From the NCBI RefSeq assembly GCF_015326965.1, contig NZ_CP017659.1:434001-498000 (forward strand): a stretch of DNA of 64,000 nt, in the 5' to 3' direction. Of this stretch, positions 1 to 64,000 are shown piece by piece (the first letter of the stretch is position 1; every line of letters begins with the position of its first letter). The position numbers and the translations under genes were made by a program. The DNA comes from Paenibacillus sp. JZ16. GTDB taxonomy: Bacteria > Bacillota > Bacilli > Paenibacillales > Paenibacillaceae. Below the pieces are notes generated by a model that was not told where the DNA came from, did not search any database, and saw only the letters and a list, made by a program, of their open reading frames with translations.

Positions 1-795
1 CCGCTGCTGGATATGGATAAATACAATCAATGGGTGGATGCGCTTGATCGGAAAACCTATCTGGAAGCCAGGAATGCCCGGATTGGCAGCAGCGGCCAAA
101 TCATTCCGGGGCAGAATGGTCATAGACTGGATCGACGCAAACTGTTGGAACGATATTATTCGTATTGGTACGGGACTGGGGGCGCTACCGTCGAAGCGCC
201 GAGGTATCCGATTTATCCGAAGGTGGATACCGAGCTTCTTGCCTCCATTCGGGTTAAACCGATAGGTTACTATGTCACCTATTTTAATTCCAACAACAAA
301 AATCGTTCCCATAATATAGCATTAGCTGCCCAGGCGATTGACAGTGCAGTCGTGTTCCCCGGAGAAACCTTCTCATTTAATCAGGTGGTTGGCATGAGAA
401 CAGTGGACAGAGGTTACAGACGTGCCGGCGTTATCGTCAGAGGTGAGTTATCAGAGGGAGTAGGAGGAGGGATCTGTCAGGTTTCTTCTACATTGTATAA
501 CGCCATTGATCGTGCAGGCTTGCAGATTGTAAAGCGTTACTCTCACAGCCGGAACGTCCCTTATGTGCTGCCGGGGCGCGATGCTACGGTGAGCTGGGGA
601 GGTCCGGATTTTGTTTTTGAGAACGCCTATAATCAGCCTATCCTCATCCGGGCATTCGGTAATGGAGGAAGAATGACCGTTGCCATCTACTCTTCCGAAC
701 TCATAGAATATAAGCCGCGCAATGTACCAAGCATATCTAACATGCTGCCGGAGGAGACGAGTGACACCAAGCACAATCCGGTAAACGGTGATTAA
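1..795 (+). CDS. VanW family protein, 5' end cut by window
   Basis: The reading frame is open from base 1, so the amino end lies outside the window; the ATG at 13 is probably internal. The C-terminal two thirds is a VanW domain: it has the family signature GGGICQVSSTLYNAI preceded by FSFNQVVGMRT. VanW proteins are extracytoplasmic cell-envelope proteins of unknown biochemistry, often placed behind a signal peptide and a peptidoglycan-binding-like domain that cannot be seen here. A low-complexity polar tail follows the domain. The stop codon overlaps the end of the convergent ctaG-like gene by 4 bases, so the two transcripts must run into each other. The family is certain; the function is unknown. 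Confidence 0.85.
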   Translation, partial: PLLDMDKYNQWVDALDRKTYLEARNARIGSSGQIIPGQNGHRLDRRKLLERYYSYWYGTGGATVEAPRYPIYPKVDTELLASIRVKPIGYYVTYFNSNNKNRSHNIALAAQAIDSAVVFPGETFSFNQVVGMRTVDRGYRRAGVIVRGELSEGVGGGICQVSSTLYNAIDRAGLQIVKRYSHSRNVPYVLPGRDATVSWGGPDFVFENAYNQPILIRAFGNGGRMTVAIYSSELIEYKPRNVPSISNMLPEETSDTKHNPVNGD

Positions 796-1619
796 TCCAA
801 GGCTTGGAGGATGGATGCAGCAGGTCGCGGGCGCGCCGACTTATACCATTGCATACACAGCCAAAACACTAGAATGAGCTCAATCGCGTCGCCGCCGTAA
901 TACATCAGCATTCCGCCGAGCTTGGCCTGTTCCGAAGGGACGCCGTCTGGCGGATGGGCGTATATGTATTTGGAGAGGATTCCATGTCCGGCAATGGCGA
1001 TGACCAGGATGATCGCACGAGCCTGGAAGCTGTGACGGTGCGGAGCCACATCTACGTAAATCATAGATACCGTAAATATATATCCGGCTGCAAAAACATG
1101 AAAATGAACCACGATATGAAGCAAAAGACTATGATGCATATCCATGAATAGGCCGGTTGTGTACAGGACCCATAGTCCACCAATATTCAACAAGGCCGCT
1201 ACCGCTGGATGAGCAACGATTTGAGCTGGCTTGCTCTTCAGCAAACGAGCGATCCGTCTTGCGAATAGTAATGGGGTAGACCTGAGCAGCAGCGTCATCG
1301 GAGTGGAGAATGCAATCAACAGCGGCCCCAGCATACCAAGCAGCAGATGTCCGAGCATGTGGATCGTGAAGTTCGTAGGGGCGAGTCGCGCCAGCGGACC
1401 GATCAGCGGCAAACCAACGCAAAGCATTCCCGCAACCCAGCACAGATAACGATAGACCGGCCATGTTCGGTAGTTTCGATTGGAGACTCTAGCAGCAACC
1501 ATATACAGAAGAATGAGAAACGCGAAGATCAAGCCACCTATGAATAAATCCCAGGACGTCCATGAAACAGAGGCTCCGGACATTCCAGCCCCATGATCAA
1601 ACGAATGGTTACTCACCAT
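792..1619 (-). CDS. ctaG: CtaG-family cytochrome c oxidase assembly membrane protein
   Basis: This is an integral membrane protein of about 275 residues with several hydrophobic segments and histidine-rich membrane-edge stretches (HMLGHLLLGM, MHHSLLLHIVVHFHVF). The pattern matches the caa3-type CtaG family, which in Bacillus is needed to form active cytochrome caa3 oxidase and probably helps deliver copper. A longer open frame reaches 1646, but the ATG at 1619 has a GGGAGG site 9 bases upstream and begins 4 bases after the stop of the upstream DUF2243 gene, so that start was chosen. The two genes form an operon, and this pairing suggests a joint role in respiratory-oxidase biogenesis. No other oxidase genes are present in the window. 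Confidence 0.85.
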   Translation of the reverse strand: MVSNHSFDHGAGMSGASVSWTSWDLFIGGLIFAFLILLYMVAARVSNRNYRTWPVYRYLCWVAGMLCVGLPLIGPLARLAPTNFTIHMLGHLLLGMLGPLLIAFSTPMTLLLRSTPLLFARRIARLLKSKPAQIVAHPAVAALLNIGGLWVLYTTGLFMDMHHSLLLHIVVHFHVFAAGYIFTVSMIYVDVAPHRHSFQARAIILVIAIAGHGILSKYIYAHPPDGVPSEQAKLGGMLMYYGGDAIELILVFWLCMQWYKSARPRPAASILQALD

Positions 1620-1623
1620 AAGA

Positions 1624-2112
1624 TCAGGCCTCCCTGGAAAGAGCACGGTTTTGAGTTCGCACGATGAGAATCACACCCACTATGATCATGCCCGCAGCAA
1701 TCAGGTTCCAGATCCAATCGTAGGGACGGATATCGACGTTATAACGAATCTGGTGCAGACGCATCCATTTATGCTGAATGATGCCGTCATACAGCTGGAA
1801 GGCGCCGCCTCCAAGCAGGATACCTCCAATCCACCGTTTCAGCCAGAACGCATTTCGGCGGTGAAGATCGGCAAGCATGAACGAGGATCCGATGGTGGCG
1901 AACCAGCTGAAAGCGTGAAACAGTCCATCGGAGACAAGACCGATATCGCTTGTAGATTTATCATAGAAATGATGCCAATGCAGCAATTGATGAAACACAA
2001 CCTCATCGATAAAACCGACTAGACCTAATCCGAATAAGATGCCGGCCCATAAATTACGTGCGGAGTAACGTCTGCGCTGTAATTGGTGTTCTTTGGATTT
2101 TGTTGACTTCAT
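1624..2112 (-). CDS. DUF2243 family membrane protein
   Basis: A small membrane protein (about 162 residues from the chosen ATG; in-frame ATGs at 2121 and 2136 are alternatives) with four hydrophobic segments. The conserved histidine-rich part, VFHQLLHWHHFYD, lies between the first two segments. It matches DUF2243, a family of unknown function commonly found beside ctaG-type genes, as here. AGAGG 9 bases upstream favours the 2112 start. A 26-bp palindrome at 2270-2295 lies about 160 bases upstream and could be an operator. No enzymatic motif is visible. The histidines suggest metal handling in the same pathway as the downstream CtaG, but that is inference. Confidence 0.8.
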   Translation of the reverse strand: MKSTKSKEHQLQRRRYSARNLWAGILFGLGLVGFIDEVVFHQLLHWHHFYDKSTSDIGLVSDGLFHAFSWFATIGSSFMLADLHRRNAFWLKRWIGGILLGGGAFQLYDGIIQHKWMRLHQIRYNVDIRPYDWIWNLIAAGMIIVGVILIVRTQNRALSREA

Positions 2113-2136
2113 TCGGTTCATCCTCTTCCATTTCAT

Positions 2137-2391
2137 AAAAATTCGAAGTGTATTGTTTTAAAAGGGTTCTACTAACTAAGGTTACCCACTTTTACCATTT
2201 CAATAACTCCTGGGGCTTGGAATGAGGATTCCTTATTGAACTAAAAGATAAACGGCAATACGGTGAATAGTTTACATAATGTATAATATGTAAACTCGCG
2301 GATAAATCCTAACGATGAATTCCTGCCCGTTAGATGACTGTATCAAAAGTTCCTACTTCAGTTCACTTTGGTTGTCTTCTAAAAACACATG
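2137..2391. other. Intergenic region with palindrome and repeat seed
   Basis: No gene is visible in about 250 bases. The stretch holds the palindrome at 2270-2295 and, at 2322-2333, the short sequence CCTGCCCGTTAG. That sequence also opens each copy of the accessory-region repeats near 48.7, 49.3, 49.8 and 55.3 kb. Confidence 0.5.
2270..2295. promoter_or_regulatory. 26-bp palindrome, candidate operator
   Basis: Half sites GTTTACATA and TATGTAAAC form a perfect 9+9 inverted repeat around an 8-base AT-rich spacer. An almost identical 26-mer (23 of 26 bases) occurs at 38595-38620. The spacing and symmetry fit a dimeric repressor site; the regulator is not identified. It sits upstream of the DUF2243-ctaG operon. 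Confidence 0.5.
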
Positions 2392-2425
2392 AAAAAGGCG
2401 AACCCCTAACAGGATTCGCCTTTTG
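2392..2425 (-). terminator. Terminator of the P450 gene
   Basis: A perfect 10-bp stem, AAAAGGCGAA pairing with TTCGCCTTTT around a 12-base loop, lies 26 bases past the P450 stop and ends in a T run when read on the minus strand. Confidence 0.8.
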
Positions 2426-2450
2426 ATATTGGAATTTATGTTGTTGAGCA

Positions 2451-3647
2451 TCAGGCATGAAGTGAAATCGGAATCTCCTTTACACCGCGAACAATCATAC
2501 CCGGTCTCCATTCAAGCTCATCGATGTCCCGTTGAAGCTCAAAATGGGGGTAGCGGCGGAGCAGCGTGTTGATTGCGATTTCACCCTCCAGTCTGGCGAG
2601 CGGGGCTCCCAGGCAGAGATGAATTCCTTTGCCGAAGGCTAAATGCTGGCTTTTCTCCCGGGTAATATCAAAGATATCCGGATTCTCGAATTGTGAGGCA
2701 TCCCGATTTGCGGAGTTCAAAGCGATGACAACCAAGTCGCCTTTTTTCATGTGAACGCCATGAAAATCCATATCCTCCGCTGCCCAGCGGGATGTACTGA
2801 ATTCAACGGGACCGTTGTAGCGAAGCATTTCCTCAATTGCGCCATGAATGAGTTCGGGTTGTTCCTGCAGAAGCTTGCGCTGCTCCGGATGCTCCAATAA
2901 CGCAAGCACGCCATTGCCGATCAGGTTCACCGTCGTTTCATGACCGGCTATGATCATCAGGGTGACGACGCCATATAACTCCTGTTCGGATAAGCGATCA
3001 CCCTGATTCTCGGCAATCACAAGCTGACTGATCAAATCATCGCCCGGTTGTTCGCGAACCTTCGGGAACCAATCCTTCAAATAAGCGATAAATTCATTCA
3101 TATGCTGGACCACTTGCTCGTTCAATTCCTGGTTGGAGGCGCCGATGATGGAGTTGGACCATACCCGGAACTTGTCCTGATCCTCCGTAGGCACGCCAAG
3201 GATTTCACTTATTACGATAATGGGAAGTTTAAAGGCATAATCGTCAATGAGATTTATGGTGTCTCTGGAGGAGACAGCATCCAGCAGGTTGTCCGCGATC
3301 TCTTGGATATGGCCTCGCATATCTGCGATTCTCTGTGGCGTAAAGCCCTTTTGAACCAAACCGCGAAGCCGTTTGTGATCCGGTGGATCGGAGAACAGCA
3401 TGTTGGTGCTGAATACGCTGGTCTGTTCCTGACCCATTGCTTTAGCAACGTCTTTGCTAAGTCGGCCATCCTTGAGCGCTTCAACAGCTTGCTCGTAATT
3501 GCTGATCAGCCATCCGAAACGTCCATCGGGAAATTGCAGATTCAGAATGGGATCGCTCTGCCTCAATTTCTCGTATACCGGATAAGGGTTATGGGTAAAT
3601 TCCTTCGTAAACAATACATTTTTCAGAGATTCGTTCGCATTTGTCAT
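2451..3647 (-). CDS. Cytochrome P450 (bacterial class I, CYP107-like)
   Basis: A 398-residue soluble P450 with all expected motifs: the oxygen-activation helix AGHETT, the K-helix ExxR in EEMLRY, and the haem-binding loop FGKGIHLCLG with the thiolate ligand at about Cys345. It should oxidise a small hydrophobic substrate using electrons from a ferredoxin or flavodoxin partner, which is not encoded nearby. The open frame extends 52 codons further, but the ATG at 3647 has GAGAGGAG just upstream, and the extension (W/Y/F-rich, no homology sense) is not P450-like. It is a single-gene unit with its own terminator. It resembles Bacillus YjiB/BioI-type enzymes; the substrate cannot be deduced. Confidence 0.92.
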   Translation of the reverse strand: MTNANESLKNVLFTKEFTHNPYPVYEKLRQSDPILNLQFPDGRFGWLISNYEQAVEALKDGRLSKDVAKAMGQEQTSVFSTNMLFSDPPDHKRLRGLVQKGFTPQRIADMRGHIQEIADNLLDAVSSRDTINLIDDYAFKLPIIVISEILGVPTEDQDKFRVWSNSIIGASNQELNEQVVQHMNEFIAYLKDWFPKVREQPGDDLISQLVIAENQGDRLSEQELYGVVTLMIIAGHETTVNLIGNGVLALLEHPEQRKLLQEQPELIHGAIEEMLRYNGPVEFSTSRWAAEDMDFHGVHMKKGDLVVIALNSANRDASQFENPDIFDITREKSQHLAFGKGIHLCLGAPLARLEGEIAINTLLRRYPHFELQRDIDELEWRPGMIVRGVKEIPISLHA

Positions 3648-3878
3648 ATAGGGGCTCCTCTCGAAAATGATAGGTTCATCTCCAGTATAAGGGAAGGAGG
3701 AGGAGATAACCAATTTACGGATGAAATGCCGACAGTATCCAAATGCTTGATCATACCAATTTGCGAGAAAATAGAACCCTGATTGACTCTTAAAGAGTGC
3801 CATTTGGTCTACTGACTATCCGTCGTTTTCTTTGTTATATTGGATCATATCTGAATAGTTGAAAGGGGGAATCAAGCG

Positions 3879-6188
3879 GTGAAATCCGTTTCCGGGGAGA
3901 AGGCAGCGCTGCTGGTTCGATTTTTTATACCGTATGCTGTCATTTTGGTGGGCTCCCTATTGGTTGGATGGTTTGCTTATGGGAAGACCGCAGAGCTTAT
4001 CGAAAGCGAGACGGTGAGAACCACCTCCGCAGCTCTGCAGCAAATCCAGGAAGCGCTGGATCAGAGATTTGCTGAAATCGAGAACCTTGCACGGCAGATG
4101 TCGAGCGAATCGAAGGTGCTCTCTTTTCAATTTGAGAAAGAACCGTTTGCCGGTACGGGTCCCTATCGTCTATGGGATTTGGAAAAGAGTTTGTTTAATT
4201 ACAAATTGTTCAATCACTTCATTGTGGATTATTACATCGCTTACAGAAACAGCAACATGATCGTATCACCTCGCAAGGTGTATACGGTGGACCAGTATTA
4301 TCGAATGCAGCTGCACTATGACGACCAGCCATTAAGCGAGTGGAAGCAAGCCTTGTTTGGGCAGTATCATTATAAAACGTATGCCCCGGGCCATTCGGTT
4401 GTATATGAAGGGAAACCTTACTCGGTTGTCAGCTACATGCAATCGTTCGGGAATAAAAGGAGTAGCGGAGTGGTCACTGTACTGATTAATAATATGCAGA
4501 TCCAGGACATGCTTCGTAAAGTCGATCCAGAACAAGAGGGTTTTGCCTACATTGCAGATCAGAACGGCAACCTGATCAGCTCCATTGGTTTGAAAGAACC
4601 GGATGTATTGAAAGCGCTTCCTAAAAAAGGAGGCTACTCCCATATTCGATTAGGTGGTCAAGAAATGCTGGTGACGCAATCCACGTCCCAATACAATGGC
4701 TGGAGCTATGTATCTGCCCAACCGAAATCCGTGGTTCTGCAAAAGGTAAATTATATCAAACAGCTGACATTGGCGATCTTTATCACGGCTCTTCTCCTAG
4801 GGCTTGGCATAGCCGGCTATCTCGCGTATCGAAGCAGCAGGCCATTCCTGAAGATTCTCCAGCTTCTACCCTCATCGCGCCGGGATGTAAAACATGCTAT
4901 TGCTCGTAACGCTGTCGATTATATCGGTCATTCCGTGTCCGAGCTGATCGAAAGCCATCATACGCTGAAGGAGCGGTTGGAAGAGCAGATCCCGATGCTG
5001 CGAAATGTCGTAGTTGACAGGCTTCTGAAGGGAGGTTTCACCTCGATGCAGGAGATCGACGCTGCCATGGAACATGCACAAGTCCAACTTCGGGGCTCTC
5101 ACCATGCGGTTGCCCTGCTTCATATTCGGGGATACCAGGAGCCGTTTATGGAAGAGATGCTGATGGAACTTGATATTGTAAAAATCAACATCCGCGACCG
5201 GATTCAATCGTTATGCGGGGAGGAAGTGCTGCTGCATGATTTTGGTGAAAACCAGTTGGTCCTGATCCTGTCCGGAACGGCGGCAGACAACGCGGATTTT
5301 ACGACAAGGATGCGAGCATATATACAGGGAATTTATGAGCATTTGAGCGCAATCCCGGATACGGGCTTGTATATAGCTGTAGGTGAATGCCAGTCCAGCA
5401 TTGCTGAGTTATACCGTTCTTACGGAGAAGCCAGGTTTGTGCTTCATCACGCTGGATGGAGCGAGAAGACGCCTATCTTATTTCATGCTGAAATGGAAAC
5501 GCCGCCCTTCACCTATTATTATCCGGCCGATGAAGAGATGAGATTGATTCAGCTTGTAAAAGCAGGCAATCTGGATGAGACCAAGCAGCTCTTATTGCAG
5601 ATCAAGGAGAAGAATAGATCGGAGCGGCAATTGCCGATGGCTGTGGAGAAGCTCCTTGCTCAGGAGCTTAGCGGTACCCTGATGAAATGCTGCGAACAGA
5701 CAGGAGATGATGGAAGCGGCAGAACGGAGGAAATGGATGCCGTCATCAGAGCTCTACATCCGGTGATGTCCCCGGCGGAAGCCATGAATATTCTCCATAC
5801 CGCTTTCATTCGGCTCTGTCGGAAGAACGAAGAGAGGAAGAAGAGTCACAATGATCATTTAACGAACCGACTGCTAACCTATATCAAGGGACACTTTTGG
5901 GAAAGTGATCTCAGTTTGACCGCGCTTGCCCGGGAAACGCGCACCTCCGAAGCCTATGTATCTTACTTTTTTAAGGAGCAAACAGGCTTGAATTTCTCGG
6001 ATTACCTGGAGCAGCTCCGAATGGATGAGGCGAAGCGGGAATTGTCGTCTGGCGATAGGCCGGTAAGCGACATCGCTGCTTCTGTTGGCTATCTCTCACT
6101 CAATACCTTCAGCCGTGCGTTCAAACGAGTAAATGGCATTAGTGCTACCGAGTATAGACGCCTTCAACGTGAAGGAGAACATGCTTAA
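3879..6188 (+). CDS. Membrane-anchored AraC-family regulator with extracellular sensor
   Basis: The 769-residue protein starts at GTG with GAAAGGGGGA 8 bases upstream. Residues about 9-31 are a first membrane helix, 32-294 an extracellular sensing domain (Cache-like by position), and 295-318 a second helix. A cytoplasmic region follows, ending in two AraC helix-turn-helix motifs at about 663-763 (LSLTALARETRTSEAYVSYF and VSDIAASVGYLSLNTFSRAF). Paenibacilli use such one-protein sensors to switch on the sugar ABC importer encoded next to them. Here the permease, permease and lipoprotein genes follow directly in the same direction, so they are the likely target. The ligand is unknown, presumably an oligosaccharide. 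Confidence 0.9.
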   Translation: MKSVSGEKAALLVRFFIPYAVILVGSLLVGWFAYGKTAELIESETVRTTSAALQQIQEALDQRFAEIENLARQMSSESKVLSFQFEKEPFAGTGPYRLWDLEKSLFNYKLFNHFIVDYYIAYRNSNMIVSPRKVYTVDQYYRMQLHYDDQPLSEWKQALFGQYHYKTYAPGHSVVYEGKPYSVVSYMQSFGNKRSSGVVTVLINNMQIQDMLRKVDPEQEGFAYIADQNGNLISSIGLKEPDVLKALPKKGGYSHIRLGGQEMLVTQSTSQYNGWSYVSAQPKSVVLQKVNYIKQLTLAIFITALLLGLGIAGYLAYRSSRPFLKILQLLPSSRRDVKHAIARNAVDYIGHSVSELIESHHTLKERLEEQIPMLRNVVVDRLLKGGFTSMQEIDAAMEHAQVQLRGSHHAVALLHIRGYQEPFMEEMLMELDIVKINIRDRIQSLCGEEVLLHDFGENQLVLILSGTAADNADFTTRMRAYIQGIYEHLSAIPDTGLYIAVGECQSSIAELYRSYGEARFVLHHAGWSEKTPILFHAEMETPPFTYYYPADEEMRLIQLVKAGNLDETKQLLLQIKEKNRSERQLPMAVEKLLAQELSGTLMKCCEQTGDDGSGRTEEMDAVIRALHPVMSPAEAMNILHTAFIRLCRKNEERKKSHNDHLTNRLLTYIKGHFWESDLSLTALARETRTSEAYVSYFFKEQTGLNFSDYLEQLRMDEAKRELSSGDRPVSDIAASVGYLSLNTFSRAFKRVNGISATEYRRLQREGEHA

Positions 6189-6350
6189 TCTAAAGAAATG
6201 CGTAGTGCTTAATTGATGAATAACAGCCCATTCTAAAATTCTGAATAATGGACCGGAAACATGAAGATTTACGCAGATCCACCCTTCTGTATATACTCCA
6301 ATCACGGACCGCACCCGGGACGAATCCATTGAAGATTGGAGTGGTAGCCG

Positions 6351-7259
6351 CTGAGTGGCTGGAAAAGTTTCATCCGCAGCTGGCAGTTGTATGCGCTTTT
6401 TTTACTTCCGCTGCTGTACATCATTATTTTCAAGTATGTGCCGATGTACGGAGCGCAAATTGCGTTTAAAGAGTTCAACGTCACGAAGGGGATCAACGGA
6501 AGTCCATGGGTAGGATTTGCCCAGTTCGAACGTTTCTTTCAATCGCATGAATTCTGGCGATTGCTGAAGAATACGTTCTCCATCAGCTTGTATACACTGA
6601 TCGCCAGTTTTCCGTTTCCCATTATGCTGGCGCTTGGACTGAATTATGTAAGGAACCGGCGATTCAAGAATACCGTCCAGATGGTTACATACGCGCCGTA
6701 TTTCATCTCTCTGGTCGTGCTGGTGGGCTTGATTCTGCAGTTTATGGATCCCAGAACGGGACTCATCAATACGATGCTCGGCTGGATCGGCATCGGTCCG
6801 TTTCACTTCATGGCGGAGGCGTCCTGGTTTCAGTCGATCTATGTGTGGTCCCATATCTGGCAGAATGTCGGGTTTTCCTGCATCATTTTTTTGGCAACGC
6901 TTTCAGGTATTGATCCGGCACTTCATGAAGCAGCCGTCATGGATGGGGCTACGAAAATGCAGCGGATGCGCCACATTGACCTTCCGGGCATTATGCCCAT
7001 CGCCATGATTTTGCTCATTCTGAATACGGGGCAAATGCTGGAGACCGGCTTCGAGAAAATTCTGTTAATGCAGAACGCACTGAATTTGCGTTCATCCGAA
7101 GTCATTGACACGTATGTGTACAAGGTGGGATTGGTATCCCAAGCGATGAATTTCTCATATGCCACGGCGATTGGATTGTTTAAAGCGATCATCGGTTTCG
7201 TGCTGCTGTTGATCGTAAATCAAACGGCCAAAAAGCTGAAGCAGGAGAGTCTATGGTAA
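6351..7259 (+). CDS. Sugar ABC transporter permease, LplB type
   Basis: An inner subunit of a carbohydrate importer with six hydrophobic segments, the family opening LYALFLLPLLYIIIFKYVP and the EAA-loop sequence EAAVMDGATKMQRMRHIDLPG that contacts the ATPase. The frame is closed by TAG at 6345. The first conventional start is TTG at 6387, but that would cut into the conserved amino end. CTG at 6351 gives MSGWKSFIRSWQLYALF and has TTGGAGTGG 9 bases upstream, so a CTG start is proposed. No ATPase is encoded here; such systems usually share an MsmX-type ATPase. The gene is followed at 16 bases by the partner permease. Confidence 0.9.
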   Translation: MSGWKSFIRSWQLYALFLLPLLYIIIFKYVPMYGAQIAFKEFNVTKGINGSPWVGFAQFERFFQSHEFWRLLKNTFSISLYTLIASFPFPIMLALGLNYVRNRRFKNTVQMVTYAPYFISLVVLVGLILQFMDPRTGLINTMLGWIGIGPFHFMAEASWFQSIYVWSHIWQNVGFSCIIFLATLSGIDPALHEAAVMDGATKMQRMRHIDLPGIMPIAMILLILNTGQMLETGFEKILLMQNALNLRSSEVIDTYVYKVGLVSQAMNFSYATAIGLFKAIIGFVLLLIVNQTAKKLKQESLW

Positions 7260-7275
7260 GGAAGGGAGGAATCGT

Positions 7276-8172
7276 ATGCAATCACCTGCCATGAAGGAAT
7301 CCGGCTCGGATCGCGTTTTTACGGTGGTCAACTACGCGATGTTATCCATTTTCCTAATCGTTGTGTTATACCCGCTCATTTATGTAGTCAGCGCCTCATT
7401 CAGTTCCAGCAGTGCGGTTTTGTCAGGAAAGGTATGGCTGTGGCCCGTCGAACCGACGCTCGAAGGCTACCGTGCGGTATTCAAAAATACGATGGTTGCC
7501 AAAGGCTTCATGAACACACTGTTCTATACGCTGGCAGGCACTGTGATCAATCTCATTCTGTCCGTCATGGCGGCGTACCCGTTATCACGCAAAGATTTTC
7601 GGGGCCGCAGCGTGTTCATGCTGTTGTTCGTGTTCACGATGCTGTTTAATGGGGGGCTGATCCCAACCTATCTGCTGGTGAAGGACCTCGGCATGATTGA
7701 CACGATATGGTCGATGCTGATCCCGGGGGCGCTGTCGGTGTGGAATGTCATCATCATGCGCACGTATTTCCAGACGACCATCCCACAGGAACTGCTGGAG
7801 GCTTCCCAGCTGGACGGCTGTACCGATTTTCGCTTCCTGTGGCGCATCGTACTGCCGCTTTCGGGTCCCATCTTGGCCGTTATTGCTTTGTTCTATGCCG
7901 TTGGACACTGGAATCAATATTTCAACGCTATGATCTATTTAAAGAGCGCGGATTTGTACCCGCTCCAGCTTGTGCTTCGCGATATTCTGGTTCAGAACGA
8001 GGTGAATATCGAAATGCTCGGCGACGCCAAAACCGCTGCGGCCCGGCAAGGGCTGCGGGAGCTGTTGAAATATTCGCTGATCGTCGTGACCTCGGTTCCG
8101 CTGTTGATCGTATATCCGTTTTTGCAGAAGTTTTTTGTTAAAGGAGTCATGATCGGTTCGTTAAAGGGATAA
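7276..8172 (+). CDS. Carbohydrate ABC transporter permease, YtcP type
   Basis: The second permease of the importer, 298 residues with six membrane segments. It carries the EAA loop ELLEASQLDGCTDFRFLWRI and the typical C-terminal KFFVKGVMIGSLKG of this subfamily. The start has a strong site, AAGGAAGGGAGGAATCGT, immediately upstream. It sits between the LplB-type permease and the binding lipoprotein in one operon. Family knowledge places it in the cytoplasmic membrane as a heterodimer with the preceding gene product. Substrate specificity rests with the lipoprotein and is not readable from sequence. Confidence 0.92.
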   Translation: MQSPAMKESGSDRVFTVVNYAMLSIFLIVVLYPLIYVVSASFSSSSAVLSGKVWLWPVEPTLEGYRAVFKNTMVAKGFMNTLFYTLAGTVINLILSVMAAYPLSRKDFRGRSVFMLLFVFTMLFNGGLIPTYLLVKDLGMIDTIWSMLIPGALSVWNVIIMRTYFQTTIPQELLEASQLDGCTDFRFLWRIVLPLSGPILAVIALFYAVGHWNQYFNAMIYLKSADLYPLQLVLRDILVQNEVNIEMLGDAKTAAARQGLRELLKYSLIVVTSVPLLIVYPFLQKFFVKGVMIGSLKG

Positions 8173-8202
8173 TCCATCCATTATTCAGGAGGGCGGGACG
8201 TT

Positions 8203-9873
8203 ATGAGAAAAAGAACGCGAGTTATTATGGGTGCTTTCACCGCATTCAGCATCCTTCTTGCAGGCTGTACGGGTTCACAGAGCCCGAAGGGCTCGGATGA
8301 GGCGCCAAATGCCGGTACCGAGCCAATCGCCTTATCCGAACCGGGGACCTATCCGCTGGTTCAAGAGAAAACCACTTTAAAGGTGATGGTGCGGGGAAAT
8401 CCGCTGGTTGAGAATTTTGAAACGAATGATTTCACCAAGTGGTACGAAGAAAAAACGAATGTGCACATCGAATGGGAGGTCGTTCCGGAGCAGAGCATAC
8501 AGGAGAAATTGAATCTTGTTCTTGCCAGCGAGGATTATCCCGACGTCATTATGGGTTTAAATATATCGCCGGCGCAGCAGATGATATACGGCTCGCAGGG
8601 TGCCTTTCTTCCGTTGAATGACTTGATTGAGAAGCAGGGGACGAATACGAAGAAAATGTTCCAGGACAATCCGGAGATCCAATCCGCGATCACGGCGCTG
8701 GACGGTAACATCTATGCGCTTCCGGAAGTGAATGAATGTTATCACTGTTCCATGAGCCAGAAAATGTGGATTTATGAGCCTTGGCTGAAAAAACTCAATC
8801 TGAAGATGCCGGAAACCACGGATGAGCTGTACGAGGTGCTGAAAGCTTTCAAAGAGCAAGATCCGAACGGAAATGGCATGCAGGACGAAATTCCTTTGTC
8901 GATTTCTCCGAAATCCTGGAGCTCCTCCATCGATGCGTTCCTATTAAATTCATTCATCTATAATCCGGTTTACGGCTCGAGTTATAAGCATATATTCATA
9001 AAAGACGACAAGCTTGACGTTGCCTTTAACAAACCGGAGTGGAGGGAAGGCTTGCGGTATATGAATAAGCTGTACGCTGAGGGGCTCCTCGCTCCGGAGT
9101 CGTTCACGCAGGATGATAATCAATTGATACAGATCGGCGAGAATCCCGATACCGTGCTTCTTGGCGCTTCAACAGGCGGCCACCAGGGTATATTTACCCA
9201 ACTCCTCGGCGAAAGCGGAAGATGGTTGGAATATAAGACCGTGCCGCCGCTCAAGGGACCGAATGGAGTTCGATACGCTGCTCTAGATTCCACCGGAATG
9301 AATCCGGGTGCATTTGTCATCACGAAGAAGGCGAAGCATCCTGAGCTCGCCTTGCGTTGGGCGGATGGCCTGTACGAGCGGGAGCATACGCTGCGAAGCG
9401 TGTATGGCCGCCCGGACCAGGAATGGCGTGAAGCGAAGGACGGAGAGGTCGGCATCAACGGGGAGCCTGCGGTCTGGTCTGAGCTAAAGTCTTACGGCAC
9501 GGTGCAGAATATCGCCTGGATTCAAACCGGCCCGAGCTTGCGGACGAATGATTTCCGTCTGAGCGCCGTTGCCAAAGGGGACGACGATCTGGAAGTCGTT
9601 TTGTACAATGAGACGAAGAATAAATACGAACCTCACAAACCTACCGATGTCAGCACCGTGCCGCCGTTATTTCTGACCAACGAGCAGGCGTCCGAGGTTG
9701 CGGATCTGTCCAAAACGATCAATGATTACGTTGATGAAATGATGGCCCGCTTCGTGATTGGCGATGCCGATCTGGATAAGGACTGGGATGGCTACGTTCA
9801 GCAATTGGAGGCCATGAATGTAGCCCGCTATCTGGAAATTTACCAGGAAGCGTATGATGGAAGAAGCAAATAA
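8203..9873 (+). CDS. Extracellular sugar-binding lipoprotein
   Basis: A 556-residue solute-binding protein of the LipO/YtcQ type. The amino end is a lipoprotein signal, with lipobox LLAGC and Cys22 as the acylated residue, followed by a Ser/Pro/Gly-rich linker. The mature part is long for this family and typical of paenibacillar oligosaccharide binders. It follows the two permeases by 30 bases with GGAGGGCGGGA upstream. It captures the substrate outside the membrane and delivers it to the permease pair. The presence of a sugar-phosphate isomerase-like gene directly downstream suggests that the imported compound is metabolised by that enzyme; the identity is unknown. Confidence 0.92.
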   Translation: MRKRTRVIMGAFTAFSILLAGCTGSQSPKGSDEAPNAGTEPIALSEPGTYPLVQEKTTLKVMVRGNPLVENFETNDFTKWYEEKTNVHIEWEVVPEQSIQEKLNLVLASEDYPDVIMGLNISPAQQMIYGSQGAFLPLNDLIEKQGTNTKKMFQDNPEIQSAITALDGNIYALPEVNECYHCSMSQKMWIYEPWLKKLNLKMPETTDELYEVLKAFKEQDPNGNGMQDEIPLSISPKSWSSSIDAFLLNSFIYNPVYGSSYKHIFIKDDKLDVAFNKPEWREGLRYMNKLYAEGLLAPESFTQDDNQLIQIGENPDTVLLGASTGGHQGIFTQLLGESGRWLEYKTVPPLKGPNGVRYAALDSTGMNPGAFVITKKAKHPELALRWADGLYEREHTLRSVYGRPDQEWREAKDGEVGINGEPAVWSELKSYGTVQNIAWIQTGPSLRTNDFRLSAVAKGDDDLEVVLYNETKNKYEPHKPTDVSTVPPLFLTNEQASEVADLSKTINDYVDEMMARFVIGDADLDKDWDGYVQQLEAMNVARYLEIYQEAYDGRSK

Positions 9874-9888
9874 AGGAGGGATCTTAGA

Positions 9889-10761
9889 ATGAGGGTTGGT
9901 GTGAGCACCTACAGCTTGCTGCCGGCTATTCGTGCAGGCGAGATGACGGTGCTGGATGTTGTGGAATGGATAGCCGAGAACGGCGGACAGCACATGGAGA
10001 TCGTACCCTATGGATTTACGCTGGAGGACAATCCCGAGCTTACTGACGCAGTGCGTGAGCGGGCGGCGGAAGTCGGCATCGCGTTGTCCAATTATTCCAT
10101 GCCCGCTAATTTCGTCCAGGAGAGCCGGAACGACTTTGATTCGGAGGTGGAACGAATCAAGCGACATGTGGATACGGTCAACCGGCTGGGAATGAAGCAT
10201 ATGCGTCATGACGTGACAGCTTTCACGCTGCCGCCTGAGAAGATGGGCATTGATTATGTGGAAACCCATCTGGATAGGATTGTAGAAGGGTGTCGTCTTA
10301 TTGCAGATTACGCAGCCGGGTACGGTATTACGACTACGATCGAGAACCATGGCGTGAGCGTACAGGCGAGCGACCGTGTACAGCGTGTGCTTCAGGCGGT
10401 CGACCGACCGAACTTCAAGACAACTCTGGATATCGGGAACTTTCTATGCGTTGACGAGCAGCCGCTGGTTGGCGTGAATCGCAACCTGCCGCTGGCCTCG
10501 CTCATCCATGTGAAAGACTTCTATTATCGTCCGTTTGATCAGGACCCGGGTGGGGGGAAATGGTTCAGAACATCCCATGGCAATTACCTCCGAGGCTCGA
10601 TCTTCGGCCAAGGTGATATCGATGTTCGCCAGATTCTGCGTCTCATTAAGAACGAGGGTTATGACGGAGACATTACGCTGGAATTCGAGGGTATGGAAGA
10701 ATGCCGGGAAGGAACCCGGCTGGGTCTAGACAATCTGAAGCGGTTATGGGACGAAGCGTAG
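9889..10761 (+). CDS. Sugar phosphate isomerase/epimerase (AP endonuclease 2-fold TIM barrel)
   Basis: The 290-residue protein has the alternating TIM-barrel pattern and the metal-site motifs of the xylose-isomerase-like family: TTIENHG, FKTTLDIGNF, IHVKDF and DITLEFEGME, which supply the Glu, Asp, His and Glu ligands. It likely interconverts or epimerises a sugar or polyol taken up by the upstream importer. It is the last gene of the operon, 15 bases after the lipoprotein with AAAGGAGGG upstream, and is followed by a long hairpin terminator. Members of this family have very diverse substrates, so only the broad class is safe. Confidence 0.88.
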   Translation: MRVGVSTYSLLPAIRAGEMTVLDVVEWIAENGGQHMEIVPYGFTLEDNPELTDAVRERAAEVGIALSNYSMPANFVQESRNDFDSEVERIKRHVDTVNRLGMKHMRHDVTAFTLPPEKMGIDYVETHLDRIVEGCRLIADYAAGYGITTTIENHGVSVQASDRVQRVLQAVDRPNFKTTLDIGNFLCVDEQPLVGVNRNLPLASLIHVKDFYYRPFDQDPGGGKWFRTSHGNYLRGSIFGQGDIDVRQILRLIKNEGYDGDITLEFEGMEECREGTRLGLDNLKRLWDEA

Positions 10762-11083
10762 AAGCTTCCTCCGAATCCATTGGATATTGAGTTGCTTCAT
10801 AGTATATTGAATGCACAAAAGAAACCGTTCTTTTCGTAAATGGTGTGGGTAGCCCCGCCATTTTACCAAAGAACGGTTTCTTTACGTCTAAATAAGTAGC
10901 ATTCTGCAAGACATAGCGGAGAGGACGAATCGATTCCAGACAAGCGACAGCACTCGCTTTTACCCGTTTTACTTTCCGTTCGAATTCATATAATATATAA
11001 CGTGGATATTGTTTATCCGATTTAATCATGAATGGTTATATGAGTGTGTAGTTTAGATAATTTTCCTGTATGAGGTGCTGTTT
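10762..11083. other. Intergenic region after the sugar operon
   Basis: About 320 bases with no supportable gene. The first half is the long hairpin described separately. The rest is AT-rich upstream sequence of the Rrf2 regulator, with no clear operator visible by eye. Confidence 0.5.
10818..10883 (+). terminator. Long hairpin terminator
   Basis: Two perfect 16-base arms, AAAGAAACCGTTCTTT and AAAGAACGGTTTCTTT, enclose 34 bases whose inner parts (GTAAATGGTG and CGCCATTTTAC) continue to pair imperfectly. It follows the isomerase stop and ends the operon. It is unusually long for a simple terminator. Confidence 0.75.
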
Positions 11084-11566
11084 ATGCATATGAAAACCGG
11101 CGTGGAACAGTCGGTGTACGCCCTGGTTCTGCTGAATATGCTGCCGGACAAGGCCGTGCTGCCCGGGGAAGCGATCAGCCAACAGCTGGGGACATCGGCA
11201 ACCTATTTTCAGAAACTGTTAAGGAAGCTGGTAACAGCAGACATCATCACGTCTGTTCCCGGTATCAAGGGTGGTTTTAGATTAAAGAAGAAACCCGAGG
11301 ATATCCGTGTATACGACGTATACCTCGCGGTAGAAGGGCAGCAATCCCTCTATTCATCCCACGGAATACTGGTAGACATGCTGGACTTGGAAAAGGAAGA
11401 AAGCTGCTGCCTGTTATCCGATTTAATGAAAGAAGCAGAGTCATCCTGGAAGGCTGTATTAAAGCGAGAGACCATCGCTTCGCTGACGGAGGAGATGCGC
11501 GGTGAGCGCTTTAAGGACAAGGTGGCGGCTTTAGAGGAATGGATCAACAACAAAATGGTCATTTGA
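11084..11566 (+). CDS. Rrf2 family transcriptional regulator
   Basis: The 160-residue protein begins MHMKTGVEQSVYALVLL, the usual Rrf2 opening, followed by the winged helix with recognition part LGTSATYFQKLLRKL and the wing GIKGGFRL. It has cysteines only at CC in the C-terminal half (EESCCLLSD), not the three-cysteine iron-sulphur pattern of IscR, so it is probably a YwnA-type sensor of another signal. The ATG at 11084 has TGAGGTG upstream; a GTG at 11075 is an alternative. It is followed at 21 bases by a luciferase-like oxidoreductase, which it probably controls. Confidence 0.9.
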   Translation: MHMKTGVEQSVYALVLLNMLPDKAVLPGEAISQQLGTSATYFQKLLRKLVTADIITSVPGIKGGFRLKKKPEDIRVYDVYLAVEGQQSLYSSHGILVDMLDLEKEESCCLLSDLMKEAESSWKAVLKRETIASLTEEMRGERFKDKVAALEEWINNKMVI

Positions 11567-11587
11567 CCGAGGAAGGGATGAACTCTC

Positions 11588-12580
11588 ATGAGATTAAGCG
11601 TATTAGATCAGGCACCCGTAACAAGCGGCAACACAGCGGAAGGCGCCTTGAATAAAGCGGAAGAACTGGCTGTCTTAGCAGATGAATTGGGATACAGCCG
11701 AATGTGGATGGCCGAGCATCATGGCGGGAATACCTTTGCCAGCTCCGCACCCGAAGTGACGGCAGCCCGGCTTGCAGCCAAAACCGACCGGATTCGCATC
11801 GGCACCGGGGGTGTCATGATGATGCATTATTCGCCCCTTAAACTTGCGGAAGTGTTTAAGACGTTGAGTGCTTTTACCCCGGGAAGGATTGATTTTGGTG
11901 TAGGACGAGCGCCAGGCGGTGATACGAGTGCCATGTACGCTTTGTCTGAAGGACGGCAGCTGATGCTTCATAACATGTATGATAAGCTGGCCGTTACCAT
12001 GCAGCTCCTTCGTGACGAGATCCCGGAAGATGAACTCTACGCCAAGAACGCCGCTGCTCCAACCGGAGTTGCCCTGCCTGAAGTGTGGCTGCTGGGCTCC
12101 AGCGGCAATAGCGCGTTAAAAGCGGCTCAGATGGGAGTCGGCTACTCCTTCGCGCAATTCTTTAACGGAGCGATGAGCAGCGAAATATTGGATCATTACC
12201 GCGATAACTACCAGCCGTCCATATTCATGGAAAAGCCTGAGATTAATGTATCTTATATGGTGACGACGGCAGAAACGAAGGAAGAGGCCGAGTATGAAGC
12301 GCTGCCGCAGGACATTTTCCGGTTGATGATGAGCAAGGGCCGAATTACGCAGGTGCTGACGCCCGAAGAGGCTCAGAATGTGTCCTTAACGGAAATCGAC
12401 CGGATGGCTATCCAGGAAGGCCGCAAGATCCATCTTGTGGGAGCGGTAAAGGATATCGCGGCACGCTTACAGGAAGAGCAAGCGCACTACGGATTCCAGG
12501 AAGCCATGATATGCAGCATTCCGCATTCGCAGGAGAAACGGCTGGAGGTTTACCGACTGCTCGCACGCGAATTGCTGTAA
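11588..12580 (+). CDS. LLM-class flavin-dependent oxidoreductase
   Basis: The 330-residue protein belongs to the luciferase-like monooxygenase fold, of the MsnO8/YvbT branch. It shows the early SVLDQAPVTSG, the active-site region MWMAEHHGG, the phosphate-loop region RIRIGTGGVMM and the GVGRAPGGD stretch. These enzymes use reduced FMN to oxidise small organic molecules. It lies in one operon with the upstream Rrf2 regulator and ends with a good terminator, so an inducible detoxification role is plausible. The substrate is unknown. Confidence 0.92.
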   Translation: MRLSVLDQAPVTSGNTAEGALNKAEELAVLADELGYSRMWMAEHHGGNTFASSAPEVTAARLAAKTDRIRIGTGGVMMMHYSPLKLAEVFKTLSAFTPGRIDFGVGRAPGGDTSAMYALSEGRQLMLHNMYDKLAVTMQLLRDEIPEDELYAKNAAAPTGVALPEVWLLGSSGNSALKAAQMGVGYSFAQFFNGAMSSEILDHYRDNYQPSIFMEKPEINVSYMVTTAETKEEAEYEALPQDIFRLMMSKGRITQVLTPEEAQNVSLTEIDRMAIQEGRKIHLVGAVKDIAARLQEEQAHYGFQEAMICSIPHSQEKRLEVYRLLARELL

Positions 12581-12595
12581 TATAAAGTAGATGAG

Positions 12596-12623
12596 GGATA
12601 GGCGGATGCCTGTCCTTTTTTTT
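12596..12623 (+). terminator. Terminator after LLM oxidoreductase
   Basis: An 8-bp stem, GGATAGGC with GCCTGTCC (one G-T pair) around GGAT, is followed by eight T. Confidence 0.85.
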
Positions 12624-12713
12624 GTAAATGTAAAATTTCTTTGCCTCTTATGAGTACGAATCTGTTAGTTAAAAATTAGCTATGTTCAACATTCGCAGCA
12701 GTTAGGAGATCTT

Positions 12714-13460
12714 ATGCCGTTTACGTTCGCTCATCCTGTCATAACGATGCCTTGGTGGAAGAAGAAATCGCTGCCGGTATCAGCCCTAATAATCGGCTGC
12801 ATGGCACCGGATTTTGAATATTTCATCCGATTTCGGGCGTCTGGCTTATGGAGCCACGAGGGTCCTGGCATCTTGCTGTTCAACCTTCCCATGATCTTGC
12901 TCCTGTACGTTATTTTCGAGACGGTGGTACGACCCGTTCTATTCGTATATTTACCTTCATGGTTTCCATACCGATGGGATCGGGCAGGGAAGGTGCCGGC
13001 CACTTTTAAAGGTTGGCTTACCGTAATGATCTTGGGATTAGTGGGCGTTGGCACACATCTATTATGGGATCAGTTTACGCATAAAGGTGCCTGGATCGTG
13101 AATCAGATTCCTTTTCTTACCCATTGGATACATATCGATTCCGTACAAATTCCGGTATATAAATTATGTCAGCACGGCAGCAGTCTGATCGGGCTGGTCC
13201 TGATCGTATGGTGGATCCATCGCCATTTGTATGTAGCACCAGCGCAAAGAGAACATTCAAATTCGGTTCTACCATTTTGGTGCGTATTTATAGTGATCTA
13301 TATTCTGGTTATGCTCATGGCCATGCTGACGGTTGTTGATGGTGAAGGGATGACGTTTGTATTACAGCTTGTCGTTCCGGCTATCAGCAGCTTCATGCTG
13401 GCCCTGCTTGTAACATGTCTTGCCTTTTGGCGGGCTGCAAGGGTCAAGTTGCAAAGCTAG
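12714..13460 (+). CDS. DUF4184 family membrane protein
   Basis: The 248-residue protein opens with MPFTFAHPVITMPWWKK and continues with GCMAPDFEYF, the hallmark of DUF4184, whose members resemble metal-dependent YdjM-like membrane hydrolases. Several membrane helices follow, with an HLLWDQFTHKG motif that contains conserved His, Asp and His. AGGAGATCTT precedes the start. It is followed closely by a PP2C-like gene, perhaps on the same transcript. The cellular role is not known. Confidence 0.85.
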   Translation: MPFTFAHPVITMPWWKKKSLPVSALIIGCMAPDFEYFIRFRASGLWSHEGPGILLFNLPMILLLYVIFETVVRPVLFVYLPSWFPYRWDRAGKVPATFKGWLTVMILGLVGVGTHLLWDQFTHKGAWIVNQIPFLTHWIHIDSVQIPVYKLCQHGSSLIGLVLIVWWIHRHLYVAPAQREHSNSVLPFWCVFIVIYILVMLMAMLTVVDGEGMTFVLQLVVPAISSFMLALLVTCLAFWRAARVKLQS

Positions 13461-13492
13461 TAATTAGAATCGGAATCGACAGGAGGAGCGTT

Positions 13493-14347
13493 ATGGTAAC
13501 CGTTGAGCAATTCACGCATAGGGGAATCCATTTCTTAAACGAAGATGCACTTGTCATAAACGAACGAGCCTCATTGTATGGCGTGTTAGATGGAGTTTCA
13601 TCCATCGTTCCATACCTCAGCGACAAGAAGGAAACCGGAGGTTACATCGCTGCCCAAACCGTGAAGAAGTACTTCGAATCACTGGACCGGGTTGTACAGC
13701 TTACGGATCATGTTGCGGAAGCGAACCAAAAGCTAAGAGAACTTATGCTGCAAGCCAATATTAACATGAAGAATAAAGAGGGCCTCTGGGGCACTGCCCT
13801 TGCTCTTGTTCGAATTCAAGAGGACCGTATGGAATTTATTCAGACAGGCGACTGCATGATTCTTGCCGTCTACCAAGATGGGGAGGTTCGCCCGTTAACC
13901 TGGAGACAAGTCGCTCATTTGGAATCTCCGGCCATCGCAAAATGGGAGGAGGGCGTGATTAAGGGATTAACCAATCAAAAAGACCTCCACGGGACGGTTA
14001 TTGATATCATCAGGGCGAATCGCTTTCAGAGTAATACGAATGGAGGCTATGGCGTATTGAACGGAGAAGCCCAAGCTGCCCATTTTCTCGAATACGGAAA
14101 GATCAACAAGTCACGCTTAAAACACGTGATCTTGTTAACGGATGGTTTATTCTGGCCTGAACGCGATGTCCCGAGTGATCGATCCTATTGGAGTTATATG
14201 GCGCAGTGTATACTCGAAAAGGGGCTTGAGCAGTATGCACATGAATTACTTGAGGTCGAAGAGGCTGACCCTGAGTGCTTAAGTTATGCAAGATTCAAAA
14301 AATCCGATGATAAAACAGGCATGGTGATTCACTTTAACAACTCCTAA
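13493..14347 (+). CDS. PP2C-like serine/threonine phosphatase domain protein
   Basis: A 284-residue single-domain protein with PP2C metal-site motifs in order: the acidic NEDA near residue 20, GVLDGVSS near 32, QTGDCMI near 120 and LLTDGLFW near 215. These fit a two-metal protein phosphatase, although the usual GGHG after the second motif is replaced by SSIVP, so activity is not certain. The ATG at 13493 has AGGAGGAGCG directly upstream; the longer frame from 13415 overlaps DUF4184 and lacks support. A terminator follows. No partner kinase is visible. Confidence 0.8.
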   Translation: MVTVEQFTHRGIHFLNEDALVINERASLYGVLDGVSSIVPYLSDKKETGGYIAAQTVKKYFESLDRVVQLTDHVAEANQKLRELMLQANINMKNKEGLWGTALALVRIQEDRMEFIQTGDCMILAVYQDGEVRPLTWRQVAHLESPAIAKWEEGVIKGLTNQKDLHGTVIDIIRANRFQSNTNGGYGVLNGEAQAAHFLEYGKINKSRLKHVILLTDGLFWPERDVPSDRSYWSYMAQCILEKGLEQYAHELLEVEEADPECLSYARFKKSDDKTGMVIHFNNS

Positions 14348-14378
14348 ATGGTCAATCGATAAAGCTTTATGACTTAAC

Positions 14379-14408
14379 AGAACCCGTGTATATCGCGGGT
14401 TCTTTCTT
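14379..14408 (+). terminator. Terminator after the PP2C-like gene
   Basis: AGAACCCG pairs with CGGGTTCT around a 9-base loop and is followed by TTCTTTA. Confidence 0.8.
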
Positions 14409-14456
14409 TACTTCTGAGTGACTAGGCACCCTCACAATATGAGAAATCTTCCACCA

Positions 14457-14484
14457 AAACACTGACACATTGTCGTCAGTGTTT
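14457..14484. promoter_or_regulatory. Perfect palindrome upstream of epoxide hydrolase, candidate operator
   Basis: Arms AAACACTGAC and GTCAGTGTTT are perfect inverted repeats separated by 8 bases. A TATAAT at 14491-14496 lies just downstream, with TTGTCG at 14470 as a weak -35 inside the palindrome. A repressor bound here would therefore block the promoter. The size and shape fit a TetR- or MarR-type site; no such regulator gene is adjacent. Confidence 0.65.
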
Positions 14485-14525
14485 CGCTCTTATAATGAAG
14501 AAAAAATTGAGAGCGAGGTAATCCG

Positions 14526-15719
14526 ATGGCTAACAATCATCAAGATACCATGTACCAAGATTCCGAAATCTTCATCCGCCCCTTTCACATCGACATTCCT
14601 CAACAAGACATTGACGATCTGCGAGCACGTATAGCTCATACCCGGTGGCCTTCCCAGTTACCTGGCGGTGATTGGAGTCGGGGAATTCCTGTTTCGTATC
14701 TTAAAGAGCTGGTGGAATATTGGCAGAATGAATATGACTGGCGTGAGTATGAGCAAAAACTTAATGCATTTCCGCAATTTATAACGGATATTGAGGGTCA
14801 GCAGATCCACTTTCTTCATGTACGATCTCCCGAGCCACATGCCTTACCGTTGATCATGACCCATAGTTGGCCGAATTCCATCGTTGAATTCATGAACATC
14901 ATTGGACCACTAACCAATCCACGAGCCTATGGTGGAGATCCAAGCATGGCTTTTCATATCGTGGCACCTTCGCTTCCAGGATTCGCCTTTTCCACTTTTC
15001 CGGAGCCGGCAGATGAGACACCGTGGAGCATCAAGCGCGTAGCCAGTGTGTGGGCTGAGCTGATGCACAGACTCGGTTATGAAGCTTATGGAGCACATGG
15101 CAACGATGCAGGCGCATTAGTTTCCCCCGAGCTGGCTATCCTTGATGCTGAGCATATGATTGGTGTTCATATTACAGGAGGGCTGGGTATCCCCATGGGA
15201 GATCCGAGTGAACTGGAAGGGTGCAGCGAGGAGGAAATGGCCGAAATTACTCATCTAGCCGAGCTGTTTGAAGGTGGGAGCGGTTATGCACCGTATCTGT
15301 CCAACCGACCGCAAACACTCAGTTATGGGCTGCTTGACTCGCCGGTGGCTGGACTTGCTTACCTTGTTGAGCGGTTTAAAGAATTTGACGGATGGCCTAA
15401 AAACACGGAAGAGATTCCTCTAGAACCGATCCATAAAGATCTGCTGCTCACTAACGCAAGCGTTTATTGGTTAACGCAGACATTTGCTTCCTCGGCCTGG
15501 ACCTATTATGAAGGAGCAGCTGGGATGCCAACCAATCAGATGAGAGTCCCGACAGGGGTTTCCCATGGGGGAGGTTCTGTATTCCGGCGTATTGCAGAAG
15601 TCAAAAACAACATTATCCACTGGTCGAATCGCGAAAGTGGCAGTCATATGGTTGCCATGGCTGACCCGGAATCACTTATTGAGGATATAAGAGCATTTTT
15701 TAGCAAGCTTACCCGATAG
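14526..15719 (+). CDS. Epoxide hydrolase family alpha/beta hydrolase
   Basis: The 397-residue protein has the epoxide-hydrolase N-terminal domain (IRPFHIDIPQQDIDDLRARI ... TRWP) followed by an alpha/beta-hydrolase fold. The oxyanion motif is THSWPNS (usually HGWPGS), and the nucleophile is likely the Asp of HGNDAGALV, where relatives have GGDWG. A C-terminal SGSHMVAM supplies the catalytic His. Such enzymes resemble microsomal/juvenile-hormone epoxide hydrolases and open epoxides with water. The gene stands alone behind a palindrome-overlapped promoter, which suggests substrate-inducible detoxification. Confidence 0.88.
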   Translation: MANNHQDTMYQDSEIFIRPFHIDIPQQDIDDLRARIAHTRWPSQLPGGDWSRGIPVSYLKELVEYWQNEYDWREYEQKLNAFPQFITDIEGQQIHFLHVRSPEPHALPLIMTHSWPNSIVEFMNIIGPLTNPRAYGGDPSMAFHIVAPSLPGFAFSTFPEPADETPWSIKRVASVWAELMHRLGYEAYGAHGNDAGALVSPELAILDAEHMIGVHITGGLGIPMGDPSELEGCSEEEMAEITHLAELFEGGSGYAPYLSNRPQTLSYGLLDSPVAGLAYLVERFKEFDGWPKNTEEIPLEPIHKDLLLTNASVYWLTQTFASSAWTYYEGAAGMPTNQMRVPTGVSHGGGSVFRRIAEVKNNIIHWSNRESGSHMVAMADPESLIEDIRAFFSKLTR

Positions 15720-15819
15720 GACAAGAATCACGAATGCGATATAACCGTACTTTGCCTAACAACATTTTCATGTCGAATTCATATTTTATGGTAATGGCAT
15801 GGAGTGGGAGGTATGTCGT

Positions 15820-15990
15820 ATGGGCCAAGGAACGCAAAGAAAACGCAGACAACAAGCAGCTTCAAAAAAAGCTACGGTTAAGCAATTGGCGTTCATTGCA
15901 GCTATCTTAGTATTGATTGCCTCAGCTATAGGCCTTTACGTCGCATATGATGACTTGTTTGAGGATGACGATGTGGACGTTATCATCTAA
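15820..15990 (+). CDS. Small single-span membrane protein
   Basis: The 56-residue protein has a basic amino end (RKRRQ), one hydrophobic helix at about residues 22-42 and a very acidic tail (DDLFEDDDVDV). GGAGTGGGAGG lies 8 bases before the ATG at 15820, which favours this over the longer frame from 15799. The charge layout predicts the amino end inside the cell. No family was recognised. It is followed by a bidirectional terminator shared with the germination operon. Confidence 0.7.
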   Translation: MGQGTQRKRRQQAASKKATVKQLAFIAAILVLIASAIGLYVAYDDLFEDDDVDVII

Positions 15991-16059
15991 CCAAGATGTT
16001 ATTTACCAATATCAAAAATTCGCTTTATCATATATGCCATATGGAGCTTCCTCCAAATC

Positions 16060-16099
16060 AAAGGCAGCCGTTCTTGACTATAAGAACAGGCTGCCTTTA
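16060..16099. terminator. Bidirectional terminator
   Basis: A strong stem AAAGGCAGCC / GGCTGCCTTT, extended by GTTCTT / AAGAAC, sits between the converging small membrane gene and gerC and carries A and T runs on both sides. Confidence 0.85.
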
Positions 16100-16124
16100 T
16101 TATGGGTTCTTTAATTATAGAGTG

Positions 16125-17324
16125 TCAGGAGTCTGCTTCGTCTTTAGTCGTAGGTGTAATCGGACTATTATGATGAGGGAGCAGCTTCATGCCGGCGTGA
16201 TCCAGATGGATTTCGACGTGAACTGTCTCCAGTGCGCTTGGATCGATCGCTTGAGCAGATGACTGATTGACTTTTTTCCAAAGCCGGGTGTTCCTCCTGA
16301 ACAACACGTGCTCCAAGCTGAATAGGTCCGTTTTTGAAGCAGCTCCATTTTTAAACGTAGTCAAAATTTCCTCGCGTACCCCCTTAGCTGCCTGTAATTC
16401 AAAATCCGTTTTGTTCATATCATCGAGTGCTTCCACTACGTTTCCACTTAACTTGACGCTAACGCGGTATTTGGGCATGCCGTTGACAATGTTTATTTTC
16501 ACGCTGATTTTAGGGTTGGATAATACCGCGACTCCTGCTAATTCACCGTTCTGATTGGTAATCGGGATGTGGGAACGCTTAGTATCGGCTTCCAGCCAGC
16601 GCAAACCGGTAAGCTTGTCATTGGTGAATAAGCCGTTGGATACCCCTTTGGATATAGCAAATACTCCGTTAATCTCTAACTTCGGATCTTCTTTTTGGTT
16701 ACGGCTCCATGTCTTTGTATCGATCGTCAGATTTGGAAGCAAAACCGTCCAGCCTGGTTCTGTCATCAGTGCCATGAAGTCGAAATATCGGATCGGTTCA
16801 ATATAGGATCTCTGTTTATATTCCTCAACAGGTTCATGGGCTAATGTATTTAAAGGGGAGAGGTTGAAAAATGCCGGGATATTCATCAATTGCTCGATCG
16901 AATCCTTTGTGCCGAATACCCAAGGCGTCATGCGAACCTCCTGGTAGCGACCGATGGTATCCAGTTTCGATAGGACATTCGATTTCAACACATTTTCACT
17001 AATGATAATACAGGAAATATGACTCCAGATCGTACGTTCCTGCGCAGAGTCATAAATGTTATTGATCGCCAAGTCCAAGCTTTTCCCTTTTGTTTTGGAC
17101 GTCCATATTTGTGAGGGCTTATCAGATTTTCCTGAATCAATTTTGGCTACGGAAGTGAAATCCATCAGCTGGGTGTAAACGACAAAGTTTCCGTCTTCTT
17201 GATCGATTCCGATGGCAGTAATGTAATTGATGTCTTGAATCTCTTTAATGTCCCAGCAGCCGGTTAACAAATGGAGTAATACGATTAACCACATTAATTT
17301 TATGATTCTGACGCAGGTTGTCAT
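16125..17324 (-). CDS. gerC: Ger(x)C family spore germination lipoprotein
   Basis: The 399-residue C subunit of a GerA-type germinant receptor. It has a lipoprotein signal with LLTGC and Cys23 as the lipidated residue, followed by WDIKEIQD, the family's characteristic start of the mature protein. The ATG at 17324 lies one base after the gerA stop, so translation is coupled. The protein sits on the outer face of the spore inner membrane with the A and B subunits. The operon order is gerB, gerA, gerC. The C-terminal domain is intact, ending about 25 bases before the shared terminator. Confidence 0.93.
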   Translation of the reverse strand: MTTCVRIIKLMWLIVLLHLLTGCWDIKEIQDINYITAIGIDQEDGNFVVYTQLMDFTSVAKIDSGKSDKPSQIWTSKTKGKSLDLAINNIYDSAQERTIWSHISCIIISENVLKSNVLSKLDTIGRYQEVRMTPWVFGTKDSIEQLMNIPAFFNLSPLNTLAHEPVEEYKQRSYIEPIRYFDFMALMTEPGWTVLLPNLTIDTKTWSRNQKEDPKLEINGVFAISKGVSNGLFTNDKLTGLRWLEADTKRSHIPITNQNGELAGVAVLSNPKISVKINIVNGMPKYRVSVKLSGNVVEALDDMNKTDFELQAAKGVREEILTTFKNGAASKTDLFSLEHVLFRRNTRLWKKVNQSSAQAIDPSALETVHVEIHLDHAGMKLLPHHNSPITPTTKDEADS

Positions 17325-17325
17325 T

Positions 17326-18858
17326 TCATTCAGGTTCCCTTTCTTCAGAGGAGTCATCTATCGTTTGAAGCATTTGCGGTCGTTTTTTGTTGAAAGCCCA
17401 TGGTTTTTTTAAGAGGGAACTCATCAGATCTTTGAACGTTAATGGCGATAGGGGAGCTAAGTACGGAAGTCCGAAGGATTCGAGAACAGACAGGTATGCG
17501 ACAAGCGTTAATATGCCAATGAAGAATCCGAGCATACCCAGCAAGGCAGACCAGATGAGCACATAGAGTCGAATAATGCTGACCGTCCCGCTAAGCGTCT
17601 GATTCACTAAAGTAAAAGTCGCGACCGCGGTTGTTGCAGAGACAACCAGCATGGTTGGTGACGTAAGACCAGCACGGATGGCAGCATCACCGATGATGAG
17701 ACCGCCTAAAACCGCAATGGTTTGACCGACTGCTTTGGGCAGCCTGATGCCAGCCTCTCTGAAAAGCTCGAACATACCCAGCATCAATAAAATCTCCATG
17801 GGAGAGGAAAGCGGAAGCCCAAATCTGGAAACAGTGACGGTCGCAAGAAGTAGAAAGGGGAGCTGATCGATGTTATAGCTTGTGAGGGCAATCCAAAATC
17901 CCGGTAGCATAATGGCGAGAAAGAGACCCAGCAGCCTGAGAAGCCGTTCAAAGATTACAAAGTAGTAAGGGAAGTAGGAATCTTCAGGCGTTTTTAATAA
18001 TGCCATCAAATTGCATGGTGCAATTAACGCCATTGGCGAACCATCCACAAGAATAACGAAACGTCCTCGAAGCAAACACTCCACTACAAAGTCCGGTCTG
18101 CCTATATAGTCCATCAGCGGAAACAGGGAGAGGGTGGAATCGGAAAGAGCCTCCTCCAGTTGGCCGCTGGTAATGAGTGCATCGACATGGATGCCTTTTA
18201 ATCGCTCTTTAGCCTCGTTGACGACTTCAGGGCGTATGATATCGGAAATATATAGAAGTGAAACCCGGGTCTGGCTGCGATCTCCGATGATCATTTGTTC
18301 ATTATGGAGTGTGGCCGTGCGCAGCCTTTTTCGGACGAGTGCCACGTTCGTGGTGATATCCTCCGTAAAAGCGTCTCTCGCCCCTTTGATGGCCACCTCG
18401 GTATTGGATTCATCAGGCTGTCTATTTGGGCGTGCGGCAATATTGATGGAATAACAGCATTTTTCTGTTGTAAAAAACAGGATCATGTGCCCTTCGAACA
18501 AAAGCTTTACAACGTCGGCATGCTGGTTAATTTCACTCCATTCCATCGATTTATCCAATTCTCTGGCCAGTGCTTCCCACTCATTGAAGTGTTCCAGCTT
18601 TTCTTCCAGATCCGGCAGCACATATTGGGTCATCAGCGTGGGATCAACCATACCTTCGCAGTAGATGAGCAATGCAGGAAACGCACTAACCTTCTTTGCC
18701 GGAAAGGATTGGATGACAACGTCTGCGGAAGAGGCAAACATGGAACGCAGGGTGTTCTCATCCAATGTATCGAGAGCAGGCTTGCGGCGGTCAACTGCAA
18801 ACTGAGCTTGTTTCGATTGTCGACGGAACATTCGATTTCGAGGTCTGTGATGTGTCAT
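17326..18858 (-). CDS. gerA: GerA family spore germination protein (A subunit)
   Basis: The 510-residue protein has the usual two-part design: a hydrophilic amino half (about 1-260) and a membrane half with several helices. It carries family signatures such as the FPLMDYIGRPDFVVECLLRGRF stretch (about 250-275) and SRFGLPLSSPMEILLML. It forms, with GerB and GerC, a receptor channel in the spore inner membrane that senses nutrients and triggers germination. GGGGGCGGG precedes the start, which is 4 bases from the gerB stop. The gene itself looks complete, but the partner gerB is frameshifted, which may silence the receptor. Confidence 0.94.
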   Translation of the reverse strand: MTHHRPRNRMFRRQSKQAQFAVDRRKPALDTLDENTLRSMFASSADVVIQSFPAKKVSAFPALLIYCEGMVDPTLMTQYVLPDLEEKLEHFNEWEALARELDKSMEWSEINQHADVVKLLFEGHMILFFTTEKCCYSINIAARPNRQPDESNTEVAIKGARDAFTEDITTNVALVRKRLRTATLHNEQMIIGDRSQTRVSLLYISDIIRPEVVNEAKERLKGIHVDALITSGQLEEALSDSTLSLFPLMDYIGRPDFVVECLLRGRFVILVDGSPMALIAPCNLMALLKTPEDSYFPYYFVIFERLLRLLGLFLAIMLPGFWIALTSYNIDQLPFLLLATVTVSRFGLPLSSPMEILLMLGMFELFREAGIRLPKAVGQTIAVLGGLIIGDAAIRAGLTSPTMLVVSATTAVATFTLVNQTLSGTVSIIRLYVLIWSALLGMLGFFIGILTLVAYLSVLESFGLPYLAPLSPLTFKDLMSSLLKKPWAFNKKRPQMLQTIDDSSEEREPE

Positions 18859-18861
18859 CGT

Positions 18862-19949
18862 CTACCCGCCCCCTTTGGTTTTAGGTTTAAATGTTACTAG
18901 GATCGCAATGAATAGCGTTAGCCCAGACAGGAAGCCAAGGAATGCAGCAGAGTATTTGCCGAGAACGAATAACTCGATTTGTCGATCGATTACCGGTATT
19001 AAAGAAAAGACAGTCAGTGCGGTACCCAACCCTAACAAATACCAAAGGCGTCGCCTGGATTTTTTAAATGAGATACCATCGGCCATAATAAGCAGGAAAA
19101 GAGAGATGCGGATTAATGTCCCTGATATCCATTGGTATAGAGCCAGAAAATCGACATGGGTTATATATTTCGTAATGGTGACCAGCATCCACTGTTCGTA
19201 GGCAGGGTAGCGGGATTCCATCGCGGGAACAGGACCGAATGTGGCGATCGCTCCCATCAATGGTCCCAGCGTGAGCCCGCCGAGAAGAACCGATAAAATA
19301 ACAATCGAGAGGTAATTCATCTTTCGTTTCATATGATGCTGAAGAAAGATCAGCACAATCATCTCCATGAACCCGCCACCGGCTACGATCATGCTCTTGA
19401 GCATAGGAGTGTAACCTTCAACGAATAGCGGAGTTAACAATGAGTAGTCCTTATATTGAAGATTCGACACAGCTACAAAATGGCCCAGTACCCACACAAC
19501 GGGGAGCAAAATGCCGGATATGATCGCTATCGAGCGAATCCCGTTATTGGCCACATATACGCATAGCAGAATAATGGTCAGCGAGACGACCGTTTTCGGC
19601 GTTTGCGGCAGGTAGGTAACCCGAATCCATGTCACCGTTTCTCTTAATATGACTACGGACATCCAAAAAAGTAGAGTGACATGATGCATATAAATATCCA
19701 GCCGATGATCGGACCAAAACCATCTTTGAACCAGGCGAATATCGATTGTTGCTGTGTTCGCTTCATGATAAAAAACAAAATGTAGACCCAGCCTATATGC
19801 AGGATCATGGTCAGCAGGGTGCCCATCCATGCGTCGCGGCCCGCGTACTGCAGAATAAGCGGAATCAGGATAACATGATTGGTGATACCCAAGGACAACA
19901 GCATGATGAAGTAGACCTCAATCAATGATATCTTTTTGCTAGTGGGCAT
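18862..19949 (-). pseudogene. gerB: gerB germinant-receptor transporter subunit, frameshifted
   Basis: Two overlapping frames together encode one GerB protein (amino-acid permease-like, about ten helices). The first frame (from the ATG at 19949, with GGAG upstream) ends at 19653 in IMSLYFFGCP. The second carries on with LFWMSVVILRETVTWIRVTY to 18862. On the minus strand the break falls in a run of six T (19665-19670). One more T would give YFFWMSVV and a normal protein of about 362 residues. The lesion is therefore a single-base deletion, a base-calling error in a homopolymer, or less likely a programmed slip. GerA and GerC downstream are intact. Confidence 0.85.
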
Positions 19950-19972
19950 TATACTAATCTCCATATGAGGGA

Positions 19973-20002
19973 ATACATGCTAATCGATATAGTGAGTATT
20001 CA
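19973..20002 (-). promoter_or_regulatory. Possible forespore (SigG-type) promoter of the ger operon
   Basis: Reading the minus strand, TGAATA (20002-19997) and CATGTAT (19979-19973) are 17 bases apart and about 24 bases before the gerB start. This approximates the SigF/SigG pattern with GNATA-like -35 and CATNNTA-like -10. The -10 is imperfect, so the call is tentative. Confidence 0.4.
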
Positions 20003-20402
20003 CCATTTGCCGCATTTTATGTATCAGGGGAAGAGTTCGGTCTTCTGTCGAATGGATGTGGTTTTTGCGATTACCCAAGAAATAATCAGGAGAAATCATC
20101 TGGATGCAAGCTACAGAGTCTGCGGAAATCGTGGGGCTGTTGTGCGGAGGCAGAGGAAATGTGCCGGTTAGGGAGGATGTATGGTGGAGATCATGGAGTC
20201 GCGAGTTTCTATTGGTTCATGAATTAGGAGGTTGATCGCATTTAATTAATGCTATTAATTAAATTAGTTAACTACATTAAATGCATACAGCGAATAGTGA
20301 CCGTAAGATTAATTAATGGCATTAACTAACTATATTTAATGTCGTTAATTATCCCTCCTAAATCCCGTAACCACGGGGTGGGGAAGGATATCCATTCCAT
20401 CA
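20003..20402. other. Intergenic region with AT-rich duplicated block
   Basis: About 400 bases with no gene supported; a 68-codon open frame on the plus strand from 19965 has no ribosome site or recognisable domain. The right half contains the two AT-rich copies described at 20241-20352. Confidence 0.5.
20241..20352. repeat. Two related AT-rich blocks (TTAAT/ATTAA motifs)
   Basis: Block one (about 20241-20283) and block two (about 20308-20352) both read ATTAATG, two variable bases, ATTAA, then TTAACTA and ATTxAATG. Each is rich in ATTAAT/TTAATT self-complementary words. They lie between the 3' end of the GxGYxYP gene and the 5' side of the ger operon. They could be operator clusters or a degenerate duplicated element. 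Confidence 0.5.
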
Positions 20403-20403
20403 T

Positions 20404-20441
20404 AAAAAACATCGCAGATCCTGATAATCGGACCTGCGATG
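20404..20441 (-). terminator. Terminator of the GxGYxYP gene
   Basis: CATCGCAG (20410-20417) pairs with CTGCGATG (20434-20441), with further internal pairing. On the minus strand it ends in six T. Confidence 0.85.
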
Positions 20442-20477
20442 CCATTATACGTCTGTCATTTGTTTAACTAAAAATCG

Positions 20478-22532
20478 TCATTTCTTGATTGGCAAGTTGT
20501 AGCTTTCACGGAGCAAGGAGAAATAATGATCCGCGCGAACGACTTTGAAATCTGCCCCGAGCTGTTCGGTCAGCGCCAGCGCATCGGACGGGGTCATGCT
20601 CCATGCGAGCATACCGAGCGAGACGAACAACGGTGATTTACCATCCCAATTCGCTTTGGCTTCATTGAGCACCTGCAATCCGTCTTGAACGGTGCTGATC
20701 CCCCGGATCGTAGACACGGGCAGGCTGTCGCCGATAATTTCAACCCCGTATTTGTCTTCATAACTAATAAATAAACCAGGTACGTTATATTCCTCCTCAT
20801 AAGCTTTTGCTTTAAACGGTGATAACGGCACATTTTCGCTGTCGATTCGGTTCAGTACATAAGGGATTGTCATTCCTGTCTTTTTCATATACTTCTCGGT
20901 TTGCTGCAAAAACTCACGGAAGCTAGCGTCAGGCCATGGACTCGGATAGAAGTAACCGGCACCGGAAGGTCCGGCAATGAGCAAATCGTTCTCTGTTGCC
21001 GTGTTTAGATAGTAATTCAATATGGCAGGGGCACCTTCATAGAGCAATGGGCTTGAAGTCCAGTTTATCGGAACCTTGCCTCTGGCCGGGTCATCCCACA
21101 TGACGCGCATGCGATGCTGGTTATATTGAAAGTTGTCGCCTTCCGTAAAGGTATAGGTCACATAAATTTTGTTCTCAAGGGCCGGCTGTGGAGGTGTTTT
21201 CGCCAGCTTGAACTTCGGCTTGGTTCCTGAGAACACGGTCAGATTGCTGAACCAATCGGCTGCCAGCACATAGACGCCGTAACGGGAGGCTATCTCGACC
21301 GAGCTGAACTCGCCTTCCACATCGTTGCTGAACCAGCCGAGGTATGGGGTGCCCGGCTCCACATCGGACATGATTTTCTCGAAAAGCGCTTTTTGCTCAG
21401 GTACATTGGAATCGAGCCAGAATACCATCGCTTTATTGGCAACGGCGTAATCTCTTAAATAGCCATAGGGCTCCTGCTGCTCTGCAGAAGGCGGACGGAT
21501 ATTCCCCGCCGAAACCTTGTACTGGTTCCACATATCAACTTCTGCGGTCAGTATCTCGGTTCCCGCAGGCGGAGTGAATTCATATACAAAATAACTGCCG
21601 TTATCGGCAAAGCGGTGACCGCCTTGGCCTTCACTGAACTTGGAGTTTTGCCGATCATAGAGATAAGACTCTTCTTCAGGCGTTCCTGCGATGAAGCTCG
21701 CTATCTCTTTGTCGTCAGCCTTGATCGTTATTTCATGTACCGCGGGTCCCCAGCCATCCTGGGTAAAAGCATCATCAAAGCGCAGATAAACGGATGCTTC
21801 TCCCAAGAGGGAGGAGAGGTCGAGGTTATAAGTATCACGGTTGCTCGCATCCCGCACCTGCTGCTTCTCTTCCGCAATCGTCACGAACGATTCAGGCATT
21901 CCGGAAGGAATACGAATCGCTGTATCCGGATCCAGCCCGATCAGCATCTGATGAGTTGTCTGCTCCCACAGATGCTCATATTGCCAGGTGTATGCTTCAA
22001 GTCGATTATCGAATTTACCGCGAAGATCGTCGAGGATCTTCAAGTCGAATGGAGCTTTAGACAATTTGTCGGCCAGCTCAGGGCTGGCAACGACCGCATT
22101 CTTCAAACCTGCGAGCGTGGTGGCGACATTAATCGTATCAGGAACTTCCGGATCATATACAATCATGCCTTTCGCCTCGCTGCGATATGCGGAGAACACG
22201 TCCCAATAGTCTTCATGAAGCGTGTAAGGCACATTGATATCGTTAAGCCAGGTCATTTTCCCTTCTTCCTGGGATTCAATCAAATAGATTCGGGGCTGTT
22301 CCCTGTTTACGATTCCCTGCAAGGTCCCTAACAACAATTTGATGTCACCTGGTGCATCATAAATATCTGCGACGTCCAGATGCTTAGGCTTCTTGAAACT
22401 TGGCAGTTCACGATGATTGGAGCTGTCAGTTTGCGCTGACTGTGGATTCGTTTCCGAAGCATAAGCTGCGCTGGTCGTTAATGAAAAAGCACATAGGATA
22501 GCTAAACAGAGAATCGTGAATCTACGAGCCAT
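20478..22532 (-). CDS. Secreted GxGYxYP-family putative glycoside hydrolase
   Basis: The 684-residue protein has a cleavable signal peptide (MARRFTILCLAILCAFSLTT, cleavage near AYAS). The C-terminal half contains GPSGAGYFYPSPWPD, the sequence that names the GxGYxYP family of putative glycoside hydrolases. The middle region (about 230-340) looks like a beta-rich carbohydrate-binding insert. It is probably exported and acts on an extracellular glycan. It diverges from the GntR-type regulator at 22852 across a shared control region with AT-rich sites, so it likely belongs to the glycan locus on the other side. The catalytic residues of the family are not firmly established. Confidence 0.85.
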   Translation of the reverse strand: MARRFTILCLAILCAFSLTTSAAYASETNPQSAQTDSSNHRELPSFKKPKHLDVADIYDAPGDIKLLLGTLQGIVNREQPRIYLIESQEEGKMTWLNDINVPYTLHEDYWDVFSAYRSEAKGMIVYDPEVPDTINVATTLAGLKNAVVASPELADKLSKAPFDLKILDDLRGKFDNRLEAYTWQYEHLWEQTTHQMLIGLDPDTAIRIPSGMPESFVTIAEEKQQVRDASNRDTYNLDLSSLLGEASVYLRFDDAFTQDGWGPAVHEITIKADDKEIASFIAGTPEEESYLYDRQNSKFSEGQGGHRFADNGSYFVYEFTPPAGTEILTAEVDMWNQYKVSAGNIRPPSAEQQEPYGYLRDYAVANKAMVFWLDSNVPEQKALFEKIMSDVEPGTPYLGWFSNDVEGEFSSVEIASRYGVYVLAADWFSNLTVFSGTKPKFKLAKTPPQPALENKIYVTYTFTEGDNFQYNQHRMRVMWDDPARGKVPINWTSSPLLYEGAPAILNYYLNTATENDLLIAGPSGAGYFYPSPWPDASFREFLQQTEKYMKKTGMTIPYVLNRIDSENVPLSPFKAKAYEEEYNVPGLFISYEDKYGVEIIGDSLPVSTIRGISTVQDGLQVLNEAKANWDGKSPLFVSLGMLAWSMTPSDALALTEQLGADFKVVRADHYFSLLRESYNLPIKK

Positions 22533-22646
22533 GGCGAATTCACTCCTTGTTATGATCTGTGGTCAGAAATCAAAGCGTGTGTTCATCCGCAAACATCGAT
22601 CCTCCTTTTTCGGCCCAATAGCCGGTCAACACTCCGCTTATCAACA

Positions 22647-22665
22647 CATATTTAATATATTCAAG
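22647..22665. promoter_or_regulatory. AT-rich candidate operator before the GxGYxYP gene
   Basis: Read on the minus strand this contains TTGAATATATTAA. The same 13-mer lies at 24074-24086 before the glycoside hydrolase operon, and a related word lies at about 22801-22830 before the GntR gene itself. This distribution suggests the binding site of the adjacent GntR/LacI-type regulator. Confidence 0.5.
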
Positions 22666-22851
22666 TATGGTTTTACAAGTGGTTCGACAAAACTTCCTAT
22701 AATTCTTGAAAATCAGGCAAATTAAACATAGGTATATCAAGAGTTTGTCGTTATAGTCTGGTGATCGACTCATGCTTGTTTATTGCGCTTGTATGTGTAA
22801 GGATATATTATATATTTCAAATATCATGAATGAATTGGTGATGTGATTAGA

Positions 22852-24000
22852 ATGAGTGCAAACGATCGAATTCCGTTGTATCAGCAAATCCAGGACTATA
22901 TAAGGCACGTCATAACAACAGAAAATATGAAGCCTGGGGACCGCATTCCGACAGAGAAGGAGCTGATGGATCAGTTTCATGTCAGTAAAATAACGGTTGC
23001 CAATGCCCTAACCGGATTAGCGAATGAGAAATTAATTGCCCGGGTGCCGGGCAAAGGCAGTTTTGTAGCAGAGGAGGCCGATTTCTTAACTGCGGGCCAG
23101 TCATCAACTGCGAAGCTTAAGGGAAAAGAGGGGAAGCTGGCCACGGGCATCATAGGCGTGATCATGCCCACCATCCATGATTATTTCGCCATCAGGCTCA
23201 TTGAGGGAATCCAAGCTGCGCTGAATGACGAAGGTTATCGCAGCATGATCATGCTGACCGACGGCAAGCTGGAAAAAGAAAAGGATGCCATCAAAGAGCT
23301 GAAGGCTCTCGGAGCCGAAGGCCTGTTGATTTTCCCGGTAGACGAAGAGAACTACAACGAGGAAATACTGGGTATGAAACTATCCGGGTTTCCTTTTGTG
23401 CTGATTGACCGGTATTTGCCAGGGGTCGAGACGCATTATATTGCGGCTGATGGAAGGCGCGGTACGAGGCTCGCCGTTGAACATCTATGGGAGTTAGGAC
23501 ATCGGGACATCGCCATATGCTCGGATTCTCCCCTGCAAACCGTCACGGTTCAGGAGCGGATCGAAGGCTATATTGATGCATTAAAGGACAAGGGCGCATT
23601 AATCAATCCGGCGCATATGATTACGGATTTCAAACCGCTGAGTGTGCTCAAGGATGCCGAAGCTCATCCATTGTACCGATATATCCGAAATCGCATGGTT
23701 ACCGCCTATATCTCGCTAAACGGGAGATTGGGCGTCCAAATCTATCAGATGGCCAAGCAAGCGGGACTTCGCGTGCCGGAAGACGTTTCGATCGTCAGCT
23801 TCGACGATCCGACTTCTATCGTGGAGGAATTCAGCATATTTACCCATGTCAAACAGTTTGAATGGGATATGGGATACCAGGCTGCCGGTAAACTGCTCGA
23901 AGTATTGCGCGGTCATGGAGAAGTGAAGAGCTACAGCAAATTGCTGATTGAGCCGGAGCTGGTCATTCGCCAAACGTCGGGTCATGTTCCACAAACGTAA
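22852..24000 (+). CDS. GntR family regulator with LacI-type ligand domain (AraR-like)
   Basis: The protein (about 382 residues) has a GntR winged helix at residues 1-70 (IPLYQQIQDYIRHVI, DRIPTEKELMDQFHVSKITV, PGKGSFV). A sugar-binding domain of the periplasmic-binding/LacI type follows from about residue 95 (GVIMPTIHDYFAIRLIEGI, LIDRYLPG, VSIVSFDDPT). This AraR-like layout represses sugar-use genes until an inducer binds. GGTGAT lies 10 bases before the ATG at 22852; an in-frame GTG at 22843 is possible. It is divergent from the GxGYxYP gene and upstream of the enzyme-transporter operon. The effector is unknown. Confidence 0.9.
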   Translation: MSANDRIPLYQQIQDYIRHVITTENMKPGDRIPTEKELMDQFHVSKITVANALTGLANEKLIARVPGKGSFVAEEADFLTAGQSSTAKLKGKEGKLATGIIGVIMPTIHDYFAIRLIEGIQAALNDEGYRSMIMLTDGKLEKEKDAIKELKALGAEGLLIFPVDEENYNEEILGMKLSGFPFVLIDRYLPGVETHYIAADGRRGTRLAVEHLWELGHRDIAICSDSPLQTVTVQERIEGYIDALKDKGALINPAHMITDFKPLSVLKDAEAHPLYRYIRNRMVTAYISLNGRLGVQIYQMAKQAGLRVPEDVSIVSFDDPTSIVEEFSIFTHVKQFEWDMGYQAAGKLLEVLRGHGEVKSYSKLLIEPELVIRQTSGHVPQT

Positions 24001-24014
24001 TACTTACGCTAAGG

Positions 24015-24053
24015 AAAAGCCTTTTCCGTTAACTAACGGAGAGGGCTTTTTTT
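24015..24053 (+). terminator. Terminator after the GntR regulator
   Basis: AAAGCC and TCCGTT pair with AACGGA and GGCTTT in one extended stem, followed by a T run. Confidence 0.85.
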
Positions 24054-24069
24054 ATTTCTCACTAAAAAA

Positions 24070-24090
24070 CATATTGAATATATTAATATT
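24070..24090 (+). promoter_or_regulatory. AT-rich candidate operator of the glycan operon
   Basis: CATATTGAATATATTAATAT carries the 13-mer TTGAATATATTAA shared with the site at 22647-22665. It lies about 80 bases before the operon's first gene, in a 40-base run that is almost pure A and T. Confidence 0.5.
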
Positions 24091-24165
24091 ATATATTATA
24101 TTCTAGAAAATGATGGATACCCAAGAAGCAAGAGTGCATCTAACCAGAGCAGGGAGGTTTAGAAC

Positions 24166-26406
24166 GTGCCAAGAGACCGCAGAGAAGAACGAACCGGTTT
24201 TCAGGAATCGGCCCCTTATCATCCCGACTATGATCTTCAGACTGACTTTGTGATGGTCTACGGAATTGATAAAACGATGCCGGAGCGCATTCAGAAATGG
24301 AAGGACAAAGGATATATCGTCCATCTGATGACAGGAGTCGCATGGGGGACATACAACAACTACCTGGACGGGGAGGTTGACGGCTTATCACATTGGGATG
24401 AAGCACAGACCGATCGTCACGGAGAGATGATCCTGCATGGCAAACAACCGGTTATTCCTTACATGGTGCCAACGATTTCCTTTGGGCGCTATCTAGCGGA
24501 TCGAATACGCATTGCGGTTGATGCGGGCGTAGAGGCCATTCATCTGGAGGAGCCCGAATTCTGGGTAAATGGCGGTTATTCGGAAGCATTTAAGCGAGAA
24601 TGGCTGCTGTATTACAAAGAGCCATGGATTCCACCGCACGTTTCCCCAGACGCACAATACCGGGCTTCCAAATTGAAAGCGTATTTATATACACGCGTGC
24701 TGGACCGGTTATGTGCAGAGATGAAGGATTACGCGCTGCATCGTTATGGCCGAGTCCTTCGTTTTTACGTTCCGACTCATTCCCTGATCAATTACACGCA
24801 GTGGCGAATTGTCAGCCCGCAATCCGGGCTCGTTGAGCTTCCGTCCATTGACGGGTACATTGCACAGATCTGGACGGGGACGTCCCGAACGCCGAATGTG
24901 TATGAAGGACTGCGCAAGGAACGGACGTTTGAAACCGCTTACCTTGAATATGGCGTGATGCAGGAGCTGGTCCGCGGAACCGACAGACGCATGTGGTTCT
25001 TGCATGATTCGATTGAAGATAACCCGAACCACACTTGGGCGGATTACAAACAGAACTACTTAAAGACCGTGGTCGCCTCACTGCTGCATCCCGGAGTGGC
25101 CCATTACGAAGTTTCACCCTGGCCGCGAAGAATCTTTAAGGGAACTTATCCATCTGAAGACGGCTCGGGTAAGGAGTCCATCCCGTCTGACTATGCAACG
25201 ACGCTGCTCCAGGTCATGCACACGCTGGGTAACATGGACCAGGAAGTGATCGAATCGGCAGAAGATGAGTTGCAGGTTGGCGTTCTTATTGCCGACTCCG
25301 CGATGTTTCAGCGGATGAAGCCGGATCCGGAAGCGCCCGATGCCGGTAAATACGACGGTACGGACCCTGAAGGATTTCAGGCGGAAGGGGACACCGAGCT
25401 TCTCGATTTTTCCCCTTTCTACGGTCTGTCACTGCCGCTGCTGAAACATGGAATCCCGGTTCGTCCGCTTCAGCTGGATAATGTAAGGCGGTATCCGGGT
25501 TATTTGGCTCCATACCGCGTGCTGGTTCTGAGCTATGAATTTATTAAACCGGAGTATCCGGACATTCATAATGCTCTTGCCCAGTGGGTGCAGGATGGCG
25601 GGGCGTTGATCTATGTTGGCGATGACAGCGATCCATATCACGGTATTCGTTCATGGTGGAACAATGACCGCAAGGATCAACCGTTTGGCTCGAAGTATAA
25701 CTCGCCGCGGGAGCATCTGTTTGAGCAGCTTGGCCTGAAGGGGAAAGCGGAAGGCGTCCATCCGGTAGGAAAAGGCATCGTGTGCTGGTTGGATCAGCAT
25801 CCGGCTGAACTCACCCTATCCAAAGCGGGGGCAGACCGGCTGCGGCAAGCCGTCCAATCCACGCTGGAAGCACATCATGGCGCAGAACGACCGTGGAATT
25901 CCAAACATTATTTCAAGCTCAAGAGAGGCCCTTATCTGATCGCTTCGGTTCTGGAGGAATCGATCTCCGCTGAGCCGTTGAATATCTCGGGCCCGATTGT
26001 GGACTTGTTCGATTCGAAGCTATCCGTTCTGGATCAGGTTACGTTAAGCCCCGGGAAACAGGTGCTGCTCTATGATGTTGAGGCCGGACGTCCTTCGGAC
26101 GGCAAGGTGTCCGTCATTGCCGCTTCCTCCCGAATCGAGGATCTTGTCCAGACGGAATCAGGCTTCCGATTCATCGCGAGAGGGCCGTCCAATCTGCAGG
26201 CAAGCGCGAGATTGTATTGCCCAATGGAGCCGAAATCTGTACAGTACGTTATTCAGGATCAAGCCGTACCTGCTGAATGGGAGTGGGATCCGAAGTCGCA
26301 AACCGTGCTGCTGCAGTATGAACATGGCAGCGTGAACCATGCAGAGATCCAGGTGGATTGGACAGCAAGGAAAGCGAAGTTCATATCTGACTCTGCAGCC
26401 GATTGA
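24166..26406 (+). CDS. Unknown enzyme, GH42-like two-domain layout
   Basis: The 746-residue protein has a GTG start with AGGGAGG 8 bases upstream and no signal peptide. Residues about 1-330 look like a TIM barrel: VDAGVEAIHLEEPEFW carries paired glutamates where retaining glycosidases hold catalytic acids. Residues about 400-560 look like a glutamine-amidotransferase-type domain (YRVLVLSYEFIKP, WVQDGGALIYVGDDSD), as in the GH42 trimerisation domain. A beta-rich C-terminal part follows. It is co-transcribed with a GH38 alpha-mannosidase and an importer, so it likely trims an oligosaccharide inside the cell. I could not place it in a named family. Confidence 0.7.
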   Translation: MPRDRREERTGFQESAPYHPDYDLQTDFVMVYGIDKTMPERIQKWKDKGYIVHLMTGVAWGTYNNYLDGEVDGLSHWDEAQTDRHGEMILHGKQPVIPYMVPTISFGRYLADRIRIAVDAGVEAIHLEEPEFWVNGGYSEAFKREWLLYYKEPWIPPHVSPDAQYRASKLKAYLYTRVLDRLCAEMKDYALHRYGRVLRFYVPTHSLINYTQWRIVSPQSGLVELPSIDGYIAQIWTGTSRTPNVYEGLRKERTFETAYLEYGVMQELVRGTDRRMWFLHDSIEDNPNHTWADYKQNYLKTVVASLLHPGVAHYEVSPWPRRIFKGTYPSEDGSGKESIPSDYATTLLQVMHTLGNMDQEVIESAEDELQVGVLIADSAMFQRMKPDPEAPDAGKYDGTDPEGFQAEGDTELLDFSPFYGLSLPLLKHGIPVRPLQLDNVRRYPGYLAPYRVLVLSYEFIKPEYPDIHNALAQWVQDGGALIYVGDDSDPYHGIRSWWNNDRKDQPFGSKYNSPREHLFEQLGLKGKAEGVHPVGKGIVCWLDQHPAELTLSKAGADRLRQAVQSTLEAHHGAERPWNSKHYFKLKRGPYLIASVLEESISAEPLNISGPIVDLFDSKLSVLDQVTLSPGKQVLLYDVEAGRPSDGKVSVIAASSRIEDLVQTESGFRFIARGPSNLQASARLYCPMEPKSVQYVIQDQAVPAEWEWDPKSQTVLLQYEHGSVNHAEIQVDWTARKAKFISDSAAD

Positions 26407-26430
26407 CGCACTAGAGAGGAGCAAATCATC

Positions 26431-29400
26431 ATGCCATACGAACCGATAAGGCCGGAACGGTTAAAACAAATGTTAAACCAGCTTCGGGAAGCGATATATG
26501 AGCCGGTTGCCGAGTTGGAAGTGAAGGCATGGGTTACGCCCGAGCCCGTATCGTTCATGGATCGAATGACGGGTGCGCCAATGACGCTTGTCCACGGAGA
26601 ACGATGGGGCAACCTGTGGGACTGTGCCTGGTTCCGATTTACCGGCAGCCTTCCGGAAAATAGCTGTAAGGAAGACCACGTCCTTTTACTGGACATTAAC
26701 GGCGAGTTGTGTCTGGTGGACCGGGAAGGATCTCCGGTCCAGGGATTGACTACCGTGAATTCGGAATTCGATTTTTCATTAGGACTCCCCGGCAAGCGTG
26801 TTGTCCGGCTTCATGAGATGTACATGAGAGGATCTGACATTGAAGTATGGGCAGATGCAGGCAATAACGATCTCTTCGGCAAATACCAGGGAGGCTCTTT
26901 GAAAGAGGCTGTCATCGCAGTCTGCCGGGAAGACATTCGAGGCCTATATTACGATGTCGAAGTCCTCTTGGAAGCTGCCGAGCAGCTCCCTGCCGGAACC
27001 GCGCGCAAAGAGAAAATCTATCAGGCCCTCTATGACGTATCACTGAAGTTAACGGAATTCTCGCCGGAGCAGGTCAAACAAGCGAAGAAGCAATTGGATA
27101 AACAATTAAGCTTGCAGGGAGGCGATCCGGTCTTAACGATCAGCGCGGTGGGTCATGCGCATATCGATTTGGCCTGGCTGTGGCCCATCCGCGAAACGAT
27201 CCGGAAAGGCGCCCGGACGTTCTCGACCGCGCTTCGCATGATGGAACGCTATCCGGAGTATGTATTCGGCGCAAGCCAGCCCCAGCTGTACGACTGGATG
27301 AAGCGGCATTATCCCGCGTTATATGAACAGATCAAGGAGCGGGTACGCGAAGGCAGATGGGAACCGCAGGGGGCCATGTGGGTGGAGTCGGATACCAATG
27401 TGCCGGGCGGCGAATCTCTGGTGCGCCAGATCCTGTATGGCAAGCGGTACTTTCAGCAGGAATTCGGTTTGGAGATGAAATCGCTCTGGATGCCGGATGT
27501 TTTCGGTTACTCAGCCAGCCTGCCGCAGCTGCTCAAGAAGTCGGGCGTGGATTACATGATGACCCAGAAGCTCTCCTGGAGCGAATATAACCGGCACCCT
27601 CACCATTCCTTCCTATGGGAAGGGATTGACGGCTCCGCCGTATTAACGCATATGCCGCCTGAAGATACGTACAACAGTCCGGCAGCCCCGCGTTCCATCG
27701 CCAAAGCGGAGCGGGAATATTTAGATAAAAATGTATCCAGTCATGCCCTGATGCTCTTCGGCATTGGGGACGGCGGCGGCGGTCCTGGTGAAGAGCATTT
27801 GGAGCGGCTTGCACGCGAGAAGAACCTGCTTGGTCTATCCCCTGTCATACAGGAGCCCTCGTGGAAGTTCTTTGAGCGATTGAACGAAGAACGCGATTCA
27901 TTCCAGACGTGGCGCGGTGAGCTTTATCTGGAAAAGCATCAAGGCACCCTGACCAGTCAGGCACGAAGCAAGCGGTACAACCGGAAGATGGAGAAAGCGC
28001 TGCGTGAACTGGAGTTTGCTTCCGTGCTGGCTGCCCGGTTAGGCAGGACATACCCGTCCGAGACGCTGGAGACGATCTGGAAAGAAGTTCTGCTGTATCA
28101 GTTCCACGACATTCTTCCGGGCTCTTCAATAAAGCGGGTGTATGATGAATCGTTAGAACGTTATGAAGAGCTGCTATCAAACACGGAGGCTATGATTGCC
28201 GAGACCTATCGCTATCTGGCAGACCACATTTCACACGATGCCAAAGCTACCCCCGGAACGGTCGTATTTAATTCGCTACCTTGGGAACGCCGGGAGTGGC
28301 TGCGCGCGAATGGAAGATGGCATCACGTGTTGGTTCCATCGATGGGCTACACCGTGATATCGAATGACGCCGATGCCGGAGCTGAAGATGAAGTAGCGTC
28401 AGGTATTGAAATGCTTTTGGAAACACCGGAAGCGGAATTAGACGTTACAGTTTCGGAGCGAAGCCTGGAGAACGACAAACTGATCGTGAAGTTTGATCAA
28501 AACGGGGGCATTCTATCGATCCTGGATAAGGCGGAAGCTCGCGAAGTCATTCAGCAAGGCCACTCGGGTAACGATCTTCGCGTGTACCATGACGAAGGGG
28601 ATGCATGGGATTTCCGTCATGACTATTCGGCGAACCCGGGCAAGCCGTTAAACCTCCTCGCGATACAGAAGCTGCGGGACGGGCCGCGAGTCGGGCTGGT
28701 CTTCGAGTACGCTTATGGCGAATCTGCGCTGACGCAGACCGTTGTGCTGACGGAGGGCAGCCGGCGTATCGATTTCGAGACGTCCGTCGATTGGAGAGAG
28801 AACGGCAAGATGCTAAGAACCTCGTTCCCGGTCAATATACGTACGGATCAGGTTCATTGCGAGATCCAGTTCGGCAGCTTGAGCAGGCCGACCCACCGCA
28901 ATACGATGTGGGATTTTGCGAAGGACGAGATTTGTGCCCATCAATGGATTGATTTATCGGAGCCGGATTATGGGGTCGCGCTGCTCAATGATTGCAAATA
29001 CGGCCATCGGGCGATCCATAACGTGCTGGATCTGCATTTGCTTCGCAGCAGCTCTTATCCGGATCCGGATGCAGACCGTGCGGAGCACCGATTCACATAT
29101 TCGTTATATCCGCATCAAGGGAACCATGTTCAAGCCGAAATCTATCGACGAGGCAATGAGCTGAATATCCCGCTTCGGGCGATATCCTTGCCTTCCGTGC
29201 CTGACCAAGCGACAGGAAAGCTTCCGTCTTCCCAAGCATTTCTGCGGCCGGATCATCCGAACATTATGGTGGAATCCGTCAAGAAAGCCGAGGATGGCGA
29301 CGACATCGTGGTTCGTCTGTATGAAACATCGGGAACACATGCCAGCACGACACTTCATTGTGGATTTGAAGCGGCCGAAGCCTGGACTACGGATTTGATG

Positions 29401-29508
29401 GAAAACATCCTTGCAGCGCTGCCGCTTGGCGAAGCATCCAACAAAATTACGCTATCCTTTACGCCATTTGAAATCATTACGCTGCGTTTGAGATTACCGC
29501 TAGGATAA
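26431..29508 (+). CDS. Alpha-mannosidase, glycoside hydrolase family 38
   Basis: The 1025-residue enzyme is full length for the bacterial GH38 group. The zinc-binding start of the catalytic domain, HAHIDLAWLWP, lies at about residue 241. The nucleophile segment MWVESDTNVPGGES lies at about 315, with its Asp as nucleophile, and FGIGDGGGGP follows near 445. The C-terminal beta domains (650-1025) are typical. There is no signal peptide, so the enzyme acts in the cytoplasm on imported mannosides. It is 24 bases after the preceding enzyme gene with AGAGAGGAG upstream. This is the best pointer to the locus's substrate: an alpha-mannose-containing glycan. Confidence 0.95.
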   Translation: MPYEPIRPERLKQMLNQLREAIYEPVAELEVKAWVTPEPVSFMDRMTGAPMTLVHGERWGNLWDCAWFRFTGSLPENSCKEDHVLLLDINGELCLVDREGSPVQGLTTVNSEFDFSLGLPGKRVVRLHEMYMRGSDIEVWADAGNNDLFGKYQGGSLKEAVIAVCREDIRGLYYDVEVLLEAAEQLPAGTARKEKIYQALYDVSLKLTEFSPEQVKQAKKQLDKQLSLQGGDPVLTISAVGHAHIDLAWLWPIRETIRKGARTFSTALRMMERYPEYVFGASQPQLYDWMKRHYPALYEQIKERVREGRWEPQGAMWVESDTNVPGGESLVRQILYGKRYFQQEFGLEMKSLWMPDVFGYSASLPQLLKKSGVDYMMTQKLSWSEYNRHPHHSFLWEGIDGSAVLTHMPPEDTYNSPAAPRSIAKAEREYLDKNVSSHALMLFGIGDGGGGPGEEHLERLAREKNLLGLSPVIQEPSWKFFERLNEERDSFQTWRGELYLEKHQGTLTSQARSKRYNRKMEKALRELEFASVLAARLGRTYPSETLETIWKEVLLYQFHDILPGSSIKRVYDESLERYEELLSNTEAMIAETYRYLADHISHDAKATPGTVVFNSLPWERREWLRANGRWHHVLVPSMGYTVISNDADAGAEDEVASGIEMLLETPEAELDVTVSERSLENDKLIVKFDQNGGILSILDKAEAREVIQQGHSGNDLRVYHDEGDAWDFRHDYSANPGKPLNLLAIQKLRDGPRVGLVFEYAYGESALTQTVVLTEGSRRIDFETSVDWRENGKMLRTSFPVNIRTDQVHCEIQFGSLSRPTHRNTMWDFAKDEICAHQWIDLSEPDYGVALLNDCKYGHRAIHNVLDLHLLRSSSYPDPDADRAEHRFTYSLYPHQGNHVQAEIYRRGNELNIPLRAISLPSVPDQATGKLPSSQAFLRPDHPNIMVESVKKAEDGDDIVVRLYETSGTHASTTLHCGFEAAEAWTTDLMENILAALPLGEASNKITLSFTPFEIITLRLRLPLG

Positions 29509-29511
29509 CCC

Positions 29512-29530
29512 GGGGCGGCCCGTCCGCCCC
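29512..29530 (+). other. Hairpin between enzyme and transporter genes
   Basis: GGGGCGG and CCGCCCC form a 7-bp GC-only stem with a 5-base loop and no T run after it, directly behind the mannosidase stop. It may stabilise or process the message so that enzyme and transporter levels differ. Confidence 0.5.
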
Positions 29531-29551
29531 ACTGAAAGGAGAGGTGGGAAT

Positions 29552-30478
29552 GTGAGCAAGTCACGATTAACCAACAACCGATTCATGAAACGAATCTGGC
29601 AGCACAAGCTCTTTTACTTGTTCATGCTGCCAGGCATCGTCTGGTTTTTTCTATTCTCTTACGTGCCCTTATACGGAATTCAAGTTGCTTTCCGGGACTA
29701 TACCTTCGTTGGCGGCTTCACCGGGAGTCCCTGGGCAGGATTCAAGTACTTTGAACAATTCTTCAATTACTATCAGTCCGGTGACATCATTCGCAACACG
29801 GTCATCATCAGTCTTATGAAGCTGTTGATCGGATTTCCGATGCCGATCATTCTTGCGCTCCTATTGAATGAAGTTCGGAAGATGAAATTCAAGAAGACGA
29901 TTCAAACGCTTTCTTATTTACCTTATTTCGTATCCTGGATCGTGGTTGTCACGCTGATGCAGCGTTTACTGACTCCATATGGCGGTCCGGTCAATGACTT
30001 GCTGGGATCGTTTGGGGTCGAATCGATCCAGTTCCTGAACAATCCTACCTGGTTCTATCAGATGATTGTCGGGTCCGATATCTGGAAGAACATCGGCTGG
30101 AATTCGATTATCTTCATGGCCGCCATTGCGGGTATCGATCAGCAGCTGTACGAAGCTGCCAAGATCGATGGCGCAGGACGCTTCAAGCAGATGTGGCATG
30201 TGACACTTCCTGGTATCCGCAATGTGGCCATCATCTTATTTATTCTCGCCGTGGGAAATCTGATGAGCGCCGGGTATGAACAGCTCCTTCTCTTGAATGG
30301 TCCTGCGACTGCCAGTATGGGCAGCGTGCTGGACGTGCACGCCATCAATTCCGGTATCCGGGAAGGGCGTCTCAGTTACGCCGCTGCGGTCGGCCTATTC
30401 CAAAGCATTATCGGGCTCATCCTGGTTCTGACCGTCAATCGCATCGCCCGTAAAGTCAGTGATGTATCCCTGTTCTAA
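29552..30478 (+). CDS. Sugar ABC transporter permease, LplB type
   Basis: A 308-residue membrane permease with six hydrophobic segments and the EAA loop YEAAKIDGAGRFKQMWHVTLPG. The start is GTG at 29552 behind AAAGGAGAGGTGGG; the ATG overlapping it at 29550 is closed by an immediate stop. It pairs with the next gene to form the channel for the oligosaccharide bound by the lipoprotein at 31460. No ATPase gene is present. It is the third gene of the mannosidase operon, so the import substrate is probably a mannose-containing oligosaccharide. Confidence 0.93.
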   Translation: MSKSRLTNNRFMKRIWQHKLFYLFMLPGIVWFFLFSYVPLYGIQVAFRDYTFVGGFTGSPWAGFKYFEQFFNYYQSGDIIRNTVIISLMKLLIGFPMPIILALLLNEVRKMKFKKTIQTLSYLPYFVSWIVVVTLMQRLLTPYGGPVNDLLGSFGVESIQFLNNPTWFYQMIVGSDIWKNIGWNSIIFMAAIAGIDQQLYEAAKIDGAGRFKQMWHVTLPGIRNVAIILFILAVGNLMSAGYEQLLLLNGPATASMGSVLDVHAINSGIREGRLSYAAAVGLFQSIIGLILVLTVNRIARKVSDVSLF

Positions 30479-30490
30479 GGAGGTGACGTA

Positions 30491-31387
30491 ATGAAACGTA
30501 AATGGTCTTTTTTCTCGATGTTCAATTACACCGTTCTCGCCATCATCGGATTTTCGATGATCTATCCGTTTATTTACATTTTGGCGTATTCCCTTAACGA
30601 CGGGAAGGATTCGATGATGGGGGCGATCTATTTTTTGCCCCGTAAATTCACGCTGGAGAACTACGCCCAGGTATTCGATAACGCCCGCATCTGGAAGGCG
30701 TACCAAATTACGCTCATGCGCACCGTGCTGGGTACATTCCTGCATGTTGTGCTGTGTACGCTCATGGCTTATGCGCTTTCCAAAAAGACATTGCCGGGCC
30801 GCTCCTTTTTCACCTTTTACATCTTTTTGCCGACGATTTTCAGTGCCGGGTTCATCCCGTTCTTCATCACGCTGCAAAAGCTGCATCTGATCAACAGCTT
30901 CTGGGTGTATGTGCTGCCGATGCTGTTCAATTTCATGCATATCGTCATCATCCGAACCTTCCTGCAAGGCATCCCCGAGGAGTTGGAGGAGTCTGCCCGC
31001 ATTGACGGGTACGGCGATTTTCAAATCTTCGTGCGGATTATACTGCCGCTATCGGGCCCGGTGCTTGCCACTATCTCCTTGTTCATCGGGGTGGCCCATT
31101 GGAATGATTGGTTCTCGGGTGCTTACTATGTATCCAACAAAGATTTGATACCGGTGCAGACCCTTTTACAAGAAATGCTGACGGAAGCTGAAGCGCTGTC
31201 GAATTCGATGCAGCGAGCCGCGCAGCAGGGCGGACAGACGATTGGCGGAACCAGCGGTGCTGGCGCGACGCCGGAATCGCTCCGGATGGCCTTGCTTGTC
31301 ATTACGGTCTTCCCGATCTTGTGCATTTATCCGTTCCTGCAGCGATATTTCGTAAAGGGGGTTATGATCGGTTCAGTTAAAGGTTAG
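30491..31387 (+). CDS. Carbohydrate ABC transporter permease, YtcP type
   Basis: The 298-residue second permease has the EAA loop ELEESARIDGYGDFQIFVRI and the subfamily C-terminus RYFVKGVMIGSVKG. AAGGAGGTGACGTA before the ATG is one of the strongest ribosome sites in the window, and the gap to the preceding permease is only 12 bases. A Gly/Ala/Thr-rich insertion (QQGGQTIGGTSGAGAT) sits before the last helix, which is common in this subfamily. It works with the LplB-type partner and a shared ATPase from elsewhere. Confidence 0.93.
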   Translation: MKRKWSFFSMFNYTVLAIIGFSMIYPFIYILAYSLNDGKDSMMGAIYFLPRKFTLENYAQVFDNARIWKAYQITLMRTVLGTFLHVVLCTLMAYALSKKTLPGRSFFTFYIFLPTIFSAGFIPFFITLQKLHLINSFWVYVLPMLFNFMHIVIIRTFLQGIPEELEESARIDGYGDFQIFVRIILPLSGPVLATISLFIGVAHWNDWFSGAYYVSNKDLIPVQTLLQEMLTEAEALSNSMQRAAQQGGQTIGGTSGAGATPESLRMALLVITVFPILCIYPFLQRYFVKGVMIGSVKG

Positions 31388-31459
31388 GTCATCCTGACCC
31401 GGAATTTGTCCAAAGCTTTACCAAGATCATTGATATCCATATTCCAGGAGGCGATTGGT

Positions 31460-33118
31460 TTGAAGAGGATTTGGTCGAAAGGCGTATCCGCATTGCTCGT
31501 GTCCATCATGGTTGGAGGTTTGCTGATCAGCTGCACGAATTCATCAGGGAACGGAGATAACGGAGAAGGGGCAGAAGGAGAGAATTCATACAAACTCAAA
31601 ATACTACACAATTGGAATGGTTCCAACGGTTCTGATGCCATAACGCCCGTGGAGGAAGTCATTAAGGAGAAAACCGGTGTTACCCTCGAGTGGGAATATA
31701 CAAAAGGCAGTGAGACGGAGAAGGTTAACCAGATCTTCGCCACGCAGGATTTGCCGGACATTTATACCGGGCCAGCCTGGGGCGGGGAATTGGATGGCAT
31801 CATTAAGGCTGCCAAAGAGGGACAATTGGTGGATATATCGGACAAGCTGAAGGATTATCCAAACTTGTCCAAATCGATTGCGGAAGAAAATGTGCCGCCG
31901 GCATTATATGAGAAAGCGATAGACGCCTACGACGGTAAAAAATATTTGCTGCTGCAAAATCAGCCGGCCACGAACGAAGACGGCATGGATTGGCTTTATG
32001 GTTTCTATGTGCGCAAAGACATCGCCGAGAAAGTCGGCGTCGATCCGCAATCCGTTGTGACGAAGGAGGATTTCTACAACTTCCTCAAAAAAATCAAGGA
32101 TGCCAATCTGCAGGAGAACGGCCAGCCGGTCTTTCCGCTGGGCGGTTTCAGTAACGGCTGGGCCGTTGGCATCGGCAACACCATGTTTTATTCCGGAGCG
32201 AGTTACGTCGACAAAGGCGACGGCACGGTTGAACATAACTTCTTCACCAAAGGCTATGAAGAATACACGCTGTTTTATCGAAAGCTCGTTGAAGAGGGGT
32301 TGATGGATCCTGAAGCCTTCACCCAGACAGACCCGATTGCCAAGGAAAAAATCAATCAAGGCCGCATCGCCATCCTGGCCGCGCACTATCCGGCCATCCT
32401 GGATGCTTCCAAGGAGTATGTCTCTTCGCATCCGGGCAGCGACTACATTCCTCTCGGTCCGTTGGAGCGCGCTGACGTTGAGCCGGACAGGCCCGTCGAT
32501 CTGGGGATTCAGGGAAATAACGTAACGGCGATCACGAAGAACTGCAAAGGCGCTTGCGTTGACGCTGCATTGAAGTTCCTGGATTTCATGGCTTCCGATG
32601 AAGGCTTTATGCTGGCCCGGTACGGGGTGCAGGGTGTTCATTGGGACATGAAGGACGGCAAGCCTGTTGCCAATCAGGAATGGTTTGACAAATTCAGCAC
32701 GGACACCAACATGAAGCTGCGGAAGAACGAAGGTATCAGCATCGGTCTGGAATCGCTGACAGGGCTTGACCGCATCAATTCCGCTGCGGGAGGAGACATC
32801 TGGGCGGAACAAGAAAGGCTTGAAGCGATGGAGAACGCTCGCAAAATCCTCCGTCCGAACGGCATTCACGTAATTACTGCTTATAACCCGGGTGATGTTA
32901 TCACGAAGGCGCCGGAATGGGAAATGCTGAAGCCATCGATGGATCGAATGGGAGATGCGTGGAAGGAAGCGGTATTTGCCAAATCGGATGAAGCGGCGAT
33001 GAGCATTATCAATGAACTACGGGAACAGCTCCGTAAAACCGGATATGAGAAAGCGATGCAGTTCACGAACGAAAATCTGAAGGGGAAAGACGTGGTAACC
33101 GTTCAGATGCCGAACTGA
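31460..33118 (+). CDS. Extracellular sugar-binding lipoprotein
   Basis: A 552-residue solute-binding protein. The track of in-frame starts reaches back to 31406, but TTG at 31460 has CCAGGAGG 8 bases before it and gives a proper lipoprotein signal, MKRIWSKGVSALLVSIM, ending at lipobox LLISC (Cys25), followed by a Gly/Asn/Glu linker. The mature part is of the LipO/YtcQ type. It completes the importer of the mannosidase operon and is followed by a terminator at 33152-33195. The binding specificity cannot be read from sequence. Confidence 0.93.
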   Translation: MKRIWSKGVSALLVSIMVGGLLISCTNSSGNGDNGEGAEGENSYKLKILHNWNGSNGSDAITPVEEVIKEKTGVTLEWEYTKGSETEKVNQIFATQDLPDIYTGPAWGGELDGIIKAAKEGQLVDISDKLKDYPNLSKSIAEENVPPALYEKAIDAYDGKKYLLLQNQPATNEDGMDWLYGFYVRKDIAEKVGVDPQSVVTKEDFYNFLKKIKDANLQENGQPVFPLGGFSNGWAVGIGNTMFYSGASYVDKGDGTVEHNFFTKGYEEYTLFYRKLVEEGLMDPEAFTQTDPIAKEKINQGRIAILAAHYPAILDASKEYVSSHPGSDYIPLGPLERADVEPDRPVDLGIQGNNVTAITKNCKGACVDAALKFLDFMASDEGFMLARYGVQGVHWDMKDGKPVANQEWFDKFSTDTNMKLRKNEGISIGLESLTGLDRINSAAGGDIWAEQERLEAMENARKILRPNGIHVITAYNPGDVITKAPEWEMLKPSMDRMGDAWKEAVFAKSDEAAMSIINELREQLRKTGYEKAMQFTNENLKGKDVVTVQMPN

Positions 33119-33151
33119 TGACTTCCATCGTCAAGGGAGCCCGGTAAAACG

Positions 33152-33195
33152 AAAGGCTTCGCAGCACCTTGGCCATCAAGGGGGCGGAGCTTTTT
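33152..33195 (+). terminator. Terminator of the mannosidase-importer operon
   Basis: AAAGGCTTCGC pairs with GCGGAGCTTTTT, and an inner stem CCTTG/CAAGG closes the loop; a T run follows. Confidence 0.7.
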
Positions 33196-33282
33196 GCTGT
33201 TCTCTTTGGTTTTTGTTTCCCCATCACAAGGATATAGAAGGCATTATCAAGAATAAACAAGACATGAAGGAGTTGATGTCAG

Positions 33283-35286
33283 ATGACAACGAAATTCAGA
33301 CCTCCATCCGTACCGCTGGTCACCGTAGATCCTTACTTCAGCGTATGGTCCGCTGCGGATCATCTCTACGATGATCATACCCGGCATTGGACGAACAAGA
33401 TCCAAGGTATGGTCGGCCTTGCGATCATCGATGGCTTGCCCAGACGATTTATGGGGAAGGTAGCAGCAGCGGATTCAGCAGAGCATCCCGAGCTTGAAGT
33501 TCTTCAACAAACCGATTTGACGGTTGAGCCGGTAACTACCCGTTATACGTTCCAAGGGGAAGGCATTGAGCTTCAAGTTGAGTTCACCACGCCTTTATTA
33601 CTGAATGATCTTGATCTGTTGTCCCGGCCCGTAACGTATGTGACAGTTCAGGTTCGTTCGATGGATGGGCGTGAACATGATGTCAAGCTCTACTTCGATG
33701 TTACAGGCGAATGGTGCGTAAATACACCGGATCAGCAAGTGACCTGGGAGCATCGCGTTATCGATGGACAATTGAATATGATGGCGATGGGTACTGTCGA
33801 ACAGCCGATTCTTCAGCTTGCCGGAGATGATACCCGAATCGATTGGGGGTATATGGTGCTGGCGGTTCCCCGTACGGAACGTATCCAGACGGTGATTCAT
33901 TCTGTGTCAAGCCGTGAGTTATATGTACGAACCGGTCAATTCCCCCCGGAAGATGATCAGCAGAAGCCGCGGGCCGTATCCAATCATACCCCCGTTATGG
34001 CAGCCGAAATCGATCTGGGCCCAGTACGGGATGAATGGGTATCTGAGTATCTGATGCTTGCGTATGATGATATTCATGCCATCGAATATTTTAACCAGCC
34101 GCTGGATGCTTACTGGAAGCGAAACGGATTGACGTTCCATGACATGCTGTTACAATCCGCCGCCCAATATGAAGTCATCATGCAGCAATGTGAGAGTTTC
34201 AATCGCGAGCTGACGGCGGAGAGCCTTGCCGCAGGCGGTGAAAAATACCGGGATATCCTGGCCTTGACGTATCGACAGGCGGTAGCCGCGCATAAATTGG
34301 TTGCCGATGAAGTGGGACATGTGCTGTTTTTTTCCAAGGAGAATTTCAGCAACGGATGCATCGCTACGGTCGATGTCAGTTATCCGTCGATTCCATTGTT
34401 CCTGAGATACAATCCTGAGCTGGTCAAGGGGATGATGCGCCCGATTTATAAGTATGCCATGAGCCCTGATTGGCCGTTCGATTTTGCGCCTCATGACGTG
34501 GGAACATACCCCAGAGCCAACGGGCAGGTGTATGGCGAGAACAAGCTGGAATACCAGATGCCGATCGAAGAATGCGGGAATATGCTCCTAATGGCTGCCG
34601 CGGTTTGCAAATATGAAGGGAATACGGATTTTGCCCGGGAGCACTGGGAACCTCTTACTTCTTGGGCGGGATATCTACTGCAGCATGGACTCGATCCGGA
34701 TAATCAGCTGTGCACGGATGATTTTGCCGGACATTTGGCGCATAATGCGAATTTGTCCATTAAAGCGATCTTGGGCATTGCCGCGTATTCATACATGTGC
34801 GACCTGTTGGGCTCACAGGAAGGGGCATCTTATCTTGCAGCCGCTCGGAATATGGCGAATGAGTGGATATCCATGGCCGATGCAGGTGATCATTATAAGC
34901 TTACGTTTGACAGCGCAAACGATACCTGGAGTTTGAAATACAATCTGGTGTGGGATCGCCTGCTGGAATTAAACCTGTTTCCAAAAGAAGTTGCTGCCCA
35001 AGAGCTGGACTATTATAAGTTGAAACAGAATCGTTACGGCCTTCCGCTGGATAGCCGCGATACGTATACAAAAGCGGATTGGCTGGTATGGTGTGCCTCC
35101 ATGAGTGCCACGCAATCCCAGTTTGAAGCCATGATTGCGCCCTTATGGGATTTCATGAATGAAACCTCTGCTCGCGTTCCGGTGACCGATTGGTATGACA
35201 CGCTTAGCGGCAAACAGATGAACTTCCAGAATCGCTCCGTTGTCGGTGGTTTTTTCATCCGGTTGCTTATGTCCCGGTCTGAATGA
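33283..35286 (+). CDS. DUF4965/glutaminase A-like family protein
   Basis: The 667-residue protein begins RPPSVPLVTVDPYFSVWS and has NKIQGMVGLAIIDGLPRRFMG, the opening of the family of DUF4964/DUF5127/DUF4965 proteins that includes fungal glutaminase A. The C-terminal alpha/alpha-barrel-like half carries PYPRANGQ-like and DDFAGHLAHNANLSIKA parts, like those of glycosidases. Bacterial members have no firm substrate, and their placement in sugar loci such as this one suggests a glycan role rather than glutamine hydrolysis. There is no signal peptide. It lies 24 bases before the GH106-like gene with which it is co-transcribed. Confidence 0.87.
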   Translation: MTTKFRPPSVPLVTVDPYFSVWSAADHLYDDHTRHWTNKIQGMVGLAIIDGLPRRFMGKVAAADSAEHPELEVLQQTDLTVEPVTTRYTFQGEGIELQVEFTTPLLLNDLDLLSRPVTYVTVQVRSMDGREHDVKLYFDVTGEWCVNTPDQQVTWEHRVIDGQLNMMAMGTVEQPILQLAGDDTRIDWGYMVLAVPRTERIQTVIHSVSSRELYVRTGQFPPEDDQQKPRAVSNHTPVMAAEIDLGPVRDEWVSEYLMLAYDDIHAIEYFNQPLDAYWKRNGLTFHDMLLQSAAQYEVIMQQCESFNRELTAESLAAGGEKYRDILALTYRQAVAAHKLVADEVGHVLFFSKENFSNGCIATVDVSYPSIPLFLRYNPELVKGMMRPIYKYAMSPDWPFDFAPHDVGTYPRANGQVYGENKLEYQMPIEECGNMLLMAAAVCKYEGNTDFAREHWEPLTSWAGYLLQHGLDPDNQLCTDDFAGHLAHNANLSIKAILGIAAYSYMCDLLGSQEGASYLAAARNMANEWISMADAGDHYKLTFDSANDTWSLKYNLVWDRLLELNLFPKEVAAQELDYYKLKQNRYGLPLDSRDTYTKADWLVWCASMSATQSQFEAMIAPLWDFMNETSARVPVTDWYDTLSGKQMNFQNRSVVGGFFIRLLMSRSE

Positions 35287-35310
35287 AATCTGTGATAAGA
35301 CAGGTGATGC

Positions 35311-38300
35311 ATGTTGAATAACGTTAATGTTCAGGCAGAAATAGCCCATAAGGATCTAATGCAACTGAAGCAGCAATTCGAGAATCCGGATGCCACATAT
35401 CGCCCGCAGCCGTTCTGGTTCCTGAATCATGAGCTCACGAGGCCGGAGCTGGAAAGCCAGATCCAATCGATGTATGAAGCGGGTGTTGGAGGTGTTGTTC
35501 TGCATGCGCGCCATGGGATGCAAACCTCTTACCTGTCGCCGGCATTCATGGAAGCGTTGGAGTTCTGTACCCTGGAGTGCAAGAAACGCAATATGGTCGT
35601 CTGGCTGTACGATGAGGACAATTGGCCAAGCGGAACGTTGGGCGGCAAACTGACGCGTCAGCATCCGGAATATCGCATGCGTTATTTAAGGGTTGAAGAG
35701 AAAAGATATACGCATGACGGACAACAACAAGGATTGAAGCTGGATTTTGCGCGTTATGATCACAATGAGCTTATTGCCATCCTGGCTTATCGCGCTGCTT
35801 GGCAGGACGGGGAATGGATGCTCTGTGATGAACCGGAGGATCTTACGCATGTATGGGGTAGAGAATGGACGCCGACTACGGAGGATCCTTATATCGTGCT
35901 GGCCTGCTGGTCCTGCGAGATCGCGGAAGGGATCACGTTTGCCAATGGGTACTACTTGGATACGTTGAATCCGGAAGCCGTTCAGGCCTTCATCCGAATG
36001 TCCTATGATCCGTTTCAGTCCTTGCAGGAATACTTCGGCACAACGATACAGGGCGTTTTCACCGACGAACCCGGGCTAATGATCCATGATGGTTTCTTTG
36101 GGGTGGAAGCGATCCGGACGGCAGTTCACGATGTAGGCGCTACCCTGCCGGGCATGGTCTTCGCTTGGACGGAAGGGATGGCGGAGCGATATCGGCAAGA
36201 GAACGGCTATGATCTCATCCCGCGGTTAGGCGCCTTGTTATATAACATGGCTGATGGCAGCCGGTCAACGAAGCAGCAGTATTATGATACGATAACACGC
36301 TGGTATGTTGAGGGCTATCATCAAGCGATTCGTTCATGGTGTGAGCGGCATGGACTGCTCTACATTGGTCATACGCTCGAAGAGCCGGTCTGGGGACAGG
36401 CTAGATCGCAAGGCAATCAGACCCGGGTGCTGCAGCAGTTTCACTACGCTGGCGTGGATTATTTAACGCCCGGAATCGGCACGAAGGAGAATCCGCATCG
36501 GATCGTGTCGGTGAAGACGGCAGCTTCTGTCGCTCAGCTGAACAGCAAGGAACGGGTGATCTGCGAATCGTTTGGCGCAAGCGGTCACGGCTATTCCATG
36601 CGAGAGCGGCGACTGGATGCCAATTTCATGGCATTTCTGGGCGTTAACCTCTTCATCCCGCATGCGTTCTATTACTCGTTTGCCGGGTATCGGAAGACCG
36701 ATTTCCCGCCGACGGAATTCAAGCATGCGCCTCACTGGCCGCATTATCGTGCTTTTGCCGACTATCTCGGTCGACTGGGTCTGCTTGGCGCGAGCGGTAA
36801 ACGTACACCGGAGATTCTTCTGCTGTCACCTATCCATACGGTATACGAAAATATGTTCGTATCCGGTCAATCGAATAAATATCCCGCTTCCGATGCTCTA
36901 TTCTCGCTCCTGTCGGATCGGATGCTTCGCAGATCCATTGATTACGACTATGTAGACGAATCTCAGCTTCGCGAAGCAAGCCTTATGGATGGAGAAGGGG
37001 TGCGATTTAACGGGTGTGCGAACATATATTCGGTTTTGATTATGCCGGAGATTGAGGTCATGTCGAAGGACATAGCCGCACAGCTCGTTTCGTATGTTAA
37101 GCAAGGCGGTACTCTCATTGCTGTAGGAGCGATACCGCGGCATAGCGAGTGCTTGCATCATGATCCGGAACTGGCGAAGCATATGCATGCGCTGTTTGGT
37201 TCGACTCCGCAGCATAATGAATTACGATCCATCGGCAAGGGGTATACTCTGTTTTATTCCCTGGAGAACTTGCCACTTGTTGATCCGATTGATTCATTGT
37301 GTGAACGTGTAAGCGGGTTATTAAGGAAAAGTCCTGTTTTACGATGGAAGTTGATCGAAGGACAACATGAGGATTTGATTAGTGTAGAACGTGTGTTCGG
37401 GACTCGGGTATATGTGTGGCTGATGAACTGGTCGGAGAATCTCGTTTCCATGAAGCTTGATGCCATTGAGGCGAAGTACCGAATCGAAGAATGGGGCTTG
37501 GAAAGCGGAAAAATACGCCGGTTAGCCAGCGATTCCGTTCTTACCTATGCAGCTGGGGAGCTGCGAGTGCTATCGGTTGTACCTGAGGAGAGCACAATTG
37601 GTTCAACGGAACAAATGTTCGATATGAAGCGGGATGCAGAGGATGTAACCCTTCTTGATAATCCATGGCGTTTCCAGACACTCGAACCTAATGTTTTATT
37701 ACTCGACCAATGGCAGGTCACGCTGAATGACCGACAGTCCAGGATGAACGCTACGATGCCTGGGCAAGTGAACACGTATCGTACAACGTTTACCATGACG
37801 CAGGAACTGATCGAACGCTTGCAATCACCGAGCGGTAGGGGGCTTCCGGATCAATCCAATAACAACCCATCACCGAAGATCGAGCTCATTCTGGACGATG
37901 TGGAGCAGAAGATCCCTTCCCATATCGGTTTCCTGCAGCGCAGGCGCAACCTTGAAATCTTCGTGAATGGCGTAAGACAGAATGCGCTGCAGCCCTCTAC
38001 TTGGCAGGATCAACACTATGCTAGCGTGGATATCACGCCGCATTTGTTAGTGGGCGAGAACGAACTTGAGATTCTGACGGTATCATTGCTGGAGCCGATG
38101 CCGGCCATTTCATTTCCTGCATTTTTGATCGGACCCTTTGTTATAGAAGATCGGATGAGGCTAAACGCGAGTCCGGAACATATGTTTGGTTGTTGGACTT
38201 CTGCCGGCTATCCTTATTATGCGGGAGCGGGAGAATACTCACAGCAAGTGAATCTGACCCAAGTTAGCTTGGCTCCAGATGAGGAATTATGGCTGGAAGC

Positions 38301-38529
38301 TGAAGATATAAGGGAGACAGCTTCTTTATATGTGAATGATATGGAGGTAGGGATTCGATTGTGGCCTCCTTATCACTGGGACATCACGCCATATGTTGAG
38401 CAGGGGAGCAATTGGATTACCATCCGGGCAGCCAATACGCTGGAGAACTTATATGGAAAGACTGCATTGCCTTCCGGGATGAATGGAAGGGTGAAGCTGG
38501 TGCGTCGAACTTTGTCTAAAAGATTGTAA
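35311..38529 (+). CDS. GH106-like glycosyl hydrolase (putative alpha-L-rhamnosidase type)
   Basis: The 1072-residue protein begins after about 20 residues with RPQPFWFLNHELTRPELESQ, IQSMYEAGVGGVVLHARHG and VWLYDEDNWPSG, the pattern of the GH106 group. A TIM barrel occupies roughly 20-480 (FTDEPGL and HTLEEPVWGQ supply acidic residues). An amidotransferase-like domain lies near 500-650 (LVSYVKQGGTLIAVGA), and a beta-sandwich end resembles a carbohydrate-binding module (about 850-1070). No signal peptide is seen. Rhamnosidase activity is known for some GH106 members, but this bacterial clade is broad, so the sugar is uncertain. Confidence 0.82.
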   Translation: MLNNVNVQAEIAHKDLMQLKQQFENPDATYRPQPFWFLNHELTRPELESQIQSMYEAGVGGVVLHARHGMQTSYLSPAFMEALEFCTLECKKRNMVVWLYDEDNWPSGTLGGKLTRQHPEYRMRYLRVEEKRYTHDGQQQGLKLDFARYDHNELIAILAYRAAWQDGEWMLCDEPEDLTHVWGREWTPTTEDPYIVLACWSCEIAEGITFANGYYLDTLNPEAVQAFIRMSYDPFQSLQEYFGTTIQGVFTDEPGLMIHDGFFGVEAIRTAVHDVGATLPGMVFAWTEGMAERYRQENGYDLIPRLGALLYNMADGSRSTKQQYYDTITRWYVEGYHQAIRSWCERHGLLYIGHTLEEPVWGQARSQGNQTRVLQQFHYAGVDYLTPGIGTKENPHRIVSVKTAASVAQLNSKERVICESFGASGHGYSMRERRLDANFMAFLGVNLFIPHAFYYSFAGYRKTDFPPTEFKHAPHWPHYRAFADYLGRLGLLGASGKRTPEILLLSPIHTVYENMFVSGQSNKYPASDALFSLLSDRMLRRSIDYDYVDESQLREASLMDGEGVRFNGCANIYSVLIMPEIEVMSKDIAAQLVSYVKQGGTLIAVGAIPRHSECLHHDPELAKHMHALFGSTPQHNELRSIGKGYTLFYSLENLPLVDPIDSLCERVSGLLRKSPVLRWKLIEGQHEDLISVERVFGTRVYVWLMNWSENLVSMKLDAIEAKYRIEEWGLESGKIRRLASDSVLTYAAGELRVLSVVPEESTIGSTEQMFDMKRDAEDVTLLDNPWRFQTLEPNVLLLDQWQVTLNDRQSRMNATMPGQVNTYRTTFTMTQELIERLQSPSGRGLPDQSNNNPSPKIELILDDVEQKIPSHIGFLQRRRNLEIFVNGVRQNALQPSTWQDQHYASVDITPHLLVGENELEILTVSLLEPMPAISFPAFLIGPFVIEDRMRLNASPEHMFGCWTSAGYPYYAGAGEYSQQVNLTQVSLAPDEELWLEAEDIRETASLYVNDMEVGIRLWPPYHWDITPYVEQGSNWITIRAANTLENLYGKTALPSGMNGRVKLVRRTLSKRL

Positions 38530-38550
38530 TCTTAAATGGATAGCTTTGAA

Positions 38551-38589
38551 AATGACTGCAGCCGAGGTTAGGTTGTAGTCATTCTTTTT
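38551..38589 (+). terminator. Terminator after the GH106-like gene
   Basis: AATGACTGCAGCC pairs with GGTTGTAGTCATT (two G-T/mismatch positions) around 7 bases, followed by CTTTTT. Confidence 0.85.
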
Positions 38590-38594
38590 AAAAG

Positions 38595-38620
38595 GTTTAC
38601 ATAATATTTAATATGTAATC
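38595..38620. promoter_or_regulatory. 26-bp palindrome-like site, second copy
   Basis: GTTTACATA and TATGTAATC flank an AT spacer; 23 of 26 bases match the perfect palindrome at 2270-2295. It lies about 185 bases before the secreted PHP gene. A shared regulator of the two distant loci is possible. Confidence 0.45.
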
Positions 38621-38804
38621 TTAAAGATTTGAAGAAAAGAAAATGGCGTATTTCGAGTTTGATGGGTGATATTTTTTCATAGAGACATATTGAATAGGGA
38701 GCTTCATTCTTACACAATCAACGATTTACGATAACATTCTCTTCATCATGGAGGCTTACACTTAAGAAGTTTGACGAACGATATCAATTTGGAGGTGCCA
38801 TGAA

Positions 38805-40406
38805 GTGCAGCTAAAGAAGAAAACCATCATGGTTTTGGCGCTCAGCTTGTCCATTTTTTCGCAAGGCATGATCGTTCATGCAAAGGAAGATGGGGCTAGG
38901 ATTAGGCCGGAAGGAAGCGGCAAATGGATGACAGGGGAGTATCACTCGCATACGTATCAATCCGATGATGCCAGCCAATCCCTGCAGGAACTGCTGGACA
39001 ACGGATTCCAGAAATATGGCTTGGATTGGATCGCGGTCTCCGACCATCTTAGAGTTTCTAAACGGGACGACGAGGGAAATCCTCTTGCCGGCGGATCTAT
39101 TCCGTTCTCCATGGGAATGGCTCAATACCAGATTCCCAAGATTCAGCAGCTTCAGGAAGCAGGGAAATACAAGAACAAGATTATCTTCTCAGGCTTTGAG
39201 TGGGACATGCCTACATATGAACATGTGGGAATCGGTATTATATCAGGTAAATACGGTTCAGAATCGAGCCTCAAGGCAGCCCGTCAGTTCGAGTATCTGT
39301 TCACCGATCGGGATGAAGCGATGTTCGATCCCAAAGACGTAGCCGATTGGAATAAACAAGACAGCCGGGCCTATACGACTCCCGAAGATGCCCGAGCAGC
39401 ACTGGCATGGCTTCAGAAAAGCTATGGAAACCGCAGTTATGCATTGCTCAACCATCCTTCCAGAAAAACCGTGTACACCATCGCGGATATCCGGGATTTC
39501 AACAATATTGCGCCAAACGTGGTGTTCGGAATGGAAGGCATGCCGGGGAATCAGATGGAGCCTGACCGCGGCGGACTAAACTTAACCACGCCGGAAAACA
39601 GAACGTACGGCGGCGCTGATTACATGATTGCCAAGGTTGGCGGCGTATGGGATGCGCTGCTTGGCGAAGGACGCGAATTTTGGAACTTTGCGAACTCGGA
39701 TTCTCATTTTGAGATCAGTGAAAACCGTTTGTACTCCAGTGGATATTGGCCCGGGCAATACGCTAAAAATTACACTTGGGTGAATGGGGACGACATGCAA
39801 AGCGTACTTAACGGTATGCGTTCGGGTAAATCGTTCTCCGTCTACGGCGATTTAATTAACGCGCTGGATTATCGCGTTCGTCACGGGAACAAGCAGGCCG
39901 AAATGGGGAGTAACCTGCAAGTGAAGAAAGGGAACCCGATTGAAATTACGATCCGATTCAAAAGTCCGAGTAAAAATAACAACGGTGATCCTGTAACCGT
40001 AGATCATGTCGATTTGATCTCAGGCGACGTAACAGGTAAAGCGCAGCCAGGTACGGCGGCTTACAGCAGGAGCACTAACGATTCGACGAAAGTGGTTAAA
40101 CGGTTTACGAGCAAGGATTGGAAGACCGATCGGGATGGATACAACGTCATCACTTATCGGACGACCGCAACGAAGGATCAATACTTCCGTTTAAGAGGGA
40201 CTAATCTTGGCGTGAATGTTGCTGGAGAAACCAGCAATGGCGACCCACTCATAGATCCGAAAACGGACATCGAAGACAATGAGCAGCGGTTTGCGGAAAT
40301 TAATAAACGAAACTACATCGACCTGTGGTTTTATTCTAATCCGATCTTTGTCAGCGTTGGCGACAAGCCGGTTAAAGGCCCTAACAAACAGAGAAAGCAT
40401 CAGTAG
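38805..40406 (+). CDS. Secreted PHP-domain metallohydrolase
   Basis: The 533-residue protein has a GTG start with GGAGGTGCC upstream and a signal peptide cleaved near IVHAKE. The mature part has the PHP metal motifs: EYHSHTYQSDD (about 47-56), WIAVSDHL, a lone glutamate in SGFEWD, LLNHPSR and FANSDSHFE. These are ligands for a multi-metal phosphoesterase site. A beta-rich tail follows from about residue 360. Related secreted proteins hydrolyse phosphodiesters or phosphate monoesters outside the cell. It stands alone with its own terminator, downstream of the glycan locus; a link to phosphorylated glycans is only a guess. Confidence 0.85.
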   Translation: MQLKKKTIMVLALSLSIFSQGMIVHAKEDGARIRPEGSGKWMTGEYHSHTYQSDDASQSLQELLDNGFQKYGLDWIAVSDHLRVSKRDDEGNPLAGGSIPFSMGMAQYQIPKIQQLQEAGKYKNKIIFSGFEWDMPTYEHVGIGIISGKYGSESSLKAARQFEYLFTDRDEAMFDPKDVADWNKQDSRAYTTPEDARAALAWLQKSYGNRSYALLNHPSRKTVYTIADIRDFNNIAPNVVFGMEGMPGNQMEPDRGGLNLTTPENRTYGGADYMIAKVGGVWDALLGEGREFWNFANSDSHFEISENRLYSSGYWPGQYAKNYTWVNGDDMQSVLNGMRSGKSFSVYGDLINALDYRVRHGNKQAEMGSNLQVKKGNPIEITIRFKSPSKNNNGDPVTVDHVDLISGDVTGKAQPGTAAYSRSTNDSTKVVKRFTSKDWKTDRDGYNVITYRTTATKDQYFRLRGTNLGVNVAGETSNGDPLIDPKTDIEDNEQRFAEINKRNYIDLWFYSNPIFVSVGDKPVKGPNKQRKHQ

Positions 40407-40433
40407 GATGCGAATCGCACTCGATTTATTTAG

Positions 40434-40468
40434 AAGACTGCCGGTGGTTCGGTAGTCTTTTTGTTTTT
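40434..40468 (+). terminator. Terminator after the PHP gene
   Basis: AAGACTGCCG pairs with CGGTAGTCTT around a 6-base loop, followed by two T runs. Confidence 0.85.
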
Positions 40469-40598
40469 TTACACGAAGTATAATGATGCATTTCGTAATA
40501 TAGCTGATGAGAAGTTGGTTGTATTTTGCTGCATATCCTATCATTTTATTGTGCAAATTTAACGAAGGGTATAGGCTGTTAAGGAGAGGAGAGATGAT

Positions 40599-41414
40599 AT
40601 GTTTACGATCGGTGAAATATCCAAGCTTTTTCAGATCGATATCCGCACCCTCCGGTATTACGACGATATTGATTTATTTAAACCGGCAACCGTGGATCAT
40701 CTGACAAATTACCGTTATTATTCGGTCGATCAATTCGAGCAGCTGAATACCATTCTGTATCTCAAGGCGCTTGGCATCCCTTTAAAGGACATTAAGCTTT
40801 TTCTGGATGATCGGGAGATTGAGAATATACTAACCCTGCTCAAGGAGCAGCAGCGCAGAACCGAAGAGAAAATTGAGGAATATCAAAGAATCCGGGCGAA
40901 GATCAAAAGCCGAATTGAGCAGATCGAAGATGCCTCGAATAAGGAAGAGCTCTACAAAATTCGGGAAGTCGAGTTTCCCGAGAGAGTGATGGTTTTGCTC
41001 AAACAGAACATACATAAAAGCGACAATCTGGATATGCCGATCCGATTATTGGAGAACAGCACCAAAATGAAGTCCACCATTTTCCTTGGCAAAGTAGGAT
41101 TATCGATCTCGATTAATCGTTTAATGCAAAGTAAATTTGATGAATATGACTCCATTTTTGTCATTGTAGAGCAGGAAAGTGCGCGCAGCAGCACTGAGGT
41201 CGAAGAGAAGATATCGCCCCAAGGCACTTATATTACGATTCGGTTTGCCGGGACACACGAAGATGCAGCGCCTCATTATAGAATGCTCCTGGATTATATC
41301 GAGGAAAAAGGATACAGCCTGATCGAGGATGCGTTGGAGATCACATACATTGATTACGGGCTTACCGGTGATCCCTCTCAATTCGTAACCGAAATTCAAA
41401 TGCTTGCTAAATAA
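40599..41414 (+). CDS. MerR family regulator with GyrI-like effector domain
   Basis: The 271-residue protein has an N-terminal MerR helix-turn-helix (FTIGEISKLFQIDIRTLRYY, YRYYSVDQFEQLNTI), then the long dimerisation helix (about 80-120, rich in E, K and R). The C-terminal domain (about 125-270) resembles the GyrI-like small-molecule-binding domains of BmrR. Such proteins activate multidrug-response genes when they bind hydrophobic cations. No efflux pump gene is adjacent; the next gene is DUF554. AAGGAGAGGAGAG precedes the start. Confidence 0.9.
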   Translation: MFTIGEISKLFQIDIRTLRYYDDIDLFKPATVDHLTNYRYYSVDQFEQLNTILYLKALGIPLKDIKLFLDDREIENILTLLKEQQRRTEEKIEEYQRIRAKIKSRIEQIEDASNKEELYKIREVEFPERVMVLLKQNIHKSDNLDMPIRLLENSTKMKSTIFLGKVGLSISINRLMQSKFDEYDSIFVIVEQESARSSTEVEEKISPQGTYITIRFAGTHEDAAPHYRMLLDYIEEKGYSLIEDALEITYIDYGLTGDPSQFVTEIQMLAK

Positions 41415-41421
41415 ACGATTG

Positions 41422-41452
41422 ACCCTCCAGCTGCTGGAGGGTTTATTCTTTG
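41422..41452 (+). terminator. Terminator after the MerR gene
   Basis: ACCCTCCAGC and GCTGGAGGGT form a perfect 10-bp stem with a single-base centre, followed by TTATTCTTT. Confidence 0.8.
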
Positions 41453-41484
41453 TATCAAAACATATTTAGTAGGAGAGAACGACT

Positions 41485-42169
41485 GTGATTGGAACCATTG
41501 TAAACGTAACAACCATTGTTGTAGGCAGCACGATTGGAAATGTATTTAAGAAGGGGATGAGCGAAACCTATCAGGACATCCTGATGCAGGCGATGGGTTT
41601 GGCCGTCATGGCACTTGGTGTGAATTCAATCGTGAAGTATATGCCGGATAGCCAATATCCCGTTTTATTCATTATAAGTCTTGCCATAGGCGGTCTGATC
41701 GGGGAGAAGCTGAACCTGGAGCAGGGATTTAAAAAAGCGGTGTCGAGGTTCACCAAGGGTAATTTGGCTGAAGGATTAACAACGGCCATTCTGTTGTTCT
41801 GTATGGGAACATTGTCCATTATCGGACCGATCGAGAGCGCTTTGAATAATAATCATACCTATCTGTTCACCAATGCCATTCTGGATGGCGTGACGTCCAT
41901 CGTACTAGCTTCAACCTTCGGCATTGGCATTGTTCTACTCAGCCGTGGCCACATTTTGTTGGCAAGGGTTATTGTACGTGATGGCCGGCGCAGCCTCTGG
42001 CTTTATTACAACGGAGCTGTTAACCGAAATATCCATCATTGGCGCCATATTAATTTTTGCTTCAGGCTTAAACATTTTGGGTATACGGAATTTCAAAACC
42101 ATGAATCTCACGCCATCGCTGTTGATCCCGGTCGTATTCATTACGCTTAAAAACCTGCTCGGTTTTTAA
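41485..42169 (+). pseudogene. DUF554 family membrane protein, frameshifted
   Basis: The first frame (GTG at 41485 with AGGAGAG upstream) encodes a normal DUF554 start through TSIVLASTFGIG, then turns into non-membrane sequence and stops at 42150. The correct C-terminal part, LLTEISIIGAILIFASGLNI to NLLGF, is in another frame ending at 42169. One surplus base around 41922-41932 (in GGCATTGGCATTG) explains the switch; without it the protein would be 227 residues, the family's usual size. DUF554 proteins are multi-span membrane proteins of unknown function. Either the gene is broken or there is a base-calling error. Confidence 0.8.
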
Positions 42170-42208
42170 CATGAAACCCGGATTCAGCCTTATCTTCATT
42201 TCAAGGAT

Positions 42209-42236
42209 AGCCCGCCTACGGATGGCGGGTTTTTTT
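42209..42236 (+). terminator. Terminator after the DUF554 gene
   Basis: CCCGCC pairs with GGCGGG around TACGGAT and is followed by seven T. Confidence 0.8.
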
Positions 42237-42377
42237 GCTGTTCTTCCATACCACGCTCGCGGAATGAACCATTGTTTACCTTGGTGCATAAGTTTTGTGA
42301 CAATTTCAATAATATAGGAGAACCGACAGCATCTAAGAATTGGACTAGGTGGATAGACAGAAGGAGGCTTCATCGTT

Positions 42378-44051
42378 ATGAATATAGCTGAACATAAATT
42401 GCTGGTCGCAGCGCTAGGCGGCGTTAATGAAATTGGTAAGAACATGTACTTCATTCAGTATGATCAAGATATCGTGGTCATTGATTGCGGTTCCAAGTTC
42501 CCAGACGAAAACCTGCCCGGCATTGATTTAATTGTGCCTGACTTCACCTATTTGCTGGACCATGCGGATAAAGTCAGAGCTCTTATTGTCACACACGGAC
42601 ATGAGGACCATATCGGAGGGATACCTTATTTGCTGAAGCAGCTCCCGATCCCTGTGTATGGGACGAAGCTCACGATTGAGCTGATTAAAATCAAGCTGAA
42701 AGAGCATCGCCTTCTGCGTGATTCCGAGCTCCACACGATTGATGCAAATTCCACCATTGAAGCGGGCGCCATCCATGCCTCTTTTTTTTCGACCAGCCAC
42801 AGCATTCCGGACTGCGTGGGTATCGTCTTTCAGACGCCAGAAGGCAATGTTGTCCACACGGGGGATTTTAAATTTGACATGTCTCCTGTGAAGGGACCAT
42901 ATCCGGATCTGCATCGGATGGCTGATATCGGCAAGCAGGGGGTAAAGGTGATATTATCCGAAAGCACAAACGCCGAGAGACCGGGATTTACGCCTTCGGA
43001 ACGTCTCGTTGGCGGACATATCCTGGAAGCATTCGCTCAGGCAAAACAGCAGGTATTCATCTCTACGTTTGCGTCGAACGTGAACCGTGTTCAGCAGATC
43101 ATCGATGCCGCCGCTGAAACAGGGCGAAAGCTCATTCTGCTCGGCCGCAGCATGGTGAATGTCGTCACCGTATCCAAGGAGCATGGCTACTTAAATATCC
43201 CCGATGACTTACTGATTGATGCAGGCGACAGCGAGCGTTATCCACCGGACAAAATTGCCGTGCTATGCACGGGGAGTCAAGGGGAACCAATGGCAGCTTT
43301 ATCACGATTAGCCAACTCCAAGCATCCCCATATTGAGATTTTGCCTGGCGATACCGTTATCATAGCTGCAGGGGCCATACCGGGAAATGAGAGGAACCTT
43401 GCTCATGTGATCGATAATTTGTATGTGCTGGGAGCCCAGGTCATCTATGGGTCCGGTTCTGCTTCAGGGATGCACGTATCCGGGCATGGCAGCCAAGAAG
43501 AGTTGAAATTAATGCTCACCTTGATGAAACCGGATTACTTAATTCCTGTTCATGGTGAATTCCGAATGCTGTATCAGCATCGTCAGCTGGCGGAATCCGT
43601 GGGGATCCCTAATGAGAATGTGTTCATAATTCAGAATGGCGACACGATCCAAATCCAGCAGGGAATGGCCTCCTTAGGTCCAAAAATCCCTTCAGGCAAC
43701 AGCCTGGTGGACGGATTGATGATCGGGAACGTGGGCAACATCGTTTTGCGAGACCGTAGACAACTGTCCTCCGACGGGATGCTTATTATCGTAACCACGC
43801 TCAGTAAAACGGAAAAGCAGATGGTGGCGAAGCCTGAGCTCATATCCAGAGGTTTCATCTTCGTGAAAGATTCGGAGGAATTCATGGGTCAAATCCACGA
43901 TATCGTCATGTCTTCCATGAAGGATTTAACGGAAACCGGGTCCACCCAATGGAATCTGATCAAGCAGACCTTGAAAGATCATGTTGGGAAATTCATATAC
44001 AGCGAGACAAAGAGACGGCCGATGATTCTTCCCATCATTATCGAGGTATAA
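42378..44051 (+). CDS. Ribonuclease J
   Basis: The 557-residue protein is a metallo-beta-lactamase/beta-CASP nuclease. The metal motif HGHEDHIGG (about 73-81) is intact, followed by STSHSIPDC, HTGDFKFD and, in the beta-CASP and C-terminal parts, SGHGSQEE and PVHGEFRM. These match RNase J, which degrades and matures RNA by 5'-to-3' exonuclease and endonuclease action. The intact HxHxDH motif points to a J1-type active enzyme rather than degenerate J2. AGAAGGAGG precedes the ATG, and a good terminator follows. It is monocistronic. Confidence 0.95.
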   Translation: MNIAEHKLLVAALGGVNEIGKNMYFIQYDQDIVVIDCGSKFPDENLPGIDLIVPDFTYLLDHADKVRALIVTHGHEDHIGGIPYLLKQLPIPVYGTKLTIELIKIKLKEHRLLRDSELHTIDANSTIEAGAIHASFFSTSHSIPDCVGIVFQTPEGNVVHTGDFKFDMSPVKGPYPDLHRMADIGKQGVKVILSESTNAERPGFTPSERLVGGHILEAFAQAKQQVFISTFASNVNRVQQIIDAAAETGRKLILLGRSMVNVVTVSKEHGYLNIPDDLLIDAGDSERYPPDKIAVLCTGSQGEPMAALSRLANSKHPHIEILPGDTVIIAAGAIPGNERNLAHVIDNLYVLGAQVIYGSGSASGMHVSGHGSQEELKLMLTLMKPDYLIPVHGEFRMLYQHRQLAESVGIPNENVFIIQNGDTIQIQQGMASLGPKIPSGNSLVDGLMIGNVGNIVLRDRRQLSSDGMLIIVTTLSKTEKQMVAKPELISRGFIFVKDSEEFMGQIHDIVMSSMKDLTETGSTQWNLIKQTLKDHVGKFIYSETKRRPMILPIIIEV

Positions 44052-44068
44052 GCATTCGAATTATAGAG

Positions 44069-44099
44069 AAGCACAGCCTATTTCAGGCTGTGCTTTTTT
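44069..44099 (+). terminator. Terminator after the RNase J gene
   Basis: AAGCACAGCC and GGCTGTGCTT form a perfect 10-bp stem followed by a T run. Confidence 0.9.
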
Positions 44100-44324
44100 C
44101 AGTGAGATTGAAACATGGTCGGTGTAGGCATACACCCGGATGCAGGCCGCTGCATACACTGCCGATAAGGAATCGCTGAAGGTGTTGTTCTTCCATTCAC
44201 GTCTGTGAAAAAAAGAATAACACATAATCCGGATTCGTCCACATAACCATTTACAGAATGGACATGAACGTCTTGTCCGATTACCGGAATGGATCCGGTT
44301 ATTAACGAAAGGAGGAGGATCGGT

Positions 44325-45275
44325 TTGTCATCCACCCCAGAAGGGAAATGGACAGCGGAGCATGGAAAATGGGCTAAACGAAAGTTCAGATTTACGCGCA
44401 ATGACTGGATGGGCTATCTATTCAGCGCCCCACTGATTGTTGGCGTCATCGTGTTTGCCATTTATCCTATGTTTGCCGCACTGTTTATGAGTTTTCATCA
44501 GACATCCGGGCTCAATTTATCCGGCACCTGGGTGGGCCTGAGCAACTACCAATACGCATTAGAAGATTCCTTATTTTGGCAAGCGCTTTCAAATACGTTT
44601 GTCATGGGGATATGGTCTGTACTGCTTGGAATCGCACTATCGTTTGTTTTAGCGAGCCTAATTAATAATCTGAAATGGCATCTGGGACGTAATTTTTTCA
44701 AAGCGGTATATTTTCTTCCCAATGTCGTGTCAGGCGTTGCTACAAGCTTGTTGTTCTCCTTCTTGTTTTTTCCGTCCAAGGAAGGGCTGATCAACTTTGT
44801 GATTGGTTTGTTCGGCCTTGATCCCGTCGGTTGGTTCACGAACCCGGAAGTGGCGCGTTACAGTATCGTGCTCATGAGTTTATGGGGCGCGCTTGGGTAC
44901 AACACCATTATTTTTCTGGCTGGTTTGCAGAGCGTTCCGCGTGATCTTTATGAAGCTGCAGAAGTGGATGGGGCCGGCACCTACCGGAAATGGTGGTACA
45001 TTACGATTCCATACTTGCGTCCAATCTTCGTGTTCATGCTCATCATGGGAACCATCGGCGGAATGAAACGGTTTACGGATGTATGGCTAATCGGCGGAAC
45101 CGCTGGTAATCCAGGGGGAAGCTTGATGACCGTGGTGCTGTATATTTACCGAAATGCGTTTCTCTCTTCGCAGATGGGGCTGGCTACGGCCGTATCCTAT
45201 CTGTTATTCGTCATCATACTCATCCTAACCGTGTTCCTCATGCTGCTCAACCGCCGCAAAGACAGTTTGGACTAA
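44325..45275 (+). CDS. Sugar ABC transporter permease, MalF type
   Basis: The 316-residue protein has six membrane segments beginning WMGYLFSAPLIVGVIVFAIYP and the EAA loop YEAAEVDGAGTYRKWWYITIP. TTG at 44325 is preceded by GGAGGAGGAT and is a better start than the ATG at 44289, which lacks a ribosome site. It is the first gene of a three-gene importer with no regulator, enzyme or ATPase visible nearby. It belongs to the CUT1 class for oligo- or disaccharides. The transported sugar is unknown. Confidence 0.92.
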   Translation: MSSTPEGKWTAEHGKWAKRKFRFTRNDWMGYLFSAPLIVGVIVFAIYPMFAALFMSFHQTSGLNLSGTWVGLSNYQYALEDSLFWQALSNTFVMGIWSVLLGIALSFVLASLINNLKWHLGRNFFKAVYFLPNVVSGVATSLLFSFLFFPSKEGLINFVIGLFGLDPVGWFTNPEVARYSIVLMSLWGALGYNTIIFLAGLQSVPRDLYEAAEVDGAGTYRKWWYITIPYLRPIFVFMLIMGTIGGMKRFTDVWLIGGTAGNPGGSLMTVVLYIYRNAFLSSQMGLATAVSYLLFVIILILTVFLMLLNRRKDSLD

Positions 45276-45336
45276 TGCCATTATCCATTATTCGGATCCG
45301 TAGGGGAACCTTATTCCAGAAGACAGGAGGGTAACT

Positions 45337-46206
45337 ATGAGCAGTTCAGCCTTGCCCAAGGAGCCTGTGCGCCGTAAACGAATTACACTTCAACAGCTGA
45401 TCCTAACACTGGTTCTGTTGGTAGGTTCATTCATCATGATTGTGCCATTCTTATGGATGCTGGTAACGAGCTTCGATTGGGCTGCACGATTAAATATTTC
45501 ATTCCCACCGAAAATATGGCCGGAAGAGCCTTCGATTCGAACATATGAAGCCGCCTTCACCAACATTAATATGTTCCGATATATCGGGAACTCCACGCTT
45601 GTAAGTGCAGGGGTCATCATTATCAGCTCGTTGTCAGCACTTCTATCCGGTTATGCCTTATCCAAGCTTCGCTTCAAAGGAGCAAACTTCGTCCTGCTGC
45701 TAGCGCTCAGCACGATGATGATTCCGTTCGAAATGACGATGATTCCGCAGTATTTGCTGTTCAGCAAACTCGGACTGGTCGACAACTACCTGGCTTTTTA
45801 TTTGCCGGCCATGAACTATGCGTTCGGTACCTTTTTAGCTAAAGCCTTCTTCGATCAATTGCCCAGCAGTCTAAGGGAAGCGGCCGTTCTGGATGGCGCC
45901 AAGGAAATCACCGTATTCAGCCGGGTCTATCTGCCGCTGTGCACGCCCATTATCGCCACCATGGTCATTCTGCTGTTCTTAGGCGTATGGAATGATATGC
46001 TGTGGCCGCTGCTGATCTTGAAATCGGCTGCCAAGTACACAATCCAGATTGGATTGGCCATGTTTACGTATAACAACGGTATTAACCAACAGCCATCTAT
46101 AATTATGGCGGCCACGACTACGAGCCTCATTCCGGTTATCGTCGTTTATATGTTCCTGCAGCGTTATATTATCGAGAGCATTGCGCTATCCGGTATCAAG
46201 CAATAA
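45337..46206 (+). CDS. Carbohydrate ABC transporter permease, MalG type
   Basis: A 289-residue partner permease with the EAA loop LREAAVLDGAKEITVFSRVYLP and the typical end FLQRYIIESIALSGIKQ. ACAGGAGGGTAACT precedes the start. It forms the membrane channel with the MalF-type protein encoded 61 bases upstream. The arrangement permease-permease-binding protein is the usual CUT1 layout, and the ATPase must be supplied from elsewhere. Confidence 0.92.
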   Translation: MSSSALPKEPVRRKRITLQQLILTLVLLVGSFIMIVPFLWMLVTSFDWAARLNISFPPKIWPEEPSIRTYEAAFTNINMFRYIGNSTLVSAGVIIISSLSALLSGYALSKLRFKGANFVLLLALSTMMIPFEMTMIPQYLLFSKLGLVDNYLAFYLPAMNYAFGTFLAKAFFDQLPSSLREAAVLDGAKEITVFSRVYLPLCTPIIATMVILLFLGVWNDMLWPLLILKSAAKYTIQIGLAMFTYNNGINQQPSIIMAATTTSLIPVIVVYMFLQRYIIESIALSGIKQ

Positions 46207-46245
46207 TTCACAATAAAGCTAAAATTATGCGGGGGTGTTGATGTG

Positions 46246-47625
46246 ATGAAAAAAGCTGTGCTGCTTATCCTGTCATTCGTGCTGGTGTTTACATTGGCCG
46301 CTTGTTCAGGCAGTTCGGGAAAAGATGTAACAGGCGGCGTTACTATTGAAAAAGTATCGGATATGGAAGGAACGGTTCGCGTTGCGCTGGCAGGCTGGCA
46401 GCTGGATAACGGAATCGATGCGCTGACAGGCAACCCGACCATCGGACTCAATGAATATTTGGATAAAACGTTCAAAAAAATGTATCCGAACATCAAGCTG
46501 GAGGTTTATCAAATTCCTTGGGAGAACGTAAAAGCCAAACAAACGGCCATGCTGCTCTCCGGTGATGCGGATGTCTTGTATACCGGCGGAGCCTTTGCAT
46601 CGCAATGGTACCAGGAAGGACTGCTGCGTGACCTGGACGACTTGATCGAAAAGGATACCTCGTTTGACCCGAGCATCTATCTGGAAGGCATTATGAACAA
46701 CTCTTACAGCACCAAGTCGCCGGATGGAAGCAAGCAGTTTGGGATTCCTGCCGTTCTTGGCCGCCGGATGACCATTTATGATAAGAAGCTGTTTGAAGAC
46801 TGGGGTGTCGAAACACTCTCGGCACAGCCAGGACCGGATGAAATTCTGGAGAAAGCCAAGCAAATGACCGGCAAAAACCCAAAAACCGGTGAAGACAATT
46901 TCGGTCTGTACTGGAGCGGCAATTCATTAAATGGTTCCACCTTTGTTGCATTAACCCTTGCTTATGGCGCCAAAGGAGCGGAAGGATCGCTGAAAGATAT
47001 CAAGAACATTAAATGGCACTTGAATTCACCGGAGATGGTCAAAGTGCTGGAATGGCTGAAAGAAGCCGCACAACTGCCGCCGGCAGGATTCGTGAATGCT
47101 CAGGGAGCTGAGAATTTCGGACTGGAGAAGAACAATATCGCCATTGCCCTTGATTCCACCGGCGGCTCTACGATGAGTGAATACCGGTCGAAGCAGAATA
47201 AAGAGCTGCTGGACCGATTTGAGCCTGTGCTGAACATGGGGCCTAAAGGCGAAGGCTGGGTTGCGGTTGACCCGTTCATCATGGCGAAGAATGCGAAAGA
47301 TGTGGATGCATCATGGGAAGTGTTAAAGTTTTTGACCAGCTACATGACGCAAAAATATATGTATGAAAACTTCTCCAGTACTCCGACACTTAAAAACGCT
47401 GATTTCGTAACGCCGGAAGACAAGTTTGTGAAGAAAGCACTCGAAATCGCAGATGTCGGCCACTCGGAGCTTATGGATGAAGCCAATCCGTTCTACATGA
47501 GCGATATCGCTCCTGCCATTAACGGATTTATTAGCCAGGCTGCATCCGGAAACGCACCGGATATTCAGAAGTTTCTGGATGATCTGCAGGCTCGCGCTGA
47601 GAAATGGTCGGCAAATCTGAAGTAA
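46246..47625 (+). CDS. Extracellular sugar-binding lipoprotein
   Basis: The 459-residue protein has signal MKKAVLLILSFVLVF ending in lipobox LAAC (Cys20), then a Ser/Gly linker. The mature part resembles solute-binding proteins of the CUT1 class. GCGGGGGTG lies upstream; a GTG at 46243 is an equally possible start. It is the last intact gene of this importer operon. Another ribosome site and the first eight codons of a further gene follow at 47630-47673 before the sequence becomes AT-rich, so the operon may have lost its 3' part. Confidence 0.92.
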   Translation: MKKAVLLILSFVLVFTLAACSGSSGKDVTGGVTIEKVSDMEGTVRVALAGWQLDNGIDALTGNPTIGLNEYLDKTFKKMYPNIKLEVYQIPWENVKAKQTAMLLSGDADVLYTGGAFASQWYQEGLLRDLDDLIEKDTSFDPSIYLEGIMNNSYSTKSPDGSKQFGIPAVLGRRMTIYDKKLFEDWGVETLSAQPGPDEILEKAKQMTGKNPKTGEDNFGLYWSGNSLNGSTFVALTLAYGAKGAEGSLKDIKNIKWHLNSPEMVKVLEWLKEAAQLPPAGFVNAQGAENFGLEKNNIAIALDSTGGSTMSEYRSKQNKELLDRFEPVLNMGPKGEGWVAVDPFIMAKNAKDVDASWEVLKFLTSYMTQKYMYENFSSTPTLKNADFVTPEDKFVKKALEIADVGHSELMDEANPFYMSDIAPAINGFISQAASGNAPDIQKFLDDLQARAEKWSANLK

Positions 47626-47646
47626 ATCAGGAGGAGACTGCACTGG

Positions 47647-47673
47647 GTGCGTCTTGGCGTGGTTGAGACATAA
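47647..47673 (+). pseudogene. Eight-codon stub of a lost gene
   Basis: GGAGGAG at 47630-47636 is followed 10 bases later by GTG and the codons for MRLGVVET, then TAA. The opening RLGVV resembles the first strand of a nucleotide-binding or TIM-barrel enzyme. It may be the start of a metabolic gene truncated where the accessory region begins. The evidence is thin. Confidence 0.3.
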
Positions 47674-47834
47674 AATTCACGGATTCGAGGGTTATCCGCC
47701 GCGTGAAAAGACTGTATAAAACCTAGGTAATCCTATCCCTGCAGAGACGGGCCTAATCATGATGATTATATGAGTCAAACAACACAATATATTCCAGTAT
47801 TATGTAAAACGTGCATGATCTTGATGATGCCCGG

Positions 47835-47866
47835 AAAAAACCGACCTATATGGCCGGTTTTTTTTG
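47835..47866. terminator. Terminator-like hairpin
   Basis: AAAACCGACC pairs with GGCCGGTTTT around TATAT, with A and T runs on both sides, so it could act in either direction. Confidence 0.7.
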
Positions 47867-47992
47867 TGATATTGCGTATGTAGATTATTCAGGATAGGGC
47901 GATCATAGAGTTCAAAGCGAATAAAATAGATATTGAAATTACACATAAAATAACAATAAATGGTAAATGATAAGATATAGAAGGGAGGCAAC

Positions 47993-48058
47993 GTGAAAAA
48001 TTACAAGGATAAATGTTCAGGAAGTGCTAGTGATGATAATGAAAGAAAAAAACAATAG
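47993..48058 (+). CDS. Tiny 21-codon frame with a strong ribosome site
   Basis: GTG is preceded by AAGGGAGGCAAC and encodes MKNYKDKCSGSASDDNERKKQ minus nothing recognisable: very polar and lysine-rich. A similar lysine/asparagine-rich open stretch continues in another frame to about 48146, so this may be the start of a decayed small gene. The only support is the ribosome site. Confidence 0.3.
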   Translation: MKNYKDKCSGSASDDNERKKQ

Positions 48059-48454
48059 ATAAACATAATCCAGGTAATGATCAAAAAAAACTAAATCAAC
48101 AATCTAGACGGTGTAGCAAAAAAACTTATTATAAATGAATCTGGATGATCACACGAAATTAAGATTTAGTGAAAAACGTTCAAAACGATCGACGCGATGA
48201 TCGATATTTATGATGATTGATTAAAGCTAGGATTTAAGTGCAATTCAAGTGAGACTTAATCGAATGATGAAATATTTGAGTGAAAAAATAAAACCAACCG
48301 AATAGTTGATTAGAAACGGAAGAGAACGATGACAAAGTTGAGTATAAGTAATAATTGTAGGATTTAAGCAAAATATCAGAAAAATCAGTTGGAAAACCAT
48401 CTAAGGCGATTTTACTTAACATCTGTTACACAAAACTCGTATTTTGTACATATG

Positions 48455-48687
48455 TTATGATCCCGACGAAACATTCAAAATTCTCATATCTTGACCATAT
48501 CCTCGCCTTTGATACTATCTACTCTTATTCTCTTAACTTCTGCGGTCAAATAATCTCGTTTACGGTATGCGCCCATGCATACGATCATGCTATCATGTAT
48601 TCCAACTAGAAAATCACCATCATTGTCAATATATGTTGTCAAAATGTTTTGCATATCCTTATTTACGAACTTCGTAAATAATTCCAA
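48455..48687 (-). pseudogene. GNAT acetyltransferase remnant
   Basis: The frame from 48687 encodes a typical GNAT core: GDFLVGIHDSMIVCMGAYRK then AEVKRIRVDS. The acetyl-CoA-binding motif that should follow, RRGYGQDM, is in a different frame (the same bases read as KGEDMVKI and stop in the open frame). One base is wrong within AAAGGCGAGG. The shifted frame ends at 48455 after only a few more residues, and the amino end is also missing. It is thus a remnant truncated at both ends as well as frameshifted. Confidence 0.65.
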
Positions 48688-48718
48688 ATGTAGAGTATTC
48701 GTGAATTTATTGAACTAT

Positions 48719-48915
48719 CCTGCCCGTTAGCTTAATGAGATTGCATGGAAACATTGTTAGAAACTTATCTAATCGGTAATCGGACTATGTTCTTGTCCTT
48801 TACGGCAATCGGTACAAGTTCTTGTCCTTGGCTCGGGACAAGAACTTGTACCGATAACATAAAAAAGCCGCTCAAATAGCGACTTTCAATGGGACCATGT
48901 TCTTGTCCCTCGACA
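48719..48915. repeat. Palindromic intergenic repeat, copy 1
   Basis: It opens with CCTGCCCGTTAG and ends near CTCGACA. The core is an 18-bp perfect inverted repeat (48810-48827 and 48836-48853; arms CGGTACAAGTTCTTGTCC and its complement) with an 8-base loop. The word TTCTTGTCC occurs four times in one orientation or the other. A second hairpin, AAAGCCGCT...AGCGACTTT, follows. Copies 2 and 3 are at 49835 and 55339. Confidence 0.85.
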
Positions 48916-48944
48916 AATTTTGGATTTCTCAAATATTAAAACCA

Positions 48945-49142
48945 TTAATAAAAATATTGAACAACTATAAGACCGACAATAATAACAATAGTTAATACTA
49001 AAGTGCCTTTCCAACCTAAATCGACTATACTATACCGAGCCCTACTATTTCCGGGATTCATATGACCAAATGGATTATTTTCCAATTCTTCTTGTCTTAG
49101 TCTTTCTCTTGTTCTTTCAGGAGTTTCATAATCTTTGCTCAT
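48945..49142 (-). CDS. Small membrane protein, DUF6366-like
   Basis: The 65-residue protein has a charged amino half (TPERTRERLRQEELENNPFG) and one C-terminal hydrophobic helix (about 45-62). The opening resembles short Bacillota proteins grouped as DUF6366; this is from memory of the pattern and is not certain. CTAGGGGGTAGG lies just before the ATG. It lies between two accessory repeats. No function is known. Confidence 0.6.
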   Translation of the reverse strand: MSKDYETPERTRERLRQEELENNPFGHMNPGNSRARYSIVDLGWKGTLVLTIVIIVGLIVVQYFY

Positions 49143-49363
49143 TGTTTACCTACCCCCTAGGTTAATAATTTTAATTAGATATCCAATACCAATTTATTGA
49201 TGAAGTAGTATAATAATAACATTTTTATGTTACGTTTGTATATTTATTCCACAACCTTCTCGCACTACCCTGCCCGTTAGTTGAACAAAAGCAGCCGATT
49301 ACGTTGATTGGCTGCATTCTTGTTTTTATTGAGCTATCTGTATCCCGTTAGTTGAATTGTTTT
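49143..49363. other. Intergenic region with partial repeat
   Basis: No gene visible. CTGCCCGTTAG at 49270 opens a partial repeat with the hairpin GCAGCCGAT/ATTGGCTGC (49291-49315) followed by a T-rich tail, which can terminate the NIPSNAP gene. The same hairpin sequence recurs within copy 3 at 55360-55384. Confidence 0.55.
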
Positions 49364-49726
49364 TTATGAAAAATTGGATAGTATCGTTTTATTCCTAGGT
49401 ACTGTACTCAATAAAAAGTCTTCTTTAGGTGCTTCTTTTAAGAGATTTTCTCCACGTATTCTTAGTTCCTCGTGTTGATTCCGTACGCGTTTAACATGCT
49501 CTTCATCACCTTTAACCTGGTTTTCTATATTTTGATATTCCTCAAGGCTCTTATATTCCCAAATCGCAAAGACTTCAATAGCACCTTCGATTTCTTCCGT
49601 CATCCACCGACCAACTAAACTTGCCCCATATTTGAGTTGTGTAGGTAAAAGAAATTCATTAAATAAATGATTAAATTCATCTATTCTTTTTGAATCTATT
49701 TTGTATGACTTCCTTCGATATATCAT
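49364..49726 (-). CDS. NIPSNAP family protein
   Basis: The roughly 120-residue protein begins MIYRRKSYKIDSKRIDEF and has GASLVGRWMTEEIEGAIEVF and AIWEYKSLEEYQNIE, fitting the ferredoxin-like NIPSNAP fold. NIPSNAP/EthD-like proteins are small dimeric proteins of varied and mostly unknown role. An AGGGGAAGA site lies some 11 bases upstream. It stands alone in the accessory region. The family call is fairly firm; the function is unknown. Confidence 0.82.
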   Translation of the reverse strand: MIYRRKSYKIDSKRIDEFNHLFNEFLLPTQLKYGASLVGRWMTEEIEGAIEVFAIWEYKSLEEYQNIENQVKGDEEHVKRVRNQHEELRIRGENLLKEAPKEDFLLSTVPRNKTILSNFS

Positions 49727-49834
49727 CAATTCTTTATCTTCCCCTCTGCTCGAAATGTCACTAAGTATTTATTCTTCAATGAACTTTATATCCCTGTTAA
49801 AACAATCCTGGAACTTCAACATTATTAAGCTAAA

Positions 49835-50030
49835 CTGCCCGTTAGCTTAGTGAAATTGCATGGAAACATAGTTAGATACTTGTCTAATCGGTAATCGGCT
49901 CATGTTCTTGTCCTTTACGGCAATCGGTACAAGTTCTTGTCCTTGGCTCGGGACAAGAACTTGTACCGATAAAACAAAAAAGCCGCTAAATTAGCGACTT
50001 TCTATGGGATCATGTTCTTGTCCCCCGACA
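49835..50030. repeat. Palindromic intergenic repeat, copy 2
   Basis: Nearly identical to copy 1 over its full length, including the 18-bp inverted repeat at 49925-49942 and 49951-49968 and the second hairpin at about 49979-50001. It ends in CCCGACA. It lies between two unrelated accessory genes. Confidence 0.85.
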
Positions 50031-50052
50031 TTTCCCTACATGTGGTACGGTT

Positions 50053-50082
50053 CTCCGCGCTGTCTGTAACGGCAAGTTTTAG
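50053..50082 (+). repeat. 30-base duplicated C-terminal coding remnant, left copy
   Basis: 29 of 30 bases match 51573-51602 in the same orientation. In both, one frame reads (L)xAVCNGKF and stop, so these look like the 3' ends of two related genes. This left copy has almost no coding sequence before it and is followed directly by a terminator. Confidence 0.6.
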
Positions 50083-50109
50083 GGCCATCCTCTGAGGGAT
50101 GGCCCTTTC
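50082..50109 (+). terminator. Orphan terminator after a gene remnant
   Basis: GGGCCATCC and GGATGGCCC form a perfect 9-bp stem and loop followed by TTT, directly after the remnant's stop codon. Confidence 0.7.
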
Positions 50110-50168
50110 CTTGATCTTACTTTATCCATCTATCGTTCTCTGTTAGTTAGGCACTCATAAATTAAGAC

Positions 50169-51182
50169 TTACGACTCGAAAAACTGTATTACGGAGGCTA
50201 TGCCATTCGTTACTTCGACTTCCGCTAGTGCACCATTGACGAACGTCATCTGTGGGGGCACATGACCGCAGTCGATATCGTAGACTATTGGAACGCCTAG
50301 CTCCTCCGCAAGCTCTCGGTACACATCCGATACTTCATAATCGTCGATGGGCTTGTTCGCATCGCTTCTGCCGAATAGGATGGCGCTACAATGGTCAAAC
50401 CAACCGGCCAGTCTCATTTGTACAAGTGAACGCCGAAGGTCGGTTACGTTCAATTCACAATTTTCAAGATACCAAAGAATCGGCTCGCCATGAATGAATT
50501 GACTCTGGAATGTCCGTACATTGCCATACGGCGTCCCAATCAAATGCCGGATGACATCAATACATCCCCCAAGTAGACGCCCGCGTACACGGGCATTATT
50601 GCCTGATGTTTGCCATGCGGTAGACTCGGTTAGATGAAAAACACATGGCGAAGGATTTTCGTGATCCCATGTCTTTTGAAACAGCTTTGACGAAAATTGC
50701 TGAACGGATTCACCGACCCGCGTCGCCAGCACGGTTTCCCACATTGCAGTTGTCTCGTCCGCATATTCCCCTCTCAAATCGATCAGATTCGTACCGTGAG
50801 CTGTGGCTATTCCTGTAGTGAGCGTAACAGCCAGTAATAGAACACTCGTATCTGAGTAGCCGAGAATCCACTTGGGCTGAATAAGATCGTATTCGATTCG
50901 ATCCACTATTTCGATCAACAGTTCTCCGCCCCATGGCGGGAAGATCATTCCAATCTTTTCGTTCTGCAGTAAAGCGTTAAGTTCTGCAGTCCTTATAGTG
51001 GCAGATGCCGACTTTGCTTTCTCTTGAGTCCATACTGTTTCCCCGCAAATCACCGGATAGCCCTTCTCTTTCAAACGGCCAATTGACTGGTTTACCAACT
51101 CGTGTAAAGGTCCTTTTACGCCGGATGATGGGGCGGTGACGCCTATCGTCGTCCCTTTCTGTAACAATGGATAGCGGATCAT
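50169..51182 (-). CDS. S66 family peptidase (LD-carboxypeptidase/MccF-like)
   Basis: The 337-residue protein has the S66 layout: GTTIGVTAPSSG at the start, the nucleophile Ser in GYSDTSVLL, a Glu in LENCELNV, and the His in DCGHVPPQMTF. Members either cut murein tripeptide-D-alanine (LdcA) or, like MccF, inactivate microcin C-type compounds. This one is closer in look to the MccF/general S66 group. The open frame extends 39 codons further, but the ATG at 51182 has GAGGGGGA upstream. It is flanked by the 30-base direct repeats at 50053 and 51573. The substrate is undecided. Confidence 0.88.
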   Translation of the reverse strand: MIRYPLLQKGTTIGVTAPSSGVKGPLHELVNQSIGRLKEKGYPVICGETVWTQEKAKSASATIRTAELNALLQNEKIGMIFPPWGGELLIEIVDRIEYDLIQPKWILGYSDTSVLLLAVTLTTGIATAHGTNLIDLRGEYADETTAMWETVLATRVGESVQQFSSKLFQKTWDHENPSPCVFHLTESTAWQTSGNNARVRGRLLGGCIDVIRHLIGTPYGNVRTFQSQFIHGEPILWYLENCELNVTDLRRSLVQMRLAGWFDHCSAILFGRSDANKPIDDYEVSDVYRELAEELGVPIVYDIDCGHVPPQMTFVNGALAEVEVTNGIASVIQFFES

Positions 51183-51381
51183 ATACTGATTCCCCCTCAA
51201 ACATGTTGCCATATCTACTAGTCTTTTGTTTTTGTGTCCACCCAGCAAAATTGCATACATATATACAAATCCACGCCATGTAAGAACCGATTCTAGCACA
51301 TTTTGGAATATATATCATATTCGTGACCTAGTACCAAGACCCCTTTTTCAAGGGGTCAATTTAATTCTAAGGTGATGTAAG

Positions 51382-51602
51382 AATGAGAATCATCAAGACA
51401 AGGCAGACTTTGACGTACTAAACCGCGTCGATACATTTCGGTGGCACTCCTCGAAAATGTCGAGGGCTACTTCACGCAACTAATGGTGGAACTGGAGGAT
51501 GAAACAGAGGGTGAATTTTGTTTCACAATGTTCACGTACTTTCAGGGTCATCTCTACCAGGGTTATCATTCGCTCCACGCTGTCTGTAACGGCAAGTTTT
51601 AG
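51382..51602 (+). pseudogene. Decayed gene of unknown family, 3' part
   Basis: One frame (51414-51602) ends in ALLENVEGYFTQLMVELEDE, then FTMFTYFQGHLYQGYHS and AVCNGKF. A plausible upstream part, HQDKADFDVLNRVDTF, lies in another frame, so at least one frame break is present. The last 30 bases are duplicated at 50053-50082. I do not recognise the family; the acidic/aromatic C-terminus could suit an immunity-type protein, but that is a guess. Confidence 0.5.
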
Positions 51603-51682
51603 CTTGTTGAAAGCCCTCGATTCTCAAGAGAAAAACAACCCCAAAATAGAACCATAATAATCCGAAAAATCAATATTTCCCC

Positions 51683-52162
51683 CTAGAAATACCCAATTGA
51701 AATAAAAATCGCACACCAGCACATGGCTCCCAAGCCCAAGTAGAGTATATATTTCAGTGGGTTCATGGCGCTCATCCCTGCCAGATAACAGGTCAGATGG
51801 CGGAGCCCTGGGATATAGTAACCGATGCATATCGCCCAGGGGCCGTAACGCTCGAACCAGCTCTCTGTTTTCTCTATCCTCCTGGTCGTGAACCTGACCC
51901 ATTTTCCATACTTCCACAGCAACGGCTTGCCGAACTTCCGCCCAAGGGCGTAACTGCAGAGCATACCACTCATAGCACCGAGGACGCTGATCACAAGAGA
52001 TACCGGGAAATCAAGCAGCCCCATAGACGAAAGATAGCCAACCATCGTCATAAGAACCTCATCAGGCACAGGCAAACCAAAAATGCCAAGCGCAAGGCAT
52101 AGGAAGATGGCAATATAACCGTAATGGATAACGATATCTTGTAAGAAAACGATGATGTTCAC
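51683..52162 (-). CDS. DedA family membrane protein, 3' end frameshifted
   Basis: The 159-residue frame has the DedA pattern: YGYIAIFLCLALGIFGLPVPDE, GMLCSYALGRKFG, then FERYGPWAICIGYYIPGLRH. It stops after FISIGYF, where relatives continue with L-G and another helix. The continuation, FLGGNIDFSDYYG, is present in another frame that runs to 51624. One missing T in GGGTATTTCTAGG would join them into about 179 residues. DedA proteins are phospholipid scramblases or flippases and support membrane energetics. The family core is intact, so it may still work. Confidence 0.82.
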   Translation of the reverse strand: MNIIVFLQDIVIHYGYIAIFLCLALGIFGLPVPDEVLMTMVGYLSSMGLLDFPVSLVISVLGAMSGMLCSYALGRKFGKPLLWKYGKWVRFTTRRIEKTESWFERYGPWAICIGYYIPGLRHLTCYLAGMSAMNPLKYILYLGLGAMCWCAIFISIGYF

Positions 52163-52382
52163 ACTCCAGTTCTAATGGCTTTGGGCAAGGATTCATCGCC
52201 CTTACAGGTATCTTAATGCCTCCCTTGTCAATAAACCTAGTGCCGAATTGTCACATGACTCTTTCAAAGTGGCTGGATGTCATGGATGACAAAATGCAAC
52301 TTGTTGGTGTGACAACTCCTTTGCCATACTTGGCTCAGCCGTTCGTTAAGAGGCAAATCTAATAGGCAAGGAGACATCATTT

Positions 52383-52586
52383 ATGAAGAAATGGATTCGC
52401 ACGAATCTCGCAGTTCTGCTATTAACTGTTCTGCTATTAACTGTTCTGCTATTGTCTGTTACGGTCATTACCGCTTATATCGGACTAGGGAAAACACCTA
52501 GTACCCGTAGGCACCCTCGCCAGTTGCATCTGAGGAGGCCAGCCTGGAGGGGTAGCGGTATCCTATCATCTCTGCTATTTAACTAA
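52383..52586 (+). CDS. Small hydrophobic frame with 15-bp tandem repeats
   Basis: The 67-codon frame has AAGGAGACATCATTT before the ATG and begins MKKWIRTNLA, then a membrane-like helix built from LLLTV repeats (three 15-base units at 52413-52457). The C-terminal part (RRHPRQLHLRRPAW) is basic and lacks any recognisable pattern. It may be the stub of a secreted or membrane protein whose downstream part was lost or frameshifted. Confidence 0.4.
   Translation: MKKWIRTNLAVLLLTVLLLTVLLLSVTVITAYIGLGKTPSTRRHPRQLHLRRPAWRGSGILSSLLFN
52413..52457 (+). repeat. Three tandem 15-base units
   Basis: GTTCTGCTATTAACT occurs twice exactly, then once with two changes. Being a multiple of three, unit gain or loss would lengthen or shorten the encoded helix without breaking the frame. 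Confidence 0.8.
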
Positions 52587-52900
52587 TCACTGGAAAACGA
52601 ATCATAACGGTCGTACTACGCCCTCCCGCGCTGCTAATGTGGACAGAACCTTGAATGTTGATCGACGATCCAACGCGCGATCGATAGTCCTAGACCCGCT
52701 CCATGATCCCCTCTATTTATAGAGGAATCTCCTTTGTAAAAGCGATTAAATATGAGTGGCATTTCGTGTTCCGAAATACCCACTCCGTTATCCTTGACGG
52801 TTACTAGAACTGATTTCCCCTGCCTAAGATCGCAGCAGCCAGATTTGACATGCAACTTGGAGCGATTATAAGTAGGAGAATATAGAGAAGATGTAGCCAA
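52579..52900 (-). pseudogene. Histidine kinase C-terminal remnant
   Basis: The frame contains ATP-binding boxes of a sensor kinase: VKDNGVGISEHEMPLIFNRF (G1/F boxes) and GAGLGLSIARWIVDQH (G2). The final strand, GSVHISSAGG then TTVMIRFP, is in another frame after CAACATTCAAGG, so a base change has broken the end. The dimerisation domain, phospho-accepting His, N-box and membrane part are missing. It is a remnant with no partner response regulator. Confidence 0.75.
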
Positions 52901-52939
52901 TAATTAGGAATAAACGGCAGAGTGATGAAAAAGCTTGCA

Positions 52940-52990
52940 AAAAAAGAGTACCCTTAATCGGTTTTTACCGAATAGAAGGTACTCTTTTTT
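52940..52990. terminator. Terminator of the sigma/anti-sigma operon
   Basis: Arms AAAAAAGAGTACC and GGTACTCTTTTTT are perfect 13-base complements around a 25-base loop. It lies 45 bases past the anti-sigma stop. Confidence 0.85.
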
Positions 52991-53034
52991 CTGCTCAATG
53001 TCAAAATACAATAAAAACATACGGAATCCTAAGG

Positions 53035-54666
53035 TTAAGGCATCTCCAAGCTCCAGTAGCTCTCCGGATCCACGTTTTCAAGACCCGGAATTGGCTTGCC
53101 GATCGGCAGTTCAAAGGACCAGTTCACATTCGGATACCACTTGTCGGTGACTTTGCGGATCAAGGTGGCCTTCTCCGGCAGTTCGGTCATGCCCTGCACA
53201 ACAAAGCCGGGATCTCCGGAAGCCTCTTTGATCTTGCCCATACTGACTCCCCCTCTGAATTCCGCCGGATATTCCCTTCCATCCTGATCTCTGACGACCC
53301 AAACATCTTTGCTGAATTCATTGCGATATTGCCCTTTCATGTTAATTAGACCCGCAATTTTCGGATCATTCATCCTCGCATTCGGGTCATGCTCAACCGT
53401 AAAGCCGCTTAATGTAACGACGTCTCCCTGATCCTTGAATATAACCGGATGTTCTTTAAGCTCGCTTGGAATCAGTTCAAGCGAACCGCTGCTTTGAATG
53501 GGAATGGAGTATCCGTCAAATACGAAGCTCAGCTTTTCGCGGTCATACGGAAGATACCTGAAGGTATAGGTCCAGTGCCGCTTACCGCCCTGCAGCTCAC
53601 TGTTCTGCGAAATGATCGTCTCTGGGTGTCCGCCCCTGTAATTGTTTACGCTCGATATGTCTTCTCCCTTTTCATTTTCAAAATGAAACATCAGCTGCTG
53701 CATGCTCTCCAGTACTCCCGGCGAGCGCTTGGCGGCTTCAGGTGTCAAGGAAGTGCTCAGCTCCAATCTTACGCCGCTTGGCGTGCGTACCAGCTTTTCC
53801 ATCTCAATCTGCATACCGTCAGGCGTCATGTACTTCTCATGTAGGGGCGTCGTAATATTCAGCGCGTTCGCCTTTTTCATGTCGAGCTTGAAGTTGAAAT
53901 CCCAGTTTCCTTTCACGACTTTCTTGGAAAATACATTTCCTATTTCGCTTACCTCTCCTACTACGCTCACTTGATCATTCTGAACTTCACGAGTAAAAAC
54001 AAACGTCAATTTATCGATGAACTTCGATCCTCCTTGTTCCCTGAGCCGCGCCACCTCATTATCGTTAGCATCTAGGACAAGAATTTTACTCCAGTCAACC
54101 TGATTCACGGCAGGTTTCCCCCGCGGATCCGTCACCTTCACCCCCATCACAAGCCGGGTCGCATCGGCGACCACTTCGTTAATCTCAATCGTGTAGCCTT
54201 TATCCTTCACTTTGACATGGGGGTTCTGCACGAGTCCAAGGCTTTGGGCATCCATCATTCCGCTATCCGAGGTTTCCCTCGCAAAAATCGATCGGACCCA
54301 GTCGGCAATGGACGGCTGTGCATACAAAGTCAATGCCATGGCTACAACGAGAAGCGAAGCAACCCACAAGGCGCTTTTTTTCAAGAAAGGCCGCGATTTC
54401 GGATGACTCTTCTTAGAAACAGCCATGGATTCTTCCCCTGCAGGCTCGATTTCCATCTGTTCAAGGGAAGCCATCACCTGCTCGGTAAAGCCTTCTGGAA
54501 GTCTCTCGGCATACAGCAGCTGCGTCCATACTTTTTCTTCCTCCTCTGCCGCGGCTACCGTACTCCGGCATTCCGGGCACATGCGAAGATGGAATTCCAG
54601 CTCTTCGTCCGTTTTATTTCCAGACCGAATGTACTCTTTTGTCTGAGCAAGCTTCCAGCATCTCAT
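53035..54666 (-). CDS. Membrane anti-sigma factor with zinc-finger-like N-terminus and DUF4179/DUF5643 domains
   Basis: The 543-residue protein has an amino-terminal anti-sigma zinc-binding-like motif (HLRMCPECRSTV, about 26-37), then a membrane helix at about 98-115 (ALWVASLLVVAMALTLY). A long extracellular part follows, matching DUF4179 then DUF5643 (from about 120 on). It should hold the adjacent ECF sigma factor at the membrane until an envelope signal arrives. GGAGGGG lies before the ATG, and its start overlaps the sigma gene by 53 bases, so the two are translationally coupled. Confidence 0.88.
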   Translation of the reverse strand: MRCWKLAQTKEYIRSGNKTDEELEFHLRMCPECRSTVAAAEEEEKVWTQLLYAERLPEGFTEQVMASLEQMEIEPAGEESMAVSKKSHPKSRPFLKKSALWVASLLVVAMALTLYAQPSIADWVRSIFARETSDSGMMDAQSLGLVQNPHVKVKDKGYTIEINEVVADATRLVMGVKVTDPRGKPAVNQVDWSKILVLDANDNEVARLREQGGSKFIDKLTFVFTREVQNDQVSVVGEVSEIGNVFSKKVVKGNWDFNFKLDMKKANALNITTPLHEKYMTPDGMQIEMEKLVRTPSGVRLELSTSLTPEAAKRSPGVLESMQQLMFHFENEKGEDISSVNNYRGGHPETIISQNSELQGGKRHWTYTFRYLPYDREKLSFVFDGYSIPIQSSGSLELIPSELKEHPVIFKDQGDVVTLSGFTVEHDPNARMNDPKIAGLINMKGQYRNEFSKDVWVVRDQDGREYPAEFRGGVSMGKIKEASGDPGFVVQGMTELPEKATLIRKVTDKWYPNVNWSFELPIGKPIPGLENVDPESYWSLEMP

Positions 54667-55222
54667 GTATCATCCCCTCCTTCTCCTTGAACTTTTTTCG
54701 CAGAGACTTCTTGGCCCGGTGCAGCCGATTGCGCACTTGATTCACCTCAATGCCGGCAATAGCGGCAATTTCGTCATAGCTTAGTTCATTCGTATATCGC
54801 AGCAGCAGCACGATCCGATATTTATCCGGCAGCTGCTGCAGTAATTGCTGTACTTCCCCGCCGGTTTCCTTGCGGAGATAAGCCGATTCCGGCGTTTCGG
54901 TGTGATGATGCTGCACCCGGATCAGCACATCAGCTTCTACCGGCTCAGGCTTTTTTCTCCGCCCCGCATCCTTCATCACATTCACGGCGATGGCGTACAG
55001 CCATGAGGCGAAGTTCGATTCCTCCCTGAAGCCCGCCAGCTTGCGGTAAGCTCTCAGAAAAGCCTCCTGCGTGTAGTCCTGGGCATCCTGCGGGTTAGCA
55101 CCCAGGCCTCGTAATAGGCCGTATATTTTATTTTTGTGCGTATCCACCAGCTGTGTAAAGCTCCTCTTGTCGCCAGCCAGTACTTGACTGACCAGCGTAA
55201 CGTCCTGTGACGGGTCTGCCAT
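54614..55222 (-). CDS. ECF-type RNA polymerase sigma factor
   Basis: The roughly 202-residue protein has sigma region 2 (DAQDYTQEAFLRAYRKL, FASWLYAIAVNVMKD) and region 4 (LPDKYRIVLLLRY, SYDEIAAIAGIEVNQVRNRL). It directs polymerase to a small regulon in response to envelope stress, and is controlled by the anti-sigma protein encoded right after it. The ATG at 55222 (MADPSQ) has AGGGAGG upstream; the ATG at 55228 is too close to that site. No SigX/W-type promoter motif for autoregulation was clear in the upstream region. Confidence 0.92.
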   Translation of the reverse strand: MADPSQDVTLVSQVLAGDKRSFTQLVDTHKNKIYGLLRGLGANPQDAQDYTQEAFLRAYRKLAGFREESNFASWLYAIAVNVMKDAGRRKKPEPVEADVLIRVQHHHTETPESAYLRKETGGEVQQLLQQLPDKYRIVLLLRYTNELSYDEIAAIAGIEVNQVRNRLHRAKKSLRKKFKEKEGMIHEMLEACSDKRVHSVWK

Positions 55223-55228
55223 AACCAT

Positions 55229-55755
55229 CCTCCCTGCTCATCATCTGAACTTCATATATTATAGACGGATGTCCTTTGCCGTTTCTCTCACTTAAAAAAA
55301 GAGCCCTCTTAGAGTCCCTTCCTGGTTATTCCATTATACTGCCCGTTAGTTGAACAAAAGCAGCCGATCACAATGATCAGCTGCCATCTTATTTTGACGT
55401 TAGCTTAAAGAATTAGAGCAGTGTAAATATAAAAACTTATCTAATCGGTAATCGGAATATGTTCTTGTCCTTTACGGCAATCGGTACAAGTTCTTGTCTT
55501 TGGCTCGGGACAAGAACTTGTACCGTTAAAACAAAAATAGCCGCGATTAGCGACTTTCAAAGGAACATGTTCTGGTCTCCCGACATCTGCACAGATTAGT
55601 AACGATAAAATAAAAAAGCCGCTATATTAGCGACTTTTAATGGGACTATGTTCTTGTCCCTCGACAATTCCAATAAATAATTTGTGTCAAATATTGTTCG
55701 TATGACCGGAACTGTTTCATTCATAGAAATAAAATAATGAATGACGTGTTCCTTT
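55229..55755. other. Intergenic region occupied by repeat copy 3
   Basis: About 530 bases without a supportable gene; a 74-codon frame at 55596-55820 on the minus strand overlaps the nuclease gene and is not credible. Most of the stretch is the palindromic repeat described at 55339-55666. Confidence 0.5.
55339..55666. repeat. Palindromic intergenic repeat, copy 3 (extended)
   Basis: It opens with CTGCCCGTTAG, contains the GCAGCCGATCA/TGATCAGCTGC hairpin (55360-55384), then the shared core with the inverted repeat at about 55482-55497 and 55509-55525. The terminal part (GCCGC..TTAGCGACTTT, ATGTTCTxGTC, CGACA) is duplicated in tandem. It is longer than copies 1 and 2 because of the extra hairpin and the duplicated tail. 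Confidence 0.8.
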
Positions 55756-56772
55756 TTACAAGGCCCAGATCCCAGTACCTGGTTTACGCATCGCCTTAAC
55801 CCAACTTCGAAGAGTCTCACGATTGGCTTCTGCGACTGGATATTCTCGTGTCAAACATAATGTTTTCGATCCAGGCGAAAAGCTACTCGATGTAACGATC
55901 AAGCCTTTTTGGGCTTGTTCATGTAGCACATCAGCATATAGGGCTTTTACAATAGTTTGTTCGATCACACTCTTTTGTCTTTTACACTGAATAAGAATTG
56001 TTGGTGGGCCAGCAAGCTTAGGGTCTTCTGTCCAAACTCTAACATCAATACCACCATCTGCCCGTCCAGGACCAATTTCAACAAAGTATCCTTGTCTTTC
56101 AAAAAATTCAGCTGTTAGACCTTCAAATTTTCGCCAGTGAATACTTCCTATCTTATCATCGAAATTTGCTCTTAGATAATCAATATACCGCTGATCCATA
56201 AAAGTCCCGTGTTGTGTTTTTAAATTTTCGCTAACAAACAAATCATTCAGTTTAGCTACATCCTTCCATTCGGTTTCCCGAATGCTAGTCCAAGGACTTT
56301 TATGAAGGAGACCATTTAATCCATCTACGAGCTCCATTATGAGATCAGAACCTTCTTTACCATACTTCAATGTCGCTTCAATTAAAGGTGGTACCATTGC
56401 CTTATTTGGATCTTCACCTTGTTGAGCTGCAGTATTGAAATTCTCCATCATTTTAAGAAAAAACGGAAATACGTCATCCAGTAGTTTTGTTTTTTTTGCG
56501 TTGTGCCTATACTTATGACGTAAATGCAATGTAAACAATCCAGGACTTGTCGACTCGATATTACCAAGGCGCTGTAATAGTTCCTCAATCAGTCCTTCAA
56601 ATTCTTCGGGATACAATCGCAGATAACCTTCTGCTGGTCCAAACCAAATTTGATGATATTCTGTCGGAATAATATCATCAAACTCTTCCTTGTTCAAGCC
56701 TAAGCCAGACTTATAGCCTATAAGCTCTCCTGTTCTTGTTATTACTTCTTTACGACTCACACTAATAGCCAT
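55756..56772 (-). CDS. Mrr-like restriction endonuclease family protein
   Basis: The 338-residue protein has a C-terminal PD-(D/E)xK nuclease core of the Mrr_cat type: FEGLTAEFFERQGYFVEIG, the Asp of ADGGIDVRVW and the QCK of ILIQCKRQ, then GLIVTSSSFS. The amino-terminal 200 residues are not a recognised Mrr DNA-binding domain and may give a different specificity. The ATG at 56772 is preceded by AAGGAGA; the frame to 56802 would start at TTG without a site. Such proteins cut modified or foreign DNA. A 41-codon frame lies just upstream on the same strand. It is the first gene of the defence-like block. Confidence 0.85.
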   Translation of the reverse strand: MAISVSRKEVITRTGELIGYKSGLGLNKEEFDDIIPTEYHQIWFGPAEGYLRLYPEEFEGLIEELLQRLGNIESTSPGLFTLHLRHKYRHNAKKTKLLDDVFPFFLKMMENFNTAAQQGEDPNKAMVPPLIEATLKYGKEGSDLIMELVDGLNGLLHKSPWTSIRETEWKDVAKLNDLFVSENLKTQHGTFMDQRYIDYLRANFDDKIGSIHWRKFEGLTAEFFERQGYFVEIGPGRADGGIDVRVWTEDPKLAGPPTILIQCKRQKSVIEQTIVKALYADVLHEQAQKGLIVTSSSFSPGSKTLCLTREYPVAEANRETLRSWVKAMRKPGTGIWAL

Positions 56773-56804
56773 TACAATTACCCATCTCCTTGAGCTGCCC
56801 AAAA

Positions 56805-56930
56805 TTAATTGTTGATATTATTTTTAAGCTCTCTAAGATACTGTTCAGCAGCCAGTAGACTTAATCCCTCATGTCTATTTACTAGATCCAACCATCCCTG
56901 TTGAAGTGATTTATACTTTGTGAGTTTCAT
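56805..56930 (-). CDS. Small 41-residue protein upstream of the nuclease
   Basis: An ATG frame reading MKLTKYKSLQQGWLDLVNRH and ending ELKNNINN, 32 bases before the nuclease start. It is predicted all-helical with an amphipathic C-terminal half. There is no strong ribosome site. It could be a leader, an antitoxin-like partner or chance. Confidence 0.35.
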   Translation of the reverse strand: MKLTKYKSLQQGWLDLVNRHEGLSLLAAEQYLRELKNNINN

Positions 56931-56948
56931 AGTTTAATAATCTCAAGG

Positions 56949-57128
56949 GGTTGCGTATAACGTTCTTGTATTTACGAATCTGAGAGGCTTAAGGGAGAAC
57001 TGCGACTGGATCCGACAGACTTAGCCTCGCAGGGTTATCTGCCAGATTCACTTCTCTGGTACACCTCGGGCAGATCAAGGGAGGGTGTCCCCCGCAACGT
57101 AGATACTTTGTTATAAGAAGTTCGGGCC
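56949..57128. repeat. Structured repeat with inverted ends, copy A
   Basis: The left end holds TATAACGTTCTTGTATTTACGA, and the right end CGTAGATACTTTGTTATAAGAAG then GGGCC. The ends are imperfect inverted repeats of each other. The interior holds several GC-rich pairing segments (CTGCGA...TCGCAG, CTCGGGCAGA, GGGAGGGTGTCCCCC). Copy B at 59739-59948 shares the ends and the internal ATTxCACTTC word. It directly follows the 3' end of the 57142-58239 gene. Confidence 0.65.
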
Positions 57129-57141
57129 ATCACTGATCTAC

Positions 57142-58239
57142 TTAATTAATATCATGAAACCATCTAAAAAAACTATCAAAATTACGATTAATTATAGTAT
57201 TTACTTCGCTAACTGATAGATTAGAAAAAGGATTACCATTACCTTTCTGTTCTAATTCTGAAAATACTAGATTTTCAAAATTATAAATTCTAATAGCTTC
57301 ATAATAATCTCTAATATCAATTTTATATACTTTTTGCTTGTCAAACTTATAGTGTACTATATGGGAAATTACACATTTAAAAAGCATATTCGATATTTCT
57401 TCATGATCAACGAAGTTTCCTGAGATTTGTAATATATATTTAAAGGTTACTTTATACCTAACATATGGTACTAGTCTATGTTCTGCACTTAATAGAATAG
57501 TATCGAATGCTTGAGCTAAATAACTATATACTACGAACCAAAAAACTTCAGCATCCGTAGCATCGGATGGTAATGGTAAGACTGTTGACTCCTTATAATC
57601 TGTAAATCTGGTTTCGAGATCCAGTCCACTATCTTCATCTTCTAAAAAAAATATGCTCTTATCAACCCCCGGTAATAATCCATTCTTTATATCACTTATA
57701 GTTTCAAATTTATTCTTGTACAACTCAATATCAATTGAGTCTTTAAACATGCTGAAAAATGCTTGATCAGCAGCTTTATAAATCATCGAATTATCTTCGG
57801 TTAATAATCTAATTGGTAAAATATATATTATTCCCTCAGCTTGATCAATGATCTTTATATTATCCATAATTGTAGATTCTATTTGTTCCTTCATCTTATA
57901 ATTAAAATCTCTATTAACATCAGTTTTTCTAAGCATCGTTATATACTTGTATATAGGATCATCCCAGAAATGATACTTCCCCAACGATACGAATGGGAAA
58001 TGCTGGTAATCACCAAGATCCAAAATTGTTGCTGCTGTAAATACATAAGCGCTATAAGGTTGATATAAATAACGTAATATACACTGTACAATTTTTTTAT
58101 TACGTTCCCAGAAGACCCCTATTTCATCTACAACAGCGTCAGCATCATTATCACTAATATTTTTTAGAGCATTAATTAAAATAGTTCTATATTCAACTTG
58201 AATATTATTTAATTCATCTATAAGAAGGTTATTATTCAT
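57142..58239 (-). CDS. Unknown protein, second gene of a coupled pair
   Basis: The 365-residue protein is predicted mostly alpha-helical, acidic and soluble, rich in Ile, Asp, Tyr and Phe. Scattered phrases such as ELEQKGNGNPFSNLSVSEV near the end do not match a family known to me. Its ATG overlaps the stop of the preceding gene by 8 bases, with AGGAGTAAAAGAAT as ribosome site, so the two proteins are made together and probably act together. No catalytic motif was found. AT-rich base use sets it apart from the core genes. The position in a nuclease-containing island favours defence, but this is inference. Confidence 0.65.
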   Translation of the reverse strand: MNNNLLIDELNNIQVEYRTILINALKNISDNDADAVVDEIGVFWERNKKIVQCILRYLYQPYSAYVFTAATILDLGDYQHFPFVSLGKYHFWDDPIYKYITMLRKTDVNRDFNYKMKEQIESTIMDNIKIIDQAEGIIYILPIRLLTEDNSMIYKAADQAFFSMFKDSIDIELYKNKFETISDIKNGLLPGVDKSIFFLEDEDSGLDLETRFTDYKESTVLPLPSDATDAEVFWFVVYSYLAQAFDTILLSAEHRLVPYVRYKVTFKYILQISGNFVDHEEISNMLFKCVISHIVHYKFDKQKVYKIDIRDYYEAIRIYNFENLVFSELEQKGNGNPFSNLSVSEVNTIINRNFDSFFRWFHDIN

Positions 58240-59683
58240 ATTCTTTTACTCCTGCCGACAAGTGCAATGGAACTCCATATAACCCCTCTAAAACATTAAG
58301 TGTTTTATTCATAACTCTTACACAATCGTGCCATACGTTTCTCAGTTTCTGGTTATTTTCTATATCCGGAACACAATGATACTGGTGTGAAGGTGTATTA
58401 CACTTAATTAATGAACTTTCACGAATCGCTCCCCATAGTCCATGTTCAAACGCAGAATCATAATCATAATAAAAGTCAAAAAGCTCCTTTTCATCTACAG
58501 CGATTGCCTTTCCTCTGATATTTTGTTTATCAAAGTAGGTAGTATCCATGTCAATAAATTCTTTGTTTTTATATTCATTAACTAAAATGTCTAAATATTC
58601 ATAAGAAACATGGCTATTTGGCAACTCCTTTTCCGATTGTCTAAAACGTTCAACAATGAGTTTATACTGACCAATTCCGTAATACTGATACTCTGTCCAT
58701 ATATCAGTATGTAACGATTCGTTTTTAAGTAAATATTTCATCATGATGTAATCCTCTATTACTGTACGAACAATACCCCTACCTGAAATTGTATAGAAGA
58801 GTTCATGTTCAACCAACTCTATTAATCGTTTGTACGAATACGTGGTTATTCCTAAGAGAACCAGCATTTTATTATCAAGTGGGTTTGCTGATGTAAACAA
58901 ATCTGTATAATATTCAAGTATTACTTTAACTCTGCTCATGTATTCTTTTGTATCAGGTAGATCACTGGACATATCTATGTAAAACAACTTACAATCATTC
59001 ATTCTACTAACTGCCTCCCAAAAGAAATCTAAATATTCTCCATCAAAAGGATCAATTTCGTTCTGCATCATTTCTATTGACCTTACCGTTGGACGTATCA
59101 TTCTCATTCTCTCATCTTCATGTGGTAATGTAGGATACTCAAGAAGCATTGCCATTGATTCACGTTGCATATGTAACTTCCCTGACAGTACAACGAAATA
59201 CACTATAATAAATCTAATGTCAGTAGAGAGATATGATTGATGATCGCTGGTTTGCTCCATTACAGAATTTATAGTTTCTATCCTTTGATCAACTGACATA
59301 TTTGATTGGAACTTTGACGAAAAAATTGGAAAGTTAGAGTAGGTAAAAATAGTAGTTAGAGGTGCTAATACTTGAGTATCAATAACAGTTAATAAGTATT
59401 TAAAAAATCCGTCTTGCTTTTCCGCCTCGAAATTAAGAATCTTTGAAAACTTTGGAGTAACTAATGCTGGAAATTGTTCCTTAATTTTATTAAGAATGAT
59501 ATTGCATTTTACTAGTCCTTTTTCTCTTCCATAAAAATTAATAATAAGAGCTATCCATAAATATTCTGGCAATCTTCCATGATACCATGAATTTTCTTTG
59601 CCGATTTCATTCATTAACTCATTCCAAGGCGTGATAAATTTTCCTTTTTTGAAAATATGATCAGAAAGTTTGCTATGATCCAT
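58232..59683 (-). CDS. Unknown protein resembling DUF5677, first gene of a coupled pair
   Basis: The 483-residue protein is helical. Its C-terminal half has a pattern reminiscent of DUF5677/HEPN-like proteins: GIVRTVIEDYIMMKYLLKNE, YYGIGQYKLIVERF, then DSAFEHGLWGAI with Glu-His, and a trailing SHQYHCVP. If so, it may be a nucleotidyltransferase- or RNA-cleaving-type partner, but the match is from memory and weak. A TAGGGGGAACTC site precedes the ATG. It is translated with the next gene (8-base overlap). No membrane segment or signal peptide is present. Confidence 0.6.
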   Translation of the reverse strand: MDHSKLSDHIFKKGKFITPWNELMNEIGKENSWYHGRLPEYLWIALIINFYGREKGLVKCNIILNKIKEQFPALVTPKFSKILNFEAEKQDGFFKYLLTVIDTQVLAPLTTIFTYSNFPIFSSKFQSNMSVDQRIETINSVMEQTSDHQSYLSTDIRFIIVYFVVLSGKLHMQRESMAMLLEYPTLPHEDERMRMIRPTVRSIEMMQNEIDPFDGEYLDFFWEAVSRMNDCKLFYIDMSSDLPDTKEYMSRVKVILEYYTDLFTSANPLDNKMLVLLGITTYSYKRLIELVEHELFYTISGRGIVRTVIEDYIMMKYLLKNESLHTDIWTEYQYYGIGQYKLIVERFRQSEKELPNSHVSYEYLDILVNEYKNKEFIDMDTTYFDKQNIRGKAIAVDEKELFDFYYDYDSAFEHGLWGAIRESSLIKCNTPSHQYHCVPDIENNQKLRNVWHDCVRVMNKTLNVLEGLYGVPLHLSAGVKEYE

Positions 59684-59738
59684 GAGTTCCCCCTATTTAC
59701 AAACTAAGTATAAACCAAGTATTTGTGTTACAGTCATT

Positions 59739-59948
59739 GCCCGAATTTCTTATAACGTTCTTGTATTCACGACATCCCTCCGCCTTAAACCCGTAGGGCG
59801 GCCGCGATGCGGTTAGGTGGAGGGATGTGTCCGGCTGATTCCACTTCCTCGCAACTGAAAATCCATCTCCGAATCCTCTTCTAACTTCTGCCGGACCGAG
59901 GGCCGAATGGCCCGAAGTTTGAATATGTTGTTATCGGAAGTTAATGCC
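59739..59948. repeat. Structured repeat with inverted ends, copy B
   Basis: The left end GCCCGAATTTCTTATAACG continues as TTCTTGTATTCACGAC; the right end is GAATATGTTGTTATCGGAAG then TTAATGCC. The interior holds CATCCCTCCGCC...GGTGGAGGGATG and GGGCCGAATGGCCC hairpins. The stop codon of the frameshifted gene to the right (59931-59933) lies inside the right end. The ends match copy A over about 20 bases. Confidence 0.7.
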
Positions 59949-60285
59949 TTCCTGTGACTCCATCAAAATGTATTTAAAGTGGTTCATACTATTCTTAATA
60001 ATTTTGTTTTCCATTGTTTCAACTTCTTTAATTAATTCTTTCATAATATTCTTTGCCCGATAATAATCCGATTCTTCTATAAGGTTCTTAATTAAAGCTT
60101 CGGGTAAACCTTTTTGTATTGACCGAATCTGTTGTAGACACCTGCTTTAACCCGCTCAACGTTCCACCAAAGATTCTATGATCGTTGAAGAAGTGCTGAT
60201 CCGAATATTTACGCAGTTTTCGATCATAACGGTACTTCTCAATTATCGCTCTGACTTCAGAAGTTATTTTCCCCAATAGACTCAT
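59931..60285 (-). pseudogene. Small unknown helical protein, frameshifted
   Basis: The open frame from 60285 encodes 65 residues (MSLLGKITSEVRAIIEKYRY then GGTLSGLKQVSTT). It goes out of phase around 60130-60145. The following bases in another frame encode a good continuation: QIRSIQKGLPEALIKNLIEE, AKNIMKELIKEVETMENKII, then SMNHFKYILME, ending at TAA in the repeat's edge. Joined, the protein would be about 115 residues, basic and helical. The ATG abuts its GGGAGG site, so a TTG nine bases on may be the true start. The function is unknown. Confidence 0.6.
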
Positions 60286-60358
60286 CCTCCCTCATTACAT
60301 TAAATCCATATTCCACAACATATCATTAAGTAAAAATATGGACAAGCAAATGGTCTGC

Positions 60359-61477
60359 TTAGCTCTTCTTAGCAAGACTCGCCAAGAGCAGGAGTTGCAG
60401 GTCGAGCTTGTCCGTTCCCAAACTCACAAAGGGCGGCAATACCCCCTCACTGGAGAGCCGCTTAAGGTGATAGTCGACCATCGATAACGGATACGATGAA
60501 TTGTGCAGGTACTCGAATACCTTGTGCAGATCGTAGGATACCTCTTTGAACCTGCGAGGTCTCGAATGCAGAAGATGCATATGAGCTAAATCCTCTTCAC
60601 CAACCGACATGGTCTGAAACGCTTCGTGTATCTCATCGATTAACAGGTGCAAGGATTTTAGGTACTTAGCTACTTCCTGCCGTTCGTGCTCGGGGAAGTC
60701 CTGCGGAGCCGTGAAAAGTCCGATTAGCGTATGGATCTCATAATGATACCCCTCACCGTCTCCGATCCGACTGCTATTCTCCTGCAACAGATTTTCGAGA
60801 TGCTCGACAACATTGGAGCTGCACCCGATCTCCTGCCGCCGCTGCTCCTCGATAAAGATACCATGCTTTTTTCCAATTACGCTGATCACGTTCGATAAGA
60901 GGGAGTATCGTTTAATCGTATACTCATGAATTTTGGCGAAACTCATTGAGAACCGAATAGGTTGAACCAAATCGGGATTGTTGCTGTAGAGATAAACCGA
61001 ATAATCTCCGTTACCCCCGATATTACAGATATCACTAGACCAGGAAGCGAAGAACTTGTCCGTACTCTTCGTTCCATCAGCACTCCTTAAATCGACTGGA
61101 TGCGCTCCGAAGCATGCCCGGATCTGCGCGAAATACGCATCGTCTGTAACAGCCGCATTAAATACCGAATCGTCTTTCTTTAGCGGGTATTCCATCTCGA
61201 AAACACGATGGAGCTGCTCGATGGATTGAAGAACAATATCGTATGTCGTGATCAGCTGCAGAACATTCAATGAGCGAACATCGTCATGAGAGTGGGTCAA
61301 ATCGATATACGGCAAACCGTTCACGCTGACGGAGAGCCAATCCTTCGCTGAGCAAATCAGGCTCCATAGGTTCTTGCCGTTGTAGTTGCTGTATGTGTTA
61401 ATCAGGAAATCGTCATGATCGCTAACGGCTTGCTTGAACTTCTCAAGCAAGCCGTTAGCGAGAATATATGGGTTCAT
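60359..61477 (-). CDS. Unknown protein of the right-hand operon
   Basis: The 372-residue protein is mostly helical. It contains YFAQIRACFGAHPVDL near residue 115, which resembles an arginine/histidine motif (RxxFxAHP), and a conserved-looking FFASWSSDI. A C-terminal stretch, YDLHKVFEYLHNSSYP, looks like a helical repeat. GGAAGAGG lies upstream of the ATG. It follows the HTH gene by 21 bases in the same operon. I do not recognise the family. The base composition is closer to the core than that of its neighbours, which suggests a different origin. Confidence 0.6.
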   Translation of the reverse strand: MNPYILANGLLEKFKQAVSDHDDFLINTYSNYNGKNLWSLICSAKDWLSVSVNGLPYIDLTHSHDDVRSLNVLQLITTYDIVLQSIEQLHRVFEMEYPLKKDDSVFNAAVTDDAYFAQIRACFGAHPVDLRSADGTKSTDKFFASWSSDICNIGGNGDYSVYLYSNNPDLVQPIRFSMSFAKIHEYTIKRYSLLSNVISVIGKKHGIFIEEQRRQEIGCSSNVVEHLENLLQENSSRIGDGEGYHYEIHTLIGLFTAPQDFPEHERQEVAKYLKSLHLLIDEIHEAFQTMSVGEEDLAHMHLLHSRPRRFKEVSYDLHKVFEYLHNSSYPLSMVDYHLKRLSSEGVLPPFVSLGTDKLDLQLLLLASLAKKS

Positions 61478-61498
61478 AACATTGAACCTCTTCCTTAC

Positions 61499-61987
61499 TT
61501 ATTCTGGTGACCTCTTTGCCTTTACAATATGCAAAAGGTGATCAATAACTTGATTGTTGAGAAACATTTGCGAAGATACCGAACCTGATGCTGATTTAAT
61601 TGAAATAGATACCCAGTCATCACGAACTTCAATGTGATAATTATCGTTGGGTAAAGTTAGCGGTATCTCGTGTTTCATTTCAACTAGCTCAGGGTACCTT
61701 CGGTAATGTTCACTAAGTGCATCTCTAAGGTCATATTCGATACATTCATCATCAAGAATTAGAGCAACTCTACCTGGAATAAAATCGCCACGCATCCATG
61801 AATCAAGAATCGCCTTATGAAAGGAGATATCCCTGTAACTCTTAGTGTAAGGAATTTTGTTTTCCTTTACCATTTTGCGAACTAAATATTTAGAGAGCCC
61901 TAAATACTCGGCAGCTTCCTTCACATCCATATGTTTGTCATACCACTTCTTCGCTTCCTCTTCACCTCTAATAACATAACCAATCAT
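61499..61987 (-). CDS. Excisionase-like helix-turn-helix protein (second copy)
   Basis: The 162-residue protein has an HTH_17-type MerR-like motif at about 20-70 (MDVKEAAEYLGLSKYLVRKM, KENKIPYTKS, then FHKAILDSWM). A C-terminal domain of about 90 residues follows with no recognised fold (IEVRDDWVSISIKSASG). The start codon overlaps the stop of the upstream gene as ATGA. Excisionase-type proteins bind DNA and direct recombinases, but the extra C-terminal domain suggests a sensor or regulator role. It is paired with a related protein directly before it. Confidence 0.75.
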   Translation of the reverse strand: MIGYVIRGEEEAKKWYDKHMDVKEAAEYLGLSKYLVRKMVKENKIPYTKSYRDISFHKAILDSWMRGDFIPGRVALILDDECIEYDLRDALSEHYRRYPELVEMKHEIPLTLPNDNYHIEVRDDWVSISIKSASGSVSSQMFLNNQVIDHLLHIVKAKRSPE

Positions 61988-62484
61988 TTGAGTTCTCGCC
62001 GTTGAGCTCTAGCAAATTCACGATCAATTTCATCAAGAGCAAGAATTAAAGCGTGGTATCTACGCTGGGCATACAACCTACGCTTTTCTAAATCCTCAGG
62101 TCTATCTTTATAATAAACGCTTTTTGTTGCACTTTCCTCGAATACTTCGTCTAAATGCTTTTTTATATCAGCTTCTTGAATTTCTAAGACTGTTTGGATA
62201 AAGCAAATTGTTTCACTCGATAAATGCATTTCATATCGCATTCCAGATAGCTGATCATCTGAATCACCTCGGTCAGAAGGTAGGGGAGTTAACAGTGGTC
62301 CTCTTGGCGAGACAGTCGCTGCTCCCATCCACTCACGTAGTACGTCCTCATGGAAAACAACTCTACTACCTACTTTGATGCTGGGAATTTGCTTTGTTCT
62401 GACCATTTCGTATATTTTTGCACTTGATATACCCAACATCTCGGAGACTTCTTTTACGGTTAGTGTTACTTTTCTAACGGACAT
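61984..62484 (-). CDS. Excisionase-like helix-turn-helix protein (first copy)
   Basis: The 166-residue protein begins with the same DNA-binding fold (LTVKEVSEMLGISSAKIYEM, KQIPSIKVGSRVVFHEDVL). Its C-terminal half (about 90-166) is helical and charged (EADIKKHLDEVFEE, ALDEIDREFARAQRRELK) and unrelated to that of the next gene. AACGGAGG lies before the ATG at 62484. It overlaps the preceding gene by 11 bases. Two tandem Xis-like proteins in one operon are unusual; they may form a hetero-dimer at the operon's own promoter. Confidence 0.78.
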   Translation of the reverse strand: MSVRKVTLTVKEVSEMLGISSAKIYEMVRTKQIPSIKVGSRVVFHEDVLREWMGAATVSPRGPLLTPLPSDRGDSDDQLSGMRYEMHLSSETICFIQTVLEIQEADIKKHLDEVFEESATKSVYYKDRPEDLEKRRLYAQRRYHALILALDEIDREFARAQRRELK

Positions 62485-63373
62485 TTGCATTACCTCCGTT
62501 AGGTTTTAATTTTTCCAAATATGTAACCACAAGTTGTGAAATACTCAGCAATAACTCTGCTTCATTCTGGTCAACAGCTACTGGAGGTAGATTCCCGTTC
62601 TCCCTATGTGCTGAGTTACGGTGGTGTCCAATCTTATTGAGATAGGTTGATACACCAGTCAACAATCCAATAATCCCACTTTTCTTTTGGTCTGAAACAT
62701 CTTCTAGAAACATTTCCCATGACTTAGCCATGTAAGGTCCACCTCGTCCATTTCCGATGTCGGTGTATGATTCAATAACTGATAGACATTGGCGAAGGGC
62801 GTCATAAGTGAATCCCCTTTGCATATGTTCTCTGGCTAATTCGAGATGCTCATACGCTTGAGTCCAACTCGTATCATTTAGCAATGATGTGGGAAGTGTC
62901 ATTCCGTATTTCGTGGAATACCCAAAGTTTCGGATGAACCGAATCCAGTCTGATTCAGATATCTTTATCTGCTGGCTGCCGGTTATCGGAATGATCTTAT
63001 TTCCGTTCTCCCGTACTTCGACAAGTGCTTTAACTTCAATACTAAAGTGCAAGTCGCCAGATCGAACCCCTTCGAGAGCAGAGATATCATTGGGATCGAA
63101 AATCCATTCCCATTCTCTGTAACCGGAGCTTTGATTGAATACCTTAATATTGGGTTGAATTTCACCGACAGCTTTCTTCAAGAAAGTGGAGTTAGACTTA
63201 GCAGATACCTGAATGTCCAAAATGTTTTGAAGCCTGTGTGTTTGATCCGACATCACAATATCGAAAAACTGAATGTTATCAGAAACTCTCAAGTCGAACT
63301 CAAACTTTAGGAATGTATTGTTGTTCAAGTGATTAGAGTACATAGATGATTCAAACAGATTTATCGTATACAT
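62474..63373 (-). CDS. HEPN-like protein of the right-hand operon
   Basis: The 299-residue protein has a beta-rich amino half (about 1-170) and a helical C-terminal half. The latter has DALRQCLSVIESYTDIG and IGHHRNSAHRENG, then NEAELLLSISQLVVTYLEKL. The HRNSAH followed by helices resembles the arginine-histidine motif of HEPN-type RNases and abortive-infection proteins, although the spacing is one residue short of the R(x4-6)H consensus. GAAGGAGATACTC lies before the ATG at 63373; the frame to 63442 is less likely. A role in phage-induced growth arrest is a hypothesis. Confidence 0.6.
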   Translation of the reverse strand: MYTINLFESSMYSNHLNNNTFLKFEFDLRVSDNIQFFDIVMSDQTHRLQNILDIQVSAKSNSTFLKKAVGEIQPNIKVFNQSSGYREWEWIFDPNDISALEGVRSGDLHFSIEVKALVEVRENGNKIIPITGSQQIKISESDWIRFIRNFGYSTKYGMTLPTSLLNDTSWTQAYEHLELAREHMQRGFTYDALRQCLSVIESYTDIGNGRGGPYMAKSWEMFLEDVSDQKKSGIIGLLTGVSTYLNKIGHHRNSAHRENGNLPPVAVDQNEAELLLSISQLVVTYLEKLKPNGGNANVR

Positions 63374-63393
63374 GAGTATCTCCTTCAATTGAA

Positions 63394-63690
63394 TTAAAAG
63401 CTTTTGAGAGTATAAAAACCTTCTCCCGAACATGAACCACAATCCAAATGATTATGGAACCCCAATATCACCGTAGGAATCGGTCTGGATAATGTGCCTG
63501 ATATACAAAATCTGTGCTGACCTTGACCAGTACTGTAGTGACCGCATTTATACTTGTATAAATTAATCGGAAACATACGCTCTGGTTCTTCCTGCATTAG
63601 CTGATTAACATACAGACAATGCTTAGCATTAGACTTATCATTACGGTTGTGCTGTTCTAAATCATCTAAGCCTGAAGAAATAATGAGCAC
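63394..63690 (-). CDS. Small cysteine-rich unknown protein
   Basis: The 98-codon frame contains YKYKCGHYSTGQGQHRFC and LDCGSCSGEGF, two pairs that could hold zinc (CxH...C and CxxC). The start is uncertain: GTG at 63690 overlaps the upstream gene by 25 bases; the ATG at about 63597 is an alternative. It lies 20 bases before the HEPN-like gene in the same direction. No family recognised. Confidence 0.45.
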   Translation of the reverse strand: MLIISSGLDDLEQHNRNDKSNAKHCLYVNQLMQEEPERMFPINLYKYKCGHYSTGQGQHRFCISGTLSRPIPTVILGFHNHLDCGSCSGEGFYTLKSF

Positions 63691-63887
63691 CCCTGAGATG
63701 GATCTTTATATACATGACAGTTACCGATATGAAAGTAAAAACTGACGGATTTGCCCTTTAGATCGAAATCTTTTATACCGACCATTACATTGTTGAGGTC
63801 GAAGTAATAATCAAACTCATCTCTATTCAGCTTCATCAATCTATTAATCCGTCTTCGTCTAAGGAAGATTAGTTTTCCAAGCCCCAT
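63666..63887 (-). CDS. Small unknown protein
   Basis: The 73-residue protein has a very basic start (FLRRRRINRLMKLNRDEF) and a C-terminal beta-like part (VSFYFHIGNCHVYKDP). GAGGGAG lies 8 bases before the ATG. It begins 16 bases after the stop of the partial gene at the window edge, so it is part of the same unit. No domain was recognised. Confidence 0.5.
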   Translation of the reverse strand: MGLGKLIFLRRRRINRLMKLNRDEFDYYFDLNNVMVGIKDFDLKGKSVSFYFHIGNCHVYKDPSQGCSLFLQA

Positions 63888-63903
63888 ACTGTAACTCCCT
63901 CAG

Positions 63904-64000
63904 CTACTTCATAGCCGCTGCTTTTTTAAGCTGCATCGAATCACTCTCTTGCATTGACATATCTAAATTGTGTCTGTTTAATACCGCCGACTTAGCAGGA
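63904..64000 (-). CDS. Partial gene at the right edge, C-terminus only
   Basis: One frame is open from the window edge to TAG at 63904-63906. It encodes 31 residues, including SAVLNRHNLDMSMQESDS and KKAAAMK. The stop is followed closely by the ribosome site of the next gene. Too little is present to name it. Confidence 0.4.
   Translation of the reverse strand, partial: PAKSAVLNRHNLDMSMQESDSMQLKKAAAMK

Follow-up and report, generated by a model that had tools for sequence, protein, structure and literature searches.

The window analysed here is a stretch of 64,000 nucleotides from Paenibacillus sp. JZ16 that contains, on its minus strand, a pair of adjacent genes bracketed by two structured repeats. 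The features of the locus are as follows:

56961..59755, minus strand: complete gene cassette of 2,795 bp, running from TTATAAG.. after the site B core to the G of the site A core
57142..58239, minus strand: DitB, 365 aa, second gene of an Aditi-type pair (PADLOC PDLC03827, E 1.5e-94)
58232..59683, minus strand: DitA, 483 aa (PADLOC PDLC03826, E 3.4e-202)
56949..57135, minus strand: attC-like site A, which closes the DitAB cassette at its 3' end; GTTA core 56961-56958, TAAC of R'' 57113-57110, L' CGTAAATAC, L'' GTATCTACG
59731..59948, minus strand: attC-like site B, part of the truncated cassette that precedes; GTTA core 59756-59753, TAAC of R'' 59933-59930
59931..60149, minus strand: remnant open frame of the preceding cassette, with its TAA stop at 59931-59933

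The initial annotation regarded the gene pair as unknown, a description that is superseded by the PADLOC models: DitA and DitB lie side by side, each matching its Aditi model over nearly its full length, and the window cassette is predicted to encode an Aditi-type anti-phage pair (Aditi being the DitA/DitB anti-phage system). DitA carries in addition the domain DUF5677 (PF18928, E 2.9e-19), and DitB matches neither an NCBIfam nor a Pfam family at E 0.01.

The two repeat copies with shared ends are real, and consist of a direct repeat of 27 nt (89%; 56951-56977 and 59746-59772) and an inverted repeat of 26 nt (88%; 57110-57135 with 59731-59756). In both copies the order of elements is R''-L''...L'-R'. 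The arm of site A at 57110-57135 matches the start of the DitAB cassette, that start is the arm of site B at 59731-59756, and the two ends of the cassette agree at 23 of 26 nt. Several features read from the letters at the outset were borne out: internal hairpins are seen in folds of both copies, DitB ends at 57142 where it adjoins the core span of site A (57113-56958), so that the repeat lies directly 3' of a minus-strand gene, and the stop codon of the remnant frame falls within R'' of site B. Agreement with the attC consensus RYYYAAC/GTTRRRY is partial, as had been stated, the strict form being present only in the TAAC/GTTA part. There is no integrase close to the two window sites, and the start of the truncated cassette that ends in site B was not found within 9 kb upstream. 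Two or more attC sites with no integrase nearby correspond to a CALIN, the IntegronFinder term for an attC cluster lacking an integrase. The two window sites fit that description and appear to form a two-site remnant, in which a truncated cassette ending in site B is followed by the DitAB cassette ending in site A.

Site arrays and their distribution

Further copies, which the initial annotation proposed to seek in this genome and its relatives, are numerous. The 7.42-Mb genome contains 16 instances of a shared 17-mer with at most two mismatches, nine of them in one cluster, against a single instance of the reversed control pattern. By weight-matrix scan, an array at 7.33-7.36 Mb (G000:C1, 7330351-7363211) has 32 sites on one strand, none on the opposite strand and none in a shuffled copy; three sites of this array, between 7336844 and 7341337, share 77-82% identity with site B along some 190-200 nt. 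Arrays in six other genomes hold 25, 42, 35, 30, 28 and 10 sites with a single opposite-strand site in total (in G010), and in orientation they agree with tandem integron cassettes. The copies are not placed irrespective of gene ends: the longest open reading frame (ORF) lies on the same strand as the site in 257 of 301 cassettes, the median distance between the end of the ORF and the site being about 32 nt, while 23 cassettes have it on the other strand and 21 lack an ORF of 70 aa. Nor are the cassettes invariant, as the same ones are found at different array positions and the 37 array ORFs scanned are varied in content (GNAT, NUDIX, HAD, SIR2 and TIR).

Cassettes recur as units in other genomes, and the DitAB unit itself (2791 bp) lies inside an attC array in a genome of another genus (G636). 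Its genes are 0.93 and 0.91 identical to those of the window, against 0.25 and 0.23 beyond the neighbouring sites; it speaks against the cassette reading that the BLAST match spans 56943-59848, reaching 92 nt into the preceding attC and past its core, and attC A is only 0.67 identical. DitAB is perhaps a cassette in a further genome (G788) as well, and in G530 it does not lie in a cassette. An empty site for the window cassette was not found in the two relatives compared (G048 and G045), in which similarity to the left flank stops at window positions 55307 and 55293, respectively. Cassette mobility is thus indicated by comparison, through cassettes shared at different array positions and the presence of DitAB across genera.

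Of 100 genomes of the genus, 70 contain the core pattern (two control matches). At least three copies, and up to 49, are present in 47 of the 100, and 23 of the 70 positives have only one or two. The recombinase described below is found in 26 of the 47 genomes with at least three copies and in none of the 30 pattern-free genomes; no match to it at 1e-45 was obtained in 14 of 35 same-genus genomes with at least ten copies. Among 80 recombinase loci, 183 sites were placed in 50, compared with one site when shuffled. Outside Paenibacillaceae a site accompanies 21 of 48 recombinase loci (0 of 48 shuffled), some of the site-free loci there having a flank of 4-6 kb, and the relatives with attC-like sites come from Clostridia and from metagenome-assembled genomes of several phyla. 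A phylum-wide search for the pattern outside the family matched eight genomes at one or two places each, little above the control (3 hits).

Cassette ends, site folding and a predicted attI core

The two ends of a cassette match one another. Own-end complementarity averages 9.46 of 13 positions over 191 cassettes; the value is 5.54 when the same chromosomal site is used and 5.25 with other ends, and in seven of eight arrays none of 5000 permutations is as high; for the array of this genome, under an earlier site placement, the figure is none of 20000. In 21 consecutive pairs from outside Paenibacillaceae, own ends score above the same site in 16, equal it in one and fall below it in four. For about 18 nt counted from the core, R'' agrees with the start of its own cassette, apart from a conserved mismatch at position eleven, and the R and L stems are separated by unequal spacers of 3 nt and 6 nt. 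In canonical cassettes read by eye the match is 13 nt (a class 3 integron cassette) and about 8 nt (L200, the one short array obtained when 12 viral-contig and four plasmid loci were searched for canonical attC by structure only). With canonical cassette ends read from L200 and two plasmids, there is weak support for the suggestion that the 18-nt match exceeds that of canonical integrons.

The aligned copies were also folded, as suggested at the start. L''/L' pairing is 0.844 against 0.703 in shuffled sites, with compensatory types present, although the scan that places the sites itself rewards such pairing. In a sample of 40 of 192 sites, measured against mononucleotide shuffles, the mean folding z-score is -2.77 for the top strand and -3.3 for the bottom strand. 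The sites have the imperfect inverted repeats R''/R' and L''/L' of attC and are predicted to be able to fold as a single strand.

Beside the recombinase gene, a core predicted from the 3' end of the first cassette is found at 40 of 44 loci, where swapped ends give a mean of 1.04 and a maximum of 5; 36 of the 44 lie 90-320 nt past the C-terminal motif of the recombinase. A predicted attI site adjoins the integrase gene.

These observations bear on the proposal that the repeats are structured RNAs or transcription terminators, recombining only passively through homologous recombination between repeats. Stable folds at gene 3' ends would suit it, and exchange of this kind might likewise rearrange genes. 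However, an Rfam scan of window positions 44000-64000 gave four sub-gathering matches, none of them at the repeats, and passive exchange leaves unexplained the match of about 18 nt between R'' and its own cassette start, the predicted attI core beside the recombinase and the co-occurrence with one recombinase family. The structured-RNA alternative of the initial annotation is accordingly set aside as very unlikely.

The recombinase family

A tyrosine recombinase, which it had been suggested to look for nearby, is present at the head of the 7.33-Mb array and absent from the neighbourhood of the window sites. The match lies at the upstream end of the array and reads in the same direction as the cassettes; it is broken, its pieces lying in different frames, and the array may consequently no longer move unless help comes in trans. 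Only at 7.33 Mb does this genome have strong matches to the family, its other tyrosine recombinases matching weakly. Across 60 relatives R231, K256, K259, H321, R324 and H347 are invariant and Y356 is conserved in at least 90%. Going by their roles in the wider family these would be catalytic residues, and the present family, apart from broken copies such as that of this genome, has those of a tyrosine recombinase.

Could Paenibacillus have acquired, by transfer, an ordinary integron that has a canonical IntI? Sequence comparison and Foldseek both give the integron integrase 2A3V as the closest solved structure, the SPLD C-terminal motif is common to the family and IntI, some members bear the NCBI name 'site-specific tyrosine recombinase/integron integrase', and the few canonical cassettes compared also have matching own ends. 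Against this, the spacer from GKGxKDR to HxLRH is 59-62 aa in all 30 measurable members (three further ones are broken) and 100 aa in 9 of 9 IntI; the IntI-specific insertion, and with it the additional domain of IntI-family integrases, is missing, leaving a gap opposite residues 172-238 of 2A3V and also against IntI1. The assignment as an ordinary IntI was rejected on this ground. Furthermore, an N-terminal domain has been added, the gene is co-directional with the cassettes, and a branch separates the family from the nine IntI, with support (90/71) below the 95/80 mark in a sample whose IntI are all close to one another and which includes two long-branched Xer rows. Transfer of a canonical integron is less probable again than passive exchange, and the family is, judged from these alignments, a separate variant lacking the IntI-specific insertion.

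The N-terminal domain may be HARP-like, which we offer weakly and as a lead only: of 60 members, 16 have a match to HARP (PF07443) with E no higher than 0.5, the best being 1.5e-5, and there is none for family member L039, the intact recombinase of Paenibacillus sp. NFR01. Searched alone with Foldseek, the domain has no match at E 0.001; the top rows are archaeal RNA polymerase subunits (probability 0.25-0.57), followed by XPB rows (0.13-0.75 among the 50 shown). A VIA list, in which XerA ranks above 2A3V, spans residues 98-365 only and is therefore uninformative on this domain.

Least probable of all are MITE-like or other non-autonomous transposable repeats lying between genes by chance, a possibility raised initially for which inverted ends, internal hairpins and many copies per genome could speak, since the repeats keep one orientation per array at gene 3' ends, their complementarity joins the two ends of one gene unit, the whole gene-plus-repeat unit recurs in another genus, and a tyrosine recombinase stands, with an attI-like site, at the start of the arrays.

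A probable integron-like cassette system in Paenibacillaceae

The gene-plus-3'-repeat layout likened to integron cassettes in the initial annotation is upheld by the one-strand array, the recurring units and the matching cassette ends. Site architecture, matching ends, one-strand arrays, the attI core, the association with a recombinase and DitAB in another genus together give sequence-based support for what we call an integron-like system, a putative new variant. The repeats are, with high probability, attC-type sites of an integron-like cassette system common in Paenibacillus and its relatives. In the mechanism we infer, a tyrosine recombinase would recognise one strand folded as a long hairpin, with one strand preferred and perhaps with the extra N-terminal domain reading the folded site. 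It would cut at G|TTA and excise the cassette as a circle, which would be exchanged into the attI beside the recombinase gene or into another attC. The window cassette would have come from such an array, this being the presumed direction of movement.

Sedentary chromosomal integrons with IntI, attI and attC are found, for example, in Vibrio and Xanthomonas. Like them, the present system has a one-strand array that begins with a tyrosine recombinase and whose cassettes mostly carry a single gene, an attI-like core by the recombinase, imperfect palindromic sites with a GTT core at cassette ends, and varied cassette content. It differs from them in its recombinase, which lacks the IntI-specific insertion and has the extra N-terminal domain, in the co-directional recombinase gene, in the 3-nt and 6-nt R/L spacers and, weakly, in the length and eleventh-position mismatch of the own-end match. 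Archaeal integrons (Ghaly et al. 2022) are similar in their attC arrays and in an attI directly downstream of the integrase gene, but that report describes their IntIs as having the IntI-specific additional domain, which is called defining, whereas the present family lacks it; the same report places IntI of Spirochaetota integrons in reverse orientation, so that an unusual gene orientation is common to both (PMC9668308). The Aditi pair, both of whose proteins are matched in the window, is here borne on an integron-like cassette.

A wider proposal, which we favour with considerably more reserve, is that this is a second deep-branching integron lineage, whose integrase lacks the IntI-specific domain and has an N-terminal HARP/XPB-like structure-reading domain. 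It would form large chromosomal arrays throughout Paenibacillaceae, be present in Clostridia, Dehalococcoidia, Nitrospinae, Bacteroidota and some archaea, spread phage-defence genes as cassettes between genera, and have been overlooked by surveys requiring the IntI-specific domain. The integron literature searched, which left most subscription journals and bioRxiv outside, gave no account of such an integron family from Paenibacillus. Integrons in Firmicutes are described as extremely rare, a single complete example being given (PMC9024848), and IntegronFinder 2.0 reports 'a few CALIN' in Firmicutes genera; the core pattern in 70 of 100 Paenibacillus genomes stands against the rarity so described. 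A title by Messier and Roy (2001), cited in PMC9668308, calls the IntI-specific domain unique to integron integrases and necessary for them. An integrase without it would, if true, mean that attC recombination can run another way, and would test the purpose of the domain. The arrays may hold a large pool of unexplored cassettes, defence genes included, and would provide a route by which an anti-phage system can move between genera.

Two attC-like sites and the gene pair between them

Two structured repeats in the window bound a single cassette and were compared with each other and with the order of parts in attC sites:

56949-57135, minus strand: structured repeat A, an attC-like site
59731-59948, minus strand: structured repeat B, an attC-like site

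A and B have a direct repeat of 27 nt in common, and the outer arm of A forms an inverted repeat of 26 nt with the outer arm of B, confirming the common ends described in the initial annotation; the stop codon that it had placed within a repeat end is that of a truncated gene and lies inside R'' of B. Read on the minus strand, in the direction of the genes, both sites consist of R'' (TAAC), a 3-nt spacer, a 9-nt L'', a variable middle, a 9-nt L', a 6-nt spacer and R' (GTTA), the same R''-L''...L'-R' order as in attC sites. The L''/L' match of B is poor (6/9). The consensus of array sites, drawn by eye, is RaCwTCnnnTAAC-AnA-ATATTCACG ... CGTGAATAC-rrGAAC-GTTAnnnGAAAT.

The two overlapping genes between A and B had been called unknown, a description that no longer holds: their matches to the PADLOC models for DitA (E 3.4e-202) and DitB (E 1.5e-94) cover almost all of each protein. 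DitA and DitB make up the Aditi anti-phage system, on which there was no report among the literature matches listed. Directly downstream of the DitAB cassette, in the same direction, is an Mrr-type restriction endonuclease gene (55756-56802), possibly a further defence gene, or else a cassette without its former site. Other repeats were also seen:

55398-55586, 48725-48915 and 49878-50031, and locus L057:4233-4384 and 9807-10001: a dispersed repeat of another type, ~190 bp long
61419-61461: a perfect inverted repeat (19 bp, 5-nt loop) within the start of a 372-aa gene

The dispersed repeat carries GGGACAAGAAC motifs and a AAAAAAGCCGC..GCGACTTT hairpin, has many copies across the genus (closely spaced in some genomes) and gave no Rfam match; the inverted repeat has a sub-gathering Rfam match.

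Arrays and the probable movement of cassettes

Further copies of the sites and a tyrosine recombinase, both raised as checks in the initial annotation, are present in this 7.42-Mb single-contig genome. The main cluster (7330351-7363211) contains 32 sites on one strand and 0 on the other by weight matrix, which found 0 sites in a shuffled copy of the array, and smaller groups lie near 773.8-774.7 kb (L029) and 7417-7420 kb (L028). The largest ORFs between sites mostly share one direction. Directly upstream of this array at 7.33 Mb, and co-directional with it, is a broken tyrosine recombinase gene with its pieces in different frames (L025:16625-17613). Scanning of 37 ORFs from array cassettes (L025-L027) found GNAT, NUDIX, HAD, SIR2 and TIR domains among them, and matched 19 PADLOC families at 1e-8.

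Thirty arrays (G004 and L130 being one genome) gave 301 cassettes with a median length of 783 bp; of these, 257 have a co-directional longest ORF, 23 an opposite one and 21 none. Cassettes recur at different positions in different genomes; for example, the 22nd interval of the source genome matches the 16th of G014 at 96% over 784 nt. Among 394 genomes of the family, 6 contain DitA relatives, the source genome being one. In G636, a genome from another genus, DitAB forms a 2791-bp cassette within an attC array; identity to the window is 0.93 and 0.91 in the genes, 0.84 at the cassette start, 0.67 at attC A, 0.74 and 0.47 at the preceding attC, and 0.25 and 0.23 in the outer flanks. The BLAST alignment spans 56943-59848, extending 92 nt into the preceding attC, itself of similar type. 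The 68% relative of G788 is followed by two sites, and the 20-kb stretch examined around the 77% relative of G530 contains no site. On a Chryseobacterium plasmid (L169, NZ_CP041688.1, 11974-15408), a member of the recombinase family precedes genes that lie mainly on a single strand; an attC-like site was found by eye and none by the weight-matrix scan. This is possibly a mobile version.

Cassette ends, stems and a predicted attI

On the assumption that G|TTA is where cassettes are cut, each site is expected to have an R'' arm matching the beginning of its own cassette, which follows the previous site. Over 191 cassettes from eight arrays, this own-end match averaged 9.46 of 13 positions beyond GTTA, compared to 5.54 when the sequence after the same site was used and 5.25 with other sites; of 5000 permutations, none was as high in seven arrays and 805 were in the eighth, which has three cassettes. 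The match extends over 18 positions, with position 10 close to background and a conserved mismatch at position 11; for the window DitAB cassette it reaches 23/26. Since the few canonical cassettes read by eye have own-end matches too (13 nt and ~8 nt), this is probably an integron trait, and our data suggest that the match is longer here.

In 192 sites from Paenibacillales, 0.844 of L''/L' positions are Watson-Crick pairs, versus 0.703 when shuffled (0.844 was attained in 0/2000 shuffles), and several positions show C-G/T-A exchanges; in 36 sites outside this order, the fractions are 0.932 and 0.566. Both tests lean towards structure because the scan that places sites rewards such pairing; the own-end test is free of this bias, as the scan never compares two sites.

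The own-end rule predicts the start of the first cassette, the attI core. The best upstream match is at least 14/18 in 40 of 44 loci with a first site (mean 1.04 and at most 5 loci when ends are swapped between loci), and 36 of the 44 predicted cores lie 90-320 nt past the codons for the C-terminal SPLD of the recombinase; for some of the remaining eight, SPLD was probably wrongly assigned. Upstream of the predicted core are recurring palindromes like TTCACGAAGTTCGTAAA and, in 27/44 loci, a CGAAGTWC-like string. The palindromes recall the integrase-binding repeats of attI1.

The recombinase family and its relation to integrons

Some relatives of the recombinase are ~380 aa long and have an open frame. 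Matches at E 1e-45 were found in 27/100 same-genus genomes: 0/30 without the site pattern, 1/23 with 1-2 copies and 26/47 with at least three (Fisher p 3.5e-10). Of the 35 genomes that have ten copies or more, 14 gave no match at this threshold. Many recombinase copies are short or broken, including that of the source genome, and 9 of 28 matches lie in open frames of at least 341 aa with no inner stop (hand count from the match table).

Across the phylum, the Paenibacillus-type pattern was found in 12 of 398 sampled genomes. Besides the source genome, these comprise three from its own family, which hold 13-33 copies, and eight more whose 1-2 hits each are little above the 3 control hits. At the protein level, the best 80 of 569 loci reach Clostridia and MAGs labelled Chloroflexota, Nitrospinota, Bacteroidota, Altarchaeota and others, of which the contigs may be mis-binned. 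At least one site is present in 50 of these 80 (1/80 when shuffled), comprising 29/32 from Paenibacillaceae and 21/48 from elsewhere (0/48 shuffled). Of 21 consecutive pairs outside Paenibacillaceae, 16 have a higher own-end than same-site match, 1 is tied and 4 have a lower one.

The closest solved relative of the recombinase is the integron integrase 2A3V, aligned in two stretches without its residues 172-238; Foldseek ranks it first and XerA next, and VIA-align places two Xer structures above it. The distance from GKGxKDR to HxLRH is 100 residues in 9/9 IntI versus 59-62 in 30/30 measurable family members. The C-terminal PLD is invariant in 60 relatives, and SPLD is likewise present in IntI1 and IntI3. 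L039, an intact member from Paenibacillus sp. NFR01, falls below both NCBIfam cut-offs, with 218.8 bits for NF040815 (220) and 205 for TIGR02249 integron integrase (265). The family has an added N-terminal domain of ~85 residues, with weak Pfam HARP matches in 16/60 members and, when modelled, weak matches only, XPB among them. HARP and XPB domains are readers of DNA structure; we infer that the N-terminal domain reads folded attC. In the tree, a branch with 90/71 support sets off the family (29 of 40 rows), and another (100/100) sets off IntI.

A 2021 review (PMC8618304) names Firmicutes among integron phyla, and the archaeal-integron paper (PMC9668308) gives the IntI-specific domain as a defining characteristic; among the matches listed from the integron literature, none dealt with the present recombinase family. 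The resemblance to integron cassettes first noted for A and B is supported by the attC order, the one-strand array, the own-end match and the predicted attI. Judged from sequence, the system works like an integron, having all of the features tested at that level except the IntI-specific domain. We class it as integron-like, a new variant and not a canonical IntI integron; its arrays may be stores of defence genes.
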